A program made the position numbers and the translations under genes. Positions 1-64,000 of a stretch of 64,000 nt of DNA are shown here, in pieces. The notes below the pieces were generated by a model, which saw only the letters and a list, made by a program, of their open reading frames with translations, was not told where the DNA came from and did no database searches. This DNA is from Bacteroidales bacterium (lineage in GTDB: Bacteria > Bacteroidota > Bacteroidia > Bacteroidales > UBA1402). Numbering within the stretch: position 1 is the first letter of the stretch; the number at the start of each line of letters is the position of its first letter. Where the stretch lies: contig JAFODP010000017.1 in assembly GCA_017380635.1 (NCBI GenBank), positions 124,001 to 188,000 on the forward strand, in the 5' to 3' direction.

Positions 1-625
1 GAGGATTTTCCGTGGTGTTCACAAAGCTGACAATGTGGTCGAGCACACCGGCGTTGCTGAACACGTTCTTGAAATACAAGTAGTCGTCGTTGGTAAGACC
101 CATACCACCAAGGATGATTTTGTCGGCCTGCGCACGGAGAGCCACATTAGCCATTACCTGGTTGTAAGGTTGGTCGGGGTCGGCAAAGAAAGGAATCTTC
201 TGACCAGATACCAAGGTGTTGTTCAAGTCGATACCGGCGATACCGGTTGCAATCAATTCCGAAGGCTGACGACGACGCACGGGGTTCACCGAAGGACCAC
301 CGATTTCCACTTCTTTACCTTCGGGCACAGGACCTCCATCGATGGGATCGCCGAAAGCGTTGAAGAAACGGCCGGCCAATTGTTCGCCCACTTTCAAAGA
401 AGGAGCCTTGCCCAAGAATACAACTTCTGCATTGGTTCTCAAACCTTCGGTGCCACCAAACACCTGCAGGGTAACATCTTCGCCCATAATCTTTACCACC
501 TGAGCCAATTTTCCATCAACGGTAGCCAATTCGTCATAGCCCACGTTGGTAGCCTTCAGCGTACAGGTAGCTTTGGTGATCTGGGTAATTTTGGTGTATA
601 TTTTCTGAAATGCTTTTGTTGCCAT
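1..625 (-). CDS. atpB: V-type ATP synthase subunit B, 5' part only
   Basis: This is the N-terminal part, about 208 residues, of the non-catalytic B subunit of a V/A-type rotary ATPase; the rest lies beyond the left edge. It starts at the ATG at 625, with protein MATKAFQKIYTKITQITKAT. The beta-barrel domain is followed by the typical B-subunit segments GRFFNAFGDPIDGGP and NPVRRRQPSELIATGIAGID, which are close to those of archaeal and bacterial B subunits. B subunits alternate with A in the A3B3 head and bind nucleotide without being the main catalytic site. The gene follows subunit A with a 12-bp gap in the same operon. Subunits D, I and K would be expected further left. Identity is very likely; only the truncation limits the description. 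Confidence 0.95.
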   Translation of the reverse strand, partial: MATKAFQKIYTKITQITKATCTLKATNVGYDELATVDGKLAQVVKIMGEDVTLQVFGGTEGLRTNAEVVFLGKAPSLKVGEQLAGRFFNAFGDPIDGGPVPEGKEVEIGGPSVNPVRRRQPSELIATGIAGIDLNNTLVSGQKIPFFADPDQPYNQVMANVALRAQADKIILGGMGLTNDDYLYFKNVFSNAGVLDHIVSFVNTTENP

Positions 626-637
626 ATTATTTCATTT

Positions 638-2395
638 TTAGCGGATAACACGTTCGTTGAGAATGCTTTCCAATTCGTTTTCGTGCTTATGGAAAGCTTC
701 AGACTGGAATTCACTGTAGTTCATCTGACGGAGCGCGTTGATAAGACGTTTGAAATAATCCATTACCTGGGTAAAGTCGTCAAAACGATAGTCGGCACGA
801 ACCACAGACATCACCAATTTCAACATATATTGCTGACGTTCGATAGGACAAACGGCATCGATGGCATCGAAAGCATCCTGTTGCAGGATAACGAAGTCGA
901 TAACTTCTGATTTCCAGAAAGTCAAGTGATATTCCAAGGGTACACCGTCATCACCAAGGATGTTGATTTGTTCCTGAACTTCCTTACCTCTTTGCATCAA
1001 GGTCTTCATTTCGTTCACCATAGGAATCCATTCGGGCGAGATGAGCTTAGAGATATATTCTTCGAATTCGGGATATTCGATGTACTTAGAATAAGAATCG
1101 ATGGGGTTTACAGCCGGATAACGCTTGCGGTCGGCACGAGCCTGTTCCAAAGCGTAGAAACAACGGGCAGCCTTCTTGGTACCTTCGGTAACAGGTTCTT
1201 TCAAGTTACCACCGGCAGGAGAAACCGTACCGATGAAGGTGATAGAACCGGTATGACCATTGTTCAGATATACATAACCGGCACGACCGTAGAAAGCAGA
1301 AATAATAGCCGACAAGTCCATGGGGAAAGCATCCTGACCGGGCAATTCTTCCAAACGGTTAGACATTTCACGCAATGCCTGAGCCCAACGAGAAGTAGAG
1401 TCGGCCATCAAAAGGATCTTCAGACCCATTGAACGATAATATTCGGCGATGGTCATAGCGGTGTAAACAGAAGCTTCACGGGCAGCTACGGGCATGTTTG
1501 AAGTATTGGCCACGATGATGGTACGTTCCATCAACTTACGACCGGTATGGGGGTCGACCAATTCGGGGAATTCGGTAAAGATTTCCACTACTTCGTTGGC
1601 ACGTTCACCACAAGCAGCCATAATTACGATGTCGGCTTCGGCCTGCTTTGAAATAGCGTGCTGCAACACCGTTTTACCGGTACCGAAAGGACCGGGGATA
1701 AAGCCGGTACCACCTTCTACGATGGGGTTAGCAATGTCGATGATACGCACACCCGTTTCCAACAGACGGAAAGGACGGGGTTTTTCTTTGTAAGCGGTGA
1801 GCGCCTTTTTCACCGGCCAACGTTGCACCATGGTAACATTCACATCCTTGCCTTGTTCGTCGGTGAGGACGGCAATGGTGTCGTTGATGCGATATTCGCC
1901 ATCGGCTACGATGCTCTTGATGGTGTAAGTTCCTTTGAAAGTGAAGGGAACCATAATTTTATGAGGTTGGAAGTTTTCGTCTACTTCGCCCAACCAGTCG
2001 GCAGCAGCCACCTTATCGCCCACTTTGGCAATGGTCTTGAACTGCCACAATTTATCTGCATCCAGCGGAGAGGTATATTCGCCACGACGCAAGAACACAC
2101 CTTCCATCTTGTCCAAGTCGTTTTCCAAACCATCAAGGTTGCGAGAAAGCAAACCGGGACCCAATTCCACTTCCAACATGTGACCGCTGAATTCCACTTC
2201 GCTACCTACTTTCAGACCACGGGTGCTTTCGAACACCTGCACATAAGCGTCAGCGCCTACCACCTTGATAACTTCCGCCATCAGTTTGGTCTGGCCCGTC
2301 AGAATGTAGCAGATTTCGTTCTGGCTCACAGGTCCGTCAACGGTAACAATCACCAAGTTGGAAATAATTCCTTTTACTGTTCCTTTTGTTGACAT
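638..2395 (-). CDS. atpA: V-type ATP synthase catalytic subunit A
   Basis: This 585-residue catalytic A subunit hydrolyses or makes ATP in the cytoplasmic A3B3 head of a V/A-type ATPase. The Walker A loop GPFGTGKT is at residues 235-242, preceded by the family segment LLETGVRIIDIANPIVEGGTG. The A-type non-homologous insertion is present before the P-loop, and the segment MADSTSRWAQALREMSNRLE follows it. The length matches normal A subunits. It lies between the DUF2764 gene (29-bp gap) and subunit B (12-bp gap). In Bacteroidetes such enzymes occur beside or instead of F-type ATPases. Whether this one pumps protons or sodium cannot be told here, because the K ring subunit is outside the window. 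Confidence 0.97.
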   Translation of the reverse strand: MSTKGTVKGIISNLVIVTVDGPVSQNEICYILTGQTKLMAEVIKVVGADAYVQVFESTRGLKVGSEVEFSGHMLEVELGPGLLSRNLDGLENDLDKMEGVFLRRGEYTSPLDADKLWQFKTIAKVGDKVAAADWLGEVDENFQPHKIMVPFTFKGTYTIKSIVADGEYRINDTIAVLTDEQGKDVNVTMVQRWPVKKALTAYKEKPRPFRLLETGVRIIDIANPIVEGGTGFIPGPFGTGKTVLQHAISKQAEADIVIMAACGERANEVVEIFTEFPELVDPHTGRKLMERTIIVANTSNMPVAAREASVYTAMTIAEYYRSMGLKILLMADSTSRWAQALREMSNRLEELPGQDAFPMDLSAIISAFYGRAGYVYLNNGHTGSITFIGTVSPAGGNLKEPVTEGTKKAARCFYALEQARADRKRYPAVNPIDSYSKYIEYPEFEEYISKLISPEWIPMVNEMKTLMQRGKEVQEQINILGDDGVPLEYHLTFWKSEVIDFVILQQDAFDAIDAVCPIERQQYMLKLVMSVVRADYRFDDFTQVMDYFKRLINALRQMNYSEFQSEAFHKHENELESILNERVIR

Positions 2396-2424
2396 AATAT
2401 TTATCGTTTTATCATTTAATTATC

Positions 2425-3249
2425 TTACTTTAACTGAGCGCCTTCCTTCATCGACAGAATCAAATGACGGAAAATTTCTTCACCCTGCTTGGCATCCAGC
2501 TTCAACCAACGTTCTACCGATTGCAGCTTGATGAGATAAGCCAGCAATACTTCGATGGAGAAATAATAGCCGGTGCAGAGTTCGTCCAGAAACTCCCATT
2601 GAATACGGTCGATTTGTTTTTCTTTTCGCAAAAGGTCGCTTTCGTCGTTCATGCGCATCAGCGTTTCGATAGCGGGGAAAATACCGTTCAGGTTGAAATC
2701 CCTGGCCGAAGAGCTGCGCAGAGCATGCGTCACTTCGTTGTCGCCTACCACTTGTGTTTCGATATCCATGCCATATTTGCGGCAATTGAGGGCAATCTGC
2801 ACATTGTTCAGATGCCACTGAAACTCAAACCAACGACGAACAAAGGCATTGGGCGCTTGTTGCGTATATTCGTAGAACATAGCTGTGAGATATTGTTCCT
2901 CTTGTCCGGCGGGAATCTTGCTATCGCGCAAATCGCGCATAAAAGTCAGGAAATAAGCCGGAACACCTTCCAGAGGAGCCTTGTCTTCGTAATCGAGCAA
3001 CTGCCACTGTTCGTTGAAATCTTCAGCGCTCAGCATGCCCAGAGGATGAAGCTCGGCTTCTTTATCTTTCAGCCAGGTGAGCAGATTACGGTTTTCGTAA
3101 GTCATGCGGAAATAGCGCAACAAAGCAGCATCTTCCTTGGCCAAAGCCTGCATCAGTTCGTCCACGTATTCCACGTAGCCCACCGACAACTTAGCATCGT
3201 CCAAATTGATTTCCGGCAAACCTGCCACCAAGTAATAATAGTTGTTCAT
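2425..3249 (-). CDS. DUF2764 family protein of the V-ATPase operon
   Basis: This 274-residue protein begins MNNYYYLVAGLPEINLDDAK, the typical start of the DUF2764 family, which is found in V-ATPase operons of Bacteroidetes, chlamydiae and spirochaetes. There is no signal peptide or membrane segment. The rest is mostly helical with many acidic and aromatic residues. Its start overlaps the stop of subunit E in an ATGA arrangement, so translation of the two is probably coupled. No recognisable C or F subunit lies between E and A, so this protein may play the part of a central-stalk subunit such as C/d. That role is inference from position and size. The family assignment is confident. Confidence 0.88.
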   Translation of the reverse strand: MNNYYYLVAGLPEINLDDAKLSVGYVEYVDELMQALAKEDAALLRYFRMTYENRNLLTWLKDKEAELHPLGMLSAEDFNEQWQLLDYEDKAPLEGVPAYFLTFMRDLRDSKIPAGQEEQYLTAMFYEYTQQAPNAFVRRWFEFQWHLNNVQIALNCRKYGMDIETQVVGDNEVTHALRSSSARDFNLNGIFPAIETLMRMNDESDLLRKEKQIDRIQWEFLDELCTGYYFSIEVLLAYLIKLQSVERWLKLDAKQGEEIFRHLILSMKEGAQLK

Positions 3250-3833
3250 CAGAAGAGCATTTCTACGAGTTTCGGACGCAAGAATTCCTTGAAGTAAGCC
3301 ACAAAGTCTTGTTTGCCCAACTGAATTTTGTAAGAGCCATCGGCAGCAGCCAGCACGAAATCGGTAGCCAAGCCGTTCACTTGCTTAATCTGCAAGCCGG
3401 CTTTAAGTGCATCGGCAGCTTCTTTCTTGAAATAAGCCGTAAGCGCAGCTTCGTCGGCCGTTTCGATGATAAGTTCGCCCTTGCTTGCCCAGTTCTGTAC
3501 AAAAGTAAGAATGAGTTGAGGCATAAACTTTTCGGTCAGCGTTTGGTCCATGCTTTCGCTCACCACCTTGTCGTTGAGCAGATTGATTACTTCAGACTTC
3601 AAAGCTTCCAAGGCCTGATTGGCGAAAAGCTTCAATTCTGCCTTGGTGTTCTTGTCCAATTCTTCGGCCTGTTTCTGAGCAGCAGCCAGCATTTCTTCGG
3701 CTTGCTTCTGAGCAGCAGCCAAAATTTCAGCCTTCTTTGCTTCGGCCTGAGCCACAATGTCGGCAGCTTGTTGATTACCTTTTTCAACACCTTCGCGCAA
3801 CAATTGCTCGGTCAATTCCTGAATTTTGTTCAT
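3249..3833 (-). CDS. atpE: V-type ATP synthase subunit E
   Basis: This 194-residue peripheral-stalk subunit connects the catalytic head to the membrane part of the V-ATPase. The first 90 residues are a long Ala/Glu/Lys/Gln-rich helix that includes a repeated AAAQKQAEE segment, as expected for the coiled coil of an E subunit. The C-terminal half is a mixed globular domain that binds the head. It is the first gene of the operon seen here, with a TAnnTTTG promoter element about 75 bp upstream (3909-3916). Its TGA stop overlaps the ATG of the DUF2764 gene. Length and composition fit the family. The call rests on architecture and operon context more than on conserved motifs, which are weak in E subunits. 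Confidence 0.9.
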   Translation of the reverse strand: MNKIQELTEQLLREGVEKGNQQAADIVAQAEAKKAEILAAAQKQAEEMLAAAQKQAEELDKNTKAELKLFANQALEALKSEVINLLNDKVVSESMDQTLTEKFMPQLILTFVQNWASKGELIIETADEAALTAYFKKEAADALKAGLQIKQVNGLATDFVLAAADGSYKIQLGKQDFVAYFKEFLRPKLVEMLF

Positions 3834-3908
3834 ATTAGTTCAATTTAAATATATTTATTGTTCGTTATTGTTCATTTTCAGACACTTCCACGCGGAAGCA
3901 AAATCCCA

Positions 3909-3916
3909 CAAATGTA
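3909..3916 (-). promoter_or_regulatory. -7 element for the V-ATPase operon
   Basis: On the minus strand this reads TACATTTG, matching the Bacteroidetes sigma-70 -7 consensus TAnnTTTG, 76 bp upstream of the subunit E start. A clear -33 TTTG is not visible at the usual distance. Confidence 0.6.
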
Positions 3917-3953
3917 GGAAATATTTCACATTAAAGCGACATAAATATGCAAT

Positions 3954-4005
3954 AAAAAAGAGCGGAAAAACATCCTTTTTCGTGAATGTCTCTCCGCCCC
4001 TCTTG
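3954..4005 (-). terminator. Terminator of the FAS1/SusCD operon
   Basis: Read on the minus strand just after the last SusD gene, an outer stem (AAGAGGGGCGGA with TCCGCTCTT, containing a small bulge) encloses an inner stem ACATTC/GGATGT. The structure runs into TTTTTT. It lies between the SusD stop and the V-ATPase promoter and separates the two operons. Confidence 0.65.
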
Positions 4006-4021
4006 TTTATTTCATCATACT

Positions 4022-5791
4022 TTATTCAGCTGGCTGATGAGGATAAGGGATAAACCAATCTTCTACGCTCTTGCTTGCAAATTCTCCGGCACGTTCGGGA
4101 AATTTCTTAGCCAAGGCATCTGCGATATAATTGGGCGCATCCGGGTGATTGGTGTAGCGCAACAAATCGTGGAAACGGTTGCCCTTGAAAGCGGTTTCCA
4201 AAGCACATTCTTCCAACAATACCTTTTCTACGAACAAGATAGAGTCGTTCAAATTAGGATTGGCATTTTCGAAGAAGAAGCCCACTCTGGTTGAAACACC
4301 CTGACCACGAGTACGGGTACCCACATTAAACAAGAAGACCTGATCGCTCCATTTTTCTACCAAAGCGCTATCCAATTCCCAAGAGCTCACTTTCAAGGAG
4401 TCTCTCAAGGTGGCCAGATTCAAACCATTGTTGATTACAGCCAAAGCCACACTGGGTTTACCTGCACGGTTTATAGCTTCGGCATAGCGCAAATAAGCCA
4501 AGTTTGAAGACTGCAGATAGATTTGGTTTGACATTGCACTGCTCGATGTCAAATAAGTCGTGATGTACACAGAGCTTTTAGGTTCCTGGTAAATAGCCAA
4601 TTGTTCAAACTGCTTCATTTCGGTAGCAGACATACCTTCGGTAGACAGAGTTTCCATGTTTTCTTCCACATACTTCATAGAACCCGTAATACCACGCAAG
4701 TCGCCGGTAGCAGCAATATTCACACGATTACCTTGAGCATCTTCGCCCTGATGCAGATAAGGCTGCTGGGCAAAGAATTGAATAGCATTTTCCGTAGGCT
4801 TTACACAATAATCGGTATAGGTATAACGATACATTTTCGACGCATTGAAACGACCATAATCATCGTTGATATAATACTCCATATTGGCCGTAGTTTCATT
4901 AAGATATTGCAAATCCCATTCATGTTTAATCGTATATCCATCCAAGAAATAGTTATTATAAGGATCGTCTTTCGAATAACCATTTATAGAAATAAGATTA
5001 GGTTCTTCGTACAAAAAAGATGAATTATCAACATCTACCACAGCAAGATTTTTATAAATATCCTGATAATACATCTCGGCTGCTTGCGTATACATACCCT
5101 TCCACAAATAGATTTCTCCCAGAATATAATACATAGAAGGAATCAACTTGTCAATATTGCCGGAGGTTACCGGATAGGTAGGATAAGAAACACCAAGCAT
5201 AGGATACAAATCGGCGATAAGCAAATCGAACAAAGCTTCTCTGTCCTTGAAGTACAAATCCTTGTTAGAAGAAATTTCTTGCGATTGAGCCACCGTCAGA
5301 ATAGGAATTTCGTAGTAGAAAGCACCATTGTAGTTGAGCGCCATCTGCAAATAGGTCCAGGCACGGATAGCCTTGGCAGCAGCCACTTCGCGAAGCATGG
5401 TCAACTCACCTTGCACCACAATGCTGGTATCCATATTCTGAATCAGATAATTACAGTTGTTGATAACGGCATAATAATTGCTCAGATTCAGATATTCGTT
5501 GTCCGTATCACTGTAATCCAATTGATTCAAAGCAATCAAATCGTTGGTGGTATTGTGGGTAACATCCATCAAATCGCCACGCAATTCGCCCAACAACACA
5601 TATTGATCGCCCAATTTCTGAAACTTGGAAAGTATACCTACCAAAGAGAATACAGAGTCGTTAGGAGAATCCAAGCGGTTGTTGTCGGCATACACATAGC
5701 GGTCGGATTCCACATACATCATCTTTTCGCAAGAAGAGAAGCCGACCAGCATGGTCATCATTAAAACTAATACTATATTAAACTGTTTCAT
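4022..5791 (-). CDS. RagB/SusD family outer-membrane lipoprotein
   Basis: This 589-residue SusD-like surface lipoprotein is the last gene of the six-gene operon. The signal peptide ends in a lipobox LVGFSSC with the acylated cysteine at residue 21, so the protein should sit on the outer face of the outer membrane and form the lid of its SusC partner. The body has the helical TPR-like SusD fold signature, with segments such as AAAKAIRAWTYLQMALNYNG near residue 130 and a C-terminal ECALETAFKGNRFHDLLRYT. It lies 18 bp after the 1059-residue SusC gene, its likely partner. The bound substrate is unknown. No hydrolase or protease in the operon hints at it. Confidence 0.93.
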   Translation of the reverse strand: MKQFNIVLVLMMTMLVGFSSCEKMMYVESDRYVYADNNRLDSPNDSVFSLVGILSKFQKLGDQYVLLGELRGDLMDVTHNTTNDLIALNQLDYSDTDNEYLNLSNYYAVINNCNYLIQNMDTSIVVQGELTMLREVAAAKAIRAWTYLQMALNYNGAFYYEIPILTVAQSQEISSNKDLYFKDREALFDLLIADLYPMLGVSYPTYPVTSGNIDKLIPSMYYILGEIYLWKGMYTQAAEMYYQDIYKNLAVVDVDNSSFLYEEPNLISINGYSKDDPYNNYFLDGYTIKHEWDLQYLNETTANMEYYINDDYGRFNASKMYRYTYTDYCVKPTENAIQFFAQQPYLHQGEDAQGNRVNIAATGDLRGITGSMKYVEENMETLSTEGMSATEMKQFEQLAIYQEPKSSVYITTYLTSSSAMSNQIYLQSSNLAYLRYAEAINRAGKPSVALAVINNGLNLATLRDSLKVSSWELDSALVEKWSDQVFLFNVGTRTRGQGVSTRVGFFFENANPNLNDSILFVEKVLLEECALETAFKGNRFHDLLRYTNHPDAPNYIADALAKKFPERAGEFASKSVEDWFIPYPHQPAE

Positions 5792-5809
5792 TTCAGTTGG
5801 ATTAAGCGA

Positions 5810-8800
5810 TTACAAATTAATTCTTACACCTACGGTATAGGAAGCACTCTGGGGCAACAAGCCGGTGTCGATACCTTGGTACAGCACATTGTTTGAAGCA
5901 GAACTTTCAGGATCGCAGCCCAAATAAGAACTCCAGGTCCACAAGTTGTTGGCAGAAGCCCAAACCGTCATCGCATTGATGAAAGGAATCTTATAAGGAA
6001 GATCCCACGACAGGCTTACATTCTTCAGGCGCAAGTAAGAAGCGTCTTCCACCCAACGTGAAGAGAAGCGTGCGTTACCCATGGGGTCGCCATATACCGC
6101 TCTGGGGATATTGGTTTCGTCGCCCGAACTTCTCCAACGGTTCAACACAGCGGTCGATTGGTTTTCGAAAGTCGACATCGATTCCAAAATACGACGTTGA
6201 TAGTTGTACACATCGTTACCCAAAGAATAACCCAAAGTTGCAGACAAGCTTACGTTCTTGTAAGAAAGGCTTGATGACAAAATACCGGTAAAGTCGGGAT
6301 TGGGATTACCGATAACTTGTTTATCCTTTTCGTCGATAATACCATCAGCCACAACATCTTCGAAGATAGCGTCACCGGGAGCAAAATAGCTGTAGGTACC
6401 GTTTTCGTTCAACACCTTCAAGTTGTTGTAAGCATCCACTTCGGCCTGATCTGAATAAACACCCAAGTATTTGTAACCGTAGAACTGAGCCACCGGACCA
6501 CCTTCGGCAGTAAGGATTTCAGCGTCGAAAGCGTTAGTGGTGTAGTTGCCATCGGCCAAAGCAATGATTTCGTTCTGGTTGTGTGCCACAGTAGCGGTAG
6601 CTTCCCAACGCCAGTTAGAGGTATTGAGCAAGCGAGCATTCATAGCCACTTCGAAACCGCGGTTGCGCAACGAACCATCATTAGCCCAATAGTTCTTAAA
6701 ACCTGATACTTCGCTCAACTGCTTCAAGCAAAGCAAATCTTTGGTATGATGATCGTATACATCGGCACTCATAGAGAAACGGTTGCCGAACAAAGACAAA
6801 TCGAAACCGAGGTTAGCCTTACGGGTGGTTTCCCACTTCAAGCCTTGGTTACCAATATTGGCCAAAACCAAACCATTAGCCTTGTTGTAGAAAGTTTCAG
6901 AAGAGAAATAAGAATAGGTTACATAGTCTTCCAACTTGTCGTTACCCACGAAACCAATACTGCTGCGCAGTTTCAACTGATCGATGGCAGTGACATCGGC
7001 CATGAAGTCTTCGGCAGAGAGCAACCAAGCACCCGACAATGAGGGGAAAACTGCCCAGTTGACACCAAAGAGTTTCAAAGCGCCTTTTTCAATATCGGTA
7101 CCGAAACGAGAGCAAGCTTCCATGGTAACGTTAGCTGAAAGGAAATATTTCTGCAAATAATTCCAATCGGCATTAGCATACCAAGCAATGTTCTTCAGAT
7201 TGATACTGGCACCATCCGTCACTTTGCGTTTCAAATTACCCGACACATCCACCTGAGTATCGTTGGGCGTATTGTAACCGGCCACATAATCCCAAACCTT
7301 GTTATTGAGCAAGAAACGGAAACCACCGGTGGCAGACAAAGCATGATCGCCAAAGGCACGACGATAGTTCAGGTTGCTTTCCAAATGGGTGCGGATTTCA
7401 CGCAAGTTCTGAGCCTTGGCTTCTGATGTATAAGAAGCGAATGTACCATCTTCTTTATACACAACTTCAGGAGCAACCCCCTGGCTGGGCGTAAAGTAAG
7501 ATTCGAACACTTTATTCAAGGTATAAGCAGCCACGGCATTGAAAGCGAAATGATCGTTGATTTGCCACTTAGGCTTAGCCACAGCGGTAAAGTTGGTCAT
7601 ATCGGTCACCTGTTGAGCCAAAGACATAATAGCAGCCGGGTTGTTGATAGCCAAATCGTCGTAGGTTTCCAAGTTGTTGGTCAAGGTCTTGGTCAGATAC
7701 GAATATTGATAAGGGGCAAACATCGGCGATTTTACAGCGGCCAAATAAGTAGGCGACGTACGCGAAGTCATACCGTCGTTGAACAAGTCGTTGTTGATAC
7801 TGCTGATAGAGAAGTCTACCACAGAAGTAATGTTCTTGGCAATATTCATATCAGAGTTGAAACGGAAACTGATGTGCGAAGTGTTGGTACCTTCTACCAC
7901 ACCGCTGTTGTTTGAATAGCCAACAGACAAAGCATACATACCACGGTCGTCACCACCGGTAGCGCGAGCACTATAAGATTGGTTGAAACCATTGCGATAG
8001 ATATCTTTACCCCAATCGGTATTGTTGTGGTATTTCAGATAATACACATAGTTTTCGTTTTCGTTGAACATCGGCATGGCGTTCACATCGATGGGAGAAA
8101 ACAAGGTATTCTTGTAGAGTTCCGAGATGAGCAAACGGCTTTCGGCCGTATTCAAGGTAGGAATTCTGTTGGGTTCCATGGTCTGACCCATAGCCACATC
8201 GGCAACAATCTTGGTGGCCATAGAATGACCGCGCTTGGTTTCAATCAGAATAACACCATTGGCAGCTTTCGAACCATACAAAGAAGTAGCATCCTTGATA
8301 ACGGTGATATTTTCGATATCGTAGAGCGGAATATGGTTCAAGAAATTGTGATAGAAACCGGCATGCAAAGATTCCAAATCGTTGTACGATTCCATGATAA
8401 TACCATCCACAATAACCAGAGGTTGAGAATTGGTATTGATAGAGTTGATACCACGGATATACATCACCGAACCGATACCATCCTTACCGGAACGTTGGGT
8501 AGAGCGAACGGTACCCATCTGGTTCTGAATAAGTTGATCGATGGTGTATTGAGGAGCAATCTTCTGCAGATTTTCCAATTGTGAATAGGCAGATCCTTCC
8601 GAAACTAGTTCGTCGTTTACCAGGGCATATTCGAGGGGCGAACCATAAGGCTTGCTGAATGTATTGCTCGACAAAGCAACATCCACGCGCGCACGACCTC
8701 TCCATTCGATAACACGGGTATCATAGCCGGGAGCCGATACGGTGAAATACGAAGTAGGTTGTTTAATACGCAATTTGTACATACCCTTTTCGTTGGTAAA

Positions 8801-8989
8801 CACGGCCACATCATTCATCTTGATGGTAGCACCCAATACCACTGAATCGGTAGCTTGGTCGAAAACACGACCTTCAATCCAAGTATATTCGCTATTGTCC
8901 TGAGCCTGAGCTTGGGCCTCAACAGAGAAGATACTTACAAGTACGGTAGCCACGAGGGCTAAGGCTTTGATATAGTTTTTCATAATCAT
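5810..8989 (-). CDS. SusC/RagA family TonB-linked outer-membrane transporter
   Basis: This 1059-residue SusC-type transporter takes up ligands through the outer membrane using TonB energy. After a signal peptide ending near SVEAQAQAQ comes a carboxypeptidase-regulatory-like beta-sandwich (about residues 36-108). A plug domain follows with the hallmark VMYIRGINSINTNSQPLVIV and VDGIIM, then a 22-strand-type barrel ending in an aromatic-poor but typical VGVRINL terminus. There is no STN domain, so it is not expected to signal to an anti-sigma factor. The start could be the ATG at 8989 (MIMKNYIK) or at 8983 (MKNYIK). It lies 18 bp after a FAS1 gene and 18 bp before its SusD partner. Confidence 0.94.
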   Translation of the reverse strand: MIMKNYIKALALVATVLVSIFSVEAQAQAQDNSEYTWIEGRVFDQATDSVVLGATIKMNDVAVFTNEKGMYKLRIKQPTSYFTVSAPGYDTRVIEWRGRARVDVALSSNTFSKPYGSPLEYALVNDELVSEGSAYSQLENLQKIAPQYTIDQLIQNQMGTVRSTQRSGKDGIGSVMYIRGINSINTNSQPLVIVDGIIMESYNDLESLHAGFYHNFLNHIPLYDIENITVIKDATSLYGSKAANGVILIETKRGHSMATKIVADVAMGQTMEPNRIPTLNTAESRLLISELYKNTLFSPIDVNAMPMFNENENYVYYLKYHNNTDWGKDIYRNGFNQSYSARATGGDDRGMYALSVGYSNNSGVVEGTNTSHISFRFNSDMNIAKNITSVVDFSISSINNDLFNDGMTSRTSPTYLAAVKSPMFAPYQYSYLTKTLTNNLETYDDLAINNPAAIMSLAQQVTDMTNFTAVAKPKWQINDHFAFNAVAAYTLNKVFESYFTPSQGVAPEVVYKEDGTFASYTSEAKAQNLREIRTHLESNLNYRRAFGDHALSATGGFRFLLNNKVWDYVAGYNTPNDTQVDVSGNLKRKVTDGASINLKNIAWYANADWNYLQKYFLSANVTMEACSRFGTDIEKGALKLFGVNWAVFPSLSGAWLLSAEDFMADVTAIDQLKLRSSIGFVGNDKLEDYVTYSYFSSETFYNKANGLVLANIGNQGLKWETTRKANLGFDLSLFGNRFSMSADVYDHHTKDLLCLKQLSEVSGFKNYWANDGSLRNRGFEVAMNARLLNTSNWRWEATATVAHNQNEIIALADGNYTTNAFDAEILTAEGGPVAQFYGYKYLGVYSDQAEVDAYNNLKVLNENGTYSYFAPGDAIFEDVVADGIIDEKDKQVIGNPNPDFTGILSSSLSYKNVSLSATLGYSLGNDVYNYQRRILESMSTFENQSTAVLNRWRSSGDETNIPRAVYGDPMGNARFSSRWVEDASYLRLKNVSLSWDLPYKIPFINAMTVWASANNLWTWSSYLGCDPESSASNNVLYQGIDTGLLPQSASYTVGVRINL

Positions 8990-9007
8990 ACTTCTTTATT
9001 AGGCCGA

Positions 9008-10687
9008 TTAAAATACAGGTTCAAGAATGATACAGTCGATGTTCATGTTTCTTGAATAAACAGAATCTTCCAAAGGTTTGATATCCGAAATCACCTTCAC
9101 GGAAGCCAAAGATTGGGCAAAAGGTACGCGGATAGGACCATCGGCATTCACCAAAACAGTATCGGCATGCAAAGGATCGGTATAGTGGACATCACGATAT
9201 TCCAAGGTGTTCACACCGCCGTCTTCGTTCAAGTAAGAGAGCGCAAAACGAACAGGAACAGACTTAGCCTTGGGGTAAGGCCAACGATCGAATTTATTTT
9301 TATCGAAAACATGTTCGGGCAAGAACACCACCTTGATATTGTAACCCACATTACTCAATAATTGGCCTGTCAAATCGAATGCTATGGTAGGAGCGATTTG
9401 AGACGAACGGGCGAATACTTCCAGATAAGCACTATTGGAAATTACAGAATCCATCCAAGAAGTCTGCGTATCGCGACGGTTCAAGTTACGGGCATTCTCT
9501 TCCTGCTTCTGAATCAAAGTAGTCATAGAGTCAGGAAAATGCAAATAGGCATTGGGAACATAGTAGTGATAACCGAATACTTCCGCTTCCAATGTTATTG
9601 TCTGGCACCAATAAGTAGGATCCAATTTCAGGTGGTCGGTGGTATAGGCCACACCATTACTCAATTCGGTATAAGTGTCGTAGGCGCCCTCAAAATAGTA
9701 AGCCATATCCTTCACATAAGCGAAACCACCTTGTGTATAGGTCAAGCCCTTTTGTTGAATCTGCTCAGGAGTCATAGCACCCTTGAAAACCAAGTAGTCC
9801 ATCATAAATTTTTTAATCGATAGATCTCTGATAGAATCGGCCAAGGCTACATCCTTATACGGACCACCCTCTCTATCTATAGGAGTAATAAATTGCTCAT
9901 AATTTAAATAGGGATACAGGAGAGCATACATTTCATTCCAAGCCTTATTGGTAGGGAGAAGTGCTGTATAAGAAGCCTCTTCACTATTGAGTTCTCCCAA
10001 ATAGAGATCAGAAAGCAAAGGATTGGATTCAGTAAATACCGAGTCGTACACAGTTTCTCCTTCTTCGTTCACACCCAGCACCAAACTTTGAGCAGGATTA
10101 AATTCCCTGCTGTGTTGAGAAGCGATAAAGGCATTCAAAGAATCCAAATCTTTGGTAAACTGAATGTATTCGTAGATATTCTGGATGTAAGGCTCTACCC
10201 CACCAATTTTATGCAGAATACCATTCTTGTAAGCCACATCGCTGGCAGACATATCCAAAGCCTGTGCACCAAAATAATAAGCATCACCCTGACGATGAAA
10301 TTTCACACGCTTGTTGTCCATCAAACGAAGATTGAGATCCTTGTTGATGACATCGGTGGTAAGATAAGGATAACGCGACACGTGGTTCTTCAAAGTCTGC
10401 AAGAGATTTCTCTTGTCGCTAGCATCAAAGCCTTCCCAAGCCTCGTTGGTGGGCGCCCAGATGGTATAACTCTGCGAATGTCCGAAGGCATCCAAATAAT
10501 CCATTTCTTCCAGATAAGCCACAAATTGTGACAAATCGGGATCTGCCTGCAAAGCTTCTTTCAGTGTCTTGTCGATAACATTCACCGAGGAAGCATTGTA
10601 ATGGTCTTCCCATGCGGGATGCGTACACGACGACCACATACCCAAGGCCAAACCAAGACAGATAATTGATTTCAATAATTTTCTCAT
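9008..10687 (-). CDS. Fasciclin (FAS1) domain lipoprotein, 559 residues
   Basis: The signal peptide ends in GMWSSC with the lipid cysteine at residue 21, so this is a predicted outer-membrane lipoprotein. A first FAS1 domain covers about residues 36-175: the H1-like SYTIWAPTNEAWEGF is followed by the H2-like DVAYKNGILHKIGGV. A second, more divergent FAS1-like unit starts near residue 175 with YTALLPTNKAWNEMY. The last 150 residues look like a beta-rich domain. FAS1 domains mediate adhesion or ligand binding in many surface proteins. It lies between the upstream SusD and downstream SusC genes with 12- and 18-bp gaps, so it is probably made with them and may act as an accessory surface-binding protein. 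Function and ligand are not known. Confidence 0.85.
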   Translation of the reverse strand: MRKLLKSIICLGLALGMWSSCTHPAWEDHYNASSVNVIDKTLKEALQADPDLSQFVAYLEEMDYLDAFGHSQSYTIWAPTNEAWEGFDASDKRNLLQTLKNHVSRYPYLTTDVINKDLNLRLMDNKRVKFHRQGDAYYFGAQALDMSASDVAYKNGILHKIGGVEPYIQNIYEYIQFTKDLDSLNAFIASQHSREFNPAQSLVLGVNEEGETVYDSVFTESNPLLSDLYLGELNSEEASYTALLPTNKAWNEMYALLYPYLNYEQFITPIDREGGPYKDVALADSIRDLSIKKFMMDYLVFKGAMTPEQIQQKGLTYTQGGFAYVKDMAYYFEGAYDTYTELSNGVAYTTDHLKLDPTYWCQTITLEAEVFGYHYYVPNAYLHFPDSMTTLIQKQEENARNLNRRDTQTSWMDSVISNSAYLEVFARSSQIAPTIAFDLTGQLLSNVGYNIKVVFLPEHVFDKNKFDRWPYPKAKSVPVRFALSYLNEDGGVNTLEYRDVHYTDPLHADTVLVNADGPIRVPFAQSLASVKVISDIKPLEDSVYSRNMNIDCIILEPVF

Positions 10688-10699
10688 ATACTAATCTTT

Positions 10700-12334
10700 T
10701 TATTTATTCTCGTTCTTCTCGGTTGTTTCATCCATTTGATAGAAAGGATTTTGTACCAATTTATCGTTGTTTTCGATTTCTGTCTGATAAATAGGCATAT
10801 ACAGAGCATCCATGGTAGACATTTTGCTCAAAGCCACTTGTGAAGAAGAATTGGGGAAACGCTTGTCTTCTACTGCAGACACCGCATAATCGGCGGTATT
10901 GAAACGACGGGCCTGACGCAAAAGGTCGAACCAACGCTTACCTTCAAACATAAATTCTCTCTGACGTTCGTCCATCACCAATTCACGCATAAGGTCTACC
11001 GAGAAATATTCTTTGATGCTCAAAGAGTCGGTGGCACGCAAGTCCACATTGGCACGCATGTAGGTATTGTTCACCATATCGATGGCCGAGTTCAAATAGC
11101 TGTTGATATCGTCTTCGGTAGATTTGGTTGCAGCCAATTCCACCAAGGCTTCAGCTCTCATCAGGTAAATATCGGGCAAACGATAGAAAATCCATTCATA
11201 CTGTTTATCGGCAACATTACTATAAGTAGCGGCACTACCCGCTGCACTACCCACGATAGAATAACTACTAGCAACAAACTTAGGAATCTGATAGTAGGTA
11301 TAATCTCCATCGTTTGCGCTAGAGATACTGGTCAAATAGCGACGTTCGTCGGTAGAGTTAAACATGCCTCGATTGCACAACTTTTCAGAGGCTGAAATCT
11401 GAGGATCTTTAGCCTGATGTCCATACAGAGCAACAAAAGAGGCATCCATACCAGAAGGCTGAAAAGCAGTCGCAAATATCACTTCGTTAGTATATGCCGC
11501 ATGATGGGTAAACATCGGTAACAACAACGACGCATCGCCCAATTCATAATATCCGCTTCTGGCTGTCAGCATCTGCTTGTTGTTGTAAGCCAAGAATTCA
11601 TCGCAAACATCCACACATTCCTGATAACGGCCTTGCCACAAAAGGATATCGGCCAACAATGCACGGATAGATTGCTTGGTGAAACGGCTCTTGTTGTAAT
11701 CCTGACGATATGAACCGAAAGAAGACTGAGCATACATCAAGGCTTCTCTCAAATCGTCCACGACAACGTTCAACACAGAATCTGCAGAAGACTTAGCAAT
11801 GGCGAAACCATCGGTATCATCGATAGTAGGTTTCATCACCATGGGAACATCGCCAAAGGTTCTCACCAAGTAGAAATACGACATGGCACGGATGGCACGA
11901 GCTTCGGCACGATAGGCTTCCATATTGGAGGTTGACAAGTTCTTGTCTTCTTCCATCACCTGGGGTGCGTAATGAATAACCGTGTTACAGAGGTTGATGG
12001 TTTCGTAAAAAACCGCCCAATCGCAGAACGAGTTGGTTGCCTGAATGTTTACGTCCAAAATATCGATGAGATCGCTGGGCGTTTTATTGGTTTTTTCCAT
12101 GTTATCGGAACGGAGTTCGCCCCAAACGATGGCACGTTGCAAATATCTCTCATCCATCACAGACAGGTAGCAACTTGCCAAGACAGACTCGATATCGTCG
12201 GCCGATTTCCAATAATCTTCCAACAATGTTTCGCCTTCAGGATAGAGTTCCAACCACTCTGAGCAAGAAGCCATCATCAATGTAGCCATCACCACCAGCG
12301 TGGCTACCTTTATTTTATTATAGATCTTTTTCAT
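10700..12334 (-). CDS. RagB/SusD family outer-membrane lipoprotein
   Basis: This 544-residue SusD-like lipoprotein is the first of two in the operon. The lipobox LMMASC puts the lipid cysteine at residue 24, and the mature start SEWLELYPEGETLLEDYWKS is the classic SusD N-terminus. The region YRAEARAIRAMSYFYLVRTF near residue 140 and the C-terminal ELVMDERQREFMFEGKRWFD are strong family signatures. It lies 12 bp behind the 1094-residue SusC gene, with which it should form the transporter and lid complex. It is only distantly similar to the second SusD in this operon, which suggests two different ligands or an old duplication. The substrate is unknown. Confidence 0.96.
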   Translation of the reverse strand: MKKIYNKIKVATLVVMATLMMASCSEWLELYPEGETLLEDYWKSADDIESVLASCYLSVMDERYLQRAIVWGELRSDNMEKTNKTPSDLIDILDVNIQATNSFCDWAVFYETINLCNTVIHYAPQVMEEDKNLSTSNMEAYRAEARAIRAMSYFYLVRTFGDVPMVMKPTIDDTDGFAIAKSSADSVLNVVVDDLREALMYAQSSFGSYRQDYNKSRFTKQSIRALLADILLWQGRYQECVDVCDEFLAYNNKQMLTARSGYYELGDASLLLPMFTHHAAYTNEVIFATAFQPSGMDASFVALYGHQAKDPQISASEKLCNRGMFNSTDERRYLTSISSANDGDYTYYQIPKFVASSYSIVGSAAGSAATYSNVADKQYEWIFYRLPDIYLMRAEALVELAATKSTEDDINSYLNSAIDMVNNTYMRANVDLRATDSLSIKEYFSVDLMRELVMDERQREFMFEGKRWFDLLRQARRFNTADYAVSAVEDKRFPNSSSQVALSKMSTMDALYMPIYQTEIENNDKLVQNPFYQMDETTEKNENK

Positions 12335-12346
12335 AATCTTATCTCA

Positions 12347-15300
12347 TTAGAAGCCTAATCTTAAGCGCAACATAATATCTTTAGAACGAGGCGTCTTAGC
12401 ACCGTCGGTAGCCACAGACATACCACCGTAACCTACTTCGGGGTCAACACCGGTATATCTGGTAAGACAAGCGATGTTCTGGAATGACAGATACAAACTT
12501 GCGGTGTTCAATTTCACAGGTTTCAACAATTCCTTAGGCAAAGAGTAGTTGATGGTGAGGTATTTGAAACGCAAGAAAGAAGCATCTTCCACATAGCGGT
12601 CGCTACCCAACCAGTTGTAACCATAGTTGTACAAAGCACGAGGCATTTCGGTGACGTCACCTTCTTTACGCCAACGCCAGTTTACAGCAACGCTCTGGTT
12701 GTCGTTGGTGTACATGTTTTCTGCTTCCATACGGGCTCTGTTCACCACCTTGTTACCGATACGATAGTTGAAGAAGGTATTTACAGAGAAGCCTTTACCG
12801 AAACGGAAAGTGAAACCGAAACCACCATTCACCTTAGGCAATGAGTTACCCAAGTACACGATATCCAATTCGTCGATGCTACCATCGTGGTTGATATCTT
12901 CATAAATAGCGTCACCACCCTTGAATTCGTAAGCAGAAGAGGTGCCATAAGCGAAGTACATCGGCTTGGTATTACCCTGTGCATCGAAGATAGGATTACC
13001 ATTGGCATCGCGAACGATAGGACAAGTGGCATCGGGACGAGAAGGATCGTATTCGTTGTATTGGTATACACCTTTATACTTGAAGCCGTAGATAGAACCT
13101 ACAGGGTTACCTACCTGAATACGGGTCAGATAAGTACCATTCTTGTAGTCGAAATCTTTGTTGTAACGAGCCAGAATATCATCGCTCAATTCGATGATAA
13201 GGTTCTGGTTGTTAGAGAAGTTGAAGTTGGCATCCATACGGAAGAAATCGGTACGGATCACATCGCGGGCATTGAAGTTCAATTCCCAACCTCTGTTGTC
13301 CATCACACCACCATTACGGTTGGTCAAAGTAGCATAACCCGAGGTTGAAGAAATACCCAAATCGGCAAACAACAAGTCGGTAGTATGTTTGTAATAGTAG
13401 TTGAAATCGGTGCTGTACTTGCCTTCCAAGAATTCGATATCTACCCCGTAGTTGGTTTGGGTAGTCTTTTCCCAACGTAAGTTAGCCAAACGCATGTTCT
13501 TGGGCTTCACAGCAGGAATATCGATAAACATACCATTATTAGTATAGCGGCTCAAGTGAATGAAGGCTTCCTTAGGTTCGTTACCGGTAAGACCGATACT
13601 GAAACGGGGCGACAACATTGAGATAATGGGTCGGATAGGTTCGAAGAAGTTTTCATCACTCAAAATCCACTTGGTAGAAATAGCGGGGAAGAAACCAAAC
13701 TTAAAGTTGTCACCAAACTTAGAACTACCGGCACGGTTGATGGTACCACTCAAAATGTATTTACCGGCATAAGCGTAGTGGAAACCCATACCATAGTTCA
13801 AGCTACGGTTTTCGCTCGAAGAGGTCGACATCGAAGTAATCGTTGCATTGGCCGAAGCAGATGACAACCAAGACGAAGGCAAACCTGTGGCAGACAAACC
13901 GATAGAGTTGCTGGTGTTAGATGAAAGCGTAAACTTACCATTCAATTGCAAGCTATGGTTTTCGTTTTCAAATACAGGACGCCAGTTCAAATTGGCAGAG
14001 CTATACAGACCCATAGATTCCGATTCACTGCGTTGAGCATTGTTCACCTTGCCATCATTCCATACCAAATTAGCAGCTTCCTTGGGAAAGAAAGTGGTTC
14101 TTTGGTTGGCATTGATATCGAATGAAACGGTAGCACTCATTTTCAAAGAAGCATCGGTTTTGCTTCGATCGAAGAATTCATACGAGAGGTTGAACACAGG
14201 CGAAGTACGATAGCTCTTGGTGTTGTTCATAGCCAAATTGGCCACAGCCACAGGGTTGCTCAAGCCTTTCTGACCTGACTGCAAACCTGAATTTTCCAGA
14301 ATATGATAATAGGTATCGGTATTATTACCGTCTCTATCCTGGGTGTAAACACTCAAGTTAGGCATCTTCTTATAGGCTATAGACAAAAGGTCTTCGTAGT
14401 TCTTGTCGTTGTCACTGTAAGTGTATGAGAACTCAGAGCTGAAACGGATACGGTCTGACACGTTGTAGTCGATGCTTGAACGCATACTCAAACGATCCAG
14501 TTTCTGACCAATCACCGTACCGGTCTGCGTATAGTAAGCTACAGACACACGATAAGCCACTTTGTCGCCCCCACCAGAGATAGTGAGGTTGTTGTCGTGG
14601 GTATAGGCGATACGGCTGATTTTATCACGCCATTTGGTGTTGTTGTTATAGTTTTCGAATTCGGTAAAGTTGGTATCGTAGTTCAATTCGGGAACAGATG
14701 ATGAAGAGTTTTCCAATTTAGGATTGTAATAAGCTTGCTTCATCAACATGGTATAACCGTCACCATCGAGCAAATTCATACCCTTGGGCTGTTTAGCGCG
14801 GGTCATAGAGTAAGAATAAGTCACCTTGGTAGGACCGGCCTTACCACGTTTGGTAGTAATCATCAAAACACCATTGGCACCTTTGGCACCCCACATAGCC
14901 GTAGAAGCAGCGTCCTTCAATACCGTGATAGATTCGATATCGTCGGGGTTCACGTTGATCAACTGAGCATATTGTTCTTCGTTAGCGGTGGCAAAGTCGA
15001 AGCTATCGTCAATTTCCGTTTCGAAAGGAATGTCGTTGATAACGATAAGAGGTTCGGTATTGGCATTGATAGAAGTAGTACCACGTACACGCATTGACAT
15101 ACCTGAACCAGGTTCACCGGAAACGTTCACAATATCCAAACCGGCAATACGACCCTGCAAAGCATCGTCGATAGAAGCCACCTGAATACCATCGAATTCT
15201 TCGGCGCTGATCTTCTGCATAGCCATGGAAACTTCACGTTGCGGAATGTTGAAAGTACCGGTAGAGGTGGTTACCTTAGCGGTAATCACAGCGTCTTTCA

Positions 15301-15631
15301 AGGTAAGCGTCTGTTCGCTCATCACCGCATTGATAACACGCTTATTGCCAATTTCCAAATCCAAAGTTTCGAAACCGATATATTTGAATCTCAGTTTGTT
15401 CTTCGGATCGCTGATTTGCAATACATATTCACCATCGTAGTTGGTAATGGTCACATTGACGATACGGTTACTGGGATCCACTTCCGTTACGGTAACAGAA
15501 ATCAAAGTTTCTCCGGTAGCCTTATCGGTGACCTGTCCTCTTACGACGTTTGCATTATTCTGTGCAAGTGCCAACACATTGACACTCAGCATCAATAGCA
15601 TTAAAATGCCGTATTTCTTAAGTTTATTCAT
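12347..15631 (-). CDS. SusC/RagA family TonB-linked outer-membrane transporter
   Basis: This 1094-residue SusC-type transporter has a signal peptide ending near VLALAQ. A carboxypeptidase-regulatory-like domain follows (about residues 29-110, beginning VVRGQVTDKATGETLISVTV), then the plug with MSMRVRGTTSINANTEPLIV, then the barrel. The usual VDGxP motif of the plug is here INDIPF, a mild departure. Near the C-terminus the typical DASFLRFKYLTINYSLP segment occurs, and the chain ends MLRLRLGF. Its start overlaps the end of the large FAS1 gene by 8 bp, and the SusD partner follows after 12 bp. It imports an unknown ligand. The protein has no STN domain. Confidence 0.95.
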   Translation of the reverse strand: MNKLKKYGILMLLMLSVNVLALAQNNANVVRGQVTDKATGETLISVTVTEVDPSNRIVNVTITNYDGEYVLQISDPKNKLRFKYIGFETLDLEIGNKRVINAVMSEQTLTLKDAVITAKVTTSTGTFNIPQREVSMAMQKISAEEFDGIQVASIDDALQGRIAGLDIVNVSGEPGSGMSMRVRGTTSINANTEPLIVINDIPFETEIDDSFDFATANEEQYAQLINVNPDDIESITVLKDAASTAMWGAKGANGVLMITTKRGKAGPTKVTYSYSMTRAKQPKGMNLLDGDGYTMLMKQAYYNPKLENSSSSVPELNYDTNFTEFENYNNNTKWRDKISRIAYTHDNNLTISGGGDKVAYRVSVAYYTQTGTVIGQKLDRLSMRSSIDYNVSDRIRFSSEFSYTYSDNDKNYEDLLSIAYKKMPNLSVYTQDRDGNNTDTYYHILENSGLQSGQKGLSNPVAVANLAMNNTKSYRTSPVFNLSYEFFDRSKTDASLKMSATVSFDINANQRTTFFPKEAANLVWNDGKVNNAQRSESESMGLYSSANLNWRPVFENENHSLQLNGKFTLSSNTSNSIGLSATGLPSSWLSSASANATITSMSTSSSENRSLNYGMGFHYAYAGKYILSGTINRAGSSKFGDNFKFGFFPAISTKWILSDENFFEPIRPIISMLSPRFSIGLTGNEPKEAFIHLSRYTNNGMFIDIPAVKPKNMRLANLRWEKTTQTNYGVDIEFLEGKYSTDFNYYYKHTTDLLFADLGISSTSGYATLTNRNGGVMDNRGWELNFNARDVIRTDFFRMDANFNFSNNQNLIIELSDDILARYNKDFDYKNGTYLTRIQVGNPVGSIYGFKYKGVYQYNEYDPSRPDATCPIVRDANGNPIFDAQGNTKPMYFAYGTSSAYEFKGGDAIYEDINHDGSIDELDIVYLGNSLPKVNGGFGFTFRFGKGFSVNTFFNYRIGNKVVNRARMEAENMYTNDNQSVAVNWRWRKEGDVTEMPRALYNYGYNWLGSDRYVEDASFLRFKYLTINYSLPKELLKPVKLNTASLYLSFQNIACLTRYTGVDPEVGYGGMSVATDGAKTPRSKDIMLRLRLGF

Positions 15632-18600
15632 CGTCCTTCATTTTTAAACCAGTTACCCAATTGTAGCGGTGAACCGTACTATAACCAATCATAGGAGTTT
15701 TGCCATCGGTAGCCATAGTACCATCTTCGGCCCATTTACTTACTGCATAAGCTCTTACATGAACCACACTGTCGGTAGCAGCTACTTCAACAGCTTCGTT
15801 ACGGCTACCATCTGTATTATAATAAGGTGACAGACATGCCATAGAAGAGAATTTGATGCTCTTTCTTTCAACTTTTTCCAAGTCGTTCTTGATAGCGTAA
15901 GCAATCTTATTGTCTGCATCGGCATAAGTAGGATCGCTACCCAAAGCCCAGCAAAGACCAACTTCGTTGATAACCTTCTTGTCGCCGGAACCATTGTAAA
16001 CCACACCATCACCATTATCGGTAACAGCCAAGGGGTTGATGGTAATTCTAACAGCACCAGCATTGTTGGCATTGAACTTAAGATCGAGCACTGGAGGCTT
16101 CACCACGCTCAGATAATCGCCAATTTCGTGCAATACAGCGCGAGCCGACCAGTCGTTGGGAGAACCTTTCACGTCTTTCAAGCTCTTACCTACCAATACC
16201 ACGTCGCGCGTCATCAGGTTGTGATGACCTTCTGCATTGTTTACAGCAATAGAAGGACGATTGTTTTCAGCACCTGCAGCAGCTACACCGGGCACATTTT
16301 CCAAACCGTTCAAACGAGCCACCGTAGGCGTCAAAGTCATCGATGTACCATCCTGATCAACATAAATCGAATAGAAACGACCGGTAAGCGGGTTACGCAA
16401 AGCTGTTTCGAAACGAGCATTGTTATGGATGTCACCTTTTATATATACTGAATTATCCTGGATATGATATTTGATAAAATTCAGCACTTTTTCTTTCATC
16501 GCATTACGGGTAGATTCGTTGGCTGCTCTCATCTGATCGATGGTGGGCAAACCGGCGTCGAAAGCCTTCTGCATAGCTTCGTTGGTGGGAACATACACCG
16601 TATAATGGTAAGCCGAGAACAAGCTCACGTAACGATCCAAAGCATTGTATTGGGTGTTACCGCTACCGCTCACTGCAACAAAAAGACCCAAGTAATCCAT
16701 GTAATCCATGAAAGTCTTGAATTGCGACTGCGATTTCATCTTACCATAAACAGAAGTCAGAGGCTGTTGCATCACCTTGTCGATAAAAATCGTCTTACCA
16801 TTTTCAAAGTTGATCGTACTAATGGTTTTAGACGCATATTTATCTCCGAGAGGATTGCCATCACCCCACTTTTCGTTCTGTTCCATATTACCGCCACCAA
16901 AGAAAGTATAGTTGTCTACGCCATCGTAATCAACATAAATGAAACCTTTACCTTTGGTCTGATAATATTTCTGTTCGGGAGTTACTTCGCCCACGATGAT
17001 GTGATAGTCCATCGTTTCGTTCAGATAAACTTTCACCACTTCGTTGATCTTACCCAAATCGGTGGTAGTAAGCACGGCGTTTTCTACGGGAGAAATCATC
17101 GCACCACGCTGACCGGTCACCTGATCGTAGTAATAACGGGTAGCTTTTACCGTCTGGAAGTCTTTATCGTATTCGAAGTTCAACATTTCGGGCTGGTCGT
17201 AACCTTGAGCCGCGGGATAAATGAAGTTTTCGAAAGCGTTATCCAGAGGAACAATGAAAGTATACTTGGGCACAATACCGGGATTGTACACACTTTCCAT
17301 CGATTTCAGATAAACATCGAAGCCCATGCCGTTGGCAGAATTCACCGGATAGTTGAAAATACGAGTATCTTCACGCACCAATACAGGAGCCATTACGGAA
17401 GACAATTCCACGGGAGGGAACACTTTGTTGGTAACATAAACAGCACCATTGGTGGTAACTTTGGCACGGCTCACGTCTTCCTTGCTGATGAACATTTCGT
17501 CCAAAGACTCATTTTGCAAACCGGTAAACTTACTGGGCAAAGAAGCCAAGAAAGAACGCTGCATGTGTGCATTCAGGAAAAGCGCTGCAATATCGTTGGG
17601 AACGCTATCCCAAATACCATAACGTTGATACAGGAAGTTACCTCTGGCATTTTCGTCAGCAGAGAAATATTCATCCATAGCCTCGTCGCTGGGAACGAAC
17701 ATGGCAGCCATATCGAAATTGGCATTACCAGCGGTTTCATAACCATTCCAGTTGGGGTCGAACACCAAGAGTTCGTTAGAAGCCACTTGCTGCTGATAAG
17801 GATCGTGGTCGTTGGCAACGGCACCATTGGCAAGTTTAGACAAATAACGACGAACATAGATAGTATCGTGCAACTTGAAACCGTTGGCAGGTTCTTTGAA
17901 AGAATTATCCTTGATGTCGGTGTTCAAGGCAATATACTGGGTCGTTCTTTCAGCATCGGCATAAGGAGCAGAGAAACGATCCATCAAACGGTTGAACTTA
18001 GACAAATCTTCCTGGTTTCTGATGTATTGTGCCATATTCACTTCGGGAAGCAAAAGTTCGTCCAACACGTGGATATAACCGTTCTTACAAGTGATGTCGC
18101 GTACAATAACTTCTCTATCGAAGATATGAGCATCGCCCGTTTTGCGAGTCTTGCCATTGAAAAGAATAGAAAAATCCTCGTCGGTAATACCCTTTTCAGC
18201 CATTTGAGCTTCCAAGAATTGCACCAAGCGAGGAGACGTATTGTCATTCAGAACAAAAATGCCATTTTTTCTGAATTTCTCGAAATACTTACTGTTGTCG
18301 GGAATCATGTTTCCGGTTTCCTTCACCAGCAAATCGAGAGGGTCTAATGAAGTAGATCGGCGAAGCACTTGTCCGGGCACATAATCCACGCCATAGGACA
18401 AAGTTTCAATCAAGTTGGCTTCGTTCACCATCGAATACTCCATCAACTGATTCAGTTGCTCTTTTGTAAAATCCTCAAAACAAGTAACACCAGCTTTTTG
18501 GGCTTCTTCGCTGCTGAAATATCTCTCAAAAGCAGCGTCGTCGCACACGAACATGGTCTTACTACCGGTTCTACCCAGAACCTCATCATACTCACAAGCC

Positions 18601-18797
18601 TCGATCAATTTCACGAAATACGTAAAATCAGGCTTTCCATTGGCATCTCTATGCTCCTTTAGGTAGTCGTAGATACTAGCACCCAACCATTCCGGTTCTT
18701 GATCGTCAAGGATGTACGGATCCTTGCACGAACCGAAGATAAGTGCCACACCCACAAGCATTAAGGCAATGCCTCGCAAATGTTTAATCATATCCAT
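15624..18797 (-). CDS. Large fasciclin (FAS1) multi-domain lipoprotein, first gene of the SusCD operon
   Basis: The start at 18797 (MDMIKHLRG) is chosen because it gives a proper lipoprotein signal ending LIFGSC; the open frame extends up to 18839 but would bury the signal. The product is about 1057 residues. Several FAS1-like units can be followed: one near residues 30-240 (YDEVLGRTGSKTMFVCDDAAFERYF), further divergent units in the middle, and a clear one near residues 680-880 (YHYTVYVPTNEAMQKAF, then KYHIQDNSVYIKG). The last 150 residues resemble a fibronectin-like sandwich (EVGLCWALG and VHVRAYAVSK). It heads the operon and overlaps the SusC gene by 8 bp. A surface adhesin or ligand-binding role is inferred. 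Confidence 0.82.
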   Translation of the reverse strand: MDMIKHLRGIALMLVGVALIFGSCKDPYILDDQEPEWLGASIYDYLKEHRDANGKPDFTYFVKLIEACEYDEVLGRTGSKTMFVCDDAAFERYFSSEEAQKAGVTCFEDFTKEQLNQLMEYSMVNEANLIETLSYGVDYVPGQVLRRSTSLDPLDLLVKETGNMIPDNSKYFEKFRKNGIFVLNDNTSPRLVQFLEAQMAEKGITDEDFSILFNGKTRKTGDAHIFDREVIVRDITCKNGYIHVLDELLLPEVNMAQYIRNQEDLSKFNRLMDRFSAPYADAERTTQYIALNTDIKDNSFKEPANGFKLHDTIYVRRYLSKLANGAVANDHDPYQQQVASNELLVFDPNWNGYETAGNANFDMAAMFVPSDEAMDEYFSADENARGNFLYQRYGIWDSVPNDIAALFLNAHMQRSFLASLPSKFTGLQNESLDEMFISKEDVSRAKVTTNGAVYVTNKVFPPVELSSVMAPVLVREDTRIFNYPVNSANGMGFDVYLKSMESVYNPGIVPKYTFIVPLDNAFENFIYPAAQGYDQPEMLNFEYDKDFQTVKATRYYYDQVTGQRGAMISPVENAVLTTTDLGKINEVVKVYLNETMDYHIIVGEVTPEQKYYQTKGKGFIYVDYDGVDNYTFFGGGNMEQNEKWGDGNPLGDKYASKTISTINFENGKTIFIDKVMQQPLTSVYGKMKSQSQFKTFMDYMDYLGLFVAVSGSGNTQYNALDRYVSLFSAYHYTVYVPTNEAMQKAFDAGLPTIDQMRAANESTRNAMKEKVLNFIKYHIQDNSVYIKGDIHNNARFETALRNPLTGRFYSIYVDQDGTSMTLTPTVARLNGLENVPGVAAAGAENNRPSIAVNNAEGHHNLMTRDVVLVGKSLKDVKGSPNDWSARAVLHEIGDYLSVVKPPVLDLKFNANNAGAVRITINPLAVTDNGDGVVYNGSGDKKVINEVGLCWALGSDPTYADADNKIAYAIKNDLEKVERKSIKFSSMACLSPYYNTDGSRNEAVEVAATDSVVHVRAYAVSKWAEDGTMATDGKTPMIGYSTVHRYNWVTGLKMKDDE

Positions 18798-18844
18798 AAA
18801 ATTATTAACTTGAAATTTTCTCTTCAAAATCAAATTCAAATGCT

Positions 18845-18852
18845 TACTTTTG
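18845..18852 (+). promoter_or_regulatory. -7 element for dnaG
   Basis: TACTTTTG matches TAnnTTTG and lies 97 bp upstream of the dnaG start. It sits only 4 bp from the oppositely oriented -7 element of the FAS1/SusCD operon, so RNA polymerase binding at the two should interfere. Confidence 0.6.
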
Positions 18853-18856
18853 CGGA

Positions 18857-18864
18857 CAAATGTA
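18857..18864 (-). promoter_or_regulatory. -7 element for the FAS1/SusCD operon
   Basis: On the minus strand this is TACATTTG. A TTAG, one mismatch from the -33 consensus TTTG, lies exactly 20 bp upstream at 18885-18888. It is the only promoter-like element seen for the 14.8-kb operon. Confidence 0.62.
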
Positions 18865-18948
18865 GTTATTTTTTTTCGCCCGACCTAACATTTAAAAGGC
18901 TTTTTTAAGACTTTGTTACAAATTTAACACACGCCTGTAACGGCCACT

Positions 18949-21024
18949 ATGATAGACCAGAAAACCGTCAATAAAATCATGGACACCGCCCGCATCGAAG
19001 AAGTGGTCGGTGACTTTGTCAGTTTGCGCAAAAGTGGCGCCAACTACATGGGCTTGTGTCCCTTTCACGACGAAAAAACACCCTCGTTCAGCGTATCTCC
19101 CGCCAAAGGAATTTTCAAATGCTTCAGCTGCGGAAAAGGCGGCAATGTGGTACACTTCGTCAAGGAACACGAACAGATTTCTTACAGCGAAGCACTCAAA
19201 TGGCTAGCCAAACGCTATCACATCGAAGTGGTGGAAAAAGAGCTGAGCGAAGAAGAAATCCAACGCAACAACGACCGCGAAAGCATGTTCATCGTAAACG
19301 AATTTGCTCGCGATTATTTTGTTGAAAATCTGCACAATAGCATCGAAGGCAAAAGCATCGGACTACAATATTTCCAAGGACAACGACACTTGCGCGAAGA
19401 CATCGTTCGAAAATTCCAGCTTGGTTATTGCAGCGAGCAGCGCGATGCCTTCTCTCTGAAAGCCCTGCAAAGTGGTTATCAGAAAGACATGCTTTTAAAA
19501 ACCGGACTGAGCATCGAAACCGCCAACCATAGCCTTTTCGACCGTTATCGCGGCCGCGTCATTTTCCCGGTTCACACCATTTCGGGCAAAGTGGTGGCCT
19601 TTGGCGGACGCATCCTGAAAAAAGACGACAAATTAGCCAAATACGTCAACTCTCCGGAGTCTGAAATCTATAGCAAAAGCGCCGAACTTTACGGCTTGTA
19701 TTTTGCCAAGAAAAGCATCACCAAAGAAAATTGTTGCTATCTGGTAGAAGGCTATTTGGATGTTATTTCCATGCATCAGGCGGGCATCGAAAACGTCGTT
19801 GCTTCTTCGGGCACCTCCCTCACCCACGGACAGATTCGTCAGATTCATCGTTTCAGCGAAAACATCACCGTACTTTACGATGGCGACGGCGCCGGTATCA
19901 AAGCCGCCTTGCGCGGTATCAACCTCTTGCTGGAAGATGGCATGAATGTAAAAGTCGTATTGCTGCCCGAAGGCGAAGACCCCGATTCTTACGCCCAAAC
20001 ACATAGCGCCAGCGAACTGAAGGAATACATCCGCCAGAACGAATGCGATTTCATTCGATTCAAGACCAACATCCTGCTCAAAGACAGCGCCAACGACCCC
20101 ATTGCCAGAGCGCGCATCATTCAAGATATTATCGAAAGTATTTCTCTGATTCCCAACGATATAATTCGCTCGGAATACATCAAGGCTTGCAGTCATCAAT
20201 TGCAGACCAGAGAAGAACTTCTGTTGAAAGAAGTGAGCAAAAAACGCTACGAATTGGCCGAACGTAATCGTCAGAAAAGGAACTACGAGAAGCATCAGCA
20301 GGAATTGGGCGCGCAACAGCCGCCGAGCTATACAAATCCGGAAGCGGAAGCGCCTGTTTCGGAAGACCTTCTCCGCGCCATGACCCAAGCGCCCGATCAA
20401 GAGCAAAAGCCTGTTTCTCAGCCGAAAAAGCAAGGTCGCGATCCGCTGGAAGCCTACGAGAAAAACTTGCTGAAAATGGTGGTTCGTTATGGCGAACGCG
20501 TTCTGTATCAAGACGAAGAAACTTGCATCAGCGTACTGCAATTCATCAAGAGCGAACTGGAAGACGACCAGATTGTTTTCCGTCATCCGGTATACAGAGA
20601 CATGATGCAGGAAGCCTACGAACAGTTGGAAGACGAAGAATTCATTCCGGAACGTTATTTCCTACGACATCATCGCAACGATTTCAGTATGATAGCAGCC
20701 GAGCTCATCACCGAACGATACGAGTTGAGCAAAATCTATCGCAGTGATGTACAAGACGAAAACAGCACGGCCTCTTCCACCAATTTCACCCAAAAAGTGG
20801 AGAAAGAAGAAGACTTGCTTTTTGAAATCGTGCCGCGCTTTATCATGGAATTGAAATACCGCATTCTGCGTGAAAAAATAACAGAGGCCATGGAGCAGAT
20901 CAAGCAATCTGAACGAAAAGGCAATAGCGAGGCTTTGCTGCAATGGATGAAAGAATACCGCAACCTTCGGGAATTGGAAAAAGCCTTTGCAAAAGAACTA
21001 GGAGAACGCATTATCAGCCGATAA
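18949..21024 (+). CDS. dnaG: DNA primase
   Basis: This 691-residue replicative primase makes RNA primers at the fork together with the DnaB helicase. The N-terminal CHC2 zinc finger has C37, H40, C58 and C61 (CPFH and CFSCGKGGN). The catalytic core follows, with the RNA-polymerase-domain segment FDRYRGRVIFPVHTISGKV and the TOPRIM motifs LVEGYLD and YDGDGAG for metal binding. The region after about residue 430 is a low-complexity linker rich in Glu, Gln and Pro, followed by a helical C-terminal domain expected to contact the helicase. The ABC transporter ATPase gene starts only 4 bp after its stop, so they are probably cotranscribed, although no functional link is known. Confidence 0.98.
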   Translation: MIDQKTVNKIMDTARIEEVVGDFVSLRKSGANYMGLCPFHDEKTPSFSVSPAKGIFKCFSCGKGGNVVHFVKEHEQISYSEALKWLAKRYHIEVVEKELSEEEIQRNNDRESMFIVNEFARDYFVENLHNSIEGKSIGLQYFQGQRHLREDIVRKFQLGYCSEQRDAFSLKALQSGYQKDMLLKTGLSIETANHSLFDRYRGRVIFPVHTISGKVVAFGGRILKKDDKLAKYVNSPESEIYSKSAELYGLYFAKKSITKENCCYLVEGYLDVISMHQAGIENVVASSGTSLTHGQIRQIHRFSENITVLYDGDGAGIKAALRGINLLLEDGMNVKVVLLPEGEDPDSYAQTHSASELKEYIRQNECDFIRFKTNILLKDSANDPIARARIIQDIIESISLIPNDIIRSEYIKACSHQLQTREELLLKEVSKKRYELAERNRQKRNYEKHQQELGAQQPPSYTNPEAEAPVSEDLLRAMTQAPDQEQKPVSQPKKQGRDPLEAYEKNLLKMVVRYGERVLYQDEETCISVLQFIKSELEDDQIVFRHPVYRDMMQEAYEQLEDEEFIPERYFLRHHRNDFSMIAAELITERYELSKIYRSDVQDENSTASSTNFTQKVEKEEDLLFEIVPRFIMELKYRILREKITEAMEQIKQSERKGNSEALLQWMKEYRNLRELEKAFAKELGERIISR

Positions 21025-21028
21025 AAAT

Positions 21029-21964
21029 ATGAGCTTTTTAGAAACACAGAACATTGTCAAGAATTACAGCAATCACCGCGCCCTTGAAAACGTTAGTATT
21101 CAAGTAAATGAGGGCAAAATTTATGGTTTGCTCGGACCCAATGGCGCAGGTAAAAGCACCCTTATTCGCATCATCAATCGCATCTCAGTCGCCGACAGCG
21201 GAAAGGTTATTTTCGATGGTCACGAAATGAGAGATGACGACGTCAGAAACATCGGTTATTTACCCGAAGAAAGAGGCTTGTACAAGAAGATGAAAGTGGC
21301 CGAACAGGCCATTTATTTAGCGCAATTGCGAGGACTCAGCAAACAGGATGCGCGCAAGCGTCTGGCCTACTGGTTCGACAAATTCGATATCTGCGCCTGG
21401 GCCGACAAAAAACTGGAAGAACTCTCGAAAGGCATGCAGCAAAAAGTACAGTTCATCATCACGGTGATGCACCAGCCGCGCTTCCTCATTTTCGACGAAC
21501 CATTCAGTGGTTTCGACCCTGTCAACGCCCAGCTGATTCGCAACGAAATCATGGAGCTCAAAAAGCAAGGTTCCACCATCATGTTCTCGACGCACAACAT
21601 GGCTTCGGTAGAGGAAATCTGCGACGAAATCGGCTTGATCAATCAATCGAAACTAGTGTTGCAAGGCAAGGTGGACGAAATTCGCGAAAGTCATCGCCAA
21701 GGGCTTTATCAGGTAAAAGTGCGACGCCCCATTTCCGGCGAAAATCACCAAGCGCTTTTGGCTTCCCAGTTTTATCAGTTGGAAAATTTTCACGAAAACG
21801 ATTTGTATTGGAATTTCAGTCTGAAGAAAAACGCCGACTGCGATAACGTATCCATTTTCAGCGAATTATCTCAAAAATTCGACTTAATCAGTTTTGAAGA
21901 ATCCATTCCCAACATGAACGATATTTTCATCCAAACCGTTCAAAAACTCAACACCCATGAATAA
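21029..21964 (+). CDS. ABC-2 type transporter ATP-binding protein
   Basis: This 311-residue ATPase subunit belongs to an ABC exporter of the NatA-like class. Walker A GPNGAGKST, the ABC signature ELSKGMQQKVQ, Walker B FLIFDEPFSGFD and the switch histidine in STHNMASVEE are all intact. The C-terminal 90 residues form the extra domain common in this class. The next gene encodes the membrane permease and overlaps it by 8 bp, so the two form a complete exporter. NatAB of Bacillus exports sodium, but the family also exports other cargo, so the substrate is not assigned here. Confidence 0.93.
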   Translation: MSFLETQNIVKNYSNHRALENVSIQVNEGKIYGLLGPNGAGKSTLIRIINRISVADSGKVIFDGHEMRDDDVRNIGYLPEERGLYKKMKVAEQAIYLAQLRGLSKQDARKRLAYWFDKFDICAWADKKLEELSKGMQQKVQFIITVMHQPRFLIFDEPFSGFDPVNAQLIRNEIMELKKQGSTIMFSTHNMASVEEICDEIGLINQSKLVLQGKVDEIRESHRQGLYQVKVRRPISGENHQALLASQFYQLENFHENDLYWNFSLKKNADCDNVSIFSELSQKFDLISFEESIPNMNDIFIQTVQKLNTHE

Positions 21965-23276
21965 TTTAGGCATCATCATAGCACGCGAATACGGAACGCG
22001 CGTACGCAAAAAATCTTTCCTGATTCTCACCTTCTTAACGCCGCTGCTGATGGTGGCGCTGATTATGCTTCCCATGATGTTGTCGACGATAAAAGGTGGC
22101 GACAGTAAAGACATTGCCGTCTACGACGAAAGCGGACAATATGTCAGCCGTCTGCAATCCACCCAACAATTCGTGTTCATTCCTTACGAAAAACCTATCT
22201 CGCAAATCAGTGCGGAAGAAAAAGACGATTACAGCGCATTCCTCTCTATTTCAGGCAATTTGTGCGATAGTAGCGGCCAAGTTTCCTTCTATTCGCTCAA
22301 GCAGATTTCCATGGATTTGAAGTACGAAGTGGAAAGCCAATTGGAAGCCATGGCTTCGGAAGACAAAATCGCATCCTACAATATCCCCGAACTGGCACAG
22401 ATTTTGCAGGAAGTGAAACCGTCGGTACGAGCAGAAAGCGTGCTTTGGTCGGAAAAAGACAGCCAGTCGGAGCAAAAGACTTCTTCTGAAATATCGATGA
22501 TTATCGGCATGGTAGCGACTCTGCTGATTTACATGTTCATTTTTATTTATGGAAGTATGGTGATGAACGGCGTGGTGGAAGAAAAATCCAACCGCATCGT
22601 GGAAATCATCGTTTCGTCGGTAAAACCTTTCCAATTGATGATGGGAAAAATCGTCGGCATTGCCTTGGTGGGCTTGACGCAAGTGGCGCTTTGGGTAATT
22701 CTGGTAAGCGTGCTGAGTGGCGTTCTGGGCGCATCGATAGGACTCTCCGACCCCACGGCGATATTGGAAAGCCAAACTGCCATGATGGCCACAAGCCCTG
22801 CCGCAAACATGGATAGCGAAATGATGGCCGGACTGCAGTTGTTGCAATCGTTCAACTGGGGACAGATTATTCTTTGGTTCGTGCTTTTCTTCTTGGGCGG
22901 ATACTTGCTTTACGCGTCCATTTTCGCAGCCATCGGTGGCGCCATCGACAACAACGACGATGCACAACAGTTCACTTTGCCGGTAACCATTCCCGTCATT
23001 TTCGCCTTGTACATAGGCATTTACGGCGCAATGAATCCCGACGGACCGATGGTTTTGTGGTGTTCGTTCATTCCTTTCTTCTCGCCTATCGTCATGATGG
23101 TCAGACTGCCTTTCGGTGTTCCCGGCTGGCAATTGGCATTATCTTTCGGTCTGTTGGTACTCACTTTCCTGCTAATTGTGAAAATCGCAGCCAAGATTTA
23201 TCGCACCGGCATCTTGATGTATGGTAAAAAGGTGACTTACAAAGACTTATGGAAATGGTTAAAATACAAATCATAA
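21957..23276 (+). CDS. ABC-2 type transporter permease
   Basis: This 439-residue membrane subunit pairs with the ATPase that overlaps its start by 8 bp. It begins with a TM helix near residues 22-42 (SFLILTFLTPLLMVALIM), followed by a large external domain of about 140 residues. A cluster of about five TM helices runs from residue 180 onward, including the conserved segment NGVVEEKSNRIVEIIVSSVK typical of NatB and YhaP permeases. The architecture matches the ABC2_membrane_3 group. The transported compound is unknown. The gene ends 53 bp before rsfS, which has its own promoter-like element. Confidence 0.91.
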   Translation: MNNLGIIIAREYGTRVRKKSFLILTFLTPLLMVALIMLPMMLSTIKGGDSKDIAVYDESGQYVSRLQSTQQFVFIPYEKPISQISAEEKDDYSAFLSISGNLCDSSGQVSFYSLKQISMDLKYEVESQLEAMASEDKIASYNIPELAQILQEVKPSVRAESVLWSEKDSQSEQKTSSEISMIIGMVATLLIYMFIFIYGSMVMNGVVEEKSNRIVEIIVSSVKPFQLMMGKIVGIALVGLTQVALWVILVSVLSGVLGASIGLSDPTAILESQTAMMATSPAANMDSEMMAGLQLLQSFNWGQIILWFVLFFLGGYLLYASIFAAIGGAIDNNDDAQQFTLPVTIPVIFALYIGIYGAMNPDGPMVLWCSFIPFFSPIVMMVRLPFGVPGWQLALSFGLLVLTFLLIVKIAAKIYRTGILMYGKKVTYKDLWKWLKYKS

Positions 23277-23302
23277 ATTAGTATATATTCATCGAAAAGC
23301 AT

Positions 23303-23310
23303 TATTTTTG
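23303..23310 (+). promoter_or_regulatory. -7 element for rsfS-ftsH-cdsA
   Basis: TATTTTTG, matching TAnnTTTG, ends 20 bp before the rsfS start. The -33 region is not obvious. It suggests independent transcription of rsfS, ftsH and cdsA from the upstream dnaG/ABC genes. Confidence 0.5.
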
Positions 23311-23329
23311 CAGATTATTTCAAAACAAC

Positions 23330-23686
23330 ATGATAGACAATCAAACACTTATTCAGCACATTGTAGACGCCATTCAAGAGCGTAAAGGAAAAAACATCAA
23401 AATCGTTGACATGACGGAAATCGACTCCGTTTGCGACTTTTTTGTCATTTGCGAAGGTACTTCAAACACCCAGATTGCAGCTATTTGCGACTCTGTATGG
23501 GACGGCGTCCGCGAAAAATGCGGTGTCAAACCTTTTGCCGCCGAAGGCATGCGCAACGCCCTGTGGATTGCCATGGACTACGGCGATATCATGGTTCACA
23601 TTTTCGATCGCGAAACGCGTCAATTCTACGATTTGGAACATCTTTGGGACGATGCGTCCTTGACGGAAATTCCCGATTTGGATTAA
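23330..23686 (+). CDS. rsfS: Ribosomal silencing factor RsfS
   Basis: This 118-residue member of the RsfS/Iojap family binds ribosomal protein L14 and blocks joining of the 30S and 50S subunits when nutrients are low. The family segments KIVDMTEIDSVCDFFVICEG, ALWIAMDYGDIMVHIFD and REFYDLE-like RQFYDLEHLW are present, and the length is normal. It lies 21 bp before ftsH on the same strand, an arrangement common in Bacteroidetes. There is nothing unusual in the sequence. Confidence 0.96.
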   Translation: MIDNQTLIQHIVDAIQERKGKNIKIVDMTEIDSVCDFFVICEGTSNTQIAAICDSVWDGVREKCGVKPFAAEGMRNALWIAMDYGDIMVHIFDRETRQFYDLEHLWDDASLTEIPDLD

Positions 23687-23707
23687 TTTTTCAGGCTTAA
23701 TTTCACC

Positions 23708-25723
23708 ATGGAACAAAACAAACAACACAAAAACCAAATGCCGCAGTCGGGGAACAAGAAACCCCGTATGCGCTTCAATGTCTATTGGATCTATGCCATC
23801 ATTCTTATCGGGCTATTGGGTGCCAATATGTTCGGCAGCGCAAACGGCGGCGTCCAGGAAATTTCCTGGACCAAAATGGAATCTTATATCACGGAAAACA
23901 AAATCGACAAGCTCACCTGCTACACCAACAAAAATCTGGCAGAACTGCACGTTAAGGAAGCTTATCTGAAAGAGATTTTCGGCGAAAATGTCAACGAAAA
24001 GAATCCTCCGATATTCAGCGTAAAAATCCCATCGGCCGACGAGCTCAACCAATATCTGAACGAAGTTCGCTCGGAATACAAGCTTGATTTTGAAGTAGTT
24101 TACAAAGAAAGCTCCAACACTTTCCTGCAAATTCTGATTAATTTCGGACCTTTCCTTTTACTTATTTTCGTTTGGATTTTCTTGATGCGCCGTATGTCGG
24201 CCGGCCCCGGTGGCGGTGCTGGTGGCGGTGTATTCAATGTCGGAAAATCGCAAGCCAAGCTTTTTGACAAAGGTTCTCAAAACAAAGTGACTTTCAAGGA
24301 CGTAGCCGGACTGAGCGAAGCCAAACAGGAAGTAGAAGAAATTGTTTCTTTCCTCAAGAATCCCGCAAAATACACCGAATTGGGTGGAAAAATTCCCAAG
24401 GGAGCTTTGTTGGTAGGCCCTCCCGGAACCGGTAAAACCCTGCTGGCCAAAGCCGTAGCCGGCGAAGCTGATGTTCCCTTCTTCTCGATGTCGGGTAGCG
24501 ACTTTGTAGAAATGTTTGTCGGGGTTGGTGCTTCGCGTGTACGCGACCTTTTCCGTCAGGCAAAAGAAAAAGCGCCTTGCATCGTGTTTATCGACGAAAT
24601 TGATGCGGTGGGTCGTGCGCGTGGCAAGAATCCAAACATGGGCTCCAACGACGAAAGAGAAAATACACTGAACCAATTGCTTACCGAAATGGATGGTTTC
24701 GGCAGCAACAGCGGCGTCATTATTTTGGCAGCCACCAACCGTGCTGATATTCTGGATAAAGCCTTGATGCGCGCCGGCCGTTTCGACCGTCAGATCAGTG
24801 TGGATTTGCCCGATATCAACGAACGTCAAGAAATATTCGAAGTGCATTTGCGTCCTTTGAAGCTGAACAAAGATATCAACTCTGAATTTCTGGCCAAGCA
24901 AACGCCTGGTTTCTCTGGTGCCGACATTGCCAATGTTTGCAACGAAGCCGCGCTGATTGCCGCTCGCAAAGACAAGAAAGAAATTGAAAAACAAGACTTT
25001 CTGGATGCGGTCGACCGTATTGTAGGCGGTTTGGAAAAGAAGAACAAAATCATGACTTTGGCCGAAAAGAAGTCGATTGCCATTCACGAAGCCGGACATG
25101 CCACATTGAGTTGGATGCTGGAACATGCGCATCCGCTTATCAAGGTTACCATCGTGCCTCGCGGCAAAGCTTTGGGCGCAGCTTGGTATCTTCCCGAAGA
25201 AAGACAACTCACCACCAAAGAACAAATGCTCGACGAAATCTGCTCTTTGTTGGGTGGACGTGCCGCCGAAGAATTATTCTTGGGAACGGTCTGCACCGGC
25301 GCTTTGAACGATCTGGAACGCGTTTCGAAACAAGCCTATGCCATTGTCAGCTATTATGGCATGAGCGACAAACTCTCCAATGTTTCGTACTACGATTCTA
25401 CCGGTAGCAGCGATTATTCTTTCAAGCAGCCTTACAGTGAACAAACGGCCGAATTGATTGACAAAGAAGTAAAAAACCTCATCGACGAACAATACGAACG
25501 TGCCAAGAAAATCCTTAGCGAACAGGCCGAAGGCCACAACAAACTGGCCGATCTTCTGGTTGAACGCGAAGTAATTTTTGCCGACGACCTTGAACAGATT
25601 TTCGGTAAACGCGCATGGACTTCCCGCACGGAAGAATTGTTCCAGGAAAACAAAAAGCAAAATGAACCTCAACTGCCATCCGAAGAGACGGAAAAGGCAG
25701 ATGAAAAAGTTGTAGAAGAATAA
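23708..25723 (+). CDS. ftsH: ATP-dependent zinc metalloprotease FtsH
   Basis: This 671-residue membrane-bound AAA+ protease degrades misfolded membrane proteins and short-lived regulators. A first TM helix lies near residues 26-42. A periplasmic domain follows, then a second TM near 143-160 and a Gly-rich linker ([10 protein letters not shown]). The AAA+ domain has Walker A GPPGTGKT at 237-244 and Walker [14 protein letters not shown]. The zinc protease site HEAGH is at 460-464. The C-terminal 40 residues are acidic and Glu/Lys rich. The cdsA gene follows 4 bp after the stop, so the two are cotranscribed. All catalytic elements are intact. Confidence 0.98.
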
Positions 25724-25727
25724 AACT

Positions 25728-26564
25728 ATGATAACCAGAATTATCAGCGGAATCATTTTTGTTGCCATCGTTATAGTTGGCATCATGGCAGGAAGTTTTA
25801 CGCCCCTCGCCTATTTAGGTGTATTCGGAGCCATCACCGCCTTGTGCATCTACGAATTTCTCCGACTGATTAAACAAAGTCTGCATTGCCGCATCAACCT
25901 GTGGCTGAACATCGCTGCGGGATTGTATTTTTTCGTAGCCGGATATCTTTACTTCTCCGGCCGAAGCAATGCCCTGGCGTTTTTACCCTGGTTCATTTTC
26001 TTCCTCTTGCTCTGCATCGAGGACATTTTCAAGAATCCTCAAGAAAATATGCATAGCATCGCTTACAGCTTCTTCGCTCAAGTGTACATTTCTCTACCGA
26101 TGATGTTGCTGTCGGGTATTGCATTCCAAGAAAAGGACGGAGCCATCTGCTACTTGCCCGAATTGCTTTTATTCCTTTACGCATTCATTTGGGTATCAGA
26201 TTCTTTTGCCTACTTAACAGGCATCACCTTGGGACGCATCGGCAAACATCCTTTCATGTCGAGAATTTCTCCGAAAAAGACTTGGGAAGGCTTCGTTGGC
26301 GGATTGACGTTTACGGTGTTGGCCGGTTATCTGGTATCTTTGTTCTTCCCTGAAATCATGAACACTTGGGAATGGATGGGCTTGGCATTGGTCATTGCAC
26401 TCACCGGCGTCACGGGCGATTTATTTGCTTCTCTGATTAAACGATGCATGGGTGTCAAGGACTTCGGCAAAATCATGCCCGGACACGGCGGCATGCTCGA
26501 CCGTATCGACAGTAGTTTGTTTGCCATTCCTGCCAGCGTCATCTATTGCTATTTAATTTTCTAA
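25728..26564 (+). CDS. cdsA: Phosphatidate cytidylyltransferase
   Basis: This 278-residue integral membrane enzyme makes CDP-diacylglycerol from phosphatidic acid and CTP, the branch-point step for membrane phospholipids. It has about eight TM helices. The CDP-alcohol signature is complete near the C-terminus, from SLIKRCMGVKDFG to PGHGGMLDRID, and is preceded by SPKKTWEGFVGG. The length is normal. It overlaps the ftsH transcription unit (4-bp gap) and is followed by a 77-bp gap before the ECF sigma gene. That gap has only a weak hairpin (AAAAC/GTTTT then a T run near 26567-26584) that might end transcription. Confidence 0.97.
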   Translation: MITRIISGIIFVAIVIVGIMAGSFTPLAYLGVFGAITALCIYEFLRLIKQSLHCRINLWLNIAAGLYFFVAGYLYFSGRSNALAFLPWFIFFLLLCIEDIFKNPQENMHSIAYSFFAQVYISLPMMLLSGIAFQEKDGAICYLPELLLFLYAFIWVSDSFAYLTGITLGRIGKHPFMSRISPKKTWEGFVGGLTFTVLAGYLVSLFFPEIMNTWEWMGLALVIALTGVTGDLFASLIKRCMGVKDFGKIMPGHGGMLDRIDSSLFAIPASVIYCYLIF

Positions 26565-26641
26565 GAAAACCCGCAGTTTTTTTTGACAGCGCATTAAACC
26601 TTTTAGGTGCAATGTCATCTTAATGTTGTTTTGCCAGTCTC

Positions 26642-27196
26642 ATGGATGCTCAAACCGACAAAATTATCACTGAACTATTGCGAAAGCCCGAAACAAAACG
26701 TCAGGCTTTCAATTTGTTGGTGAAAGAGATGTCGGAATCGCTCTATTGGCAAATCCGAAAATTGGTGCTCTCGCACGAAAGTGCTAACGATGTGTTGCAG
26801 AATACCTTTATGAAAACTTGGGAACATCTCGATCAATTCAAAGGTGATGCCAAAATTTCAACCTGGATGCATCGCATTGCCATTAACGAGAGTTATGCCC
26901 TGCTGCAGCGGGAACGCATGACGGCCATGTCGGATTTCGAAGATTTGGAAGACATTTGCTTACAGCGTATGCATAGCGACCCCTACTTTGATGGCGACGA
27001 AGTGGAATCGAAATTGCAAGCAGCCATCATGAGTTTACCCGAGAAGCAACGTCTTGTTTTCAATATGAAATATTATCAGGAAATGAAGTACGAAGAAATC
27101 TCGGAAATTTTGGGAACATCGGTGGGAGCCTTGAAAGCATCCTATCATCATGCAGTAAAAAAAGTGGAAGCCTATATGACGGCCGAATTATATTGA
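26642..27196 (+). CDS. ECF-type RNA polymerase sigma factor
   Basis: This 184-residue group-4 sigma factor contains only regions 2 and 4. Region 2 includes LSHESANDVLQNTFMKTWEH and KGDAKISTWMHRIAINE. Region 4 has the helix-turn-helix segment YQEMKYEEISEILGTSVGAL followed by KASYHHAVKKVE. It should redirect RNA polymerase to a stress or envelope regulon. Two small genes follow at once, a single-TM protein and a Spy/CpxP-like periplasmic protein, which is a common layout for an envelope-stress sigma operon. No TAnnTTTG element is seen just upstream, so it may depend on its own or another ECF promoter. Confidence 0.95.
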   Translation: MDAQTDKIITELLRKPETKRQAFNLLVKEMSESLYWQIRKLVLSHESANDVLQNTFMKTWEHLDQFKGDAKISTWMHRIAINESYALLQRERMTAMSDFEDLEDICLQRMHSDPYFDGDEVESKLQAAIMSLPEKQRLVFNMKYYQEMKYEEISEILGTSVGALKASYHHAVKKVEAYMTAELY

Positions 27197-27210
27197 TATT
27201 TTATAAAACT

Positions 27211-27609
27211 ATGAATACCTATCATTTACCGGAAAATCCCCGCTCTGATGCCTTCAAGTTGCCGGAAAATTATTTTCAGCAATTGGAAGCAAACGTCATG
27301 GAAAAAGTGGACAATCTGGAAAAAACAAAACAGGAAACAGCCTCATTGCAGGTTGATTTTTGGACCAAATTGAAACCTTATATGTATGCGGCAGCCATGT
27401 TCGTATTGCTGTTTGTCGGTATCAGAGGCGGCATTCATTTGAGCAACCGAGAAACGCTTCCTATTGCACAGGATTTGCTTGAAACGCCCGAAGATTTGCC
27501 CATTGAAAGCGCCTATACCGCAGAAGAATACTTGATGGGAGCCGTCAATGCTTCTACCATGCTTTATTATCTTTACGAAGATGTTATTACCGAACACGAT
27601 AATCAATAA
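27211..27609 (+). CDS. Small single-pass membrane protein, possible anti-sigma factor
   Basis: The start at ATG 27211 (MNTYHLPENP) is preferred to the upstream in-frame TTG, giving 132 residues. The first about 55 residues are cytoplasmic-looking and helical. A TM helix lies near residues 56-76 (PYMYAAAMFVLLFVGIRGG), and about 55 acidic residues follow outside. It sits directly after the ECF sigma gene (14 bp) and before the Spy/CpxP-like gene (5 bp). Size, topology and position suggest an anti-sigma factor that holds the sigma at the membrane. There is no zinc-binding HxxxCxxC motif and no cysteine at all, so it is not a ZAS-type anti-sigma. The role is inferred. Confidence 0.75.
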   Translation: MNTYHLPENPRSDAFKLPENYFQQLEANVMEKVDNLEKTKQETASLQVDFWTKLKPYMYAAAMFVLLFVGIRGGIHLSNRETLPIAQDLLETPEDLPIESAYTAEEYLMGAVNASTMLYYLYEDVITEHDNQ

Positions 27610-27614
27610 ATAAT

Positions 27615-28073
27615 ATGAAAAGAGTTGTGTTATCTCTCCTTTTGTGTCTGTTTGTCGGAGGTTTGTCGGCACAAGCCCCCAAAGCAGAAGGGCAAAAGAA
27701 AAGCGCAGAACAGCGTCAGCAGGAATTTGCCGAAATGAAAGTTCGTCTGGTAGCCTATTACACGGCCGAGATTGGACTGACTCCCGAAGAAGCCGAAGTA
27801 TTCTGGCCCATCTTCGATCGTCTACAGAAAAGCCGATGGAAAATAAATCACGAGCGATTCAAATTGATACGCCCCAGAAGAGCAGACGAAGCGCCGGTGG
27901 ATTTTGAAAGATTCAACAAACGCATACTCGAACTTAAAGTGGAAGAAGGCAAAATCCTGGAAGAGTTCCACAAAGAAATGAGTCAGGTACTGAGTCCCGA
28001 AAAGATGTACAAGTTTTATTGCGCCGAAGAGAAGTTTACGCGAAATATGACCAAACGCATCGAAAAGAAATAA
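27615..28073 (+). CDS. Spy/CpxP-like exported helical protein
   Basis: This 152-residue protein has a cleavable signal peptide ending near GGLSAQ. The mature part is entirely helical and highly charged. Two LTxxQ-like turns appear as GLTPEEAEVFWPIFDRLQKS and VLSPEKMYKFYCAEEKF, which resemble the helical periplasmic chaperones Spy and CpxP. It follows the ECF sigma and single-TM genes, suggesting a periplasmic sensor or chaperone of the envelope-stress module. The similarity is at the level of layout and short motifs. The gene ends just before a 20-bp perfect GC-rich hairpin. Confidence 0.72.
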   Translation: MKRVVLSLLLCLFVGGLSAQAPKAEGQKKSAEQRQQEFAEMKVRLVAYYTAEIGLTPEEAEVFWPIFDRLQKSRWKINHERFKLIRPRRADEAPVDFERFNKRILELKVEEGKILEEFHKEMSQVLSPEKMYKFYCAEEKFTRNMTKRIEKK

Positions 28074-28089
28074 TGCTTGCATTAGCAGA

Positions 28090-28135
28090 AGAAGCGAAGC
28101 GCGCGGCCCCGGCGGGGGCCGCGCGCTTCGCTTCT
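28090..28135. terminator. Perfect 20/21-bp GC-rich hairpin between convergent genes
   Basis: The left arm at 28091-28110 and right arm at 28115-28134 are exact reverse complements around a 4-base loop (GGCG), with one more A-T pair outside. Both arms are about 80% G+C. It lies between the converging ends of the sigma operon and the GH2 gene and can stop transcription in either direction. Neither side has a run of T, so termination may be by a mechanism other than the classical intrinsic one. Confidence 0.75.
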
Positions 28136-28150
28136 CTCGTCTCTCACCCA

Positions 28151-31100
28151 TTACTGGATGTCCAGACTCTCAATAGCCAAACCATTCAACGAGGGTGCCG
28201 ACAGCACCACTTTATAATCGCCGGCATTGATATACGAACCGGTGGTGGTACTCAGGGCTTTCCATCCTCTATCGTTGGGCGTGAAGGTCAAAACTGCATC
28301 TTTCAGCACGCGACCATCCGAAGCTAAGAGGCGCAGACGTATCATCAAATCTTCCGTAGAAAGATTACGATAGTTGATGCGCAAAGCATAAAGCTGGGCC
28401 AAGCCTACACTGAAATCGAACACCACGCAGTCGCGTTCCTCGGGCTGACAATAAGCCGCAGCCTGGGTTTGATTCATCGCCAAAGTATCGGCAAAGAAAT
28501 AACAATCTTTCTTGCGTTGGAAATCGGCCTTGTAAGCACCGGAAACTTGGGCTTTGGCAACAGGATAATTCACCTTAGTACGTGGATTCTTATCTTCGGG
28601 CAAACGTTCGGCAGGCATACGGGCTACGCGATCTTCGTCGGCCTTGCTCCACGACCATTGCGTCAGATAATCACGAATAAAGCTTGCACTGCGCTTTTCT
28701 GCCTGCAATTGAGCCACACGATTGGCCAATTGTGTCTCAATGCTATAAGAAGGCGCTTTGAAGGCCTTGACAACTGCTTTCGATTTAGTAGCAATAGCGA
28801 TAGCCGAAACGATGGCCTGACCACATGTCACTTCGGGAAAGTCGATCAAAAGAGAACCATCCTTCACTTCCACTTCTACCACTTGTTTCAAAGCTGCATC
28901 GTGACCGGCTTGCGACCAAATATCCAAATCGTCGATGAGGGTTTCGCCATTGAAAGCCACATCAAATACGCGCTGAGCCTGCAGATTGTTGGCGCCGCCG
29001 GTACCATGCCAAGGTTCAACGAAATAGAGTTCCACGCGATATGTACCATTGGGCAAAGCAAAACGATACTGCAACTGATGACGTCCAAAACGGAAATGTT
29101 GGAACAAGGCAGCATCTTTCGTACCATAAACCGGATCGTAACTGCGACGTTGCGAGGCCTGATAAGGATGCATATCCTCGAATTTTTCCGACCATGAACT
29201 GCTATACAACATATTGTCTTGTTGCCAAACCTGACGATAACTATCTACATATTCATCGCCACCGCAATTGATACGATACAGATAACGATAGCCTTTGGCC
29301 GCTTTTAGCAAATGTTTGTTGTAAGCAGTAGACTTCACATTCGAAGCTTTCAACACGCGCATCGAGAGTTTATCGTTGCCGGGAGCTTCGGGCAATGCCT
29401 GATAAAGCACCAAATCTTCGGCCACAGCCTTGCCATCGACATAAGCCACCGCCAAAAGCGTATTGTACTTCAACAACACTTGCGGCAAAATCAAATGCTC
29501 ACCCTTAACTTTCGGATTGACAGCTGTTCCCAGGTAATATTTTTCGTAAGCATCGTTGTAAAGCTTCACCGAGTCGCAGTTGCTGAACAAATGAATATCC
29601 ACCTTGTATTTAGGTTCGGTAAAACGTTCGGGCCAAGTATGCGAAACAATGTATACCATCGGATCGTCTTCGGCCTTGACATAATGCGAACGATACATAT
29701 AATAAATATCCAGAGGCTCTTCCCACGGCGACACCAAGCCTTTGTAATTGACGGGGCCCACCCTATCTATCACACGCCAAGCATCGTCCGGCTGACGACG
29801 ACCCGGATTATCATGACTGGTATAACACCACTGGAATTGTCCGCAAACACTGTCTTTAGCCTGTTCTGCCAAACGGACCTTCATTTCCATCAGAGAGCAG
29901 AAACGTTCTTCGGTGTAAGGACCATCTTGTTTGAAAGTAAAATCTTCTTCGTGCAAATCGAGCGTACGCCAAGCGCCGTATTCGCCATTGAGCAACTGAG
30001 AAGGCTTAGAAAGTTCCTGATCGTATTTTTCAGGACTACCGCTATAAGTTCCGCTCCAGTTCTGAATCACATTCCAATCGGTGCCGGTACCGCCATTACA
30101 AGTTGTGATAGCGCGCATATTGTGGGCCGTAGGGTCCATTTCACGAATAATCTCACAACATTCCTTGGCAAATTCGGTAGGCAAAGTACTTTCGTTCTGC
30201 AAGCCCCACAACACCACCGAAGGACAATTACGACGTTCTTTTACCCATTGACGCAACTGTGCTTTGAAATTGGCACGGAATTCCGGCGTATCGTACCAGA
30301 TATGCGCCGACAACTGCGTCCAGAACATCACGCCATATTTATCCCAATATTTTTGATAATCAAGATGATGTGGTTGATGCGCATCGCGGAAAGCATTGAA
30401 TCCGGCATTGAGCATCTGTTGCACGCGGGCTTCCACTTGCTGCGCCGAGAAAGCATGACCTTGTCCCAAAAGATGTTCATATTCGCACACACCATTCAAG
30501 AACAGCGACTCAGCATTGATGTAGAACCGTCCATCATTCGCATCCACTTCGCGAGCACCCTGCGGACCATAAATCATCGCTTTTTCGCCACGCGCAATGG
30601 CTTGCAGACGCTTCACCGGCCAAGAAATGCTACGAATACCGAAAGTGGTCGACAACTTATCTTCAGCGCCGCCATCCATCTTGACACGAGTTTGCAAACT
30701 ATACAAAGCCGGATTTGCATGGCTCCAAAGTTCTGCCTTGGGCATAGTCATAGAATCTTGCAAAATCAGCGTTGCACCGGCGGGAATATCCACTTGTCTG
30801 TCTGTGAATTGTTTATCGTTGATCTGAGCCTGAGGCGTGAACAAATCTTGCGACAAGGTAATGCGATGAGCTTTCGTATCGTAGTTTTTCACTTCGACAC
30901 TATAATAAATCTTATTGGCCGCATCGTTGTTCCAGACGTGCACACCGAAAGGCTCGATTCTAACTTTGGGCGTTGTTTCCAAAACCACGGGACGATAGAT
31001 GCCCAAAGGCTGCGAACCTTCACTGAACCCCCACTCAGAAGAACAACCACCACAAACACAAGGCATATCGGTAATCATATCGGGATGTTCGGCCGTCACT

Positions 31101-31522
31101 TCCAAATAATTGTCTTTTGCTTTGACAGCCTGCGTCACATCGAGCGTAAAGCTGACACGACCGCCCAAATGGCGACCCAAGTCATGACCATTCAAACGCA
31201 CATGAGCATAAGTACCAACACCTTCAAAACGAATAAAATAAGCTTGATCAGCTTGCCATTCGGCCGGCATATCGAAACGCGTGCTATACACCGCCGTTCC
31301 GTGCAAATTGCCATGCGTCAACTGACGATAACCATAATAGTCGTCCCAATTGTGAGGCAATTTCACGTCGATAGTGTCGAGCGAAGTGGGCTGCGTGTTG
31401 CTGGTCTTGCTCAGATAAGTGCGCCAATTTTGTTTATCCAAACTGATACTGGCACGTTGCGCTGAGAGGCTCAAACTCATACATAGGCCCAAAGCCAAAC
31501 AAGTTAAAGAATGAATCTTCAT
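28151..31522 (-). CDS. Exported GH2 family glycoside hydrolase with malectin-like domain
   Basis: This 1123-residue enzyme has a signal peptide ending LSLSAQ. The GH2 sugar-binding domain (residues 30-200, with LPHNWDDYYGYRQLTHGNLH), the Ig-like domain and the TIM barrel follow in order. In the barrel the acid/base is Glu444 in LQNES and the likely nucleophile Glu514 in LNGEYGAW. A malectin-like carbohydrate-binding domain starts near residue 755 with YRINCGGDEYVDSYRQVW. GH2 members are beta-galactosidases, beta-mannosidases or beta-glucuronidases; the exact activity is not decided here. It is the last gene of the GH31-symporter-GH2 operon, 18 bp after the symporter. No lipobox is seen, so it is probably periplasmic. 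Confidence 0.9.
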   Translation of the reverse strand: MKIHSLTCLALGLCMSLSLSAQRASISLDKQNWRTYLSKTSNTQPTSLDTIDVKLPHNWDDYYGYRQLTHGNLHGTAVYSTRFDMPAEWQADQAYFIRFEGVGTYAHVRLNGHDLGRHLGGRVSFTLDVTQAVKAKDNYLEVTAEHPDMITDMPCVCGGCSSEWGFSEGSQPLGIYRPVVLETTPKVRIEPFGVHVWNNDAANKIYYSVEVKNYDTKAHRITLSQDLFTPQAQINDKQFTDRQVDIPAGATLILQDSMTMPKAELWSHANPALYSLQTRVKMDGGAEDKLSTTFGIRSISWPVKRLQAIARGEKAMIYGPQGAREVDANDGRFYINAESLFLNGVCEYEHLLGQGHAFSAQQVEARVQQMLNAGFNAFRDAHQPHHLDYQKYWDKYGVMFWTQLSAHIWYDTPEFRANFKAQLRQWVKERRNCPSVVLWGLQNESTLPTEFAKECCEIIREMDPTAHNMRAITTCNGGTGTDWNVIQNWSGTYSGSPEKYDQELSKPSQLLNGEYGAWRTLDLHEEDFTFKQDGPYTEERFCSLMEMKVRLAEQAKDSVCGQFQWCYTSHDNPGRRQPDDAWRVIDRVGPVNYKGLVSPWEEPLDIYYMYRSHYVKAEDDPMVYIVSHTWPERFTEPKYKVDIHLFSNCDSVKLYNDAYEKYYLGTAVNPKVKGEHLILPQVLLKYNTLLAVAYVDGKAVAEDLVLYQALPEAPGNDKLSMRVLKASNVKSTAYNKHLLKAAKGYRYLYRINCGGDEYVDSYRQVWQQDNMLYSSSWSEKFEDMHPYQASQRRSYDPVYGTKDAALFQHFRFGRHQLQYRFALPNGTYRVELYFVEPWHGTGGANNLQAQRVFDVAFNGETLIDDLDIWSQAGHDAALKQVVEVEVKDGSLLIDFPEVTCGQAIVSAIAIATKSKAVVKAFKAPSYSIETQLANRVAQLQAEKRSASFIRDYLTQWSWSKADEDRVARMPAERLPEDKNPRTKVNYPVAKAQVSGAYKADFQRKKDCYFFADTLAMNQTQAAAYCQPEERDCVVFDFSVGLAQLYALRINYRNLSTEDLMIRLRLLASDGRVLKDAVLTFTPNDRGWKALSTTTGSYINAGDYKVVLSAPSLNGLAIESLDIQ

Positions 31523-31540
31523 CTCTTACAAAAATTGAAA

Positions 31541-33097
31541 TCAATTGAAAAATACATAAACACCTACCATGGCAATCACCAAAAGCAGCCAAGCCAGTTT
31601 CAGACCTCCGCTTACCTTGATGGGCGCATGCACCAGCACTTCGCCTTCCTGTGCCGACGCAGCAGCGCAAGAGCGACAAGCCAAAGTGTAAACCCAGATA
31701 AAAAGGCAAAGGATAGCAAAAATGATGGCCGAGAGGTAGAGATAATGCATGCCTTGGAAAATCAGACCGCAATAATACAGGATACCCAAACCGATACTGA
31801 AGATGGTTCCGCCCGTCAAAACGATATTGACAGCCTTGGCCGAAGTTTTCTTCCAGAGCGCAGCAAACAAGAAAGCGGCCGACATAGGAGGCGCAATAAA
31901 ACTCAACACCGATTGGAAGATATTGAAGAAGCTAAGTCCTTGGATAAAGGTAATGGCTATAGCCAGGAAAATGGACAGAACGGCGCCGGCCACAATCACC
32001 CAACGTCCGATAGACAGAATTTCCTTGTCGCTAGCCTGGGGACGAAATTTCTTCAAATAAATATCCATGGTAAACACGGTACTCAAAGAATTGAGCGCCG
32101 AACCGATGGTTGAAATCAAAGCTGCCACCATCACCACAATCACCAAGCCCATCAGACCAGAAGGAAAGACATGGCTCACCAACTGCATATATGAATCGGT
32201 AGAGTTCTGGATATTAGGCAAAAGCACGAAGCAAAGAATACCGGGGAAGATGAACAAAGGAATATCGAGCAGTTTCAACCAAGCACAGAAATTAGCTCCT
32301 TTCTGACCTTCTTTCAAATCCTTGGCACCCAACACCGATTGCACCATCGACTGGTCGGTACACCAGAACCAAACGCCCATAATGGGATATCCGATAATAA
32401 TGGCCAACCAGGGGAAATCCTTATCCGAAAGCGGACGGAAAAGATGCCAATAATCGGCGGGCGTTTTCTCGATAACAGCGCCAAGACCTCCGGCCTTATC
32501 GATACCCATGATAACCAAAAGGATAGAAACACCAATTAGCAAAAGCATCTGGAATACATTGGTATAAGCAATGGCTTTCAAACCGCCGGCAATGGCGAAA
32601 GCGGCCGAAACAATCACCAGAATGGTGATACAAGCCCAAAGCGGAATATTCAGAATCTGTTCCATGAAAACCCCACCGCAGAAAAGCGTCAGCGCCAACC
32701 ACGAAATCAGCACCGTGGCAATGGTGTACCAAGCAATATAATTACGGGTTCTTTGGCCAAAGCGTTTTCCCATATATTCGGGCAAAGTGCTCACATTGGC
32801 ACCCAGATAACGCGGCGCAAAGACAAAGGCCAAAAGAATAATGAATGGAAAAGCATACCACGAGAAGTTGCCGGCAGCAATACCACCTTCGAAACCGCTA
32901 CTGGCATTGGCTACCAACATAGACGGACCCACATTGGTGCCCCACATGGTCAAACCGATGGCAAACCAACCCAAGGATTTATTGGCCAAAAACAAATTGC
33001 TTTTTTTACCCGAACTGGCCCAGATACCGATGCCCAGCAGCACCACGATATAGGCGATAAAGACAATAATGTCTGCGGTAGATAGTTGAACAGTCAT
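31541..33097 (-). CDS. Sodium/solute symporter (SSS family), sugar type
   Basis: This 518-residue inner-membrane transporter has about 14 TM helices and belongs to the sodium:solute symporter family, subgroup SGLT-like. The early segment FLANKSLGWFAIGLTMWGTN and the later WFWCTDQSMVQSVLGAKDLK are typical of bacterial sodium/glucose or galactose cotransporters. It lies between a cytoplasmic GH31 gene (13 bp) and an exported GH2 gene (18 bp). It therefore probably imports a mono- or disaccharide released by the GH2 enzyme and then cut by GH31. The sugar identity is unknown. Confidence 0.92.
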   Translation of the reverse strand: MTVQLSTADIIVFIAYIVVLLGIGIWASSGKKSNLFLANKSLGWFAIGLTMWGTNVGPSMLVANASSGFEGGIAAGNFSWYAFPFIILLAFVFAPRYLGANVSTLPEYMGKRFGQRTRNYIAWYTIATVLISWLALTLFCGGVFMEQILNIPLWACITILVIVSAAFAIAGGLKAIAYTNVFQMLLLIGVSILLVIMGIDKAGGLGAVIEKTPADYWHLFRPLSDKDFPWLAIIIGYPIMGVWFWCTDQSMVQSVLGAKDLKEGQKGANFCAWLKLLDIPLFIFPGILCFVLLPNIQNSTDSYMQLVSHVFPSGLMGLVIVVMVAALISTIGSALNSLSTVFTMDIYLKKFRPQASDKEILSIGRWVIVAGAVLSIFLAIAITFIQGLSFFNIFQSVLSFIAPPMSAAFLFAALWKKTSAKAVNIVLTGGTIFSIGLGILYYCGLIFQGMHYLYLSAIIFAILCLFIWVYTLACRSCAAASAQEGEVLVHAPIKVSGGLKLAWLLLVIAMVGVYVFFN

Positions 33098-33110
33098 AAT
33101 TAAATTTTTA

Positions 33111-35324
33111 TCAGAATACTACATTGATTGCTTTGCTCATATCCATTTCGTCGGTGCAGGCCACCGCTTGGGGATACATAGGAATACTTGCGCCTTGACG
33201 CACATACACAGGCATTTCTTCCAAAGGCACTTGGATATCTTTCAGCCAGCAGGGGCCTTCGAAAGTTTCTTTGGTAAAGAAATTGACCCACTTTCCTTCG
33301 GGCAGATAAACACTGCGAACACCCTGAGAATTCATCACGGGAGCCACCAAGAAATCGTCGCCGAAGTAATATTGATCGTCGATATGACGGCAAACCAAAT
33401 CGTCGGGATGCATCAGGTACATGGCACGCAACATCGGATAACCGCTGCGGGTAGTCTTTTCAGCTTCCTGCAAAATATAAGGCATCAGACGATATCGCAA
33501 ATTCAACCAATCTTTCACGATGGGCGCAATAGTGGGATAATGCCAGGGTTCACGCTTGAAAGATCCATGATAGCGCAAATGCGAACTGAACACGCCGAAC
33601 TGCGTCCAACGCACATAGACATCTTCCGACAAACGGGTATTCATAAAATTGGGCACCGAGTGGAAGCCGGGCACATCGTGGCTCCAGAAACCAAAACCAG
33701 ACAAACCGAAATGCAAACCTCCTTTCAACGAACCGGCCAAGCCATCCCAAGTGCTGGCAGAATCACCGCCCCAATGCAGCGGATAACGCTGACAACCGGC
33801 CCAAGCCGAACGTGCCCAAACAATACCTTCGCCACAGACTTCCTTGGTAATTTCGTAAGCAGCCTTCTGGTAATAAAGCGAATAGATATTGCGCAGCGCT
33901 TTAGGATCGGCATCGTGATAAGTGGCATCCATGTGGATATCTTCGCCAAAGTCGGTTTTGATACAAGTCACACCCATGTCGAGCAATTCCTTGAGCAAGC
34001 CTTTGTACCATTCAGTAGCCTTGTCGTAGGTAAAGTCGATGGTACCGGCATAGTCGTTCACGCTGAAATTGGAAGCACCTTGAATCTTGCTTTCACTTTT
34101 GCTGATATAAGAATTTTCGGCAGCTTCCTGATACTGAGCCGCATCGTAAGCAATATAAGGCAATTGCCACAAGCTGACGCGATAACCTTGCTTTTTCAGA
34201 CCTTGGATAAAACCTTTAGGATCGGGGAAACGTTCCAGATTGAACTTCCATTCGCAGAGCCAGTCGGTCTTGAACCAACCGGTATCCAAGTGGATAACAT
34301 CGCAAGGATAGCCTTCGGCGCGCATACGGTCGCAGATTTCCTGCACTTCGTCGGCCGAGAAGTAAGTCATACGGCTCATCCAAGTACCGAAACTCCAAGT
34401 GGGAGGCATCGAGGGAAAACCGGTCAATTGACGATAATGGTAAAGAATGCGTTCGGGCGTATCGCCACCGATGATGAAGGTATCGATAACCGGCTCTTCC
34501 ACCATCACTTGAGCGGAACGGGTAGAATGGTCGGCCATAGAGATTTTGGCGAAATAAGTGGTATGCAAAAACATACCGTAACCTTCTGAAGAAAGGTAGA
34601 AAGGAATATTCTTGTAGGTGCGTCGGTTGTTCACACCCTGACCATCCTGGTTGTAGAGTTGTACGGTACGACCGGAAAGGTCCATTTTGGCAAAACGTTC
34701 ACCGGTACCATAAAAACACTCATTAGGTTTGGCAGCAAAAGCACAAGTAGCACGATCGGCACGGCCGTCTTTGGTAACGAAGGCCAGCGCGTAAGCATCA
34801 TGACGTGCAGGCGAGAACATATCGTAAGCAGACAAAGCCACTTCTTTCTTTCCATCAGGATACAGACGCAAGTCGATGGTTTCGGCCGGAGCAGGTTGCA
34901 AATCGCTCCACCACTCTTCTACGGGCATTTCAAAATTAACCACAGCACGCGTACGGCCTTGAGCATCTTTCACCGTCCAACGCAAATCTGCTTTCTCGAA
35001 AGTCAAAGCCTGAGGCTTCATTTCGTCGGCCAAATCCAACATGGGAGAATCTTCGTGAACGGCCGCATCCTGAAATGCCAAGGACATACGCATCACTTTG
35101 TCGCCATAAGCTCTCAGACGCAAAGGCAGCGCTATGCGGGCCACAGTTTTATCTTCGGTAATTTCGTTGGAATTGTTCTGTTGTTGAAAAGGAACGGTGA
35201 TAATGATATCGCCATTAATTTCTTGAATATCAGTAGGACGACAAGCTCGCCACAAACGTTCTCCACTTGACAGAGATGTATCGAAATCCAAGAAATCGAA
35301 TAATTGATAATTGGTCTGTTTCAT
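33111..35324 (-). CDS. GH31 alpha-xylosidase-like glycoside hydrolase, cytoplasmic
   Basis: This 737-residue GH31 enzyme has no signal peptide. The nucleophile Asp458 lies in CIKTDFGEDI; the KTDFGE form is the hallmark of the YicI-type alpha-xylosidase group. The acid/base is Asp521 in HWGGDSAST. The N-terminal beta-sandwich, the barrel with WSFGTWMSRMTYFS, and two C-terminal beta domains are all present. As first gene of the operon it has a strong promoter (-7 at 35364-35371). It probably removes an alpha-linked xylose or glucose from small imported oligosaccharides. Activity on xyloside rather than glucoside is inferred from the motif. Confidence 0.92.
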   Translation of the reverse strand: MKQTNYQLFDFLDFDTSLSSGERLWRACRPTDIQEINGDIIITVPFQQQNNSNEITEDKTVARIALPLRLRAYGDKVMRMSLAFQDAAVHEDSPMLDLADEMKPQALTFEKADLRWTVKDAQGRTRAVVNFEMPVEEWWSDLQPAPAETIDLRLYPDGKKEVALSAYDMFSPARHDAYALAFVTKDGRADRATCAFAAKPNECFYGTGERFAKMDLSGRTVQLYNQDGQGVNNRRTYKNIPFYLSSEGYGMFLHTTYFAKISMADHSTRSAQVMVEEPVIDTFIIGGDTPERILYHYRQLTGFPSMPPTWSFGTWMSRMTYFSADEVQEICDRMRAEGYPCDVIHLDTGWFKTDWLCEWKFNLERFPDPKGFIQGLKKQGYRVSLWQLPYIAYDAAQYQEAAENSYISKSESKIQGASNFSVNDYAGTIDFTYDKATEWYKGLLKELLDMGVTCIKTDFGEDIHMDATYHDADPKALRNIYSLYYQKAAYEITKEVCGEGIVWARSAWAGCQRYPLHWGGDSASTWDGLAGSLKGGLHFGLSGFGFWSHDVPGFHSVPNFMNTRLSEDVYVRWTQFGVFSSHLRYHGSFKREPWHYPTIAPIVKDWLNLRYRLMPYILQEAEKTTRSGYPMLRAMYLMHPDDLVCRHIDDQYYFGDDFLVAPVMNSQGVRSVYLPEGKWVNFFTKETFEGPCWLKDIQVPLEEMPVYVRQGASIPMYPQAVACTDEMDMSKAINVVF

Positions 35325-35363
35325 CTTTTATTTCTATTAGCTACAAAATCAAACATAAAGTCA

Positions 35364-35395
35364 CAAAAATAGGAATATTATCCCTTATTCGCAAG
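35364..35395 (-). promoter_or_regulatory. Promoter of the GH31-symporter-GH2 operon
   Basis: The minus-strand -7 element TATTTTTG (35364-35371) has a -33 CTTG (35392-35395) exactly 20 bp upstream, an excellent match to the Bacteroidetes sigma-70 promoter. It overlaps the region where the def promoter must also bind RNA polymerase. Confidence 0.75.
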
Positions 35396-35403
35396 AAAAG
35401 CAT

Positions 35404-35411
35404 TACCTTTG
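35404..35411 (+). promoter_or_regulatory. -7 element for def
   Basis: TACCTTTG, matching TAnnTTTG, lies 32 bp before the def start. It supports the ATG at 35444 as the start, because longer versions of the frame would begin upstream of the promoter. Confidence 0.68.
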
Positions 35412-35443
35412 CCACACTAAATTCATCTCAAAAAAACAACACT

Positions 35444-35998
35444 ATGATATTGCCTATTTATCTGTACGGCCAGGCCGTATTGCGCAAAGAAACCGAAGAA
35501 ATCACTACCGATTATCCCAACTTGCCCCAATTGCTCGAAAACATGTACGAAACCCTCGTCAAGTCGGAAGGCGTGGGTTTGGCAGCTCCGCAAGTAGGCT
35601 TGGCCATCCGTCTTTTCATCCTCGATTTGCGTCCATTGGCCGATGAAGAACCGCAGTACAAAGATTACACCAAGACTTTCATCAATCCGGAAATCATTGA
35701 ATATTCCGACGAAACCGATACCAGCGAAGAAGGTTGCCTCAGCATTCCCGGTATTCACGAAAGTGTTGCCCGCAGCAAAAAAGTGCTTATCAATTATCTG
35801 GACGAAAATTTCGTAGAACACGAAGAATGGTTTGAAGGATTTCCTGCCCGCGCCATCCAGCACGAATACGACCACTTGGAACAGAAAATGTTTGTCGATC
35901 GCATCAATCCTATCCGCAAACAGCTGATTAAAGCCAAACTGAGCAACGTTATCAAGGGTCGCGTATATTGCGATTACAAAACCAAAGCCCAGCGTTAA
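35444..35998 (+). CDS. def: Peptide deformylase
   Basis: This 184-residue metalloenzyme removes the formyl group from the N-terminal methionine of new proteins. The three family motifs are intact: GVGLAAPQVG, EGCLSIP and QHEYDHL, where the Cys and two His bind the metal and the Glu is catalytic. The ATG at 35444 (MILPIYLYGQAVLRKE) is chosen because the promoter -7 lies at 35404-35411 and the protein then has family length. The TPR gene starts 6 bp after its stop, so they are cotranscribed. In many Bacteroidetes def is also next to ruvX, which lies just beyond on the other strand. Confidence 0.97.
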   Translation: MILPIYLYGQAVLRKETEEITTDYPNLPQLLENMYETLVKSEGVGLAAPQVGLAIRLFILDLRPLADEEPQYKDYTKTFINPEIIEYSDETDTSEEGCLSIPGIHESVARSKKVLINYLDENFVEHEEWFEGFPARAIQHEYDHLEQKMFVDRINPIRKQLIKAKLSNVIKGRVYCDYKTKAQR

Positions 35999-36004
35999 AA
36001 ATCC

Positions 36005-38014
36005 ATGAAAAGAGCGCTTGCACGTTTATTTTTTTTCTTGGCCATCATCTTGCCGGCCTTGTTTGCTGCGCCCAAATGCCAGGCACAGATCAACACCGAC
36101 CGCGTCATGAACATCGGCCGCAATGCGCTCTATTTCAACGATTATGTATTGGCCATCCAGTATTTCAACCAAGTTATTGCCGTCAAACCTTTTTTGGCCG
36201 AGCCTTATCTTTTCCGCGCCATTGCCAAAATGAGTCTGGAAGATTATCAGGGCGCCAACGACGACTGCAGCCTTGCTTTGGAAAGAAATCCCTTCATGGT
36301 GAGGGCTTATTATTGCCGCAGTTTCGCCCGACTCCAACTAAAAGAATATGACGCCGCGGTGGCCGATTGCGAAAAAGGACTGGAATTCGACACCGAAAAC
36401 AAAAACCTGATGCTGAATAAAGCGGTAGCCAAAATCTACAACAAAGACTACAGCGGTGCGCGTCAGGATTTGAACCAGCTTACGGGCAAGTTTCCCAATT
36501 ATCTTTTCGGCTACATGAGCCGCGGTCAGCTTTGCATTGAAGAAGGCGACACTTTGGGCGCCATCGACGATTTCAGCCGAGCTATTGCGGTAGACAAATA
36601 CCACGCTCCGGCTTATGCCGCCCGCGCATACGTGCTGCTGCTCAAAGAAGATTATCCGGATGCCATCACCGATTTGAACGAAGCTCTGCGCCTAGAACCC
36701 GACAACGAAGGCTATTACGTCAACCGCGGATTAGCACGTTATTACAACAAGGATTATCGGGGCGTTTTCAGCGATTTCGACCGCGTGCTGCAATTGAATC
36801 CCCAATCGACCATGACTTATTACAACCGAGGTCTGATTCGTGCCGAAGTGGGCGACAACAACCGCGCCATCGAAGATTTCGACAAAGTGATTAAACTGGA
36901 ACCCGACAACGACCTAGCTTTCTACAACCGCGCACTGCTGCGTCAGACCACCGGCGATTTGCGTGGCGCTGAAGCCGATTTGAGCGAAATTATCCGTCGT
37001 TATCCGCAGTTTATTCCGGCCTATTATCAGCGTAGCGAAGTGCGCAAAAATTTAGGCGATGCCAAAGGCGCCGACAAAGATTATTTCGATGCCTGGGATT
37101 TAGAAAACAAACTGAAAGAAGACCGAGAAGCCGGCCGCAAATTCAGCGCTCGCGGCGATGAAAAAACGCGCAGCCAGGAAGACAAAGACATCAACAAATA
37201 CAATCGTGTGGTGGTAAGCGAAAGCGAAGCCGAACAAACCGCGCGCTATGCCAATCCGATTCGTGGTAATGTGCAGAATTTCAACGTAGAAGTATCCATC
37301 GAAGACATGTTCAGCCTCAGCTTCTACGAAGAAGAAAAACTGATTGAAACGCGCAAGGCCATGAATTACGAGCCTTATCTGGAAGAACTCTCCTTGGCCG
37401 GTGCCCGTCTGAACGGAGCGCGCATCACCCACAGCGAACGCGCCCTCAAGCAAAGCGAAATCGACGAGCATTTCCGCTCCATCGACCGTTATGCTCAGCA
37501 GATTGCCCAGCAGCCAAACCACGCCGCCTATTATTTTGCCCGCGCGCTTGATTTCGCCATGGTTAAGGATATCGACAACGCCATCAGCGATTTGGATCGT
37601 GCCTTATACTTGGACAAGCAGTTTGTATTGGCCTACTTCATGCGTGCCCAGCTTCGTTTTCAACAGATATTGTTCCAACAGTCGCAAGAAGAAAAGCTGA
37701 ATGACAAACACTTTGGCAGCGACTTCGTATTGGTGATGCAAGACCTTGAAAAGATTACCGAAATTGCGCCGGGATTCATCTACGCCTGGTACAATCGCGG
37801 CAATATGCGCTTTATGCAAAAAGATTATCGCAGCGCCTTGGAAGACTACAACCGCGCCATCGAACTGAACGAAGACTTTGCCGAAGCTTGGTACAACCGC
37901 GGCGTCACCCGCATTTATCTGGGCGAACGCAACGAAGGCCTGCGCGATTTGAGCCGCGCCGGCGAATTGGGCATCTACAAAGCCTACAACCTAATCAAAA
38001 GATTCTCGGAATAA
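36005..38014 (+). CDS. Exported tetratricopeptide-repeat protein
   Basis: This 669-residue protein has a signal peptide (LFFFLAIILPALFAAPKCQA). At least ten TPR units are visible, for example AIDDFSRAIAVDKYHAPAYA, AITDLNEALRLEPDNEGYYV and ALEDYNRAIELNEDFAEAWY. They fall in an N-terminal block (about 35-370) and a C-terminal block (about 490-660). Between them is a charged, non-repeat linker of about 120 residues. TPRs are protein-interaction scaffolds; the partners are unknown, and a periplasmic or outer-membrane-associated role is inferred from the signal. It is cotranscribed with def. Its stop codon touches the stop of the convergent ruvX gene with no spacer. Confidence 0.92.
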   Translation: MKRALARLFFFLAIILPALFAAPKCQAQINTDRVMNIGRNALYFNDYVLAIQYFNQVIAVKPFLAEPYLFRAIAKMSLEDYQGANDDCSLALERNPFMVRAYYCRSFARLQLKEYDAAVADCEKGLEFDTENKNLMLNKAVAKIYNKDYSGARQDLNQLTGKFPNYLFGYMSRGQLCIEEGDTLGAIDDFSRAIAVDKYHAPAYAARAYVLLLKEDYPDAITDLNEALRLEPDNEGYYVNRGLARYYNKDYRGVFSDFDRVLQLNPQSTMTYYNRGLIRAEVGDNNRAIEDFDKVIKLEPDNDLAFYNRALLRQTTGDLRGAEADLSEIIRRYPQFIPAYYQRSEVRKNLGDAKGADKDYFDAWDLENKLKEDREAGRKFSARGDEKTRSQEDKDINKYNRVVVSESEAEQTARYANPIRGNVQNFNVEVSIEDMFSLSFYEEEKLIETRKAMNYEPYLEELSLAGARLNGARITHSERALKQSEIDEHFRSIDRYAQQIAQQPNHAAYYFARALDFAMVKDIDNAISDLDRALYLDKQFVLAYFMRAQLRFQQILFQQSQEEKLNDKHFGSDFVLVMQDLEKITEIAPGFIYAWYNRGNMRFMQKDYRSALEDYNRAIELNEDFAEAWYNRGVTRIYLGERNEGLRDLSRAGELGIYKAYNLIKRFSE

Positions 38015-38434
38015 TCAGAAAGCCCGTTTGGATTCCATCCAGGCCTGCAGGATAATGGTAGCACTCACTTGGTCGTAAAGCGCCTTGTTCTGACGGTCTT
38101 TTTTCTTCACACCTCCGGCGATAATAGCCTTTTGCGCCAAAACCGAAGTAAATCGTTCGTCGTAATATTCCAAAGGCATCTGCGGATGACGACGACGAAA
38201 TTCCGCCACGAATTTTTCAATGTAAGGCATGGTTTGCGATGGCTGTCCGTTCATTTGTTTGGGCAAACCCACCACCACTCTTTCCACCGATTCCTTTTGC
38301 AGATAATCGTCGAGAAAAGCTTGCAATTCTTTGGTAGGAACTGTTGTCAATGCATTGGCAATCAGTTGCAAAGTATCCGTCACGGCAAGACCCGTACGTT
38401 TCAATCCGTAATCTATGGCTAAAATTCTTCCCAT
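38015..38434 (-). CDS. ruvX: Putative pre-16S rRNA nuclease / Holliday junction resolvase-like protein
   Basis: This 139-residue YqgF/RuvX family protein has an RNase H-like fold. The first motif RILAIDYGLKRTGLAVTD, the middle VVGLPKQMNG and the third motif YYDERFTSVLAQ with its acidic residues are complete. The family takes part in 16S rRNA 5'-end maturation; a role in recombination was the older proposal. Its ATG overlaps the stop of mltG by one base, so the two are translationally coupled, a pairing often seen in bacteria. It ends head-on against the TPR gene with no intergenic base. Confidence 0.95.
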   Translation of the reverse strand: MGRILAIDYGLKRTGLAVTDTLQLIANALTTVPTKELQAFLDDYLQKESVERVVVGLPKQMNGQPSQTMPYIEKFVAEFRRRHPQMPLEYYDERFTSVLAQKAIIAGGVKKKDRQNKALYDQVSATIILQAWMESKRAF

Positions 38435-39471
38435 TATTTATAAATACGTTTACGATTCAAAGCTTGATGATAACGACGCGCATATTCGTTGTGTTGGCGA
38501 AGATTGGTCGAGAAATAATGTCGGCCCGAAAAATCGTCCTTGGCACACATATACAGATAGTTGTGTTTTTCAGCTTTCAACACAGCCTCTAGCGACGCAA
38601 TGGAGGGAATGCGCACCGGGCCGGGCGGCAAACCAAGATGTTTGTAGGTATTGTAAGGCGAATCCACCTCGGTATGTTCTTTTAGTACTCGCTTGATACT
38701 GAAGTCGTTCAAGGCAAATTTCACCGTAGGACAAGCTTGCAAATACATCCCGCGACGCAAACGATTCATGTAAATGCCTGCCACGATGGGCCACTCATCC
38801 TTGGCATTGGTTTCCTCTTCGATGATAGAAGCGATAATTGCCACCTCGACGGGCGTCAAGCCTTTATCGGACGCCTTTTTCAAGCGATCTTCGTTCCAGA
38901 AAGCAGCATAAGCCTTCGTAAACACCTGACGAAAACGCTCGGGCGACATATTCCACCACACCTCGTAAGTATTGGGCAAAAACAGCGCCGGCAAAGTTTC
39001 GTACGTCCAGCCCTGCGCGCGCAGAAAAGCCGTATCGCAAATAGCATCCATAATCTGCGTCGAATCCAACATGATCTGCTTAGAGAGAACACCTGCCAGT
39101 TGTGGCAAAGTACGAATATTATTAAAACGCAGTTTGACAGGCTGTTGCAATCCTTGTGCCAGCTGACGCACTATCGCTTTATTGCCCTGCTGCGGCTTAA
39201 TGACATAATAACCACTTTTGATATGCTGGTCGTATTTCATCCAATGGGCCACACGAACAAAATGATTCGGACGCAACAGATAATCCTTCAATTGCGCATA
39301 CACGCTCTCGAAATCGTCTTGCGGATAAATCTTCAGGCTGATTTTTTCCGTCGAAGACAAATTGTTTTTTAGCGCCATCTGCCAATAAAATCCGGCCGAC
39401 AAGGCCATCAACAGCACACAAAAAAGGCCCACAAGGATAAAGCCCTGTATTTTCTTGATTTTTTTACTCAT
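38434..39471 (-). CDS. mltG: Endolytic peptidoglycan transglycosylase MltG
   Basis: This 345-residue inner-membrane-anchored YceG/MltG enzyme cuts nascent glycan strands and so sets their length. A single TM helix lies near residues 11-31 (FILVGLFCVLLMALSAGF), followed by the periplasmic LysM-like and catalytic domains. The catalytic glutamate lies in VEVAIIASIIEEETNAKDEW, followed by the family segment VAGIYMNRLRRGMYLQACPTV and LPPGPVRIPS. The length is normal. The stop overlaps the ruvX start by one base. No clear promoter was found upstream in the 138 bp that separate it from the tRNA gene. Confidence 0.96.
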   Translation of the reverse strand: MSKKIKKIQGFILVGLFCVLLMALSAGFYWQMALKNNLSSTEKISLKIYPQDDFESVYAQLKDYLLRPNHFVRVAHWMKYDQHIKSGYYVIKPQQGNKAIVRQLAQGLQQPVKLRFNNIRTLPQLAGVLSKQIMLDSTQIMDAICDTAFLRAQGWTYETLPALFLPNTYEVWWNMSPERFRQVFTKAYAAFWNEDRLKKASDKGLTPVEVAIIASIIEEETNAKDEWPIVAGIYMNRLRRGMYLQACPTVKFALNDFSIKRVLKEHTEVDSPYNTYKHLGLPPGPVRIPSIASLEAVLKAEKHNYLYMCAKDDFSGRHYFSTNLRQHNEYARRYHQALNRKRIYK

Positions 39472-39551
39472 ATAACACTTTTACTATCAGCAACTTAATA
39501 AATTTTTCAATAAAAATCGACAAATATTCATCATAATTCAAACTCTTTTCT

Positions 39552-39559
39552 TACCTTTG
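39552..39559 (+). promoter_or_regulatory. -7 element for tRNA-Ser(GCT)
   Basis: TACCTTTG lies 50 bp before the mature 5' end of the tRNA. No good -33 box is seen. Confidence 0.55.
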
Positions 39560-39609
39560 CATCGCTTTTGAAAACCGGTTTGGCCGGCTTTCAGTCACAA
39601 AACGCAAAA

Positions 39610-39696
39610 GGAAGGATGGGTGAGTGGCTGAAACCAACAGTTTGCTAAACTGTCGTACTCGTAAGGGTACCGGGGGTTCGAATCCCCCTTCTTCCG
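39610..39696 (+). tRNA. tRNA-Ser(GCT)
   Basis: This is an 87-base class II tRNA. The acceptor arms GGAAGGA and TTCTTCC pair with one G-T wobble. The anticodon stem ACAGT/ACTGT encloses loop TTGCTAA with anticodon GCT, reading AGC and AGU. A long variable arm (about CGTACTCGTAAGGGTACCG) and a T arm with GGTTCGAATCC are present. The 3' CCA is not encoded. A terminator hairpin follows 2 bases after the discriminator. Confidence 0.97.
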
Positions 39697-39698
39697 CA

Positions 39699-39738
39699 AA
39701 GAACTGCTTTGATTACTCAGAGCGGTTCTTTTGTTTTT
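39699..39738 (+). terminator. Terminator of tRNA-Ser(GCT)
   Basis: The stem AAGAACTGCT (39699-39708) pairs with AGCGGTTCTT (39721-39730), with one G-T pair and a 12-base loop, followed by TTGTTTTT. This is a good intrinsic terminator. Confidence 0.8.
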
Positions 39739-39796
39739 AGCCCCTTCAAGGAAGTCCGGCCGGCGAATCATAGTCGTATTCATCTGCTTCATACAT

Positions 39797-42640
39797 TTAT
39801 TCCGACAAAGCCACTTCCAAAGCCTGTCCTTGATAATACAAATCGCAGCAAGGCTCATCCAAAGCATCGATACCACTACCCTCGCGCATCAGATACACCT
39901 TGATATGATAATCAGAAGCTTGCGCATAAGCGCCTTCTCGATCCGAAATACGCAAGGTGGAACTTTCTTCGTCGTAAGTAAAACGCACATTGGCAAACTC
40001 GCCTTTTTCATAATCATAATGCAATCCATCGTCTTCGTAGAGCGAAAATTCCGCATCGGCACCCGGATAAACCAGAAGCGACAATTCGTTCTGCGGCTGG
40101 GCAGTATGTTGTATCACTTCGCCCATGGGAATAATGCTGCCCTGACGCGCAAAAAGCGGCATGCGATGATAAGGAGCCGCCACGCGTTTCCATTGTCCTC
40201 CTTCGTAACATTCACCTTCGTACACATCGTACCAAGTTTCGCCTTGCGGGAAATAAACTTCGCGTGAACGCGCCTGATACTGACACACCGGAGCCACCAT
40301 CAAAGCCGGGCCGAACATATACTGATCGCTCAGATTCAGCACCTGTTTATCCTGTGAAAAATCCATCATCAACGGGCGCATCATCGTATAATCGTCGAAA
40401 TGACACCAAGCCGCCATCGAATAGATGTAAGGCATAAGTCTGTAACGCAATTCGGTGTAGTATTTCATCGCGGCGTAGGCCGGATGCTCTTCGGGAGCAA
40501 TATGCCAGATTTCACGATAAGGATATTGGCCATGACTGCGGAAAATAGGCACGAAAGCTCCGAATTGATGCCAACGCACATTCAACTCTCGCCATTCTTC
40601 ACGATCGGCACTACCCTCTTTGGCTTTCATATAACGGTTTTCCACACAGAAGCCACCGTTGTCCATCGTCCAATAAGGATTGCCTGAGATAGAATAATTC
40701 AAACCCGCCGTGATTTGCGCCGCCATGTCTTCCCAACGCGTACCAATATCGCCACTCCAGATTACCGCGCCATAACGTTGCGAACCGGCATAACCCGAAC
40801 GCGTCAGCAAAAAGACTCTATCATCCGGATTTTCAGAGCGTTGTCCTTCGTAAATACCTTGCGCATTGAGCAAACCATAAGCATTGAACCAACGTGTGGC
40901 CGAACCCATGGCCGTAGGCGACATCAAGGCCTTGCGATAAGACATATCGGCATTGGAAAGAATATCGGGTTCGGAAGCGTCCATCCACCAGGCATCCATG
41001 CCCAAACTGTAGAGATGTTCGCTCATCTGATCCCAGAAAAGTTGTCGCGCCTGAGGATTGAAAACATCGTAGAAAGAACCGACATAACCTTTGCCAATCC
41101 AGTCTTTGATACTGTCGTCCACCGCGCGATGATACATGCCGCCGATGGCGTCCAATTCCTTGTAATGCTGCGTATTGTGATAGAATTTCGGCCAAACGGA
41201 AATCATCAGACGGGCCTGGAGCGCGTGCACCGAATCGACCATAGCCTGCGGATCGGGAAAACGCTTGGCATCGAATTCGTGACTACCCCACTGATCTTCT
41301 TCCCAATACGACCAGTCTTGCACGATATTGTCGATGGGAATTTGGCGCTGGCGGAAGGCTGCGAGCGTAGCGAGCAGCTCTTCTTGCGTCTTGTAACGTT
41401 CGCGACTTTGCCAGAAACCCATGGCCCATTTAGGCATCACTTGTGCCTTGCCGGTGAGATAACGATAAGCAGCCACCACATCGTCGGCATTATCGCCAGC
41501 CATCACATAATAATCCATCTGCGTGGCCATTTCCGACCAAAACGAAATTTCACTCGTTTCACTTTCAGGCACATCCAAACTACGCAAAGCCAAATACGAA
41601 CTGCCACCGTCGGGCTGCCAAAGTATCTTCAGATGATGTTTCTTGCCGGCTTGCATCGCGTAGCGAAATTTGTAATAATTCGGATTCCAAGCCGTACGCC
41701 AACGTTCTTTTACCACTTCCTGACCATCGACAAACACACGCACATAACCGGCATAATAAAGCAGAAATCTATAATCGCCATCTTTATCGCTTTGCACATA
41801 ACCTTCCCATTCCACCAAAGACTTCGACAGATTCACTTCCTTGGGAAAAGCCTTGATGCTTTCCAAATCCTCGTACACGAGCTGCGACTCGCGACGTTCA
41901 AACACCTCCTGCGGATTTTTTCGATTGATATAAGAAGCCGTCAAAGCTCCTTCCTGGTGGTATTTATCATAGAGACGAAATTGACTGAGTGGCTCATATT
42001 CACGCGGATCGCCCCATTTAGAATAGGAATAATTGTCCCACAAAATACCATAATGACGATCGGAAACAACAAAAGGCACCGACACTTTGGTGTTGTATTG
42101 ATACAATCTTTCGGGCTTATCACGATAATTCATTTCTCCCGATTGATGTTGTCCTAAGCCATAGAAAGCCTCATGCTGAGGAGAAAGAAAACGCTGTTGA
42201 ATTTCATAGCATTTCTGACGATTATCCTTGCCCACATAGTCGAAAGAACGGCCGCCGTCAGCCGTTTCCTGCAACACAAGCTCGCCATTCGACCTGTATA
42301 TCGCCAAACGACCATCCTTCACATTCAGTTTTGCCTGCAAAGCAGCCGTAGTCACATACAAAGTATCTTCCAGCAAACGATATTGAAAATCCACCTTTTC
42401 CTGACGATAGCTACACATCGGACCGCCGGCCCAATCGAAACGCGCATCGGGACGACGCAGCACACGGATGATATCTTCACGCAGCACCTGCAATGCCACC
42501 GACGACTTATCCGATGAGATATTTTCCACTATCACCGCCTGTTTTTTTGTCCGCAGACTGATACTATCGTTCGTACAAGCACAAAGAGCAAGCATCCATA
42601 CCAAAAGCACCAGCGTTATTTTCTGCCAATTTCGTTTCAT
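39797..42640 (-). CDS. GH31 glycoside hydrolase lipoprotein with PA14-like insert
   Basis: The start at 42640 (MKRNWQKITLVLLVWMLALC) is chosen because it gives a lipoprotein signal with lipobox ALCAC; the frame stays open to 42712. The product is 947 residues. The N-terminal sandwich domain is interrupted or followed by a PA14-like module (VEWEGYVQSDKDGDYRFLLY to YLALRSLDV). The GH31 barrel then has nucleophile Asp554 in WWMDASEPD and acid/base Asp631 in WSGDIGTRW. PA14-bearing GH31 enzymes of xyloglucan degraders are alpha-xylosidases, so that activity is a reasonable guess. It lies 19 bp after folC but has no transporter or other hydrolase beside it. Confidence 0.9.
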   Translation of the reverse strand: MKRNWQKITLVLLVWMLALCACTNDSISLRTKKQAVIVENISSDKSSVALQVLREDIIRVLRRPDARFDWAGGPMCSYRQEKVDFQYRLLEDTLYVTTAALQAKLNVKDGRLAIYRSNGELVLQETADGGRSFDYVGKDNRQKCYEIQQRFLSPQHEAFYGLGQHQSGEMNYRDKPERLYQYNTKVSVPFVVSDRHYGILWDNYSYSKWGDPREYEPLSQFRLYDKYHQEGALTASYINRKNPQEVFERRESQLVYEDLESIKAFPKEVNLSKSLVEWEGYVQSDKDGDYRFLLYYAGYVRVFVDGQEVVKERWRTAWNPNYYKFRYAMQAGKKHHLKILWQPDGGSSYLALRSLDVPESETSEISFWSEMATQMDYYVMAGDNADDVVAAYRYLTGKAQVMPKWAMGFWQSRERYKTQEELLATLAAFRQRQIPIDNIVQDWSYWEEDQWGSHEFDAKRFPDPQAMVDSVHALQARLMISVWPKFYHNTQHYKELDAIGGMYHRAVDDSIKDWIGKGYVGSFYDVFNPQARQLFWDQMSEHLYSLGMDAWWMDASEPDILSNADMSYRKALMSPTAMGSATRWFNAYGLLNAQGIYEGQRSENPDDRVFLLTRSGYAGSQRYGAVIWSGDIGTRWEDMAAQITAGLNYSISGNPYWTMDNGGFCVENRYMKAKEGSADREEWRELNVRWHQFGAFVPIFRSHGQYPYREIWHIAPEEHPAYAAMKYYTELRYRLMPYIYSMAAWCHFDDYTMMRPLMMDFSQDKQVLNLSDQYMFGPALMVAPVCQYQARSREVYFPQGETWYDVYEGECYEGGQWKRVAAPYHRMPLFARQGSIIPMGEVIQHTAQPQNELSLLVYPGADAEFSLYEDDGLHYDYEKGEFANVRFTYDEESSTLRISDREGAYAQASDYHIKVYLMREGSGIDALDEPCCDLYYQGQALEVALSE

Positions 42641-42659
42641 ATTTCTGATAGAGTTTCGA

Positions 42660-43886
42660 CTATAAAATTTCAGCCACGACAAAATTACTGCCACCCACAA
42701 ACACCAAATCATCGTCCGAGGCGGCTTGCAAAGCAGCTTCTTTAGCTTGAAGCACCGTCGGATAAGTGCTACCTTTCAGTGCGTAAGCGGCGGCTTTTTC
42801 GGCTAATTCATCTTCCGGCAAAGCCCGAGGAATGGAAGCCTTAGTAAAATAATACAGCGCATCCTTGGGCAAAAGCGCCAGTATATGATCTACATCCTTA
42901 TCACTAACCACGCCTATCACCATGTGCAAACGACGATGCGGCGTATCCAGCAACTGCTTGACAATGTACCGGATGCCTGCTTCGTTGTGTCCCGTGTCGC
43001 AAATACACAAAGGTTTTTCCTGCAACACTTCCCAACGGCCGCGCAATCCGGTATTTTTCAAAACATTCACAAAAGCGCGGCGGATAATATCTTCGTTGAT
43101 AAAGAAGGTTTCGGCCAGAATATCGAGCGCCATCAACACTGTTCGGGCATTTTCGGCCGTATAATAACCTTTCAAAGCACAATCGATGCCTTGCAGTTTT
43201 TTGAAACGATTGTCTTCCAGGTTTTCGCAGATGGGAGATTTGCGTTCGCGCGCTTGCGCGCGAACCACCGCCAACACTTCTTCGGGATTTTCTGCCACTA
43301 CCACCGGCACACCCGGCTTCATAATTCCGGCCTTTTCCTTCGCAATCTGAGGCAAGGTATCGCCCAGCAAAGCCACATGATCGAAACTGATACTGGTAAT
43401 CACCGACAAAATGGGACGAATAATATTGGTACTATCCAAACGGCCGCCCAAGCCCACTTCAATAATGGCAATATCCACTTGCTGTTGTGCAAAATACTGA
43501 AAAGCCATCATGGTGGTAAGTTCAAAGAACGAAGGTTGCACTTCCAGTTTTGCCTCGATATACGATTCCGTAAAACGACAAACATCCTCCTGGCTTATCA
43601 TCTGTCCGTTCACGCGGATACGTTCGCGGAAATCCTTCAGATGCGGCGAAGTGAACAAACCAACCTTATAACCGGCTTCCTGCAAAACCGAAGCCAAGAG
43701 ATTCGATACCGAGCCTTTGCCGTTCGTTCCGGCTACATGCACGCAGGGAAAGGCTTCGTGCGGATGTCCACACCAAGCATCCAAAGCTTCCACATTCTGT
43801 AAACCCGGCTTATACGCGCCAGCGCCTATCACCTGAAACTGTGGCAATTGCGCGTAGAGATACTGTATACATTCTGAATAATTCAT
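42660..43886 (-). CDS. folC: Dihydrofolate synthase / folylpolyglutamate synthase
   Basis: This 408-residue Mur-ligase-type enzyme adds glutamate to dihydropteroate and folates in the cytoplasm. The ATP-binding loop is VHVAGTNGKGSVSNLLASVL, followed by VGLFTSPHLKDFRERIRVNG and the second family motif IIEVGLGGRLDSTN, all intact. The ATG at 43886 (MNYSECIQYLYAQLP) is chosen over 43919 because the promoter -7 element lies at 43906-43913. A 22-bp near-perfect palindrome sits within the coding region (43244-43265). The GH31 lipoprotein gene follows after 19 bp. Confidence 0.96.
   Translation of the reverse strand: MNYSECIQYLYAQLPQFQVIGAGAYKPGLQNVEALDAWCGHPHEAFPCVHVAGTNGKGSVSNLLASVLQEAGYKVGLFTSPHLKDFRERIRVNGQMISQEDVCRFTESYIEAKLEVQPSFFELTTMMAFQYFAQQQVDIAIIEVGLGGRLDSTNIIRPILSVITSISFDHVALLGDTLPQIAKEKAGIMKPGVPVVVAENPEEVLAVVRAQARERKSPICENLEDNRFKKLQGIDCALKGYYTAENARTVLMALDILAETFFINEDIIRRAFVNVLKNTGLRGRWEVLQEKPLCICDTGHNEAGIRYIVKQLLDTPHRRLHMVIGVVSDKDVDHILALLPKDALYYFTKASIPRALPEDELAEKAAAYALKGSTYPTVLQAKEAALQAASDDDLVFVGGSNFVVAEIL
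43244..43265. repeat. Perfect inverted repeat inside folC
   Basis: GTTCGCGCGC and GCGCGCGAAC flank a 2-base TT spacer, giving ten perfect pairs within the coding sequence. On mRNA this is a strong hairpin in the middle of folC; the codons encode the VRAQARERK region. Confidence 0.7.
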
Positions 43887-43905
43887 CTTCTGAACAAAAA
43901 TCTGG

Positions 43906-43913
43906 CAAATGTA
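43906..43913 (-). promoter_or_regulatory. -7 element for folC
   Basis: On the minus strand TACATTTG matches TAnnTTTG and lies 19 bp upstream of the folC ATG at 43886. It excludes the longer annotated-style start at 43919. Confidence 0.62.
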
Positions 43914-43923
43914 ATGCATTTAA

Positions 43924-43954
43924 TTTGTTTTTCGACCACGAAATACTACCTTTG
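43924..43954 (+). promoter_or_regulatory. Promoter of the SPOR lipoprotein gene
   Basis: The -33 TTTG (43924-43927) and -7 TACCTTTG (43947-43954) are 19 bp apart. It faces away from and overlaps the folC promoter. Confidence 0.7.
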
Positions 43955-44015
43955 CGTCATCTTGTTTAACCTCAGAAACTGATTTTTTACAACAGTTTCG
44001 ATCAAAAGAAGCATT

Positions 44016-44474
44016 ATGAAAACGAATAAAATTTGGATGTTAGGCCTGGCTTTGATGGCCATTTCATTTAGTGCCTGCAAATCTAACCAAGAAGCCTACA
44101 ATGCCGCTTACGAAAGAGCAAAAGCCCAACAGGAAGCCGCACAGCAAGTTGCCAGCCAACCCAAGCAGGAAGTGATTGAAGTGGTAGAAAAACCATCTAT
44201 CAAGGAAGCTTCAGAAAACATCGAAATCATCGGTAAAAGCAACGAAAAAGGCAATTACGGTGTGGTAATCGGTAGTTTTATCAATCGTACGAATGCTGAA
44301 GGTTTGCAAAAACGCATGATAGAACAAGGTTACAGCCAATGTGTATTGGGCCAAAACGACAAGCTGATGTATCGTGTTATCGTGGCTTTCTACGAAGTAA
44401 AGAGCGATGCGCAAGCCAAGGTCCGCGAATTGGCCAAGGAATTCCCCGATGCATGGATTCTTATCAAGGAATAA
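44016..44474 (+). CDS. SPOR domain lipoprotein
   Basis: This 152-residue protein has a lipobox ISFSAC with the cysteine at residue 21. A linker rich in Ala, Gln and Glu follows, then a SPOR domain at about residues 78-150 (NYGVVIGSFINRTNAEGLQK to FPDAWILIKE). SPOR domains bind denuded septal peptidoglycan, so this protein is probably an outer- or inner-membrane lipoprotein that localises to division sites or binds glycan strands. It is a single-gene unit with its own promoter and terminator. Confidence 0.9.
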   Translation: MKTNKIWMLGLALMAISFSACKSNQEAYNAAYERAKAQQEAAQQVASQPKQEVIEVVEKPSIKEASENIEIIGKSNEKGNYGVVIGSFINRTNAEGLQKRMIEQGYSQCVLGQNDKLMYRVIVAFYEVKSDAQAKVRELAKEFPDAWILIKE

Positions 44475-44501
44475 CGAACACTCATTCATAACCTTACCCA
44501 T

Positions 44502-44534
44502 AAACCTCGTCCACAATTTGGATGAGGTTTATTT
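44502..44534 (+). terminator. Terminator of the SPOR gene
   Basis: AAACCTCGTCC (44502-44512) pairs with GGATGAGGTTT (44520-44530), with one G-T wobble and a 7-base loop, then ATTTG. It overlaps the -33 box of the next gene. Confidence 0.7.
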
Positions 44535-44563
44535 GTATATATCAACAGAAAGCAGTACTTTTG
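44532..44563 (+). promoter_or_regulatory. Promoter of the winged-helix gene
   Basis: The -33 TTTG (44532-44535) and -7 TACTTTTG (44556-44563) are exactly 20 bp apart, a model Bacteroidetes promoter. The leader to the ATG is about 50 bases. Confidence 0.78.
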
Positions 44564-44621
44564 CGGCCGATTTTACAAAGAGGCTCTCACCTCTGATTAT
44601 TAATGTTTTACTATTTTAACT

Positions 44622-44822
44622 ATGATTGAAAAAATTGGCAACAACGCTGGTTCTGTATGGACTGTATTGAACAACGCTGGCGAAGCTAAGTCTTTGAAAG
44701 AAGTAAAGAAATTGTGCAAACTCACCGAAAAGGATCTCTATGCCGCTTTGGGCTGGTTGTCTCGCGAAGGCAAGCTCGTATTCAGCGAAGTAGAAGGTGA
44801 CATTTTCGTAGCACTCAGCTAA
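44622..44822 (+). CDS. Small winged helix-turn-helix protein (DUF2582-like)
   Basis: This 66-residue protein consists of a single winged-helix fold. The segments TVLNNAGEAKSLKEVKKLC and DLYAALGWLSREGKLVFSEV match the DUF2582 family, which is common in Bacteroidetes and has an unknown role. No effector or dimerisation domain is present. It has a strong promoter and a strong terminator, so it is likely well expressed as a single gene. DNA binding is implied by the fold but its targets are unknown. Confidence 0.88.
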   Translation: MIEKIGNNAGSVWTVLNNAGEAKSLKEVKKLCKLTEKDLYAALGWLSREGKLVFSEVEGDIFVALS

Positions 44823-44845
44823 GAAACACAAATATCACAGCTACA

Positions 44846-44882
44846 AAGAAAAGGCAGACCGCACAGCGATCTGCCTTTTCTT
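44846..44882. terminator. Bidirectional terminator between winged-helix gene and engB
   Basis: AAGAAAAGGCAGA (44846-44858) pairs perfectly with TCTGCCTTTTCTT (44870-44882) around an 11-base loop. The A-rich and T-rich ends let it work in both directions between the convergent genes. Confidence 0.8.
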
Positions 44883-44898
44883 CATTCCCTCATCAGCC

Positions 44899-45492
44899 TT
44901 ACGACTGCAACACTTGCTCGATATATTGCAGCATGGCTTCGCGGCCTCTTTTTTTCTCGGACGAGGTCAGGAATATTTCGGGTAAAGCCTCCCAGTTTTC
45001 CGACATTTTCTGCTTGAACATTTTCAGATTCTTAGCCAACTCTGTTTGCGAAATCTTGTCGGTTTTTGTCATCACGATGGCAAAAGGAACGCCCACTTCT
45101 CCTAAGAAATCCATAAAATCCAAATCGATCTGCTGTGGTTTCAGACGAGAGTCAATCAACACAAACAAGCAATAGAGTTGCTCGCGCTTTTCCACATAAT
45201 CGGTAATCATGCGATGCAATTTCTCGCGTTGTTGCAGCGACACCTGCGCATAGCCATAACCGGGCAAATCGACCAAATGCCAAGCATCATTAATTTTAAA
45301 ATGATTGATAAGCAAGGTTTTACCAGGCTTAGAAGAAGTCTTGGCCAAGCCTTCGTGCATGCAAAGCATATTGATCAACGAAGATTTTCCCACATTGGAA
45401 CGCCCGATAAAAGCAATTTCCGGCAATTTAGAATCGGGACATTGCTCGTAAGAAGCATTGCTGATAACAAATTTAGCTGACTTAATTTCCAT
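44899..45492 (-). CDS. engB: Ribosome biogenesis GTPase EngB (YsxC/YihA)
   Basis: This 197-residue GTPase is needed for late assembly of the 50S subunit. The G1 motif [15 protein letters not shown]3 [12 protein letters not shown]4 TKTDK and G5-like LTSSEKKRG are all intact. The length is normal for the family. It lies 17 bp behind the symporter gene and is probably cotranscribed with it. Confidence 0.97.
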
Positions 45493-45509
45493 ATATCGAT
45501 ATTATTACA

Positions 45510-46964
45510 TTACACACTTATATTCTTGCTATTCAAATGCTTGCCACTCCACCATAGCACAAGGAAAGTAATCAATCCGTTCATCATCAGGAGTTCGTAA
45601 CCGAAAACATAGCCCCAATAATGCGTGCTGACATATTGCAAAAGCGCACAGACAAGAGGCGCAGCCACCGCTACATAAGGCGTCCAGCGGTCGTTGAGCG
45701 GAGCTTTGGTGCAGAGTCCGAGTGCAAACAAACCCAAGAGCGGCCCGTAAGTGTAGCCGGCAATCACATAAATCGCATCAATCAGACTGCCATTGTTCAC
45801 CGCCTTGAACACCAAGATAATCAACAACATCAGCAAAGAAATCAGCACATGCACCACGCGACGCAAACGCACATCTTCGCTGCGATTGAGAATATCCACA
45901 CAAAACGAAGTGGTCAGCGCCGTCAAGGCCGAATCGGCCGAAGAAAAGGCAGCAGCCACAATGCCAATCAGAAAGATAATGGCCGCCATGCTGCCCAAAT
46001 AACCCTGCGTAGCCAAAACGGGCAAAATATCATCATTGGCCGCCGGCAAAACGATACCTTTTTCCTGCGCAAATATCAACAAAAGTCCACCCAAGCACAA
46101 GAAAAGGAAATTCACCGGAATAAAGGCGAAACCATAGGTATAAATATTGCGTTGCGCATCTTTCAGATTGTTGATACTGAGATTTTTCTGCATCATATCC
46201 TGATCGAGACCGGTCATCACCAAAGCAATGAAAATCCCGCTGAAAAACTGCTTGACGAAATGTTGTTTGCTATGCCAATCCTGCCATTCAAAAAAGCGAA
46301 AATAGTCACTGGCCGTGAGCGATTTCCAAGCTTCCGCCGCACCCATATCGAGGTTTTTGACCAATTGCACCACAATCAACACCAAAGCCGATACGAGCGC
46401 AATAGTTTGCAAAAGATCGGTCCACACGATGGTTTTGATACCGCCACGCATCGTATAGAGCCAAATCATCAGGATGATGAGGGCCACCGTCAGTACAAAA
46501 GGCACATGAAAAGCATCGAAAATAAAGGTCTGCAAGATAATGGCCACCACATACAAACGAGCCGCCGCGCCTATCAATTTGGAAATCAAAAAGAATGATG
46601 CTCCCGTCCGATAAGAGCGCATACCAAAACGCTGACGCAGATAAACATAGATACTGGGCGCATTCAGTTTGTAATATGCCGGCAATAACACCTTGGCAAT
46701 GAGAATATAACCCACAAAAAATCCGAGCACCGTCTGCATATACAACATCGACGAACTACGAACCATGCCGGGCACCGACACGAAGCTCACTCCCGACAAA
46801 GAAGCACCCACCATTCCAATGGCCACCACTATCCACGGCGATTGACGGTCGCCTCGGAAGAAACTGTCGTTGCTCTGTTTCTTTCCCTTTCCCTGAAAAG
46901 AGGAAATCAGCATCAAAAGCACGAAATAGGCCAACAACAGAGCGGCCATCACATAGATATTCAT
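45510..46964 (-). CDS. Sodium/solute symporter (SSS family)
   Basis: This is a 484-residue membrane transporter of about 13 TM helices when started at ATG 46964 (MNIYVMAALLLAYFVLLM). The frame continues to 46988, but the promoter -7 element at 46986-46993 rules that out; ATG 46970 is the other option. The segment WIVVAIGMVGASLSGVSFVS and the later LDQDMMQKNLSINNLKDAQR place it in the SSS family, in a Bacteroidetes subgroup of unknown substrate. It is followed by engB after 17 bp. No sugar-use gene is adjacent, so a role in sugar, amino acid or sialic acid uptake cannot be chosen. Confidence 0.9.
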   Translation of the reverse strand: MNIYVMAALLLAYFVLLMLISSFQGKGKKQSNDSFFRGDRQSPWIVVAIGMVGASLSGVSFVSVPGMVRSSSMLYMQTVLGFFVGYILIAKVLLPAYYKLNAPSIYVYLRQRFGMRSYRTGASFFLISKLIGAAARLYVVAIILQTFIFDAFHVPFVLTVALIILMIWLYTMRGGIKTIVWTDLLQTIALVSALVLIVVQLVKNLDMGAAEAWKSLTASDYFRFFEWQDWHSKQHFVKQFFSGIFIALVMTGLDQDMMQKNLSINNLKDAQRNIYTYGFAFIPVNFLFLCLGGLLLIFAQEKGIVLPAANDDILPVLATQGYLGSMAAIIFLIGIVAAAFSSADSALTALTTSFCVDILNRSEDVRLRRVVHVLISLLMLLIILVFKAVNNGSLIDAIYVIAGYTYGPLLGLFALGLCTKAPLNDRWTPYVAVAAPLVCALLQYVSTHYWGYVFGYELLMMNGLITFLVLWWSGKHLNSKNISV

Positions 46965-46985
46965 AGGCATTCTGACAATTCGACA

Positions 46986-46993
46986 CAAAGGTA
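46986..46993 (-). promoter_or_regulatory. -7 element for the symporter-engB unit
   Basis: On the minus strand TACCTTTG lies 15 to 21 bp from the two candidate ATGs, implying a very short leader. No -33 TTTG is clear. Confidence 0.62.
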
Positions 46994-47014
46994 CAAATTA
47001 TTCTGTATCCTACT

Positions 47015-47044
47015 TTTGAATCTGAAGATTTGGACGTAATTTTG
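47015..47044 (+). promoter_or_regulatory. Promoter of recR
   Basis: TTTG at 47015-47018 and TAATTTTG at 47037-47044 are 18 bp apart. The first also forms part of a second possible -7 element, TACTTTTG (47011-47018), so two start sites may exist. Confidence 0.6.
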
Positions 47045-47066
47045 CAAGAATTTTCAGCAAATCCCT

Positions 47067-47675
47067 ATGCAGATATCCTACCCTTCGGTTTTATTGGAAG
47101 AAGCTATACAAGCTTTTCACCAGTTGCCCGGCATCGGCAAAAAAACAGCCTTGCGCCTGGTATTGCATCTGTTGCGTCAGGACGACGAACAGGTGGAAGC
47201 CTTCTGCAACGCCATTGCCAAGCTGAAAAAGGAAGTGAAATATTGCCAGGTTTGCCATAACATTTCCGACACCGACATCTGTAATATCTGCAGCAACCCT
47301 CAAAGAGACGGCCAATGCATCTGCGTGGTGGAAAATATCCGCGAAGTTATGGCCGTGGAAGCCACCCAACAATTTCATGGATTGTATCATGTGCTGGGCG
47401 GGCTCATCGCGCCTATGGACGGCATCGGGCCCAACGATTTGGAGATCAATTCTTTGGTGGAACGTGTTGCCCAAGGCGATGTCAAAGAAGTAATTCTGGC
47501 GCTTTCCGCCACCAGCGAAGGCGACGCCACGGCATTCTACATCTATCGCAAGCTATCAGCTTTTCCCGTCAGCATATCGGTATTGGCCCGAGGTATTTCT
47601 GTGGGAGACGAACTGGAATATGCCGACGAACTCACCCTGGGACGCTCCATCCTAAACCGTACACCCTTTAAATAA
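47067..47675 (+). CDS. recR: Recombination protein RecR
   Basis: This 202-residue DNA-binding protein acts with RecF and RecO to load RecA on gapped DNA. The HhH motif [20 protein letters not shown], the zinc finger [16 protein letters not shown] and the TOPRIM segment [20 protein letters not shown] with [12 protein letters not shown] are complete. A membrane-protein gene starts 6 bp after it, and a GNAT gene follows. It has its own promoter, which overlaps that of the divergent symporter gene. Confidence 0.97.
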
Positions 47676-47681
47676 TATATT

Positions 47682-48260
47682 ATGGAACAACTTATTCAAC
47701 AAAGCACAAAGCGTTATCGTTTCTGGTTTATCCTGTCGGCCGTTGTGGTGGTCGCACTGGGCTTGCTTTGCCGCTTTCATATCATCCCTTCCCTATCTTT
47801 GTTTGCCGACAAAATCAGCAACAGCCTGCAAAGCATCATCATGATGGCCATTCTGCTGTTGATTCCCGTCACACTCAGCATTTTTCGTCGTAAGAGCCTG
47901 AAATGGCAACAAATGGAAGAACCTGCCGATAGAGTGAAAGCTTATGCAAAAGCCGCCCTGATCCGCTTGATGATTTTCAACGCCTTGGCCTTGCTCAGCG
48001 TTCTGATGTATCTTTTCATCTCTCCTGCCAACGCCTTGACACTCTTGATGATGACCGCCGTTTTCTACCTGTTTATCTTGCCCAACAAAATGCAAATGTG
48101 CCGCGAACTGGGCCTCAATCCGGATGGCAGTATCTATGTGGAAGAACCTGAACCCGAAGTGGAAAAAGTGGGCGATTTCATCGTCATGGAAGAAGACGAA
48201 GACGATTTTATTCCCCGCAAGCGTCAAAAGCAAGAAGACGAAGATCCTTTCGAATTATAA
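47682..48260 (+). CDS. Uncharacterised four-TM membrane protein
   Basis: The 192-residue product has four predicted TM helices in two hairpins (about 13-33, 46-62, 92-110 and 112-128). A strongly acidic cytoplasmic tail begins at about residue 150 with EEPEPEVEKVGDFIVMEEDE, alternates acidic and basic stretches, and ends DPFEL. It is not a family I recognise with confidence. It lies 6 bp behind recR and 20 bp ahead of the GNAT gene, so it is cotranscribed with both. Similar hypothetical proteins commonly follow recR in Bacteroidales, but no function is assigned. Confidence 0.85.
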   Translation: MEQLIQQSTKRYRFWFILSAVVVVALGLLCRFHIIPSLSLFADKISNSLQSIIMMAILLLIPVTLSIFRRKSLKWQQMEEPADRVKAYAKAALIRLMIFNALALLSVLMYLFISPANALTLLMMTAVFYLFILPNKMQMCRELGLNPDGSIYVEEPEPEVEKVGDFIVMEEDEDDFIPRKRQKQEDEDPFEL

Positions 48261-48280
48261 ACCAAGCGATTGATTTACTC

Positions 48281-48832
48281 GTGGAAAATAATTTGCATTA
48301 TCAGAACATTTATCTGCGCGCGCTCGAGCCGGAAGATTTGGACTTTCTCTATCAGATAGAAAACGACAGCAGCATTTGGCAACATGGCGCGAACAAGGCG
48401 CCGGTTTCGAGATTTTGCCTGAAACAATATTTGGAGAATTCACTCAGCCAAAGCCTCTTCGAATCGGGCGAACTTCGATTGGTTATTGTAGAAAAGAATA
48501 GCGGCGAAAGCCTCGGCCTGATCGATCTCTTCGAATTGGACAACCTCCACGCTCGTGCCAGCATAGGCATTGTCATCAAAAAGGAAGCGCAAGGCAAATC
48601 TTACGGGAGCATGGCCTTGAAGGCACTTTGTCGGTATGCAAAAAACAGCCTGCTGCTGCATCAATTGTCGGCACAAATTGCCGATAGCAACAAGGCTGCT
48701 TTAAGATTGTTTTATAGCTGCGGATTTACCGCCTGTGGCATGCTGAAAGATTGGATCAGACGCGAAAACAAACGCTACGGAGATAGCATGTACGAAAACG
48801 TCGCAATGCTTCAACTAATTCTTTCTGAATAG
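48281..48832 (+). CDS. GNAT family N-acetyltransferase
   Basis: This 183-residue acetyltransferase is of the RimJ/SpeG (Acetyltransf_3) type. It uses a GTG start at 48281 (MENNLHYQNIYLRALEPEDLDF). The acetyl-CoA loop is seen as IVIKKEAQGKSYGSMALKAL and is followed by the beta-bulge region LSAQIADSNKAALRLFYSCG. The most similar subgroups acetylate spermidine or protein N-termini; the substrate is not assigned. It is the third gene of the recR transcription unit and ends 4 bp before the convergent S4-domain gene. Confidence 0.92.
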   Translation: MENNLHYQNIYLRALEPEDLDFLYQIENDSSIWQHGANKAPVSRFCLKQYLENSLSQSLFESGELRLVIVEKNSGESLGLIDLFELDNLHARASIGIVIKKEAQGKSYGSMALKALCRYAKNSLLLHQLSAQIADSNKAALRLFYSCGFTACGMLKDWIRRENKRYGDSMYENVAMLQLILSE

Positions 48833-48836
48833 ATTA

Positions 48837-49241
48837 TCAATCTTCCCAGAATAAATCGTCGTCCTCGGCATCGAAAAAGCTATCCAAACTGCGACGTTCT
48901 TTCTTGGTAGGACGACCCGTTCCCTTGGCCCTATCGACAAAGCCGCTCATTTTGGACATTTCCAGCAATTCATACTGTTCAGGCGGCGTCACATCCTGCA
49001 ACATTTCCGGCACCAATTTGGCCGAAACACGGTTTTCTATCGCTTGCAAAACTTTCAACGACAAGGTAATGGGCGATTTGCGCACCTGCACCACATCGCC
49101 CACTTTAATCGTTCTGGCCGGCTTCAGATTCACGCCATTCATACTGACATGTCCTTTTTTACAGGCCTCGGCTGCAATACTGCGGGTTTTGTACAAGCGC
49201 ACGGCCCACAACCATTTATCAATACGAACTTCTGAAGCCAT
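48837..49241 (-). CDS. S4 domain RNA-binding protein, Hsp15-like
   Basis: This 134-residue protein has an N-terminal S4 domain (RIDKWLWAVRLYKTRSIAAE to VNLKPARTIKVGDVVQVRKS). A charged C-terminus with KGTGRPTKKERRSLDSFFD follows. This is the layout of Hsp15 (HslR), which binds stalled 50S subunits carrying peptidyl-tRNA and helps recycle them. It is the third gene of the rplY-pth unit, with a 7-bp gap, which fits a role in ribosome rescue alongside peptidyl-tRNA hydrolase. Confidence 0.92.
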   Translation of the reverse strand: MASEVRIDKWLWAVRLYKTRSIAAEACKKGHVSMNGVNLKPARTIKVGDVVQVRKSPITLSLKVLQAIENRVSAKLVPEMLQDVTPPEQYELLEMSKMSGFVDRAKGTGRPTKKERRSLDSFFDAEDDDLFWED

Positions 49242-49248
49242 CCTGCTA

Positions 49249-49812
49249 TTATTTTTTGTTGTAATGATTCATCGCGAAAGACAGACCGCACAAAGCAAAA
49301 GCCTTGATCACCTCGGCGGCATAGTCCCACAATTTGGGCAATTCGGCTTGCTGCTCGGGCGTAAAACGACCCAAGACATATTCCACCTGCATACCGCGCG
49401 GAAAATCTTGTCCGATACCGAAACGCAAACGGGCATACTGATCGGTGTTCAACATTTCCTGAATATTGCCCAAACCATTATGTCCGGCATTGCTACCACC
49501 GGCTCTTAAACGGAACTTTCCGAAAGGCAAAGCCAAATCGTCTACCAAGACCAAGAGATTTTCCAAAGGAATATTTTCCTTCTGCAACCAATAACGCACG
49601 GCATTGCCGCTCAAGTTCATATAGGTAGAAGGTTTGAGAAGAATCAAGGTTCTGCCCTTCAGCTTCATCTCGGCCACATCGCCATAACGCTTGGTCTCAA
49701 AAACAATATTGGACGCCTTAGCAAAAGCGTCCAATATATCAAATCCTATATTGTGACGGGTATGTTCGTACTCAGCGCCGATATTACCCAGCCCGACTAT
49801 AAGATATTTCAT
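49249..49812 (-). CDS. pth: Peptidyl-tRNA hydrolase
   Basis: This 187-residue Pth1-type enzyme frees tRNA from peptidyl-tRNAs that drop off the ribosome. The start [20 protein letters not shown] contains the catalytic His20, and the segments [17 protein letters not shown] and [20 protein letters not shown] are standard, followed by [10 protein letters not shown]. It lies 4 bp after rplY and 7 bp before the S4 gene. All active-site residues appear intact. Confidence 0.97.
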
Positions 49813-49816
49813 TTAC

Positions 49817-50392
49817 TTAGCGGTTTTGTTGAGCTTGAGCACCACGAGCAGCACGAGTCAGCTTAACAGCACATACTACAGCGTTCTTGGCGTTCATCAT
49901 TTCCAAGTTTTCGAAGTTCAAAGCACCCACTTGGATGGTCTTACCCAATTCGAGGTTGGTAACATCGATGTTCAAGCATTCGGGAACATTGGTATACAAA
50001 CCTTTCACGCGCAATTTACGCATATCGAGACTCAACTTACCACCGGCTTTAACACCATTTGCCAAACCGTTCAACTTAACAGGAATATCGATAACGATAG
50101 GCTTGTTTTCGAATACCTGCAAGAAATCCAAGTGCAAAGTGGTATCTTTTACAGGATGGAACTGAGATTCCTTCAAGATAGCTTTATACAACTTACCTTC
50201 CAAGCTGATTTCAACAACAACTACATCGGGAGAATACAAAAGAGCTCTCAATTCATCGTCCTTGATTTGGAAGTGCAAAGTTTCTTCACCACCGTACATA
50301 ACACAAGGAATGTAACCAGTGTTGCGGATTTCCTTAGATGCCTTCTTACCGAAATTGGTTCTGGCAACAGCGTTCAATGCTAATGTTTTCAT
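49817..50392 (-). CDS. rplY: 50S ribosomal protein L25/general stress protein Ctc
   Basis: This is a long-form (TL5/CTC-type) bL25 of 191 residues. The ATG at 50392 (MKTLALNAVARTNFGKKASK) is chosen over 50416 because it gives the conserved L25 N-terminus. The first 95 residues are the L25 5S-rRNA-binding domain, followed by the C-terminal beta domain. The C-terminal end is Ala/Gln/Arg rich. It is the first gene of an operon with pth and the S4-domain gene and has a strong promoter with a leader of about 75 bases. Confidence 0.96.
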   Translation of the reverse strand: MKTLALNAVARTNFGKKASKEIRNTGYIPCVMYGGEETLHFQIKDDELRALLYSPDVVVVEISLEGKLYKAILKESQFHPVKDTTLHLDFLQVFENKPIVIDIPVKLNGLANGVKAGGKLSLDMRKLRVKGLYTNVPECLNIDVTNLELGKTIQVGALNFENLEMMNAKNAVVCAVKLTRAARGAQAQQNR

Positions 50393-50472
50393 TTTCTTTA
50401 ATTTTGTGTTACTCAAAAATTTAATTGTTTGCCTTAAATTTTCCCATCACACGGGTCTTCTAAAAAGCGGCG

Positions 50473-50504
50473 CAAAGGTAGTATTATTTCCACGAATGCA
50501 CAAA
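50473..50504 (-). promoter_or_regulatory. Promoter of rplY-pth-S4
   Basis: On the minus strand a -33 TTTG (50501-50504) lies exactly 20 bp upstream of -7 TACCTTTG (50473-50480), one of the best promoter matches in the window. Confidence 0.8.
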
Positions 50505-50508
50505 TATT

Positions 50509-50907
50509 TTATTCAAAATCATCCAAGCTAAAATCAATGGGCTTATACGGCTCATTTTCTGCACTTTCCAAAGATTCTTCTTCACGATTGACATATTTTT
50601 CGAAAAGTTGCGGCTGGTTCTGACGAATAAAGCCGATCATATCCATCAAGCAATCCGTAAAACGCTGCATATCTTCGGGATACAAGAAAATTTTATGCTT
50701 TTCAAAGCTAACTTCAGGCGCCGCACCCGGACCATTATCATGCACATTGCGTTTGCTTTCCGTAATGGCAAGATACCATTCTTCGTTGCGACTCTGCTTT
50801 ACATCAAGGTAATAAATTCGTTTTCCAGCCTTCACCGATTTGCTGTACACGATATCTTTCTTATCCACTTCTTTTGAATCCGGATATCTTTTCTTAAAGA
50901 ATTCCAT
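50509..50907 (-). CDS. PUR-alpha-like DUF3276 family nucleic-acid-binding protein
   Basis: This 132-residue protein of the DUF3276/PUR family is the bacterial relative of Pur-alpha. The PUR repeat is seen as VYSKSVKAGKRIYYLDVKQS with RNEEWYLAITESKR and KHKIFLYPEDMQRFTDCLMD. The C-terminal third is acidic and probably disordered. The Borrelia and Bacteroides relatives bind single-stranded DNA or RNA. It has its own promoter and is a single gene between the rplY operon and nusB. Its biological role is not established. Confidence 0.9.
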   Translation of the reverse strand: MEFFKKRYPDSKEVDKKDIVYSKSVKAGKRIYYLDVKQSRNEEWYLAITESKRNVHDNGPGAAPEVSFEKHKIFLYPEDMQRFTDCLMDMIGFIRQNQPQLFEKYVNREEESLESAENEPYKPIDFSLDDFE

Positions 50908-50953
50908 TTTAACACTTTTTTATTAAATCGTCGTATTCGAGTTTTATATTTAG

Positions 50954-50984
50954 CAAAATTAAGTAAAATTTCATATTTATGCAA
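50954..50984 (-). promoter_or_regulatory. Promoter of the DUF3276 gene
   Basis: On the minus strand a -33 TTG (50982-50984) lies 20 bp from -7 TAATTTTG (50954-50961). Confidence 0.72.
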
Positions 50985-51095
50985 TTAATATTAAAAATCT
51001 TTCGAGCATTTCTCAAATTCTTCCCAAAAGCGAAAAGCGCGCTGTAAGCCCCTTAAAAAAGATGCCGACCGCTTTCCAAATTGAAAATAGATTGT

Positions 51096-51103
51096 TACTT
51101 TTG
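51096..51103 (+). promoter_or_regulatory. -7 element for the nusB operon
   Basis: TACTTTTG lies 23 bp before the nusB ATG. A TTTC 19 bp upstream is a weak -33 box. Confidence 0.62.
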
Positions 51104-51126
51104 CGGCGTTTTTAAAACAAACCCAA

Positions 51127-52053
51127 ATGATTAACCGCGTTCTTATCCGTTCCAAAGTATTGCAAATGGTGTATGCATATTATCAGAAAGAAAATGCATC
51201 ACTGTATGATAGTGAAAAAGAATTCATCGAGAGCTTGGAAAAAAGCTATGAATTGTACCATTATCTATTGTTATTGATGTGCGACATTACCTATTATGCC
51301 GAAAAGCGCATTGATATTGGACGAAACAAATATCTTCCCACGGAAGAAGAAAAAAATCCCAACACTCGTTTTATTGACAACAAGTTTGTAGCCCAATTGA
51401 GGGAAAATCATGCTTTGGATCATTTCGTGAATACCCACAAAATTAGCTGGGATCAGCACGAACAAGTAATCAAAGCCTTGTACGAGCAAATCGTAACGTC
51501 GCCGGCCTACCTTGAATATATGCAAGCTGATAGCTGCAGCTACGAAGACGACAAGGAAGTTTGGCGCAAGATTTTCAAGCAGACCATCAGCAATGGCACC
51601 GAATTGGCCGAAGCAATGGAGGAAAGTTGCATTTACTGGAACGACGACCTGGACATTGTTTTGACCTTCGTTATCAAGACTATCAAGCGATTCGAAGAAG
51701 AAAAAGGCGCCGAACAAGAATTACTGCCCATGTTTAAGGATGCCAGCGACAAATTGTTTGCCCTGCAATTGTTCAGAGCTTCCATTCAACGAGGTGACGA
51801 ATATCGCCAACTGATTATGTCGTCGGTAAAGAACTGGGAATTGGAAAGATTGGCCATGATGGACTTGCTGATTTTGCAGATTGCTTTGGCCGAAATCATG
51901 GAAATCGAAGAAATCCCTTTGAATGTCAGCTTCAACGAGTATATCGATTTGGCAAAAGTATTCAGTACCGAAAAGAGCGGCACCTTCATCAACGGAACCT
52001 TGGATCATTTGGTGCAACAGCTCAAGAAAGAAAACAAATTATTTAAAAACTGA
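51127..52053 (+). CDS. nusB: Transcription antitermination factor NusB
   Basis: This is a 308-residue NusB. The canonical NusB domain is in the C-terminal half (about 190-305: FRASIQRGDEYRQLIMSSVK, LERLAMMDLLILQIALAEIM, SFNEYIDLAKVFSTEKSGTF). It is preceded by a helical N-terminal extension of about 180 residues that is normal in Bacteroidetes but absent in E. coli. It works in antitermination of rRNA transcription with NusE. It is followed by yajC after 5 bp. Confidence 0.96.
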   Translation: MINRVLIRSKVLQMVYAYYQKENASLYDSEKEFIESLEKSYELYHYLLLLMCDITYYAEKRIDIGRNKYLPTEEEKNPNTRFIDNKFVAQLRENHALDHFVNTHKISWDQHEQVIKALYEQIVTSPAYLEYMQADSCSYEDDKEVWRKIFKQTISNGTELAEAMEESCIYWNDDLDIVLTFVIKTIKRFEEEKGAEQELLPMFKDASDKLFALQLFRASIQRGDEYRQLIMSSVKNWELERLAMMDLLILQIALAEIMEIEEIPLNVSFNEYIDLAKVFSTEKSGTFINGTLDHLVQQLKKENKLFKN

Positions 52054-52058
52054 TAATT

Positions 52059-52391
52059 ATGACTACTTTAAACATTTTATTGCAAGCCGCTAATGGCGGT
52101 GCACTTGGAAGTTTCCTTCCTTTGATCCTTATCTTTTTGGTAATGTGGTTGTTCATGATTCGTCCTCAGAACAAGAAGCAAAAAGAAATCGAAAAGGCTC
52201 GCGCCGCCTTGAAACCCGGTGACAAAGTGATTTCAAACAGCGGTATTTATGGCAAACTTCGCGAAGTTAAAGAAGACTCTTTCATCGTTGAAATTTCTGA
52301 AAACGTAAGAGTTCGCTTCGAAAAATCTTCTATTTTCGCTGTTCCCAGCGCTGCTCCCGCCAAGGAAGAAAAGAAGAAAGAAGACAAATAA
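52059..52391 (+). CDS. yajC: Preprotein translocase subunit YajC
   Basis: This 110-residue protein has one TM helix near residues 20-38 (LPLILIFLVMWLFMIRPQNK). The conserved RPQNKKQKEIEKARAALKPG and DKVISNSGIYGKLREVKEDS mark the YajC family. It is an accessory of the SecDF translocation complex. It lies between nusB (5 bp) and the YbbR-like gene (11 bp). The C-terminus is Lys/Glu rich. Confidence 0.96.
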   Translation: MTTLNILLQAANGGALGSFLPLILIFLVMWLFMIRPQNKKQKEIEKARAALKPGDKVISNSGIYGKLREVKEDSFIVEISENVRVRFEKSSIFAVPSAAPAKEEKKKEDK

Positions 52392-52402
52392 TCTGTCTCA
52401 AT

Positions 52403-53398
52403 ATGAAAATGGGTATTTGGCAACAAATCAGAAAAACACTTTCTGACATTTTGGTTTCGCTCTCCCATCTCAGGAACGGCGAAATGCTCAGTTTTTTGTA
52501 TTTTCTGCTGATTGCCACGGCGATATGGTTTTTGCACACCACCCAAAGCGAGTTGCAAAGCACCATCACCTACCCTATTCATTATACCGAGTTGCCCGGA
52601 CATATCACCGTCAGCAACCGTTTACCCAATAGCATACAGGTCAGCATCAAGGATAAAGGTGCCCGCCTGTATGCTTATCATTTCAAGCGCAAGAAGAATG
52701 CTTTGAACATCGATTTGATGGCGCTGAAAAACAAGGATGGCATCTGCCGCGTTCCTACCAAAAATTTCGAATCGAGAATTTACAACCAGTTGAATCCCAG
52801 CGCACAGATTCTTCGCATCCAACCGGATAGTCTCGTGGTCTACTTCGTTGAAAACGAGAGAAAAAACATTCCTATCGAATTGAATGCCGACATCACTTTG
52901 GCCGATCAGCACATGTTGACCGGAGAAATTGAGATTCTACCTAAATCGATTAATGTATCTGCGCCGAGCGAAATTCTCGAAAGCATCAAAACGATTGAAA
53001 CAGAGAAACTTGTATTGAACGAACTTTCCGATACCACCTACGCGAGCATCACGCTGAAAGAAATTGACGGACTGCGTTTCGAACAACAAAAAGTGGACAT
53101 CATGGTGCCGGTAGAAGCCTTTACGGAATGTTCTTTCGACATCAGTTTGCAAGCCATTGATTTTCCGCAAGGTTATAGTCTTAGAACCTTCCCCCAGAAA
53201 GTAAATATCCGTGCTTTGGTTCGCGAATCGCTTTATCCGCAAATCAAGGCCGAAGATTTTGTGATCGGTATCAAGTACGAAGACCTGATACAAACATCCG
53301 GCTCGCTGATACAACCCCAGATCATCAGCACGCCTTCTGACATTAGAAGACTGATTATCAAGCCTGGACAAGTTGAATGCCTGATTGAAAAGCTATGA
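52403..53398 (+). CDS. YbbR-like domain protein
   Basis: This 331-residue protein has one N-terminal TM helix (about 29-46: GEMLSFLYFLLIATAIWFLH). Several YbbR repeats follow in its extracytoplasmic part, for example ERKNIPIELNADITLADQHM and ISAPSEI-like NVSAPSEILESIKTIETEKL. In Firmicutes CdaR, a related YbbR protein, controls the diadenylate cyclase. No such cyclase is next to this gene, and in Bacteroidetes the YbbR gene commonly lies beside coaE. Its TGA stop overlaps the coaE ATG by four bases. The role is unknown. Confidence 0.88.
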   Translation: MKMGIWQQIRKTLSDILVSLSHLRNGEMLSFLYFLLIATAIWFLHTTQSELQSTITYPIHYTELPGHITVSNRLPNSIQVSIKDKGARLYAYHFKRKKNALNIDLMALKNKDGICRVPTKNFESRIYNQLNPSAQILRIQPDSLVVYFVENERKNIPIELNADITLADQHMLTGEIEILPKSINVSAPSEILESIKTIETEKLVLNELSDTTYASITLKEIDGLRFEQQKVDIMVPVEAFTECSFDISLQAIDFPQGYSLRTFPQKVNIRALVRESLYPQIKAEDFVIGIKYEDLIQTSGSLIQPQIISTPSDIRRLIIKPGQVECLIEKL

Positions 53399-53967
53399 TT
53401 TGTATCGGCATCACTGGTGGTATAGGCAGCGGCAAATCTGTAGTAGCTGCCATTTTTTCTAGCATGGGCATTCCTTGCTATCTGGCCGACGATGCCGCAA
53501 AATCGCTCTACGAAAAAGATGCCGAATTACGTCAAACCATGAAGCTGGCTTTCGGCGAACACATCTTCAAGAACGAAATACTAGATAGAGCCGCCTTAGC
53601 CCAAATCGTCTTTAACCAGCCAGACAAACTCCAGCAGCTCAACCATTTGGTTCATCCTGCCATCGGTCGCGACTTTCAAACATGGAAAGCCTCGCAAAGC
53701 GCCCCTATCATTGCATTTGAAAGCGCCTTGTTGTTTCAATCGGAAATGGGATTAGATTTCGATAAAAGTATAGCTGTTACCGCGCCCGAAGATATTCGCA
53801 TCGCCAGAGTTTGCCGACGCAATAATACTTCGCCAGAAGAAGTCAAATCGCGCATGCAACACCAATGGCCTCAAGAAGAAATAGCCGAGAAGGCCGATTT
53901 CGTGCTTGTCAACGACAATCGACAAGCCATCTTACCCCAAGTTTTGAATATACTAAATCAATTATAA
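53395..53967 (+). CDS. coaE: Dephospho-CoA kinase
   Basis: This 190-residue enzyme carries out the last step of coenzyme A synthesis, phosphorylating dephospho-CoA. The P-loop GITGGIGSGKSVVAAIFSSM is intact, followed by the family segments CYLADDAAKSLYEKD, LNHLVHPAIGRDFQTW and ALLFQSEMGLDFDKSI. The length is normal. The start overlaps the YbbR stop by 4 bp and the DUF5606 gene follows 6 bp after it. Confidence 0.97.
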   Translation: MICIGITGGIGSGKSVVAAIFSSMGIPCYLADDAAKSLYEKDAELRQTMKLAFGEHIFKNEILDRAALAQIVFNQPDKLQQLNHLVHPAIGRDFQTWKASQSAPIIAFESALLFQSEMGLDFDKSIAVTAPEDIRIARVCRRNNTSPEEVKSRMQHQWPQEEIAEKADFVLVNDNRQAILPQVLNILNQL

Positions 53968-53973
53968 ACCATT

Positions 53974-54393
53974 ATGTTACGTAAAATTTTATCTATCGCC
54001 GGCAAGCCCGGTTTGTACAAACTGATTTCTCAGGGCAAAAACATGCTTATCGTTGAATCTTTGATTGACGGTCGTCGTATGCCTTCTCACAACCAAGACA
54101 AGGTGGTTTCTTTGGGCGAAATCGCCATTTACACCGAAGACGAAGAAATGCCTTTGCGCGAAGTATTGGCTTTGATCAAGGAACACGAACAAGGCGCCCA
54201 AATCAGCAGCATCGACATCAAGAATGGCAGCGAAAGCAGCTTGCGCGAATACATGGAAAGCGTATTGCCCTCTTACGACAAAGATCGCGTGCGCGTATCA
54301 GACATGAAGAAATTGTTCAGCTGGTACAATTTGCTGATTTCCACCGGCAATGATGATTTCTCTGCACCTCAGGAAGAAACTCCGGCCGAATAA
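53974..54393 (+). CDS. DUF5606 family protein
   Basis: This 139-residue soluble protein belongs to a Bacteroidetes-specific family (DUF5606), beginning MLRKILSIAGKPGLYKLISQ. The domain is mixed alpha/beta with YTEDEEMPLREVLALIKEHE near the middle and a helical end (VRVSDMKKLFSWYNLLISTG). It is the last gene of the nusB-yajC-ybbR-coaE unit and ends just before a perfect GC-rich hairpin. The function is unknown. Confidence 0.85.
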   Translation: MLRKILSIAGKPGLYKLISQGKNMLIVESLIDGRRMPSHNQDKVVSLGEIAIYTEDEEMPLREVLALIKEHEQGAQISSIDIKNGSESSLREYMESVLPSYDKDRVRVSDMKKLFSWYNLLISTGNDDFSAPQEETPAE

Positions 54394-54415
54394 GCAAAGT
54401 CTCGCCTGAAGAAAC

Positions 54416-54460
54416 AATGCGGCCGCGTCAAAGCTTCACTTTGACGCGGCCGCATTTTAT
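54416..54460. terminator. Perfect 18-bp GC-rich hairpin
   Basis: The left arm at 54416-54433 and right arm at 54439-54456 pair exactly around CTTCA, with the core GCGGCCGCGTCAAAG. TTTT at the right end fits termination of the rightward nusB-coaE unit; it may also serve the leftward recA unit. Confidence 0.8.
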
Positions 54461-54490
54461 AACAGGCTCCATCAGCCCATGGACCAAGTC

Positions 54491-54811
54491 TTACTCGAAG
54501 ATACCCAGCGAATCGCAGTAGGAAATTTCAGCATCTACGATGAAACCAACCTCATCTTGCTCGATGGCCATCTTTTCCTTCTTGGCAGCCTTGTACACAA
54601 AAGCCGACAATTCATCCAAATCGATTTCAACCGTATCGTCATCATCCTTGAGATAACCTTTTTGGTCGTAATAATCGTAAATGGTATCCAGCAGATAATA
54701 CAAATCGTCGTCGCTGAATTTAGCTTTCATTTCTTGAGGAATATGATTACGGATAAAAGCAATTGCAGCTTCATCATCGTATTCCAGAGGATCTTTTACA
54801 TCATTTGCCAT
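54491..54811 (-). CDS. Very acidic small protein behind recA
   Basis: This 106-residue protein has about 29 Asp/Glu residues, including stretches DDD and DDDD (YLKDDDDTVEIDLDEL), and few basic residues. It appears helical with aromatic patches such as DLYYLLDTIYDYYDQKGYLK. I do not recognise the family. It lies 5 bp behind recA on the same strand, so it is cotranscribed with it. A DNA-mimic or regulator role could be imagined from its charge and position, but that is speculation. Confidence 0.82.
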   Translation of the reverse strand: MANDVKDPLEYDDEAAIAFIRNHIPQEMKAKFSDDDLYYLLDTIYDYYDQKGYLKDDDDTVEIDLDELSAFVYKAAKKEKMAIEQDEVGFIVDAEISYCDSLGIFE

Positions 54812-54816
54812 AGTTG

Positions 54817-55842
54817 TTACTTTTTCATTGATTCGTATACCTTGTTTTCGATTTCTTCGGCCAATTCAGGATTATCACGCAAGCAAGTCTTTGCTGCTTC
54901 GCGACCCTGAGCCAAACGTGTTTCATTGTAAGAATACCAAGAACCGCTCTTCTTCAAGATTCCCAGTTCTGAGGCAACGTCCACAATTTCACCCACCTTA
55001 GACACACCTTCGCCATACATGATATCAAATTCAGCTTTGCGGAATGGAGGAGCCACCTTGTTCTTCACCACTTTCACACGGGTCTGGTTACCCAAGATTT
55101 CTTCACCATCCTTGATTTGTCCCACACGACGGATATCCAAACGAACAGAAGCGTAAAATTTCAAAGCATTACCACCGGTAGTGGTTTCAGGATTACCAAA
55201 CATCACGCCGATTTTTTCACGCAACTGGTTGATAAAGATACAAGTCGTATTGGTTTTGCTAATCGTGGCCGTCAATTTACGCAAGGCCTGAGACATCAAT
55301 CTTGCCTGCAAGCCCACTTTATTGTCGCCCATATCACCTTCCAATTCAGCCTTGGGAGTCAATGCAGCCACAGAGTCGATCACCACGATATCTACCGCAG
55401 AAGAACGAATCAACTGATCGGCAATTTCCAAAGCCTGTTCACCATTATCAGGTTGTGAAATCCAAAGGTTTTCAATATCGACGCCCAGTTTTTCTGCATA
55501 GAAACGGTCGAAAGCATGTTCTGCATCGATGAAAGCAGCGATACCGCCGGCCTTCTGCGCTTCTGCAATGGCATGGATAGCCAATGTGGTTTTCCCTGAA
55601 GATTCCGGACCATAGATTTCGATAATTCTACCACGAGGATAACCACCAACGCCCAGCGCCAAGTTCAGACTGACAGAACCGGAAGAAATCACCGGAACAT
55701 CTTCTATCTTATCGTCGCCCATTTTCATAATGGAGCCTTTACCATAATTCTTTTCGATTTTTTCCATCGCCATCTGCAAAGCTTTCAGCTTTTCCGCAGA
55801 AGGTCCATTGGAAACCTGTACGTTTTCGTTTTCTTTTGCCAT
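54817..55842 (-). CDS. recA: Recombinase RecA
   Basis: This 341-residue recombinase catalyses homologous strand exchange and SOS coprotease activity. Walker [21 protein letters not shown], Walker [21 protein letters not shown] and the L2 loop region [20 protein letters not shown] are complete. The segment INQLREKIG is also present. It has a promoter 37 bp upstream with -33 and -7 boxes. No LexA-type box was identified by eye. Confidence 0.99.
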
Positions 55843-55878
55843 AATTACTTTATCTTAATTTGTTTTACATTCTCGGCT

Positions 55879-55910
55879 CAAAGATAATATGAGAAGGAGG
55901 CTTTGTCAAG
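55879..55910 (-). promoter_or_regulatory. Promoter of recA
   Basis: On the minus strand a -33 CTTG (55907-55910) lies 20 bp from -7 TATCTTTG (55879-55886). Confidence 0.76.
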
Positions 55911-56106
55911 TGTTTTTTATCATTATGTTAATAAATTATTTCTATCAAAACGTATTTAAAAACACAATAACTTATAAAACAACGAATTACAATCGCATCA
56001 TAAAACCTAAAACAAGATCAAAATTTCTTAGTCAACTCATATTGCTTTGTGTTTACAAAAGTACAATTTCCATCGGAACTACGAAATCTTAGAAGTGTTT
56101 TTTCAC

Positions 56107-56114
56107 TAACTTTG
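56107..56114 (+). promoter_or_regulatory. -7 element for the sirtuin gene
   Basis: TAACTTTG matches TAnnTTTG 102 bp upstream of the sirtuin ATG. No clear -33 box. Confidence 0.5.
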
Positions 56115-56216
56115 CAGAAGATAGGATGCGGCTCGGCATAGAAACCAAGCAAGCTTATTTCTCTGCTCTCGCCTTTCACTATCTCGAAATTCTTTCTAAC
56201 ACACACAATTAAAATT

Positions 56217-56918
56217 ATGAAAAATCTGGTAGTCTTGTCGGGTGCGGGCGTCAGCGCAGAAAGTGGCATCAAAACTTTTCGCGACAGCGACGGTCTTTGG
56301 GAAAATTATCCCGTGGAAGAGGTGGCCAGCATCGAAGGATGGTATCGAAACTCGGCACTCATGCTGCAGTTCTACAACGAAAGACGCAGGCAAATCGCTC
56401 AGGCCGAGCCCAATCTCGCACATAAAAAAATCGCCGCACTAGAAAGTTGTTTCAACACCACAGTGGTAACACAAAACATTGACAATCTGCACGAAAGAGC
56501 CGGAAGCAAAAACATCATCCATCTGCATGGCGAGGTAACCAAAGTTCGTCCGGAAAATTGCCGCGCAGACGAAGAAGGCGTCATTGACATCGGTTATCGC
56601 GATATTAATATAGGTGATTGCGACAAAAACGGCGTACAACTGCGACCGCATATCGTGTGGTTCGGCGAGGAAGTGCCCATGATGTCAGCAGCCATCCAAG
56701 CCGTCGAACAAGCGGATATTCTGTTGGTTATCGGTAGTTCTTTGGCGGTATATCCCGCTGCCGGCTTGGTTCATTACACGCGAAAGGATTGTAAGATTTT
56801 CCTGATTGATCCCAAACCCATCCATATCGCCGGACTGAATTTCACTCAAATACAGGAAGTTGCTTCGGTCGGCATGGAAAAATTCATCGAGATTCTACGG
56901 AAGAATGAAAATTTTTAG
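56217..56918 (+). CDS. cobB: NAD-dependent protein deacylase (sirtuin), class III type
   Basis: This 233-residue sirtuin removes acyl groups from lysines using NAD. GAGVSAESGIKTFRDSDGLW, TQNIDNLHERAGSKN, HLHGE with its catalytic His, and RPHIVWFGEEVP are intact. The Y-x-x-R motif of class III enzymes appears as QFYNERRRQ, which in SIRT5 and E. coli CobB recognises succinyl and malonyl groups. The usual zinc Cys pairs are reduced: only ENC and GDC remain in the small domain. The deacylase call is confident; the zinc site is unusual. Confidence 0.92.
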   Translation: MKNLVVLSGAGVSAESGIKTFRDSDGLWENYPVEEVASIEGWYRNSALMLQFYNERRRQIAQAEPNLAHKKIAALESCFNTTVVTQNIDNLHERAGSKNIIHLHGEVTKVRPENCRADEEGVIDIGYRDINIGDCDKNGVQLRPHIVWFGEEVPMMSAAIQAVEQADILLVIGSSLAVYPAAGLVHYTRKDCKIFLIDPKPIHIAGLNFTQIQEVASVGMEKFIEILRKNENF

Positions 56919-56959
56919 AAAAAATCTGTCAAACTTTTTTTCAATTCAAAATATTTGTC

Positions 56960-56967
56960 TACTTTTG
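56960..56967 (+). promoter_or_regulatory. -7 element for rpsP
   Basis: TACTTTTG, 42 bp before the rpsP ATG; -33 not clear. Confidence 0.6.
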
Positions 56968-57009
56968 CACCCGCTAATGCAAAACAACAGAAATTAAATT
57001 AATTCAACT

Positions 57010-57549
57010 ATGGCAACAAAACTGAGATTACAAAGACATGGTCGTAAGAGCTATGCTTTCTATTACATTGTTGCAGCCGACAGCAGGGCACCACGTGATG
57101 GTAAATTTATTGAACGATTGGGTTCGTACAATCCGAACACTAATCCTGCTACAGTAGATTTGAACTTCGAACGTGCTTTGTATTGGCTCAACGCAGGTGC
57201 TCAACCCACCGACACTGTACGTAACATCTTCTCTAAAGAAGGCGTATTGCTGAAGAAACACCTCATGGGTGGTGTAGCTAAGGGCGCTTTCAACGAAGAA
57301 GAAGCAGAAAAGAGATTTAATGCTTGGAAGCAAGGTAAAGATGCTGCTTTGAACGCTACTATCGCTAGCTTGAAGAGCGCACAACAAGCCGAAGCCAAAG
57401 CTCGCAAAGAAGCCGAAGAAGCTGCACACAAAGCAAAAGCTGAAGCTGTAGCTAAGAAATTGGCCGATTTGAAAGCTGCTGAAGAAGAAGCCGCTGCTGC
57501 AGAAGCAGTTGCTGAAGAAGCTCCCGCAGCCGAAGAAGCTCAAGCATAA
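57010..57549 (+). CDS. rpsP: 30S ribosomal protein S16 with long C-terminal tail
   Basis: This is a 179-residue bS16. The first about 80 residues are the canonical domain ([40 protein letters not shown] and [20 protein letters not shown]). Then comes an Ala/Glu/Lys-rich helical tail of about 90 residues, ending AEEAQA. Tails of this kind are common in Bacteroidetes S16. The function of the tail is unknown, and it is probably exposed or coiled. A hairpin and tRNA-Ser follow. Confidence 0.97.
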
Positions 57550-57568
57550 GAAATAAACGACTGAAACA

Positions 57569-57600
57569 CGAATCAGTTACTCTCAATCAAGACTGATTCG
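57569..57600 (+). terminator. Possible terminator after rpsP
   Basis: CGAATCAGT (57569-57577) pairs with ACTGATTCG (57592-57600) around 14 bases. There is only GTTT after it and the tRNA begins 5 bp later, so it may be leaky or may serve in tRNA processing. Confidence 0.5.
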
Positions 57601-57604
57601 GTTT

Positions 57605-57689
57605 GGAGGGATGGCAGAGTGGTCGATTGCGGCGGTCTTGAAAACCGTTGACCTGAGAGGGTCCGGGGGTTCGAATCCCTCTTCCTCCG
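57605..57689 (+). tRNA. tRNA-Ser(TGA)
   Basis: This is an 85-base class II tRNA. The acceptor arms GGAGGGA/TTCCTCC, the anticodon loop CTTGAAA with anticodon TGA, the long variable arm and the T arm GGTTCGAATCC are all present. CCA is not encoded. No separate promoter is obvious, so it may be made by readthrough from rpsP. Confidence 0.97.
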
Positions 57690-57708
57690 CTGAAAGCCGA
57701 AAGGCAGT

Positions 57709-57747
57709 AAACTGAGTCAAGATGAAAATTTTGGCTCAGTTTTTTTA
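57709..57747 (+). terminator. Terminator of tRNA-Ser(TGA)
   Basis: AAACTGAGTCAA (57709-57720) pairs with TTGGCTCAGTTT (57731-57742) with one G-T wobble, followed by a run of T. A strong intrinsic terminator. Confidence 0.82.
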
Positions 57748-57771
57748 TTCATAGCAACAGCCTATTCATTC

Positions 57772-59271
57772 ATGCAGTTCAATTCTTTGGAGTATGCCCT
57801 ATTTCTGCCCATCGTATTCGGGCTGTATTGGCTTGTCTTTCCGCAACATCTGAAAAGACAGAACCTGCTCATTGTGGCTGCTTCCTATATTTTTTACGCC
57901 TGCTGGGATCTTCGTTTTCTTTTTCTGATTGCCTTTACATCCTTCTGCAGTTGGTGGAGCGGCTTGCTTATCGAAAGAGCACAACGCAAAGACAATACAT
58001 CCACAAGCGGCAAAAACATCCTTATCTGCAACCTGGTAATCAACCTACTGATTTTAGGATTCTTCAAATATTACCATTTCTTTGTTGACAACTTTATTGA
58101 TCTGCTCCGACTATTCGGCATACATCAGCAAGCCAGCAGCCTAAAAATCATACTTCCGGTAGGCATCAGCTTCTATACTTTCCAGGCACTGAGTTACAGC
58201 ATCGATGTTTATCGTCGGAAAATTCCAGCTACCAAAGACATCGTTGCCTTTTTTGCCTTCGTGAGTTTCTTTCCGCAACTGGTAGCCGGTCCCATAGAAA
58301 GAGCCAAGCAACTCTTGCCACAATTCGAACAAGCTAGACGATTCCAGCCCGAATTAGCCGTGGACGGATTGCGCCAGATCTTATGGGGACTCTTCAAAAA
58401 AGTGATAGTAGCCGATCATTGCGCCCTCTTCGTCAATGAAATTTTCGACAACTACAGCCAGGAGCCGGGCAGCCGTCTGCTTTTGGCGGCCATTTTCTTC
58501 GCCTTCCAGATTTATGGCGATTTTTCCGGTTATTCCGATATAGCTATCGGAAGCGCTAAATTATTCGGCATCAAACTGATGCGCAACTTCAAGTTGCCAT
58601 ATTTCAGCCGAGATGTAGCCGAATTCTGGCGTCGTTGGCATATTTCGCTCAACACCTGGTTTGTCGATTATCTGTATATTCCTTTGGGAGGCAGTCGACC
58701 GGAGATTCCAGACACATGCAAGCATCCGCAATGCCTCCGTCAAGCGAAAATTATCCGCAACACCTTGATTGTTTTCTTGTGCAGTGGTTTGTGGCATGGC
58801 GCCAATTGGAGTTTTGTAGCCTGGGGCGCTTATCACGCCATATTGTTTATTCCTCTCATTATCACCGGAAAGAACAAAAGATTCAGCCAAGACATCGCCC
58901 AAGGCAAACTATTTCCCTCACTAAAAGAATGCTGGCAAATGCTGACCTGTTTCGCCTTGGTGGTTTTGGGATGGATTTTCTTCCGTGCCGAAAGCATCCA
59001 AGAGGCTTTTGCCTATATCGGAAGAATGCTGCAGGTGGAAAGTTTACGCGCTTTTTATCTTTTCTTCACGTGGGAAAGAGTTCGACAGACATCCATGGCC
59101 ATCCTGCTGATGCTTGTTTTAGAATGGTTTAGCCGCCACCAAGAACATCCGTTATGCCTGCCACAAATAAAGCATCGCGGCCTCAGATGGCTCATTTACC
59201 TGCTGTTTATCCTGGCGCTGTTTGCATTCCAAGTGGAAGAAGAAATCCAATTCATTTATTTTCAATTCTAA
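57772..59271 (+). CDS. MBOAT family O-acyltransferase (AlgI/DltB-like)
   Basis: This 499-residue membrane enzyme has about 11 TM helices. It carries the MBOAT motifs RRWHISLNTWFVDYLYIPLG and, around the catalytic His, GLWHGANWSFVAWGAYHAIL. AlgI and DltB relatives pass acetyl or alanyl groups across the membrane to a periplasmic acceptor. The next gene, 3 bp on, encodes a DltD/AlgJ-like SGNH protein that could complete the transfer. No alginate or teichoic acid genes are near, so the acceptor may be another surface glycan. Confidence 0.93.
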   Translation: MQFNSLEYALFLPIVFGLYWLVFPQHLKRQNLLIVAASYIFYACWDLRFLFLIAFTSFCSWWSGLLIERAQRKDNTSTSGKNILICNLVINLLILGFFKYYHFFVDNFIDLLRLFGIHQQASSLKIILPVGISFYTFQALSYSIDVYRRKIPATKDIVAFFAFVSFFPQLVAGPIERAKQLLPQFEQARRFQPELAVDGLRQILWGLFKKVIVADHCALFVNEIFDNYSQEPGSRLLLAAIFFAFQIYGDFSGYSDIAIGSAKLFGIKLMRNFKLPYFSRDVAEFWRRWHISLNTWFVDYLYIPLGGSRPEIPDTCKHPQCLRQAKIIRNTLIVFLCSGLWHGANWSFVAWGAYHAILFIPLIITGKNKRFSQDIAQGKLFPSLKECWQMLTCFALVVLGWIFFRAESIQEAFAYIGRMLQVESLRAFYLFFTWERVRQTSMAILLMLVLEWFSRHQEHPLCLPQIKHRGLRWLIYLLFILALFAFQVEEEIQFIYFQF

Positions 59272-59274
59272 GCC

Positions 59275-60195
59275 ATGAAAAACTTTCTGTTGAAATCGCT
59301 CGGATTTTTCCTTCTGCTCGTCCTTGTATTCGGAGGCTTCGAATGGGCACTGCGTCGTATTCCCAACGATTATAACTACAAAGCCACTTATTACCGTCAT
59401 CACGATAAAGAGATAAAGATTTGGAATGTAGGCAGTTCGCACGCGTATTACGGCATCAATCCGGATTATTTTGAAAAGACCGCCTTCAATGGTGCGCATG
59501 TATCGCAAAGCCTTGATTTCGACTTGAAACTATTGCGAAAATACATTCGCCGAATGGATAGCTTGGAAGTTTTTATTCTGCCGGTATCCTATTTCAGTTT
59601 ATTCAGTCGCTTGGACAAAGGCGCGGAAGCTTGGCGATGCATCAATTACAGCGAATATCCGCTTACCCAATTCGGTCTAAGAAAGAACCTGCGCATCTTC
59701 GGCGACCAAGCCGCTTTCGACCGCGCCATAGAAGGACTTCGGGGCGCGCGCAATGATAGAAGTTGTCTGGAGAACGGCATAGGTTCGGCTTTCCGCTACG
59801 AAAACAGATACGTACAATTGGACAGCATTGCTGCCGTTTCCGCCGCGCGACATAAGAAAAGTTTGCATCGGAAAATCATGGCGCAAAACGAATCTTATAT
59901 CAAGCAGATGGCCCGACTCTGCCAAAAGCACCAAGTGAAGATACTCTTGCTGAGCACGCCCGTTCATCAGAGCTATTACCAACTGCTGGACAGCACGCAA
60001 CTGGCTATCACACGCGAAACATGTCATCGCATAGCGGCCGATTTTCCCCATTGTCACTACTTGGATTGGATGCAGGACGAGCGCTTTGTGACGGAAGATT
60101 TTTTCGATGCCGATCATTTGAACCACCTGGGCGCCATCAAACTAACGCAATACCTGAACGATTTTATCCGGGATTTTTCCGAAAACAAGGAATAA
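59275..60195 (+). CDS. SGNH/DltD-like protein paired with MBOAT
   Basis: This 306-residue protein has one N-terminal TM helix (about 5-22). An SGNH-like fold follows: block I appears as IWNVGSSHAYYGINPDYF with the candidate nucleophile Ser, and block V as DADHLNHLGAIKLTQYL with the Asp and His of the triad. It resembles DltD and AlgJ/AlgX, which act in O-acylation of surface polymers. It is cotranscribed with the MBOAT gene (3-bp gap). The catalytic role is inferred from these motifs and position. Confidence 0.8.
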   Translation: MKNFLLKSLGFFLLLVLVFGGFEWALRRIPNDYNYKATYYRHHDKEIKIWNVGSSHAYYGINPDYFEKTAFNGAHVSQSLDFDLKLLRKYIRRMDSLEVFILPVSYFSLFSRLDKGAEAWRCINYSEYPLTQFGLRKNLRIFGDQAAFDRAIEGLRGARNDRSCLENGIGSAFRYENRYVQLDSIAAVSAARHKKSLHRKIMAQNESYIKQMARLCQKHQVKILLLSTPVHQSYYQLLDSTQLAITRETCHRIAADFPHCHYLDWMQDERFVTEDFFDADHLNHLGAIKLTQYLNDFIRDFSENKE

Positions 60196-60211
60196 AAAGC
60201 CCAGACAATTA

Positions 60212-60243
60212 TTTGTGTAAGTCGGAACTCTATTGTACCTTTG
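60212..60243 (+). promoter_or_regulatory. Promoter of the DUF3127 gene
   Basis: The -33 TTTG (60212-60215) and -7 TACCTTTG (60236-60243) are exactly 20 bp apart, followed by a leader of about 90 bases. Confidence 0.8.
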
Positions 60244-60341
60244 AAAGCTCTCGAAGTTCGACTAGAGAACATCATATAACATATTGAATAACAACTTTTT
60301 AAGAAAAGGCCGATGGGCCAATTCTGCTTATAGATCAAGAT

Positions 60342-60716
60342 ATGGAAATTACAGGTAAAATCATTAAAAAATTGCCTTTGGCTAGTGGCGAAGGTCGTAA
60401 TGGAACGTGGAGACGTCAGGAATATGTGTTGGAATATGGCGACCGTTTCCCCAAGCAAGTTTGTTTTAGTCTGATGAATGCTCGCATCGATCAATATCCC
60501 ATGGAAATTGACGAAGAAGTAACCGTTTCTTTCGACATCGAAAGCCGCGAGTACAACGGACGTTATTATACCAGCGTTTCTGCCTGGAAGGTTGACAAAG
60601 CACAAGCCGGCGAACAAGCTGCTTACCAAGCTCCCGCCGCTCAGCCCATCAACAACGCTACTCCGGTTGCTCCCGATTTCAACAGCGACAACGACAGCGA
60701 CGATTTGCCTTTCTAA
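60342..60716 (+). CDS. DUF3127 family protein with SSB-like C-terminal tip
   Basis: This 124-residue protein begins MEITGKIIKKLPLASGEGRN and has a compact beta domain to about residue 85 (EEVTVSFDIESREYNGRYYT). The family, DUF3127, is found in Bacteroidetes and probably has an OB fold. A Gln/Ala/Pro/Asn-rich linker then leads to a C-terminal tip SDDLPF, close to the DDDIPF tip by which SSB recruits its partners. It is a single gene with its own promoter and terminator. A single-strand-DNA-related role is inferred. Confidence 0.88.
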   Translation: MEITGKIIKKLPLASGEGRNGTWRRQEYVLEYGDRFPKQVCFSLMNARIDQYPMEIDEEVTVSFDIESREYNGRYYTSVSAWKVDKAQAGEQAAYQAPAAQPINNATPVAPDFNSDNDSDDLPF

Positions 60717-60739
60717 TCAACAGAAAGCCTTGCTATATC

Positions 60740-60777
60740 AACCCAAGCTAAGCATCCTTAGTTTGGGTTATTTTTTT
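60740..60777 (+). terminator. Terminator of the DUF3127 gene
   Basis: AACCCAAGCTAAG (60740-60752) pairs with CTTAGTTTGGGTT (60757-60769), with one G-T wobble and a 4-base loop CATC, then a run of T. A strong intrinsic terminator. Confidence 0.85.
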
Positions 60778-60804
60778 ATCCGCCAAATGCTTGCAGCGCA
60801 GCAC

Positions 60805-60841
60805 AAAAAAAAGAGACTGCTTCCGCCAGGGAAACAGTCTC
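60805..60841 (-). terminator. Terminator of the rng operon
   Basis: Read on the minus strand, GAGACTG pairs with CAGTCTC (60835-60841 and 60813-60819), with a further inner stem after one mismatch. A run of eight T on that strand follows (60805-60812). Confidence 0.8.
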
Positions 60842-60864
60842 CAGAATCAGTTTGGACGCAAAGT

Positions 60865-62445
60865 CTACTTGATATCCACTTCTTCTTTCATATCAATTTC
60901 AAGACCTTTGCGATCGTAAAATGCATACTGCAAGTAACTCATAGCCTGCGAAGGAATAATCTTCAGGCCACAGGCAAAGCGACGTCGCCATTGCCATTTC
61001 AAAGAGGACAAACCTCCTTTTTCGATAAATGCTGCCACATAAGGATGCACCATCAAGGTGAATCTCCTCATTTTTTGTTTGTGGGCCAAATACTCAATTT
61101 TACCGGCCAACATATCGGTAAACAGGATAGAAGAACGAATCTCACCTTTACCAAAACAGGTAGGACAAACTTCGTTGGTTTGGATGAAGGTCTGCGGACG
61201 AACCCTTTGACGCGTAATCTGCATCAAACAAAACTTGCTGAGAGGCAAGATGTTGTGCTTGGCTCTGTCGTTGGCCATGTTTTCGCGCAAACGGTCAAAA
61301 AGTTTCTGACGATTCTCCCCTTCCACCATATCGATAAAATCGACCACAATAATACCACCCATATCACGCAAACGCAACTGACGGGCAATTTCGTCTGCGG
61401 CGGCAATGTTCACCTCGTAAGCATTGGCTTCCTGACCCTCCTTCGAACGAGTGCGGTTGCCACTGTTCACATCGATAACATGCATTGCCTCGGTATGTTC
61501 TATCACCAGATAAGCGCCACTTTTGATGGAGACCACTTTTCCCAAGCCCGACTTAATCTGCTTGGTCACTGCGAAGTGATCGAAAATAGGAATCTCCTTG
61601 TTGTACAGTTGTACAATCTCCGATTTCTCTGGCATGATAATGCTTACGTAATCTTTGATTTCATCGTAAACTTCCGGAGAATTCACATGAATAGCCTCGT
61701 AAGAAGCATTGAGCAAATCACGTAACAGAACCACCGTACGGCTGGTTTCTTCAAAAATAAGTTGAGGCGCCTTGATGCTAGGCTGTTGCAATTTCTGCAC
61801 CATATCGTCCCAGCGTTTCAACAAGACCTTCAACTCATTGTCCAGTTCTTCCACCTTCTTGTTTTCGGCCACCGTTCTGACGATAACACCGAAACCCTTG
61901 GGTGTAATACTCAGCAATAATTGTTTAAGACGCGCGCGCTCTTCCTGCGACTTGATCTTGGTTGATATAGAGACCTTGTCGGAGAACGGCATCAGGATAA
62001 GAAAACGGCCGGCAATGGAGATTTCCGATGTCAGACGAGGTCCTTTGGTAGAAATAGGTTCTTTGGCAATTTGCACCAAAATTTCCTGACCAGGTTCAAG
62101 TACATCGGCAATCAAACCATCCTTGGCGATATCGGCCTGCATCTTAAACTTGCTCAAAGGAGAGGCTTTCTTTTTACGCTGCTTAAGGTGCTCCAGATAA
62201 GCCTTTTGCGACAAATACTGAGGCCCCAAATCGAGGTAATGCAAGAAAGCGTCCTTTTCATAGCCCACATCCACGAAAACAGCATTTAGACCGGGCATCA
62301 ACTTGCGAACCCGACCCAGAAAGATGTCGCCCACCGAGAAAGACAGATTTCGGCTTTCCTTCTGAAACTCAACCAAACGGCTATTTTCCAGAACGGCCAA
62401 AGAAACTTCCTTGGGTTGAACATCTACAATTAATTCTGTTGTCAT
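60865..62445 (-). CDS. rng: Ribonuclease E/G family protein (RNase G-like)
   Basis: This 526-residue endoribonuclease acts in rRNA maturation and mRNA decay. The ATG at 62445 (MTTELIVDVQPKEVSLAVLE) is chosen over 62481. The S1-like N-terminal part, IDVNSGNRTRSKE, VVDFIDMVEGENRQKLFDRL with the metal Asp, and the zinc-link CPTCFGKGE are all present. It is short compared with RNase E and lacks the long C-terminal degradosome scaffold, so RNase G-like is the better name. It follows the COX24-like gene after a hairpin-containing gap. Confidence 0.94.
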   Translation of the reverse strand: MTTELIVDVQPKEVSLAVLENSRLVEFQKESRNLSFSVGDIFLGRVRKLMPGLNAVFVDVGYEKDAFLHYLDLGPQYLSQKAYLEHLKQRKKKASPLSKFKMQADIAKDGLIADVLEPGQEILVQIAKEPISTKGPRLTSEISIAGRFLILMPFSDKVSISTKIKSQEERARLKQLLLSITPKGFGVIVRTVAENKKVEELDNELKVLLKRWDDMVQKLQQPSIKAPQLIFEETSRTVVLLRDLLNASYEAIHVNSPEVYDEIKDYVSIIMPEKSEIVQLYNKEIPIFDHFAVTKQIKSGLGKVVSIKSGAYLVIEHTEAMHVIDVNSGNRTRSKEGQEANAYEVNIAAADEIARQLRLRDMGGIIVVDFIDMVEGENRQKLFDRLRENMANDRAKHNILPLSKFCLMQITRQRVRPQTFIQTNEVCPTCFGKGEIRSSILFTDMLAGKIEYLAHKQKMRRFTLMVHPYVAAFIEKGGLSSLKWQWRRRFACGLKIIPSQAMSYLQYAFYDRKGLEIDMKEEVDIK

Positions 62446-62467
62446 AAGATGATTGTTGTTTAAACAC

Positions 62468-62496
62468 AAAGAACAAACCATAACAGTTTGTTCTTT
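62468..62496. repeat. Perfect hairpin in the leader before rng
   Basis: AAAGAACAAAC (62468-62478) and GTTTGTTCTTT (62486-62496) pair perfectly around a 7-base loop, between the COX24-like gene and rng. It may end part of the transcription or control rng expression; no T run follows on the minus strand. Confidence 0.7.
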
Positions 62497-62517
62497 ATGA
62501 ATTAAGTAAAGAAAGAA

Positions 62518-62607
62518 TTATTTCTTTTTATGTCTATTCTTTCTCAATCTTTTTTTACGTTTGTGAGTAGCCATTTTATGGCCTTTTTTCTTTTTTCCGC
62601 TTGGCAT
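62518..62607 (-). CDS. 29-residue basic COX24/mS38-like protein
   Basis: This small gene encodes MPSGKKKKGHKMATHKRKKR followed by LRKNRHKKK, 29 residues of which most are Lys, Arg or His. It is too short for most gene finders. The motif resembles the AURKAIP1/COX24 domain, the basic end of mitochondrial ribosomal protein mS38, and such proteins are annotated throughout Bacteroidetes. It lies 19 bp after the HU-like gene in the same direction. Being a ribosome-associated small protein is the most likely role, but it is inferred. Confidence 0.8.
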   Translation of the reverse strand: MPSGKKKKGHKMATHKRKKRLRKNRHKKK

Positions 62608-62626
62608 AATTGTAAAAGATTAAAAA

Positions 62627-62902
62627 TTATTTCTTTACTTCGATCATAAAGCTCTTAGCAGGCTTGAATGAAGGAATATTGTGTTCGGGGATGATAATGG
62701 TAGTGTTCTTAGAGATGTTACGAGCAGTCTTTTGAGCTCTTTTCTTAACAACGAAACTACCGAAACCGCGCAAATATACATTTTCTTCCTTAACCAAAGA
62801 AGACTTGATGGTTTCCATCATAGCCTCAACAACGTTCAGAACAGTTGCTTTTTCTACACCTGTAGATTTGGCGATCTCGTTTACGATATCAGCTTTAGTC
62901 AT
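62627..62902 (-). CDS. HU/IHF family DNA-binding protein
   Basis: This 91-residue nucleoid protein has the HU fold: MTKADIVNEIAKSTGVEKAT, then VYLRGFGSFVVKKRAQKTAR, and the arm region NISKNTTIIIPEHNIPSFKP. The RxNP-type arm motif is weakened (IPEHNIP). It bends and packages DNA. It is followed by the COX24-like gene and rng. A -7-type TATATTTG element lies upstream at 62958-62965. Whether it is an HU or an IHF-like protein is not decided. Confidence 0.95.
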   Translation of the reverse strand: MTKADIVNEIAKSTGVEKATVLNVVEAMMETIKSSLVKEENVYLRGFGSFVVKKRAQKTARNISKNTTIIIPEHNIPSFKPAKSFMIEVKK

Positions 62903-62957
62903 TTTAATTGAATTTTAAGATTATACATTAATTGTTCACATTTCTTTTTTGGGCTTG

Positions 62958-62965
62958 CAAATATA
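62958..62965 (-). promoter_or_regulatory. -7 element for the HU-COX24-rng unit
   Basis: On the minus strand TATATTTG matches TAnnTTTG, 56 bp upstream of the HU-like ATG. No clear -33 TTTG is seen. Confidence 0.55.
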
Positions 62966-63136
62966 GAGCAAAATTTCCACAAAAAGAACTATCCACATTA
63001 TTTTTTAGTAAAAAATCACCTCAAACAAAATATCTGATAATCAGATAATTATATTTTATCTCGAACAATTCGGGGAATTTACAAGAAAAAATAACTTACT
63101 TTGCATGCAATAAGCAACACCAAGAGTATCAAGTAT

Positions 63137-64000
63137 ATGGACATTCATCAGAAACTTTGCGAATGGTATCGACTGAATCAAAGGGATTTGCCTTGGCGAA
63201 AAACCAGTGATCCCTACAAAATTTGGCTATCGGAAATCATCCTGCAACAAACCAGGGTGCAGCAAGGTTTACCTTATTATATAGACTTCATCACGCATTA
63301 TCCGAAAGTGGAAGATCTGGCCGCTGCGCCCGAAGACGAAGTACTGCGCCATTGGCAAGGACTGGGCTATTACAGCCGGGCACGCAACCTGCATCGGACG
63401 GCCAAAATTGTTGTGCAAGACCACGGCGGAAAATTTCCGGACACTTACCAAGGCTTATTGTCGTTGAAGGGAATCGGTCCGTACACGGCTGCCGCCATCG
63501 CATCCTTTGCTTACGGCTTGCCACACGCAGTTGTCGATGGTAATGTATATCGCGTTCTATCAAGACTTTACAATATTGATACCAATATTTTGGACAACAA
63601 AGCTAGAGGCATTTTTCAAAGTTTGGCAGAAGCCAGCATGCATCCCGAAGAAGCCGCCACTTTCAACCAGGCCATCATGGAATTCGGCGCCCTGCAATGC
63701 CTTGCCCAACAGCCACTTTGCAAAGATTGTCCCTTGCAGGATCATTGCCTGGCTCATGCAGCACATTGCGTTCACGAACGCCCCGTTAGAATCAAAAAAT
63801 CGGAACGCAAGCATCGCTATTTGCATTATCTATTTTTCTACAATCGGGAACATACCTGGATTCAGCAACGACAAGGCAAAGATATCTGGCATCACTTATG
63901 GGAATTTCCTTTGTGGGAAGAAGACAGTCTGTACGAATGGAACGAACTGATAGACAGACATCCTGAGATAAGCGCCTATTACAGACAAGACAGCGTTTTC
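63137..64000 (+). CDS. mutY: A/G-specific adenine glycosylase MutY, 3' end cut
   Basis: The first 288 codons are present; the gene runs off the right edge. It removes adenine mispaired with 8-oxoguanine. The catalytic Glu33 lies in SEIILQQTR and Asp134 in VVDGNV. The helix-hairpin-helix is LKGIGPYTAAAIASF. The four cluster cysteines are C188, C195, C198 and C204 (C-x6-C-x2-C-x5-C) for the 4Fe-4S cluster. The C-terminal NUDIX-like domain that reads 8-oxoG begins at about residue 225 and is incomplete. It is divergent from the HU-like gene. Confidence 0.96.
   Translation, partial: MDIHQKLCEWYRLNQRDLPWRKTSDPYKIWLSEIILQQTRVQQGLPYYIDFITHYPKVEDLAAAPEDEVLRHWQGLGYYSRARNLHRTAKIVVQDHGGKFPDTYQGLLSLKGIGPYTAAAIASFAYGLPHAVVDGNVYRVLSRLYNIDTNILDNKARGIFQSLAEASMHPEEAATFNQAIMEFGALQCLAQQPLCKDCPLQDHCLAHAAHCVHERPVRIKKSERKHRYLHYLFFYNREHTWIQQRQGKDIWHHLWEFPLWEEDSLYEWNELIDRHPEISAYYRQDSVF

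Follow-up and report, generated by a model that had tools for sequence, protein, structure and literature searches.

The window studied here, that is the whole stretch of 64,000 nucleotides that was analyzed, carries six genes on its minus strand (18797-4022) encoding, in this order, a large FAS1 lipoprotein (FAS1-large, FL), SusC1, SusD1, a second FAS1 lipoprotein (F2), SusC2 and SusD2. We propose, with a probability of roughly 0.55, that they form a self-contained capture-and-import operon, in which the FAS1 proteins act as surface binders and the two SusCD pairs as importers, probably of pectic plant cell-wall oligosaccharides, the enzymes being encoded elsewhere. By sequence comparison, the operon is one form of an old two-transporter FAS1 module found in several genera, and from the evidence below we infer the FAS1-SusCD complex, its ligand and the supply of enzymes in trans. 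The gene order described in an earlier note on this DNA is confirmed, as all six open reading frames are present at the minus-strand coordinates below, and Pfam and NCBIfam agree with the family assignments, SusD2 being marginal. The features of the locus are the following:

18857..18888, minus strand: promoter-like block TTAGG-N19-TACATTTG, located 59 bp before the first ATG, in a form kept in the orthologues.
15624..18797, minus strand: FL, FAS1-large lipoprotein of 1057 aa (Pfam Fasciclin, 4.7e-21).
12347..15631, minus strand: SusC1, TonB-dependent outer-membrane transporter of 1094 aa (TIGR04056, 709 bits; Plug; CarbopepD_reg_2).
10700..12334, minus strand: SusD1, lipoprotein of 544 aa (SusD_RagB, 3.2e-29; SusD-like_3, 4.8e-14).
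9008..10687, minus strand: F2, FAS1 lipoprotein of 559 aa (Pfam Fasciclin, 3.7e-16; periostin by sequence, 5.9e-15).
5810..8989, minus strand: SusC2, TonB-dependent outer-membrane transporter of 1059 aa (TIGR04056, 608 bits).
4022..5791, minus strand: SusD2, divergent SusD lipoprotein of 589 aa (SusD_RagB, 21.7 bits versus a cut-off of 23.1).
3955..4004, minus strand: predicted intrinsic terminator hairpin ending the operon (-28.7 kcal/mol, z -7.3).

The genes are tightly packed with one overlap, as the earlier note had described (gaps of -8, 12, 12, 18 and 18 bp along the operon). Translation of FL most likely starts at ATG 18797, because the orthologues begin at the same MDM, TTG 18839 being no more than the point where the open frame begins. 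Upstream of FL lies a -7 box of the Bacteroidetes type (TACATTTG, 18864-18857), and visual inspection of the six other orthologous operons examined showed, ahead of each, TTAGG or TTAGA followed after 18-19 nt by TANNTTTG. We assume that this block functions as a promoter, given its likeness to the -33/-7 promoter form of Bacteroidetes. The usual -33 element in Bacteroidetes is TTTG, from which the TTAGG common to all seven orthologous operons departs, and this atypical element may point to an alternative sigma factor or an activator site. At the other end, none of 200 shuffled sequences was as stable as the terminator hairpin that follows SusD2 and has a T run behind it, and strong hairpins are also found 3' of SusD2 in the orthologous loci of two further genomes (G003 and G006). 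With the promoter-like block and the terminator at its ends, the unit therefore appears closed on both sides, between a divergent dnaG and, downstream, V-type ATPase genes.

The six-gene unit encodes neither an enzyme or protease nor a sigma/anti-sigma pair or regulator. CAZyme genes are absent inside and adjoining the operon in the window copy and the orthologues, and no regulator (SusR, HTCS or ECF sigma/anti-sigma) was seen within the unit in any of them. Compared with a canonical PUL, the operon thus has the susC-susD pair (two pairs, with a divergent SusD2) and lacks the linked CAZyme and the linked regulator. The closest CAZyme genes (GH2 and GH31) are found ~10 kb off, past dnaG and ftsH. 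A GH2-malectin protein, a sodium:solute symporter and a GH31 gene occupy positions 28151-35324 of the window; G003 and G006 have them as well, at ~10 kb past dnaG, and they could represent a partner cluster for sugar use.

Close relatives of FL are confined to the same Bacteroidales family (41 genomes searched). In G003 and G006, the complete six-gene operon is flanked by dnaG and the ATPase genes; G001, G004 and G005 have the same order next to dnaG, to the extent that their contigs were read, and in G010 the stretch read covers dnaG, FL and the beginning of SusC1. No inserted enzyme or regulator was found in any of these orthologous copies as read. The succession of dnaG, the operon and the V-type ATPase genes is kept in two genera of one family. 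Comparison of two congeners gives a dN/dS (NG86) of ~0.09-0.16 for the six operon genes, against 0.08 for dnaG; all six genes are therefore maintained by purifying selection. The window copy is best explained as a unit for transport only that was inherited vertically. The named matches come from metagenome assemblies of rumen, omasum and reticulum and from UBA genomes, mostly designated 'Bacteroidales bacterium', and judging by the habitat of these matches the uncultured organism of the window is probably rumen-dwelling as well.

The two transporter pairs are not copies of each other. SusC1 retains the plug and SusC2 the plug and the barrel (Pfam), and both match the full-length TIGR04056 family. 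In a tree of 42 SusC proteins, they belong to separate clades (SusC1, n=25; SusC2, n=12; SH-aLRT 100 each), and the five other SusC proteins of the genome fall between these. As the clades are separate across genomes, the two pairs are old and distinct. SusD1 and SusD2 also separate in their tree, with weak support for SusD1, and SusD2, which is marginal by Pfam, yet groups with the genes adjoining SusC2 in relatives (SusD2 clade, SH-aLRT 99). The repeated order had been taken in the earlier note to suggest a duplication of one FAS1-SusC-SusD triplet, though with SusD proteins that differ clearly; a recent tandem duplication is ruled out by the separate clades of SusC1 and SusC2.

We defined a twin FAS1-SusCD module as a succession of FL, SusC1, SusD1, one or two FAS1 genes, SusC2 and SusD2, in which SusC1 and SusC2 fall into different clades; the window operon shows both this gene order and the separation of clades. 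The window operon and its orthologues have a single middle FAS1 gene, versus mostly two in the sister modules of the same genome and in those found across the order. When 84,980 species genomes were scanned with an FL profile, 46 loci were returned, and the layout is conserved in Geofilum rubicundum, Paludibacter, Prevotella, Paraprevotella and rumen Bacteroidaceae assemblies, and in an even sample of the order FL is found at E < 1e-30 in 12 of 295 genomes. SusC1 lies directly 3' of nearly every FL for which the neighbor was seen, and a spacing of ~8-10 kb between SusC1 and SusC2 recurs through most of a set of 12 named genomes. The exception is a second FL in G006 (L055, G006:C7:98000-117900), which is located after a SusC2-SusD2 pair and before a 1457-aa hybrid two-component regulator, after which a full module starts; two modules seem to be joined there through the regulator.

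Three further loci of the window genome carry seven genes each (FL, SusC1, SusD1, FAS1a, FAS1b, SusC2 and SusD2) and adjoin PL1 pectate lyases (PF00544), CE8 pectinesterases (PF01095), a GH88-domain protein and pectate-lyase-like proteins. In this small, pectinase-rich genome, 8 of the 13 full-length SusC genes belong to the four modules. Six of its 17 PL1/CE8 matches are found within 15 kb of the modules (binomial P ~0.0015, to be taken as a guide only, since it concerns a single genome and the 15 kb limit was set after seeing the loci), whereas none of the 17 lies as near to any of the remaining five SusC genes, these SusC and PL1/CE8 counts being based on family searches. The GH28 genes of the genome do not cluster with the modules, which counts against a pectic ligand. 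Across the order, the neighbors of the modules include GH43, GH2, GH92, GH95, GH115, GH51, GH28 and GH3 families as well as hybrid two-component regulators (HTCS). The absence of enzymes and regulator claimed in the earlier note thus holds for the window copy and for every orthologue read, and fails for the sister modules, in this genome and in the order, which adjoin pectin or arabinan enzymes and HTCS. Among the findings that the note had named as evidence against its reading is a hydrolase or regulator conserved within this unit in relatives; such a case exists in part for the wider module family, where enzymes adjoin and differ from module to module, and not for the direct orthologues.

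Since its sister operons adjoin pectin-digesting enzymes, the window operon most likely imports plant cell-wall sugar fragments that are cut elsewhere. The nearest relatives of SusC1 beyond the orthologues do not belong to the pectate-lyase-linked sisters of the same genome, but to modules with mixed neighbors (GH43, GH95/GH92, LamG), so the ligand could also be arabinan, arabinoxylan or another plant glycan; the GH115 gene beside the module of one relative suggests glucuronoxylan. An assignment of the ligand through these nearest relatives was abandoned, as their enzyme neighbors are mixed.

The alternative that survives best, though we consider it unlikely, is that the operon encodes a scavenging importer for non-pectic substrates, its SusCD pairs being constitutive, enzyme-free transporters of peptides, glycoprotein fragments or another general nutrient, and the FAS1 proteins accessory binders as in RagAB or BtuB-BtuG. 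An operon devoid of enzymes and regulator, vertically inherited at a housekeeping locus (between dnaG and the V-type ATPase genes) and preceded by a conserved promoter-like block with its TTAGG -33 element and no linked regulator, would fit such a role, and complexes of TonB-dependent transporters with lipoproteins are known for a non-glycan, vitamin B12 (PMC10404256). Against it, all six genes have relatives in modules that adjoin plant cell-wall CAZymes, and a CBM-like domain is predicted in the model of F2.

FAS1 domains are known as adhesion and ligand-binding modules. The PF02469 score exceeds the cut-off in both FL and F2, and the fold agrees (Foldseek matches to TGFBIp and periostin). 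For the FL model (pLDDT 82.6), Foldseek ranks highest two proteins with four FAS1 domains, periostin and TGFBIp (7.8e-22, ~880 columns aligned), followed by a weaker and smaller match to DUF3823 of Bacteroides ovatus. Pfam detects two Fasciclin stretches in FL, and we infer from the Foldseek alignment and the secondary structure that the protein would consist of about four FAS1 units and a C-terminal beta domain. The F2 model (pLDDT 81.7) displays two FAS1 domains, for which Foldseek finds TGFBIp, periostin and fasciclin I, followed by a C-terminal beta-sandwich. F2 also matches CBM22 domains (E ~3e-5, target TM-score 0.48-0.58, ~160-170 columns, 8-15% identity); judged by their fold, these matches must belong to the modelled beta-sandwich, which resembles CBM22 by fold alone, with weak likeness in sequence and in a fold that is common. 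The lipobox cysteine at the end of the signal peptide is invariant among the homologues aligned (25 for FL; 24 for F2, Cys21), and on this basis both should be lipoproteins, presumably located at the surface. Together with the FAS1-FAS1-CBM-like model of F2 and the fixed place of both proteins in SusCD modules, the invariant cysteine supports the earlier suggestion that FAS1 proteins may take the place of SusE/F-type binders.

The same proteins might instead fasten the cell to plant walls, microbes or host surfaces in the manner of eukaryotic fasciclins, uptake being secondary. Apart from what is generally known of FAS1 domains, this agrees with periostin and TGFBIp being the best structural matches; yet we regard it as improbable, since the FAS1 genes are kept in fixed order with two complete SusCD pairs, both transporters match TIGR04056 over its full length, with their plug (SusC1) or plug and barrel (SusC2), and evolve under purifying selection, and a lone FAS1 protein of this genome is located in a hydrolase operon (see below). 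That the operon is a utilization locus that lost its enzymes and is drifting, as a comparison of its six genes with the seven genes and enzymes of the sister modules could indicate, is largely refuted and rejected here on dN/dS and retained synteny, the six genes being intact, with low dN/dS, in a terminator-closed layout kept in two genera.

If the operon is indeed devoted to capture and import, the FAS1 lipoproteins would retain a plant cell-wall polymer, or larger pieces of it, on the cell surface, as glycan-binding scaffolds in the role of SusE/F. FL would be the partner of SusC1D1, and F2, with its FAS1 and CBM-like domains, that of SusC2D2, so that each SusCD would be a lid-and-barrel importer headed by its own FAS1 gene. 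The two importers would probably take different oligosaccharides, or two size classes, out of one complex and most likely pectic polymer. The cutting enzymes would be supplied in trans by the sister modules, which have theirs encoded alongside, and by pectinase genes scattered elsewhere in the genome.

Complexes of SusCD with surface glycan-binding proteins have been solved for the levan and dextran utilisomes (PMC7618045). These SusE/F utilisomes resemble the proposed complex in their TonB-dependent barrel, their SusD lid and lipoproteins from the same operon, but have Ig or starch-binding domains where the window operon has FAS1 binders, two SusCD pairs and no surface endo-hydrolase. Pectin PULs with several SusCD pairs are known from Bacteroides xylanisolvens (PUL 50/51; PMC4769552); they share with the window operon the presence of more than one pair and, unlike it, have CAZymes and HTCS, the link here being between the sister modules and PL1, CE8 and GH88-type enzymes. 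PUL 68 of the same species, which responds to citrus pectin with strong induction (PMC4769552), is enzyme-free, with one SusCD pair (versus two here) and three unknown genes, and has, like the window operon, no identified regulator. With fasciclin proteins (PF02469) such as periostin and TGFBIp, the window proteins share FAS1 domains by sequence and modelled fold, but are bacterial lipoproteins tied to SusCD pairs and have an extra C-terminal beta-sandwich.

In the open literature searched (titles, abstracts and term counts, most subscription papers lying outside it), FAS1 or fasciclin is mentioned together with SusCD, TonB, Bacteroidetes or PULs only incidentally, and FAS1 lipoproteins beside SusCD genes appear to have no role assigned there. 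The parts are all of known kinds; the two-SusCD FAS1 module, its order-wide recurrence and its conserved enzyme-free version seem undescribed in that literature. More tentatively, and with somewhat less than even odds, we see in it a recurrent Bacteroidales machine that has not been described before, a two-importer FAS1 utilisome for pectic glycans, of which the enzyme-free version would import the products of other loci or of neighboring organisms. The twin module is found repeatedly across Bacteroidales and accounts for most SusC transporters of the window genome, and if its FAS1 proteins bind glycans, a common 'unknown' would become a class of surface glycan-binding proteins open to testing. 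As a conserved enzyme-free unit, the window copy would offer a clean case to separate uptake from digestion and to ask who uses shared pectin products in the rumen.

The lone FAS1 lipoprotein of this genome (672 aa) heads an operon with two GH78 genes, an apiosidase-like gene, GH127, GH2 and GH106 (L159:3-17253; G000:C49:212000-229253), a set that we take to fit rhamnogalacturonan-II and that favors the pectic reading of the window operon, and no SusCD genes were seen in the stretch read (L159:3-17253). This operon lies on the same contig as the window operon, and a co-occurrence test of a tie between the two was dropped: of the 13 genomes of the family, 12 have apiosidase-like genes, whether or not they also carry the orphan operon, which leaves co-occurrence without discriminating power. 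Finally, secreted pectate-lyase-like proteins with an FPGAEG or FPTAEG N-terminus are encoded beside the sister modules (L035:7824-11261, L038:1121-2794, L039:9995-11449 and L039:13545-15728); they have no Pfam pectate-lyase match and are possibly undescribed lyases.
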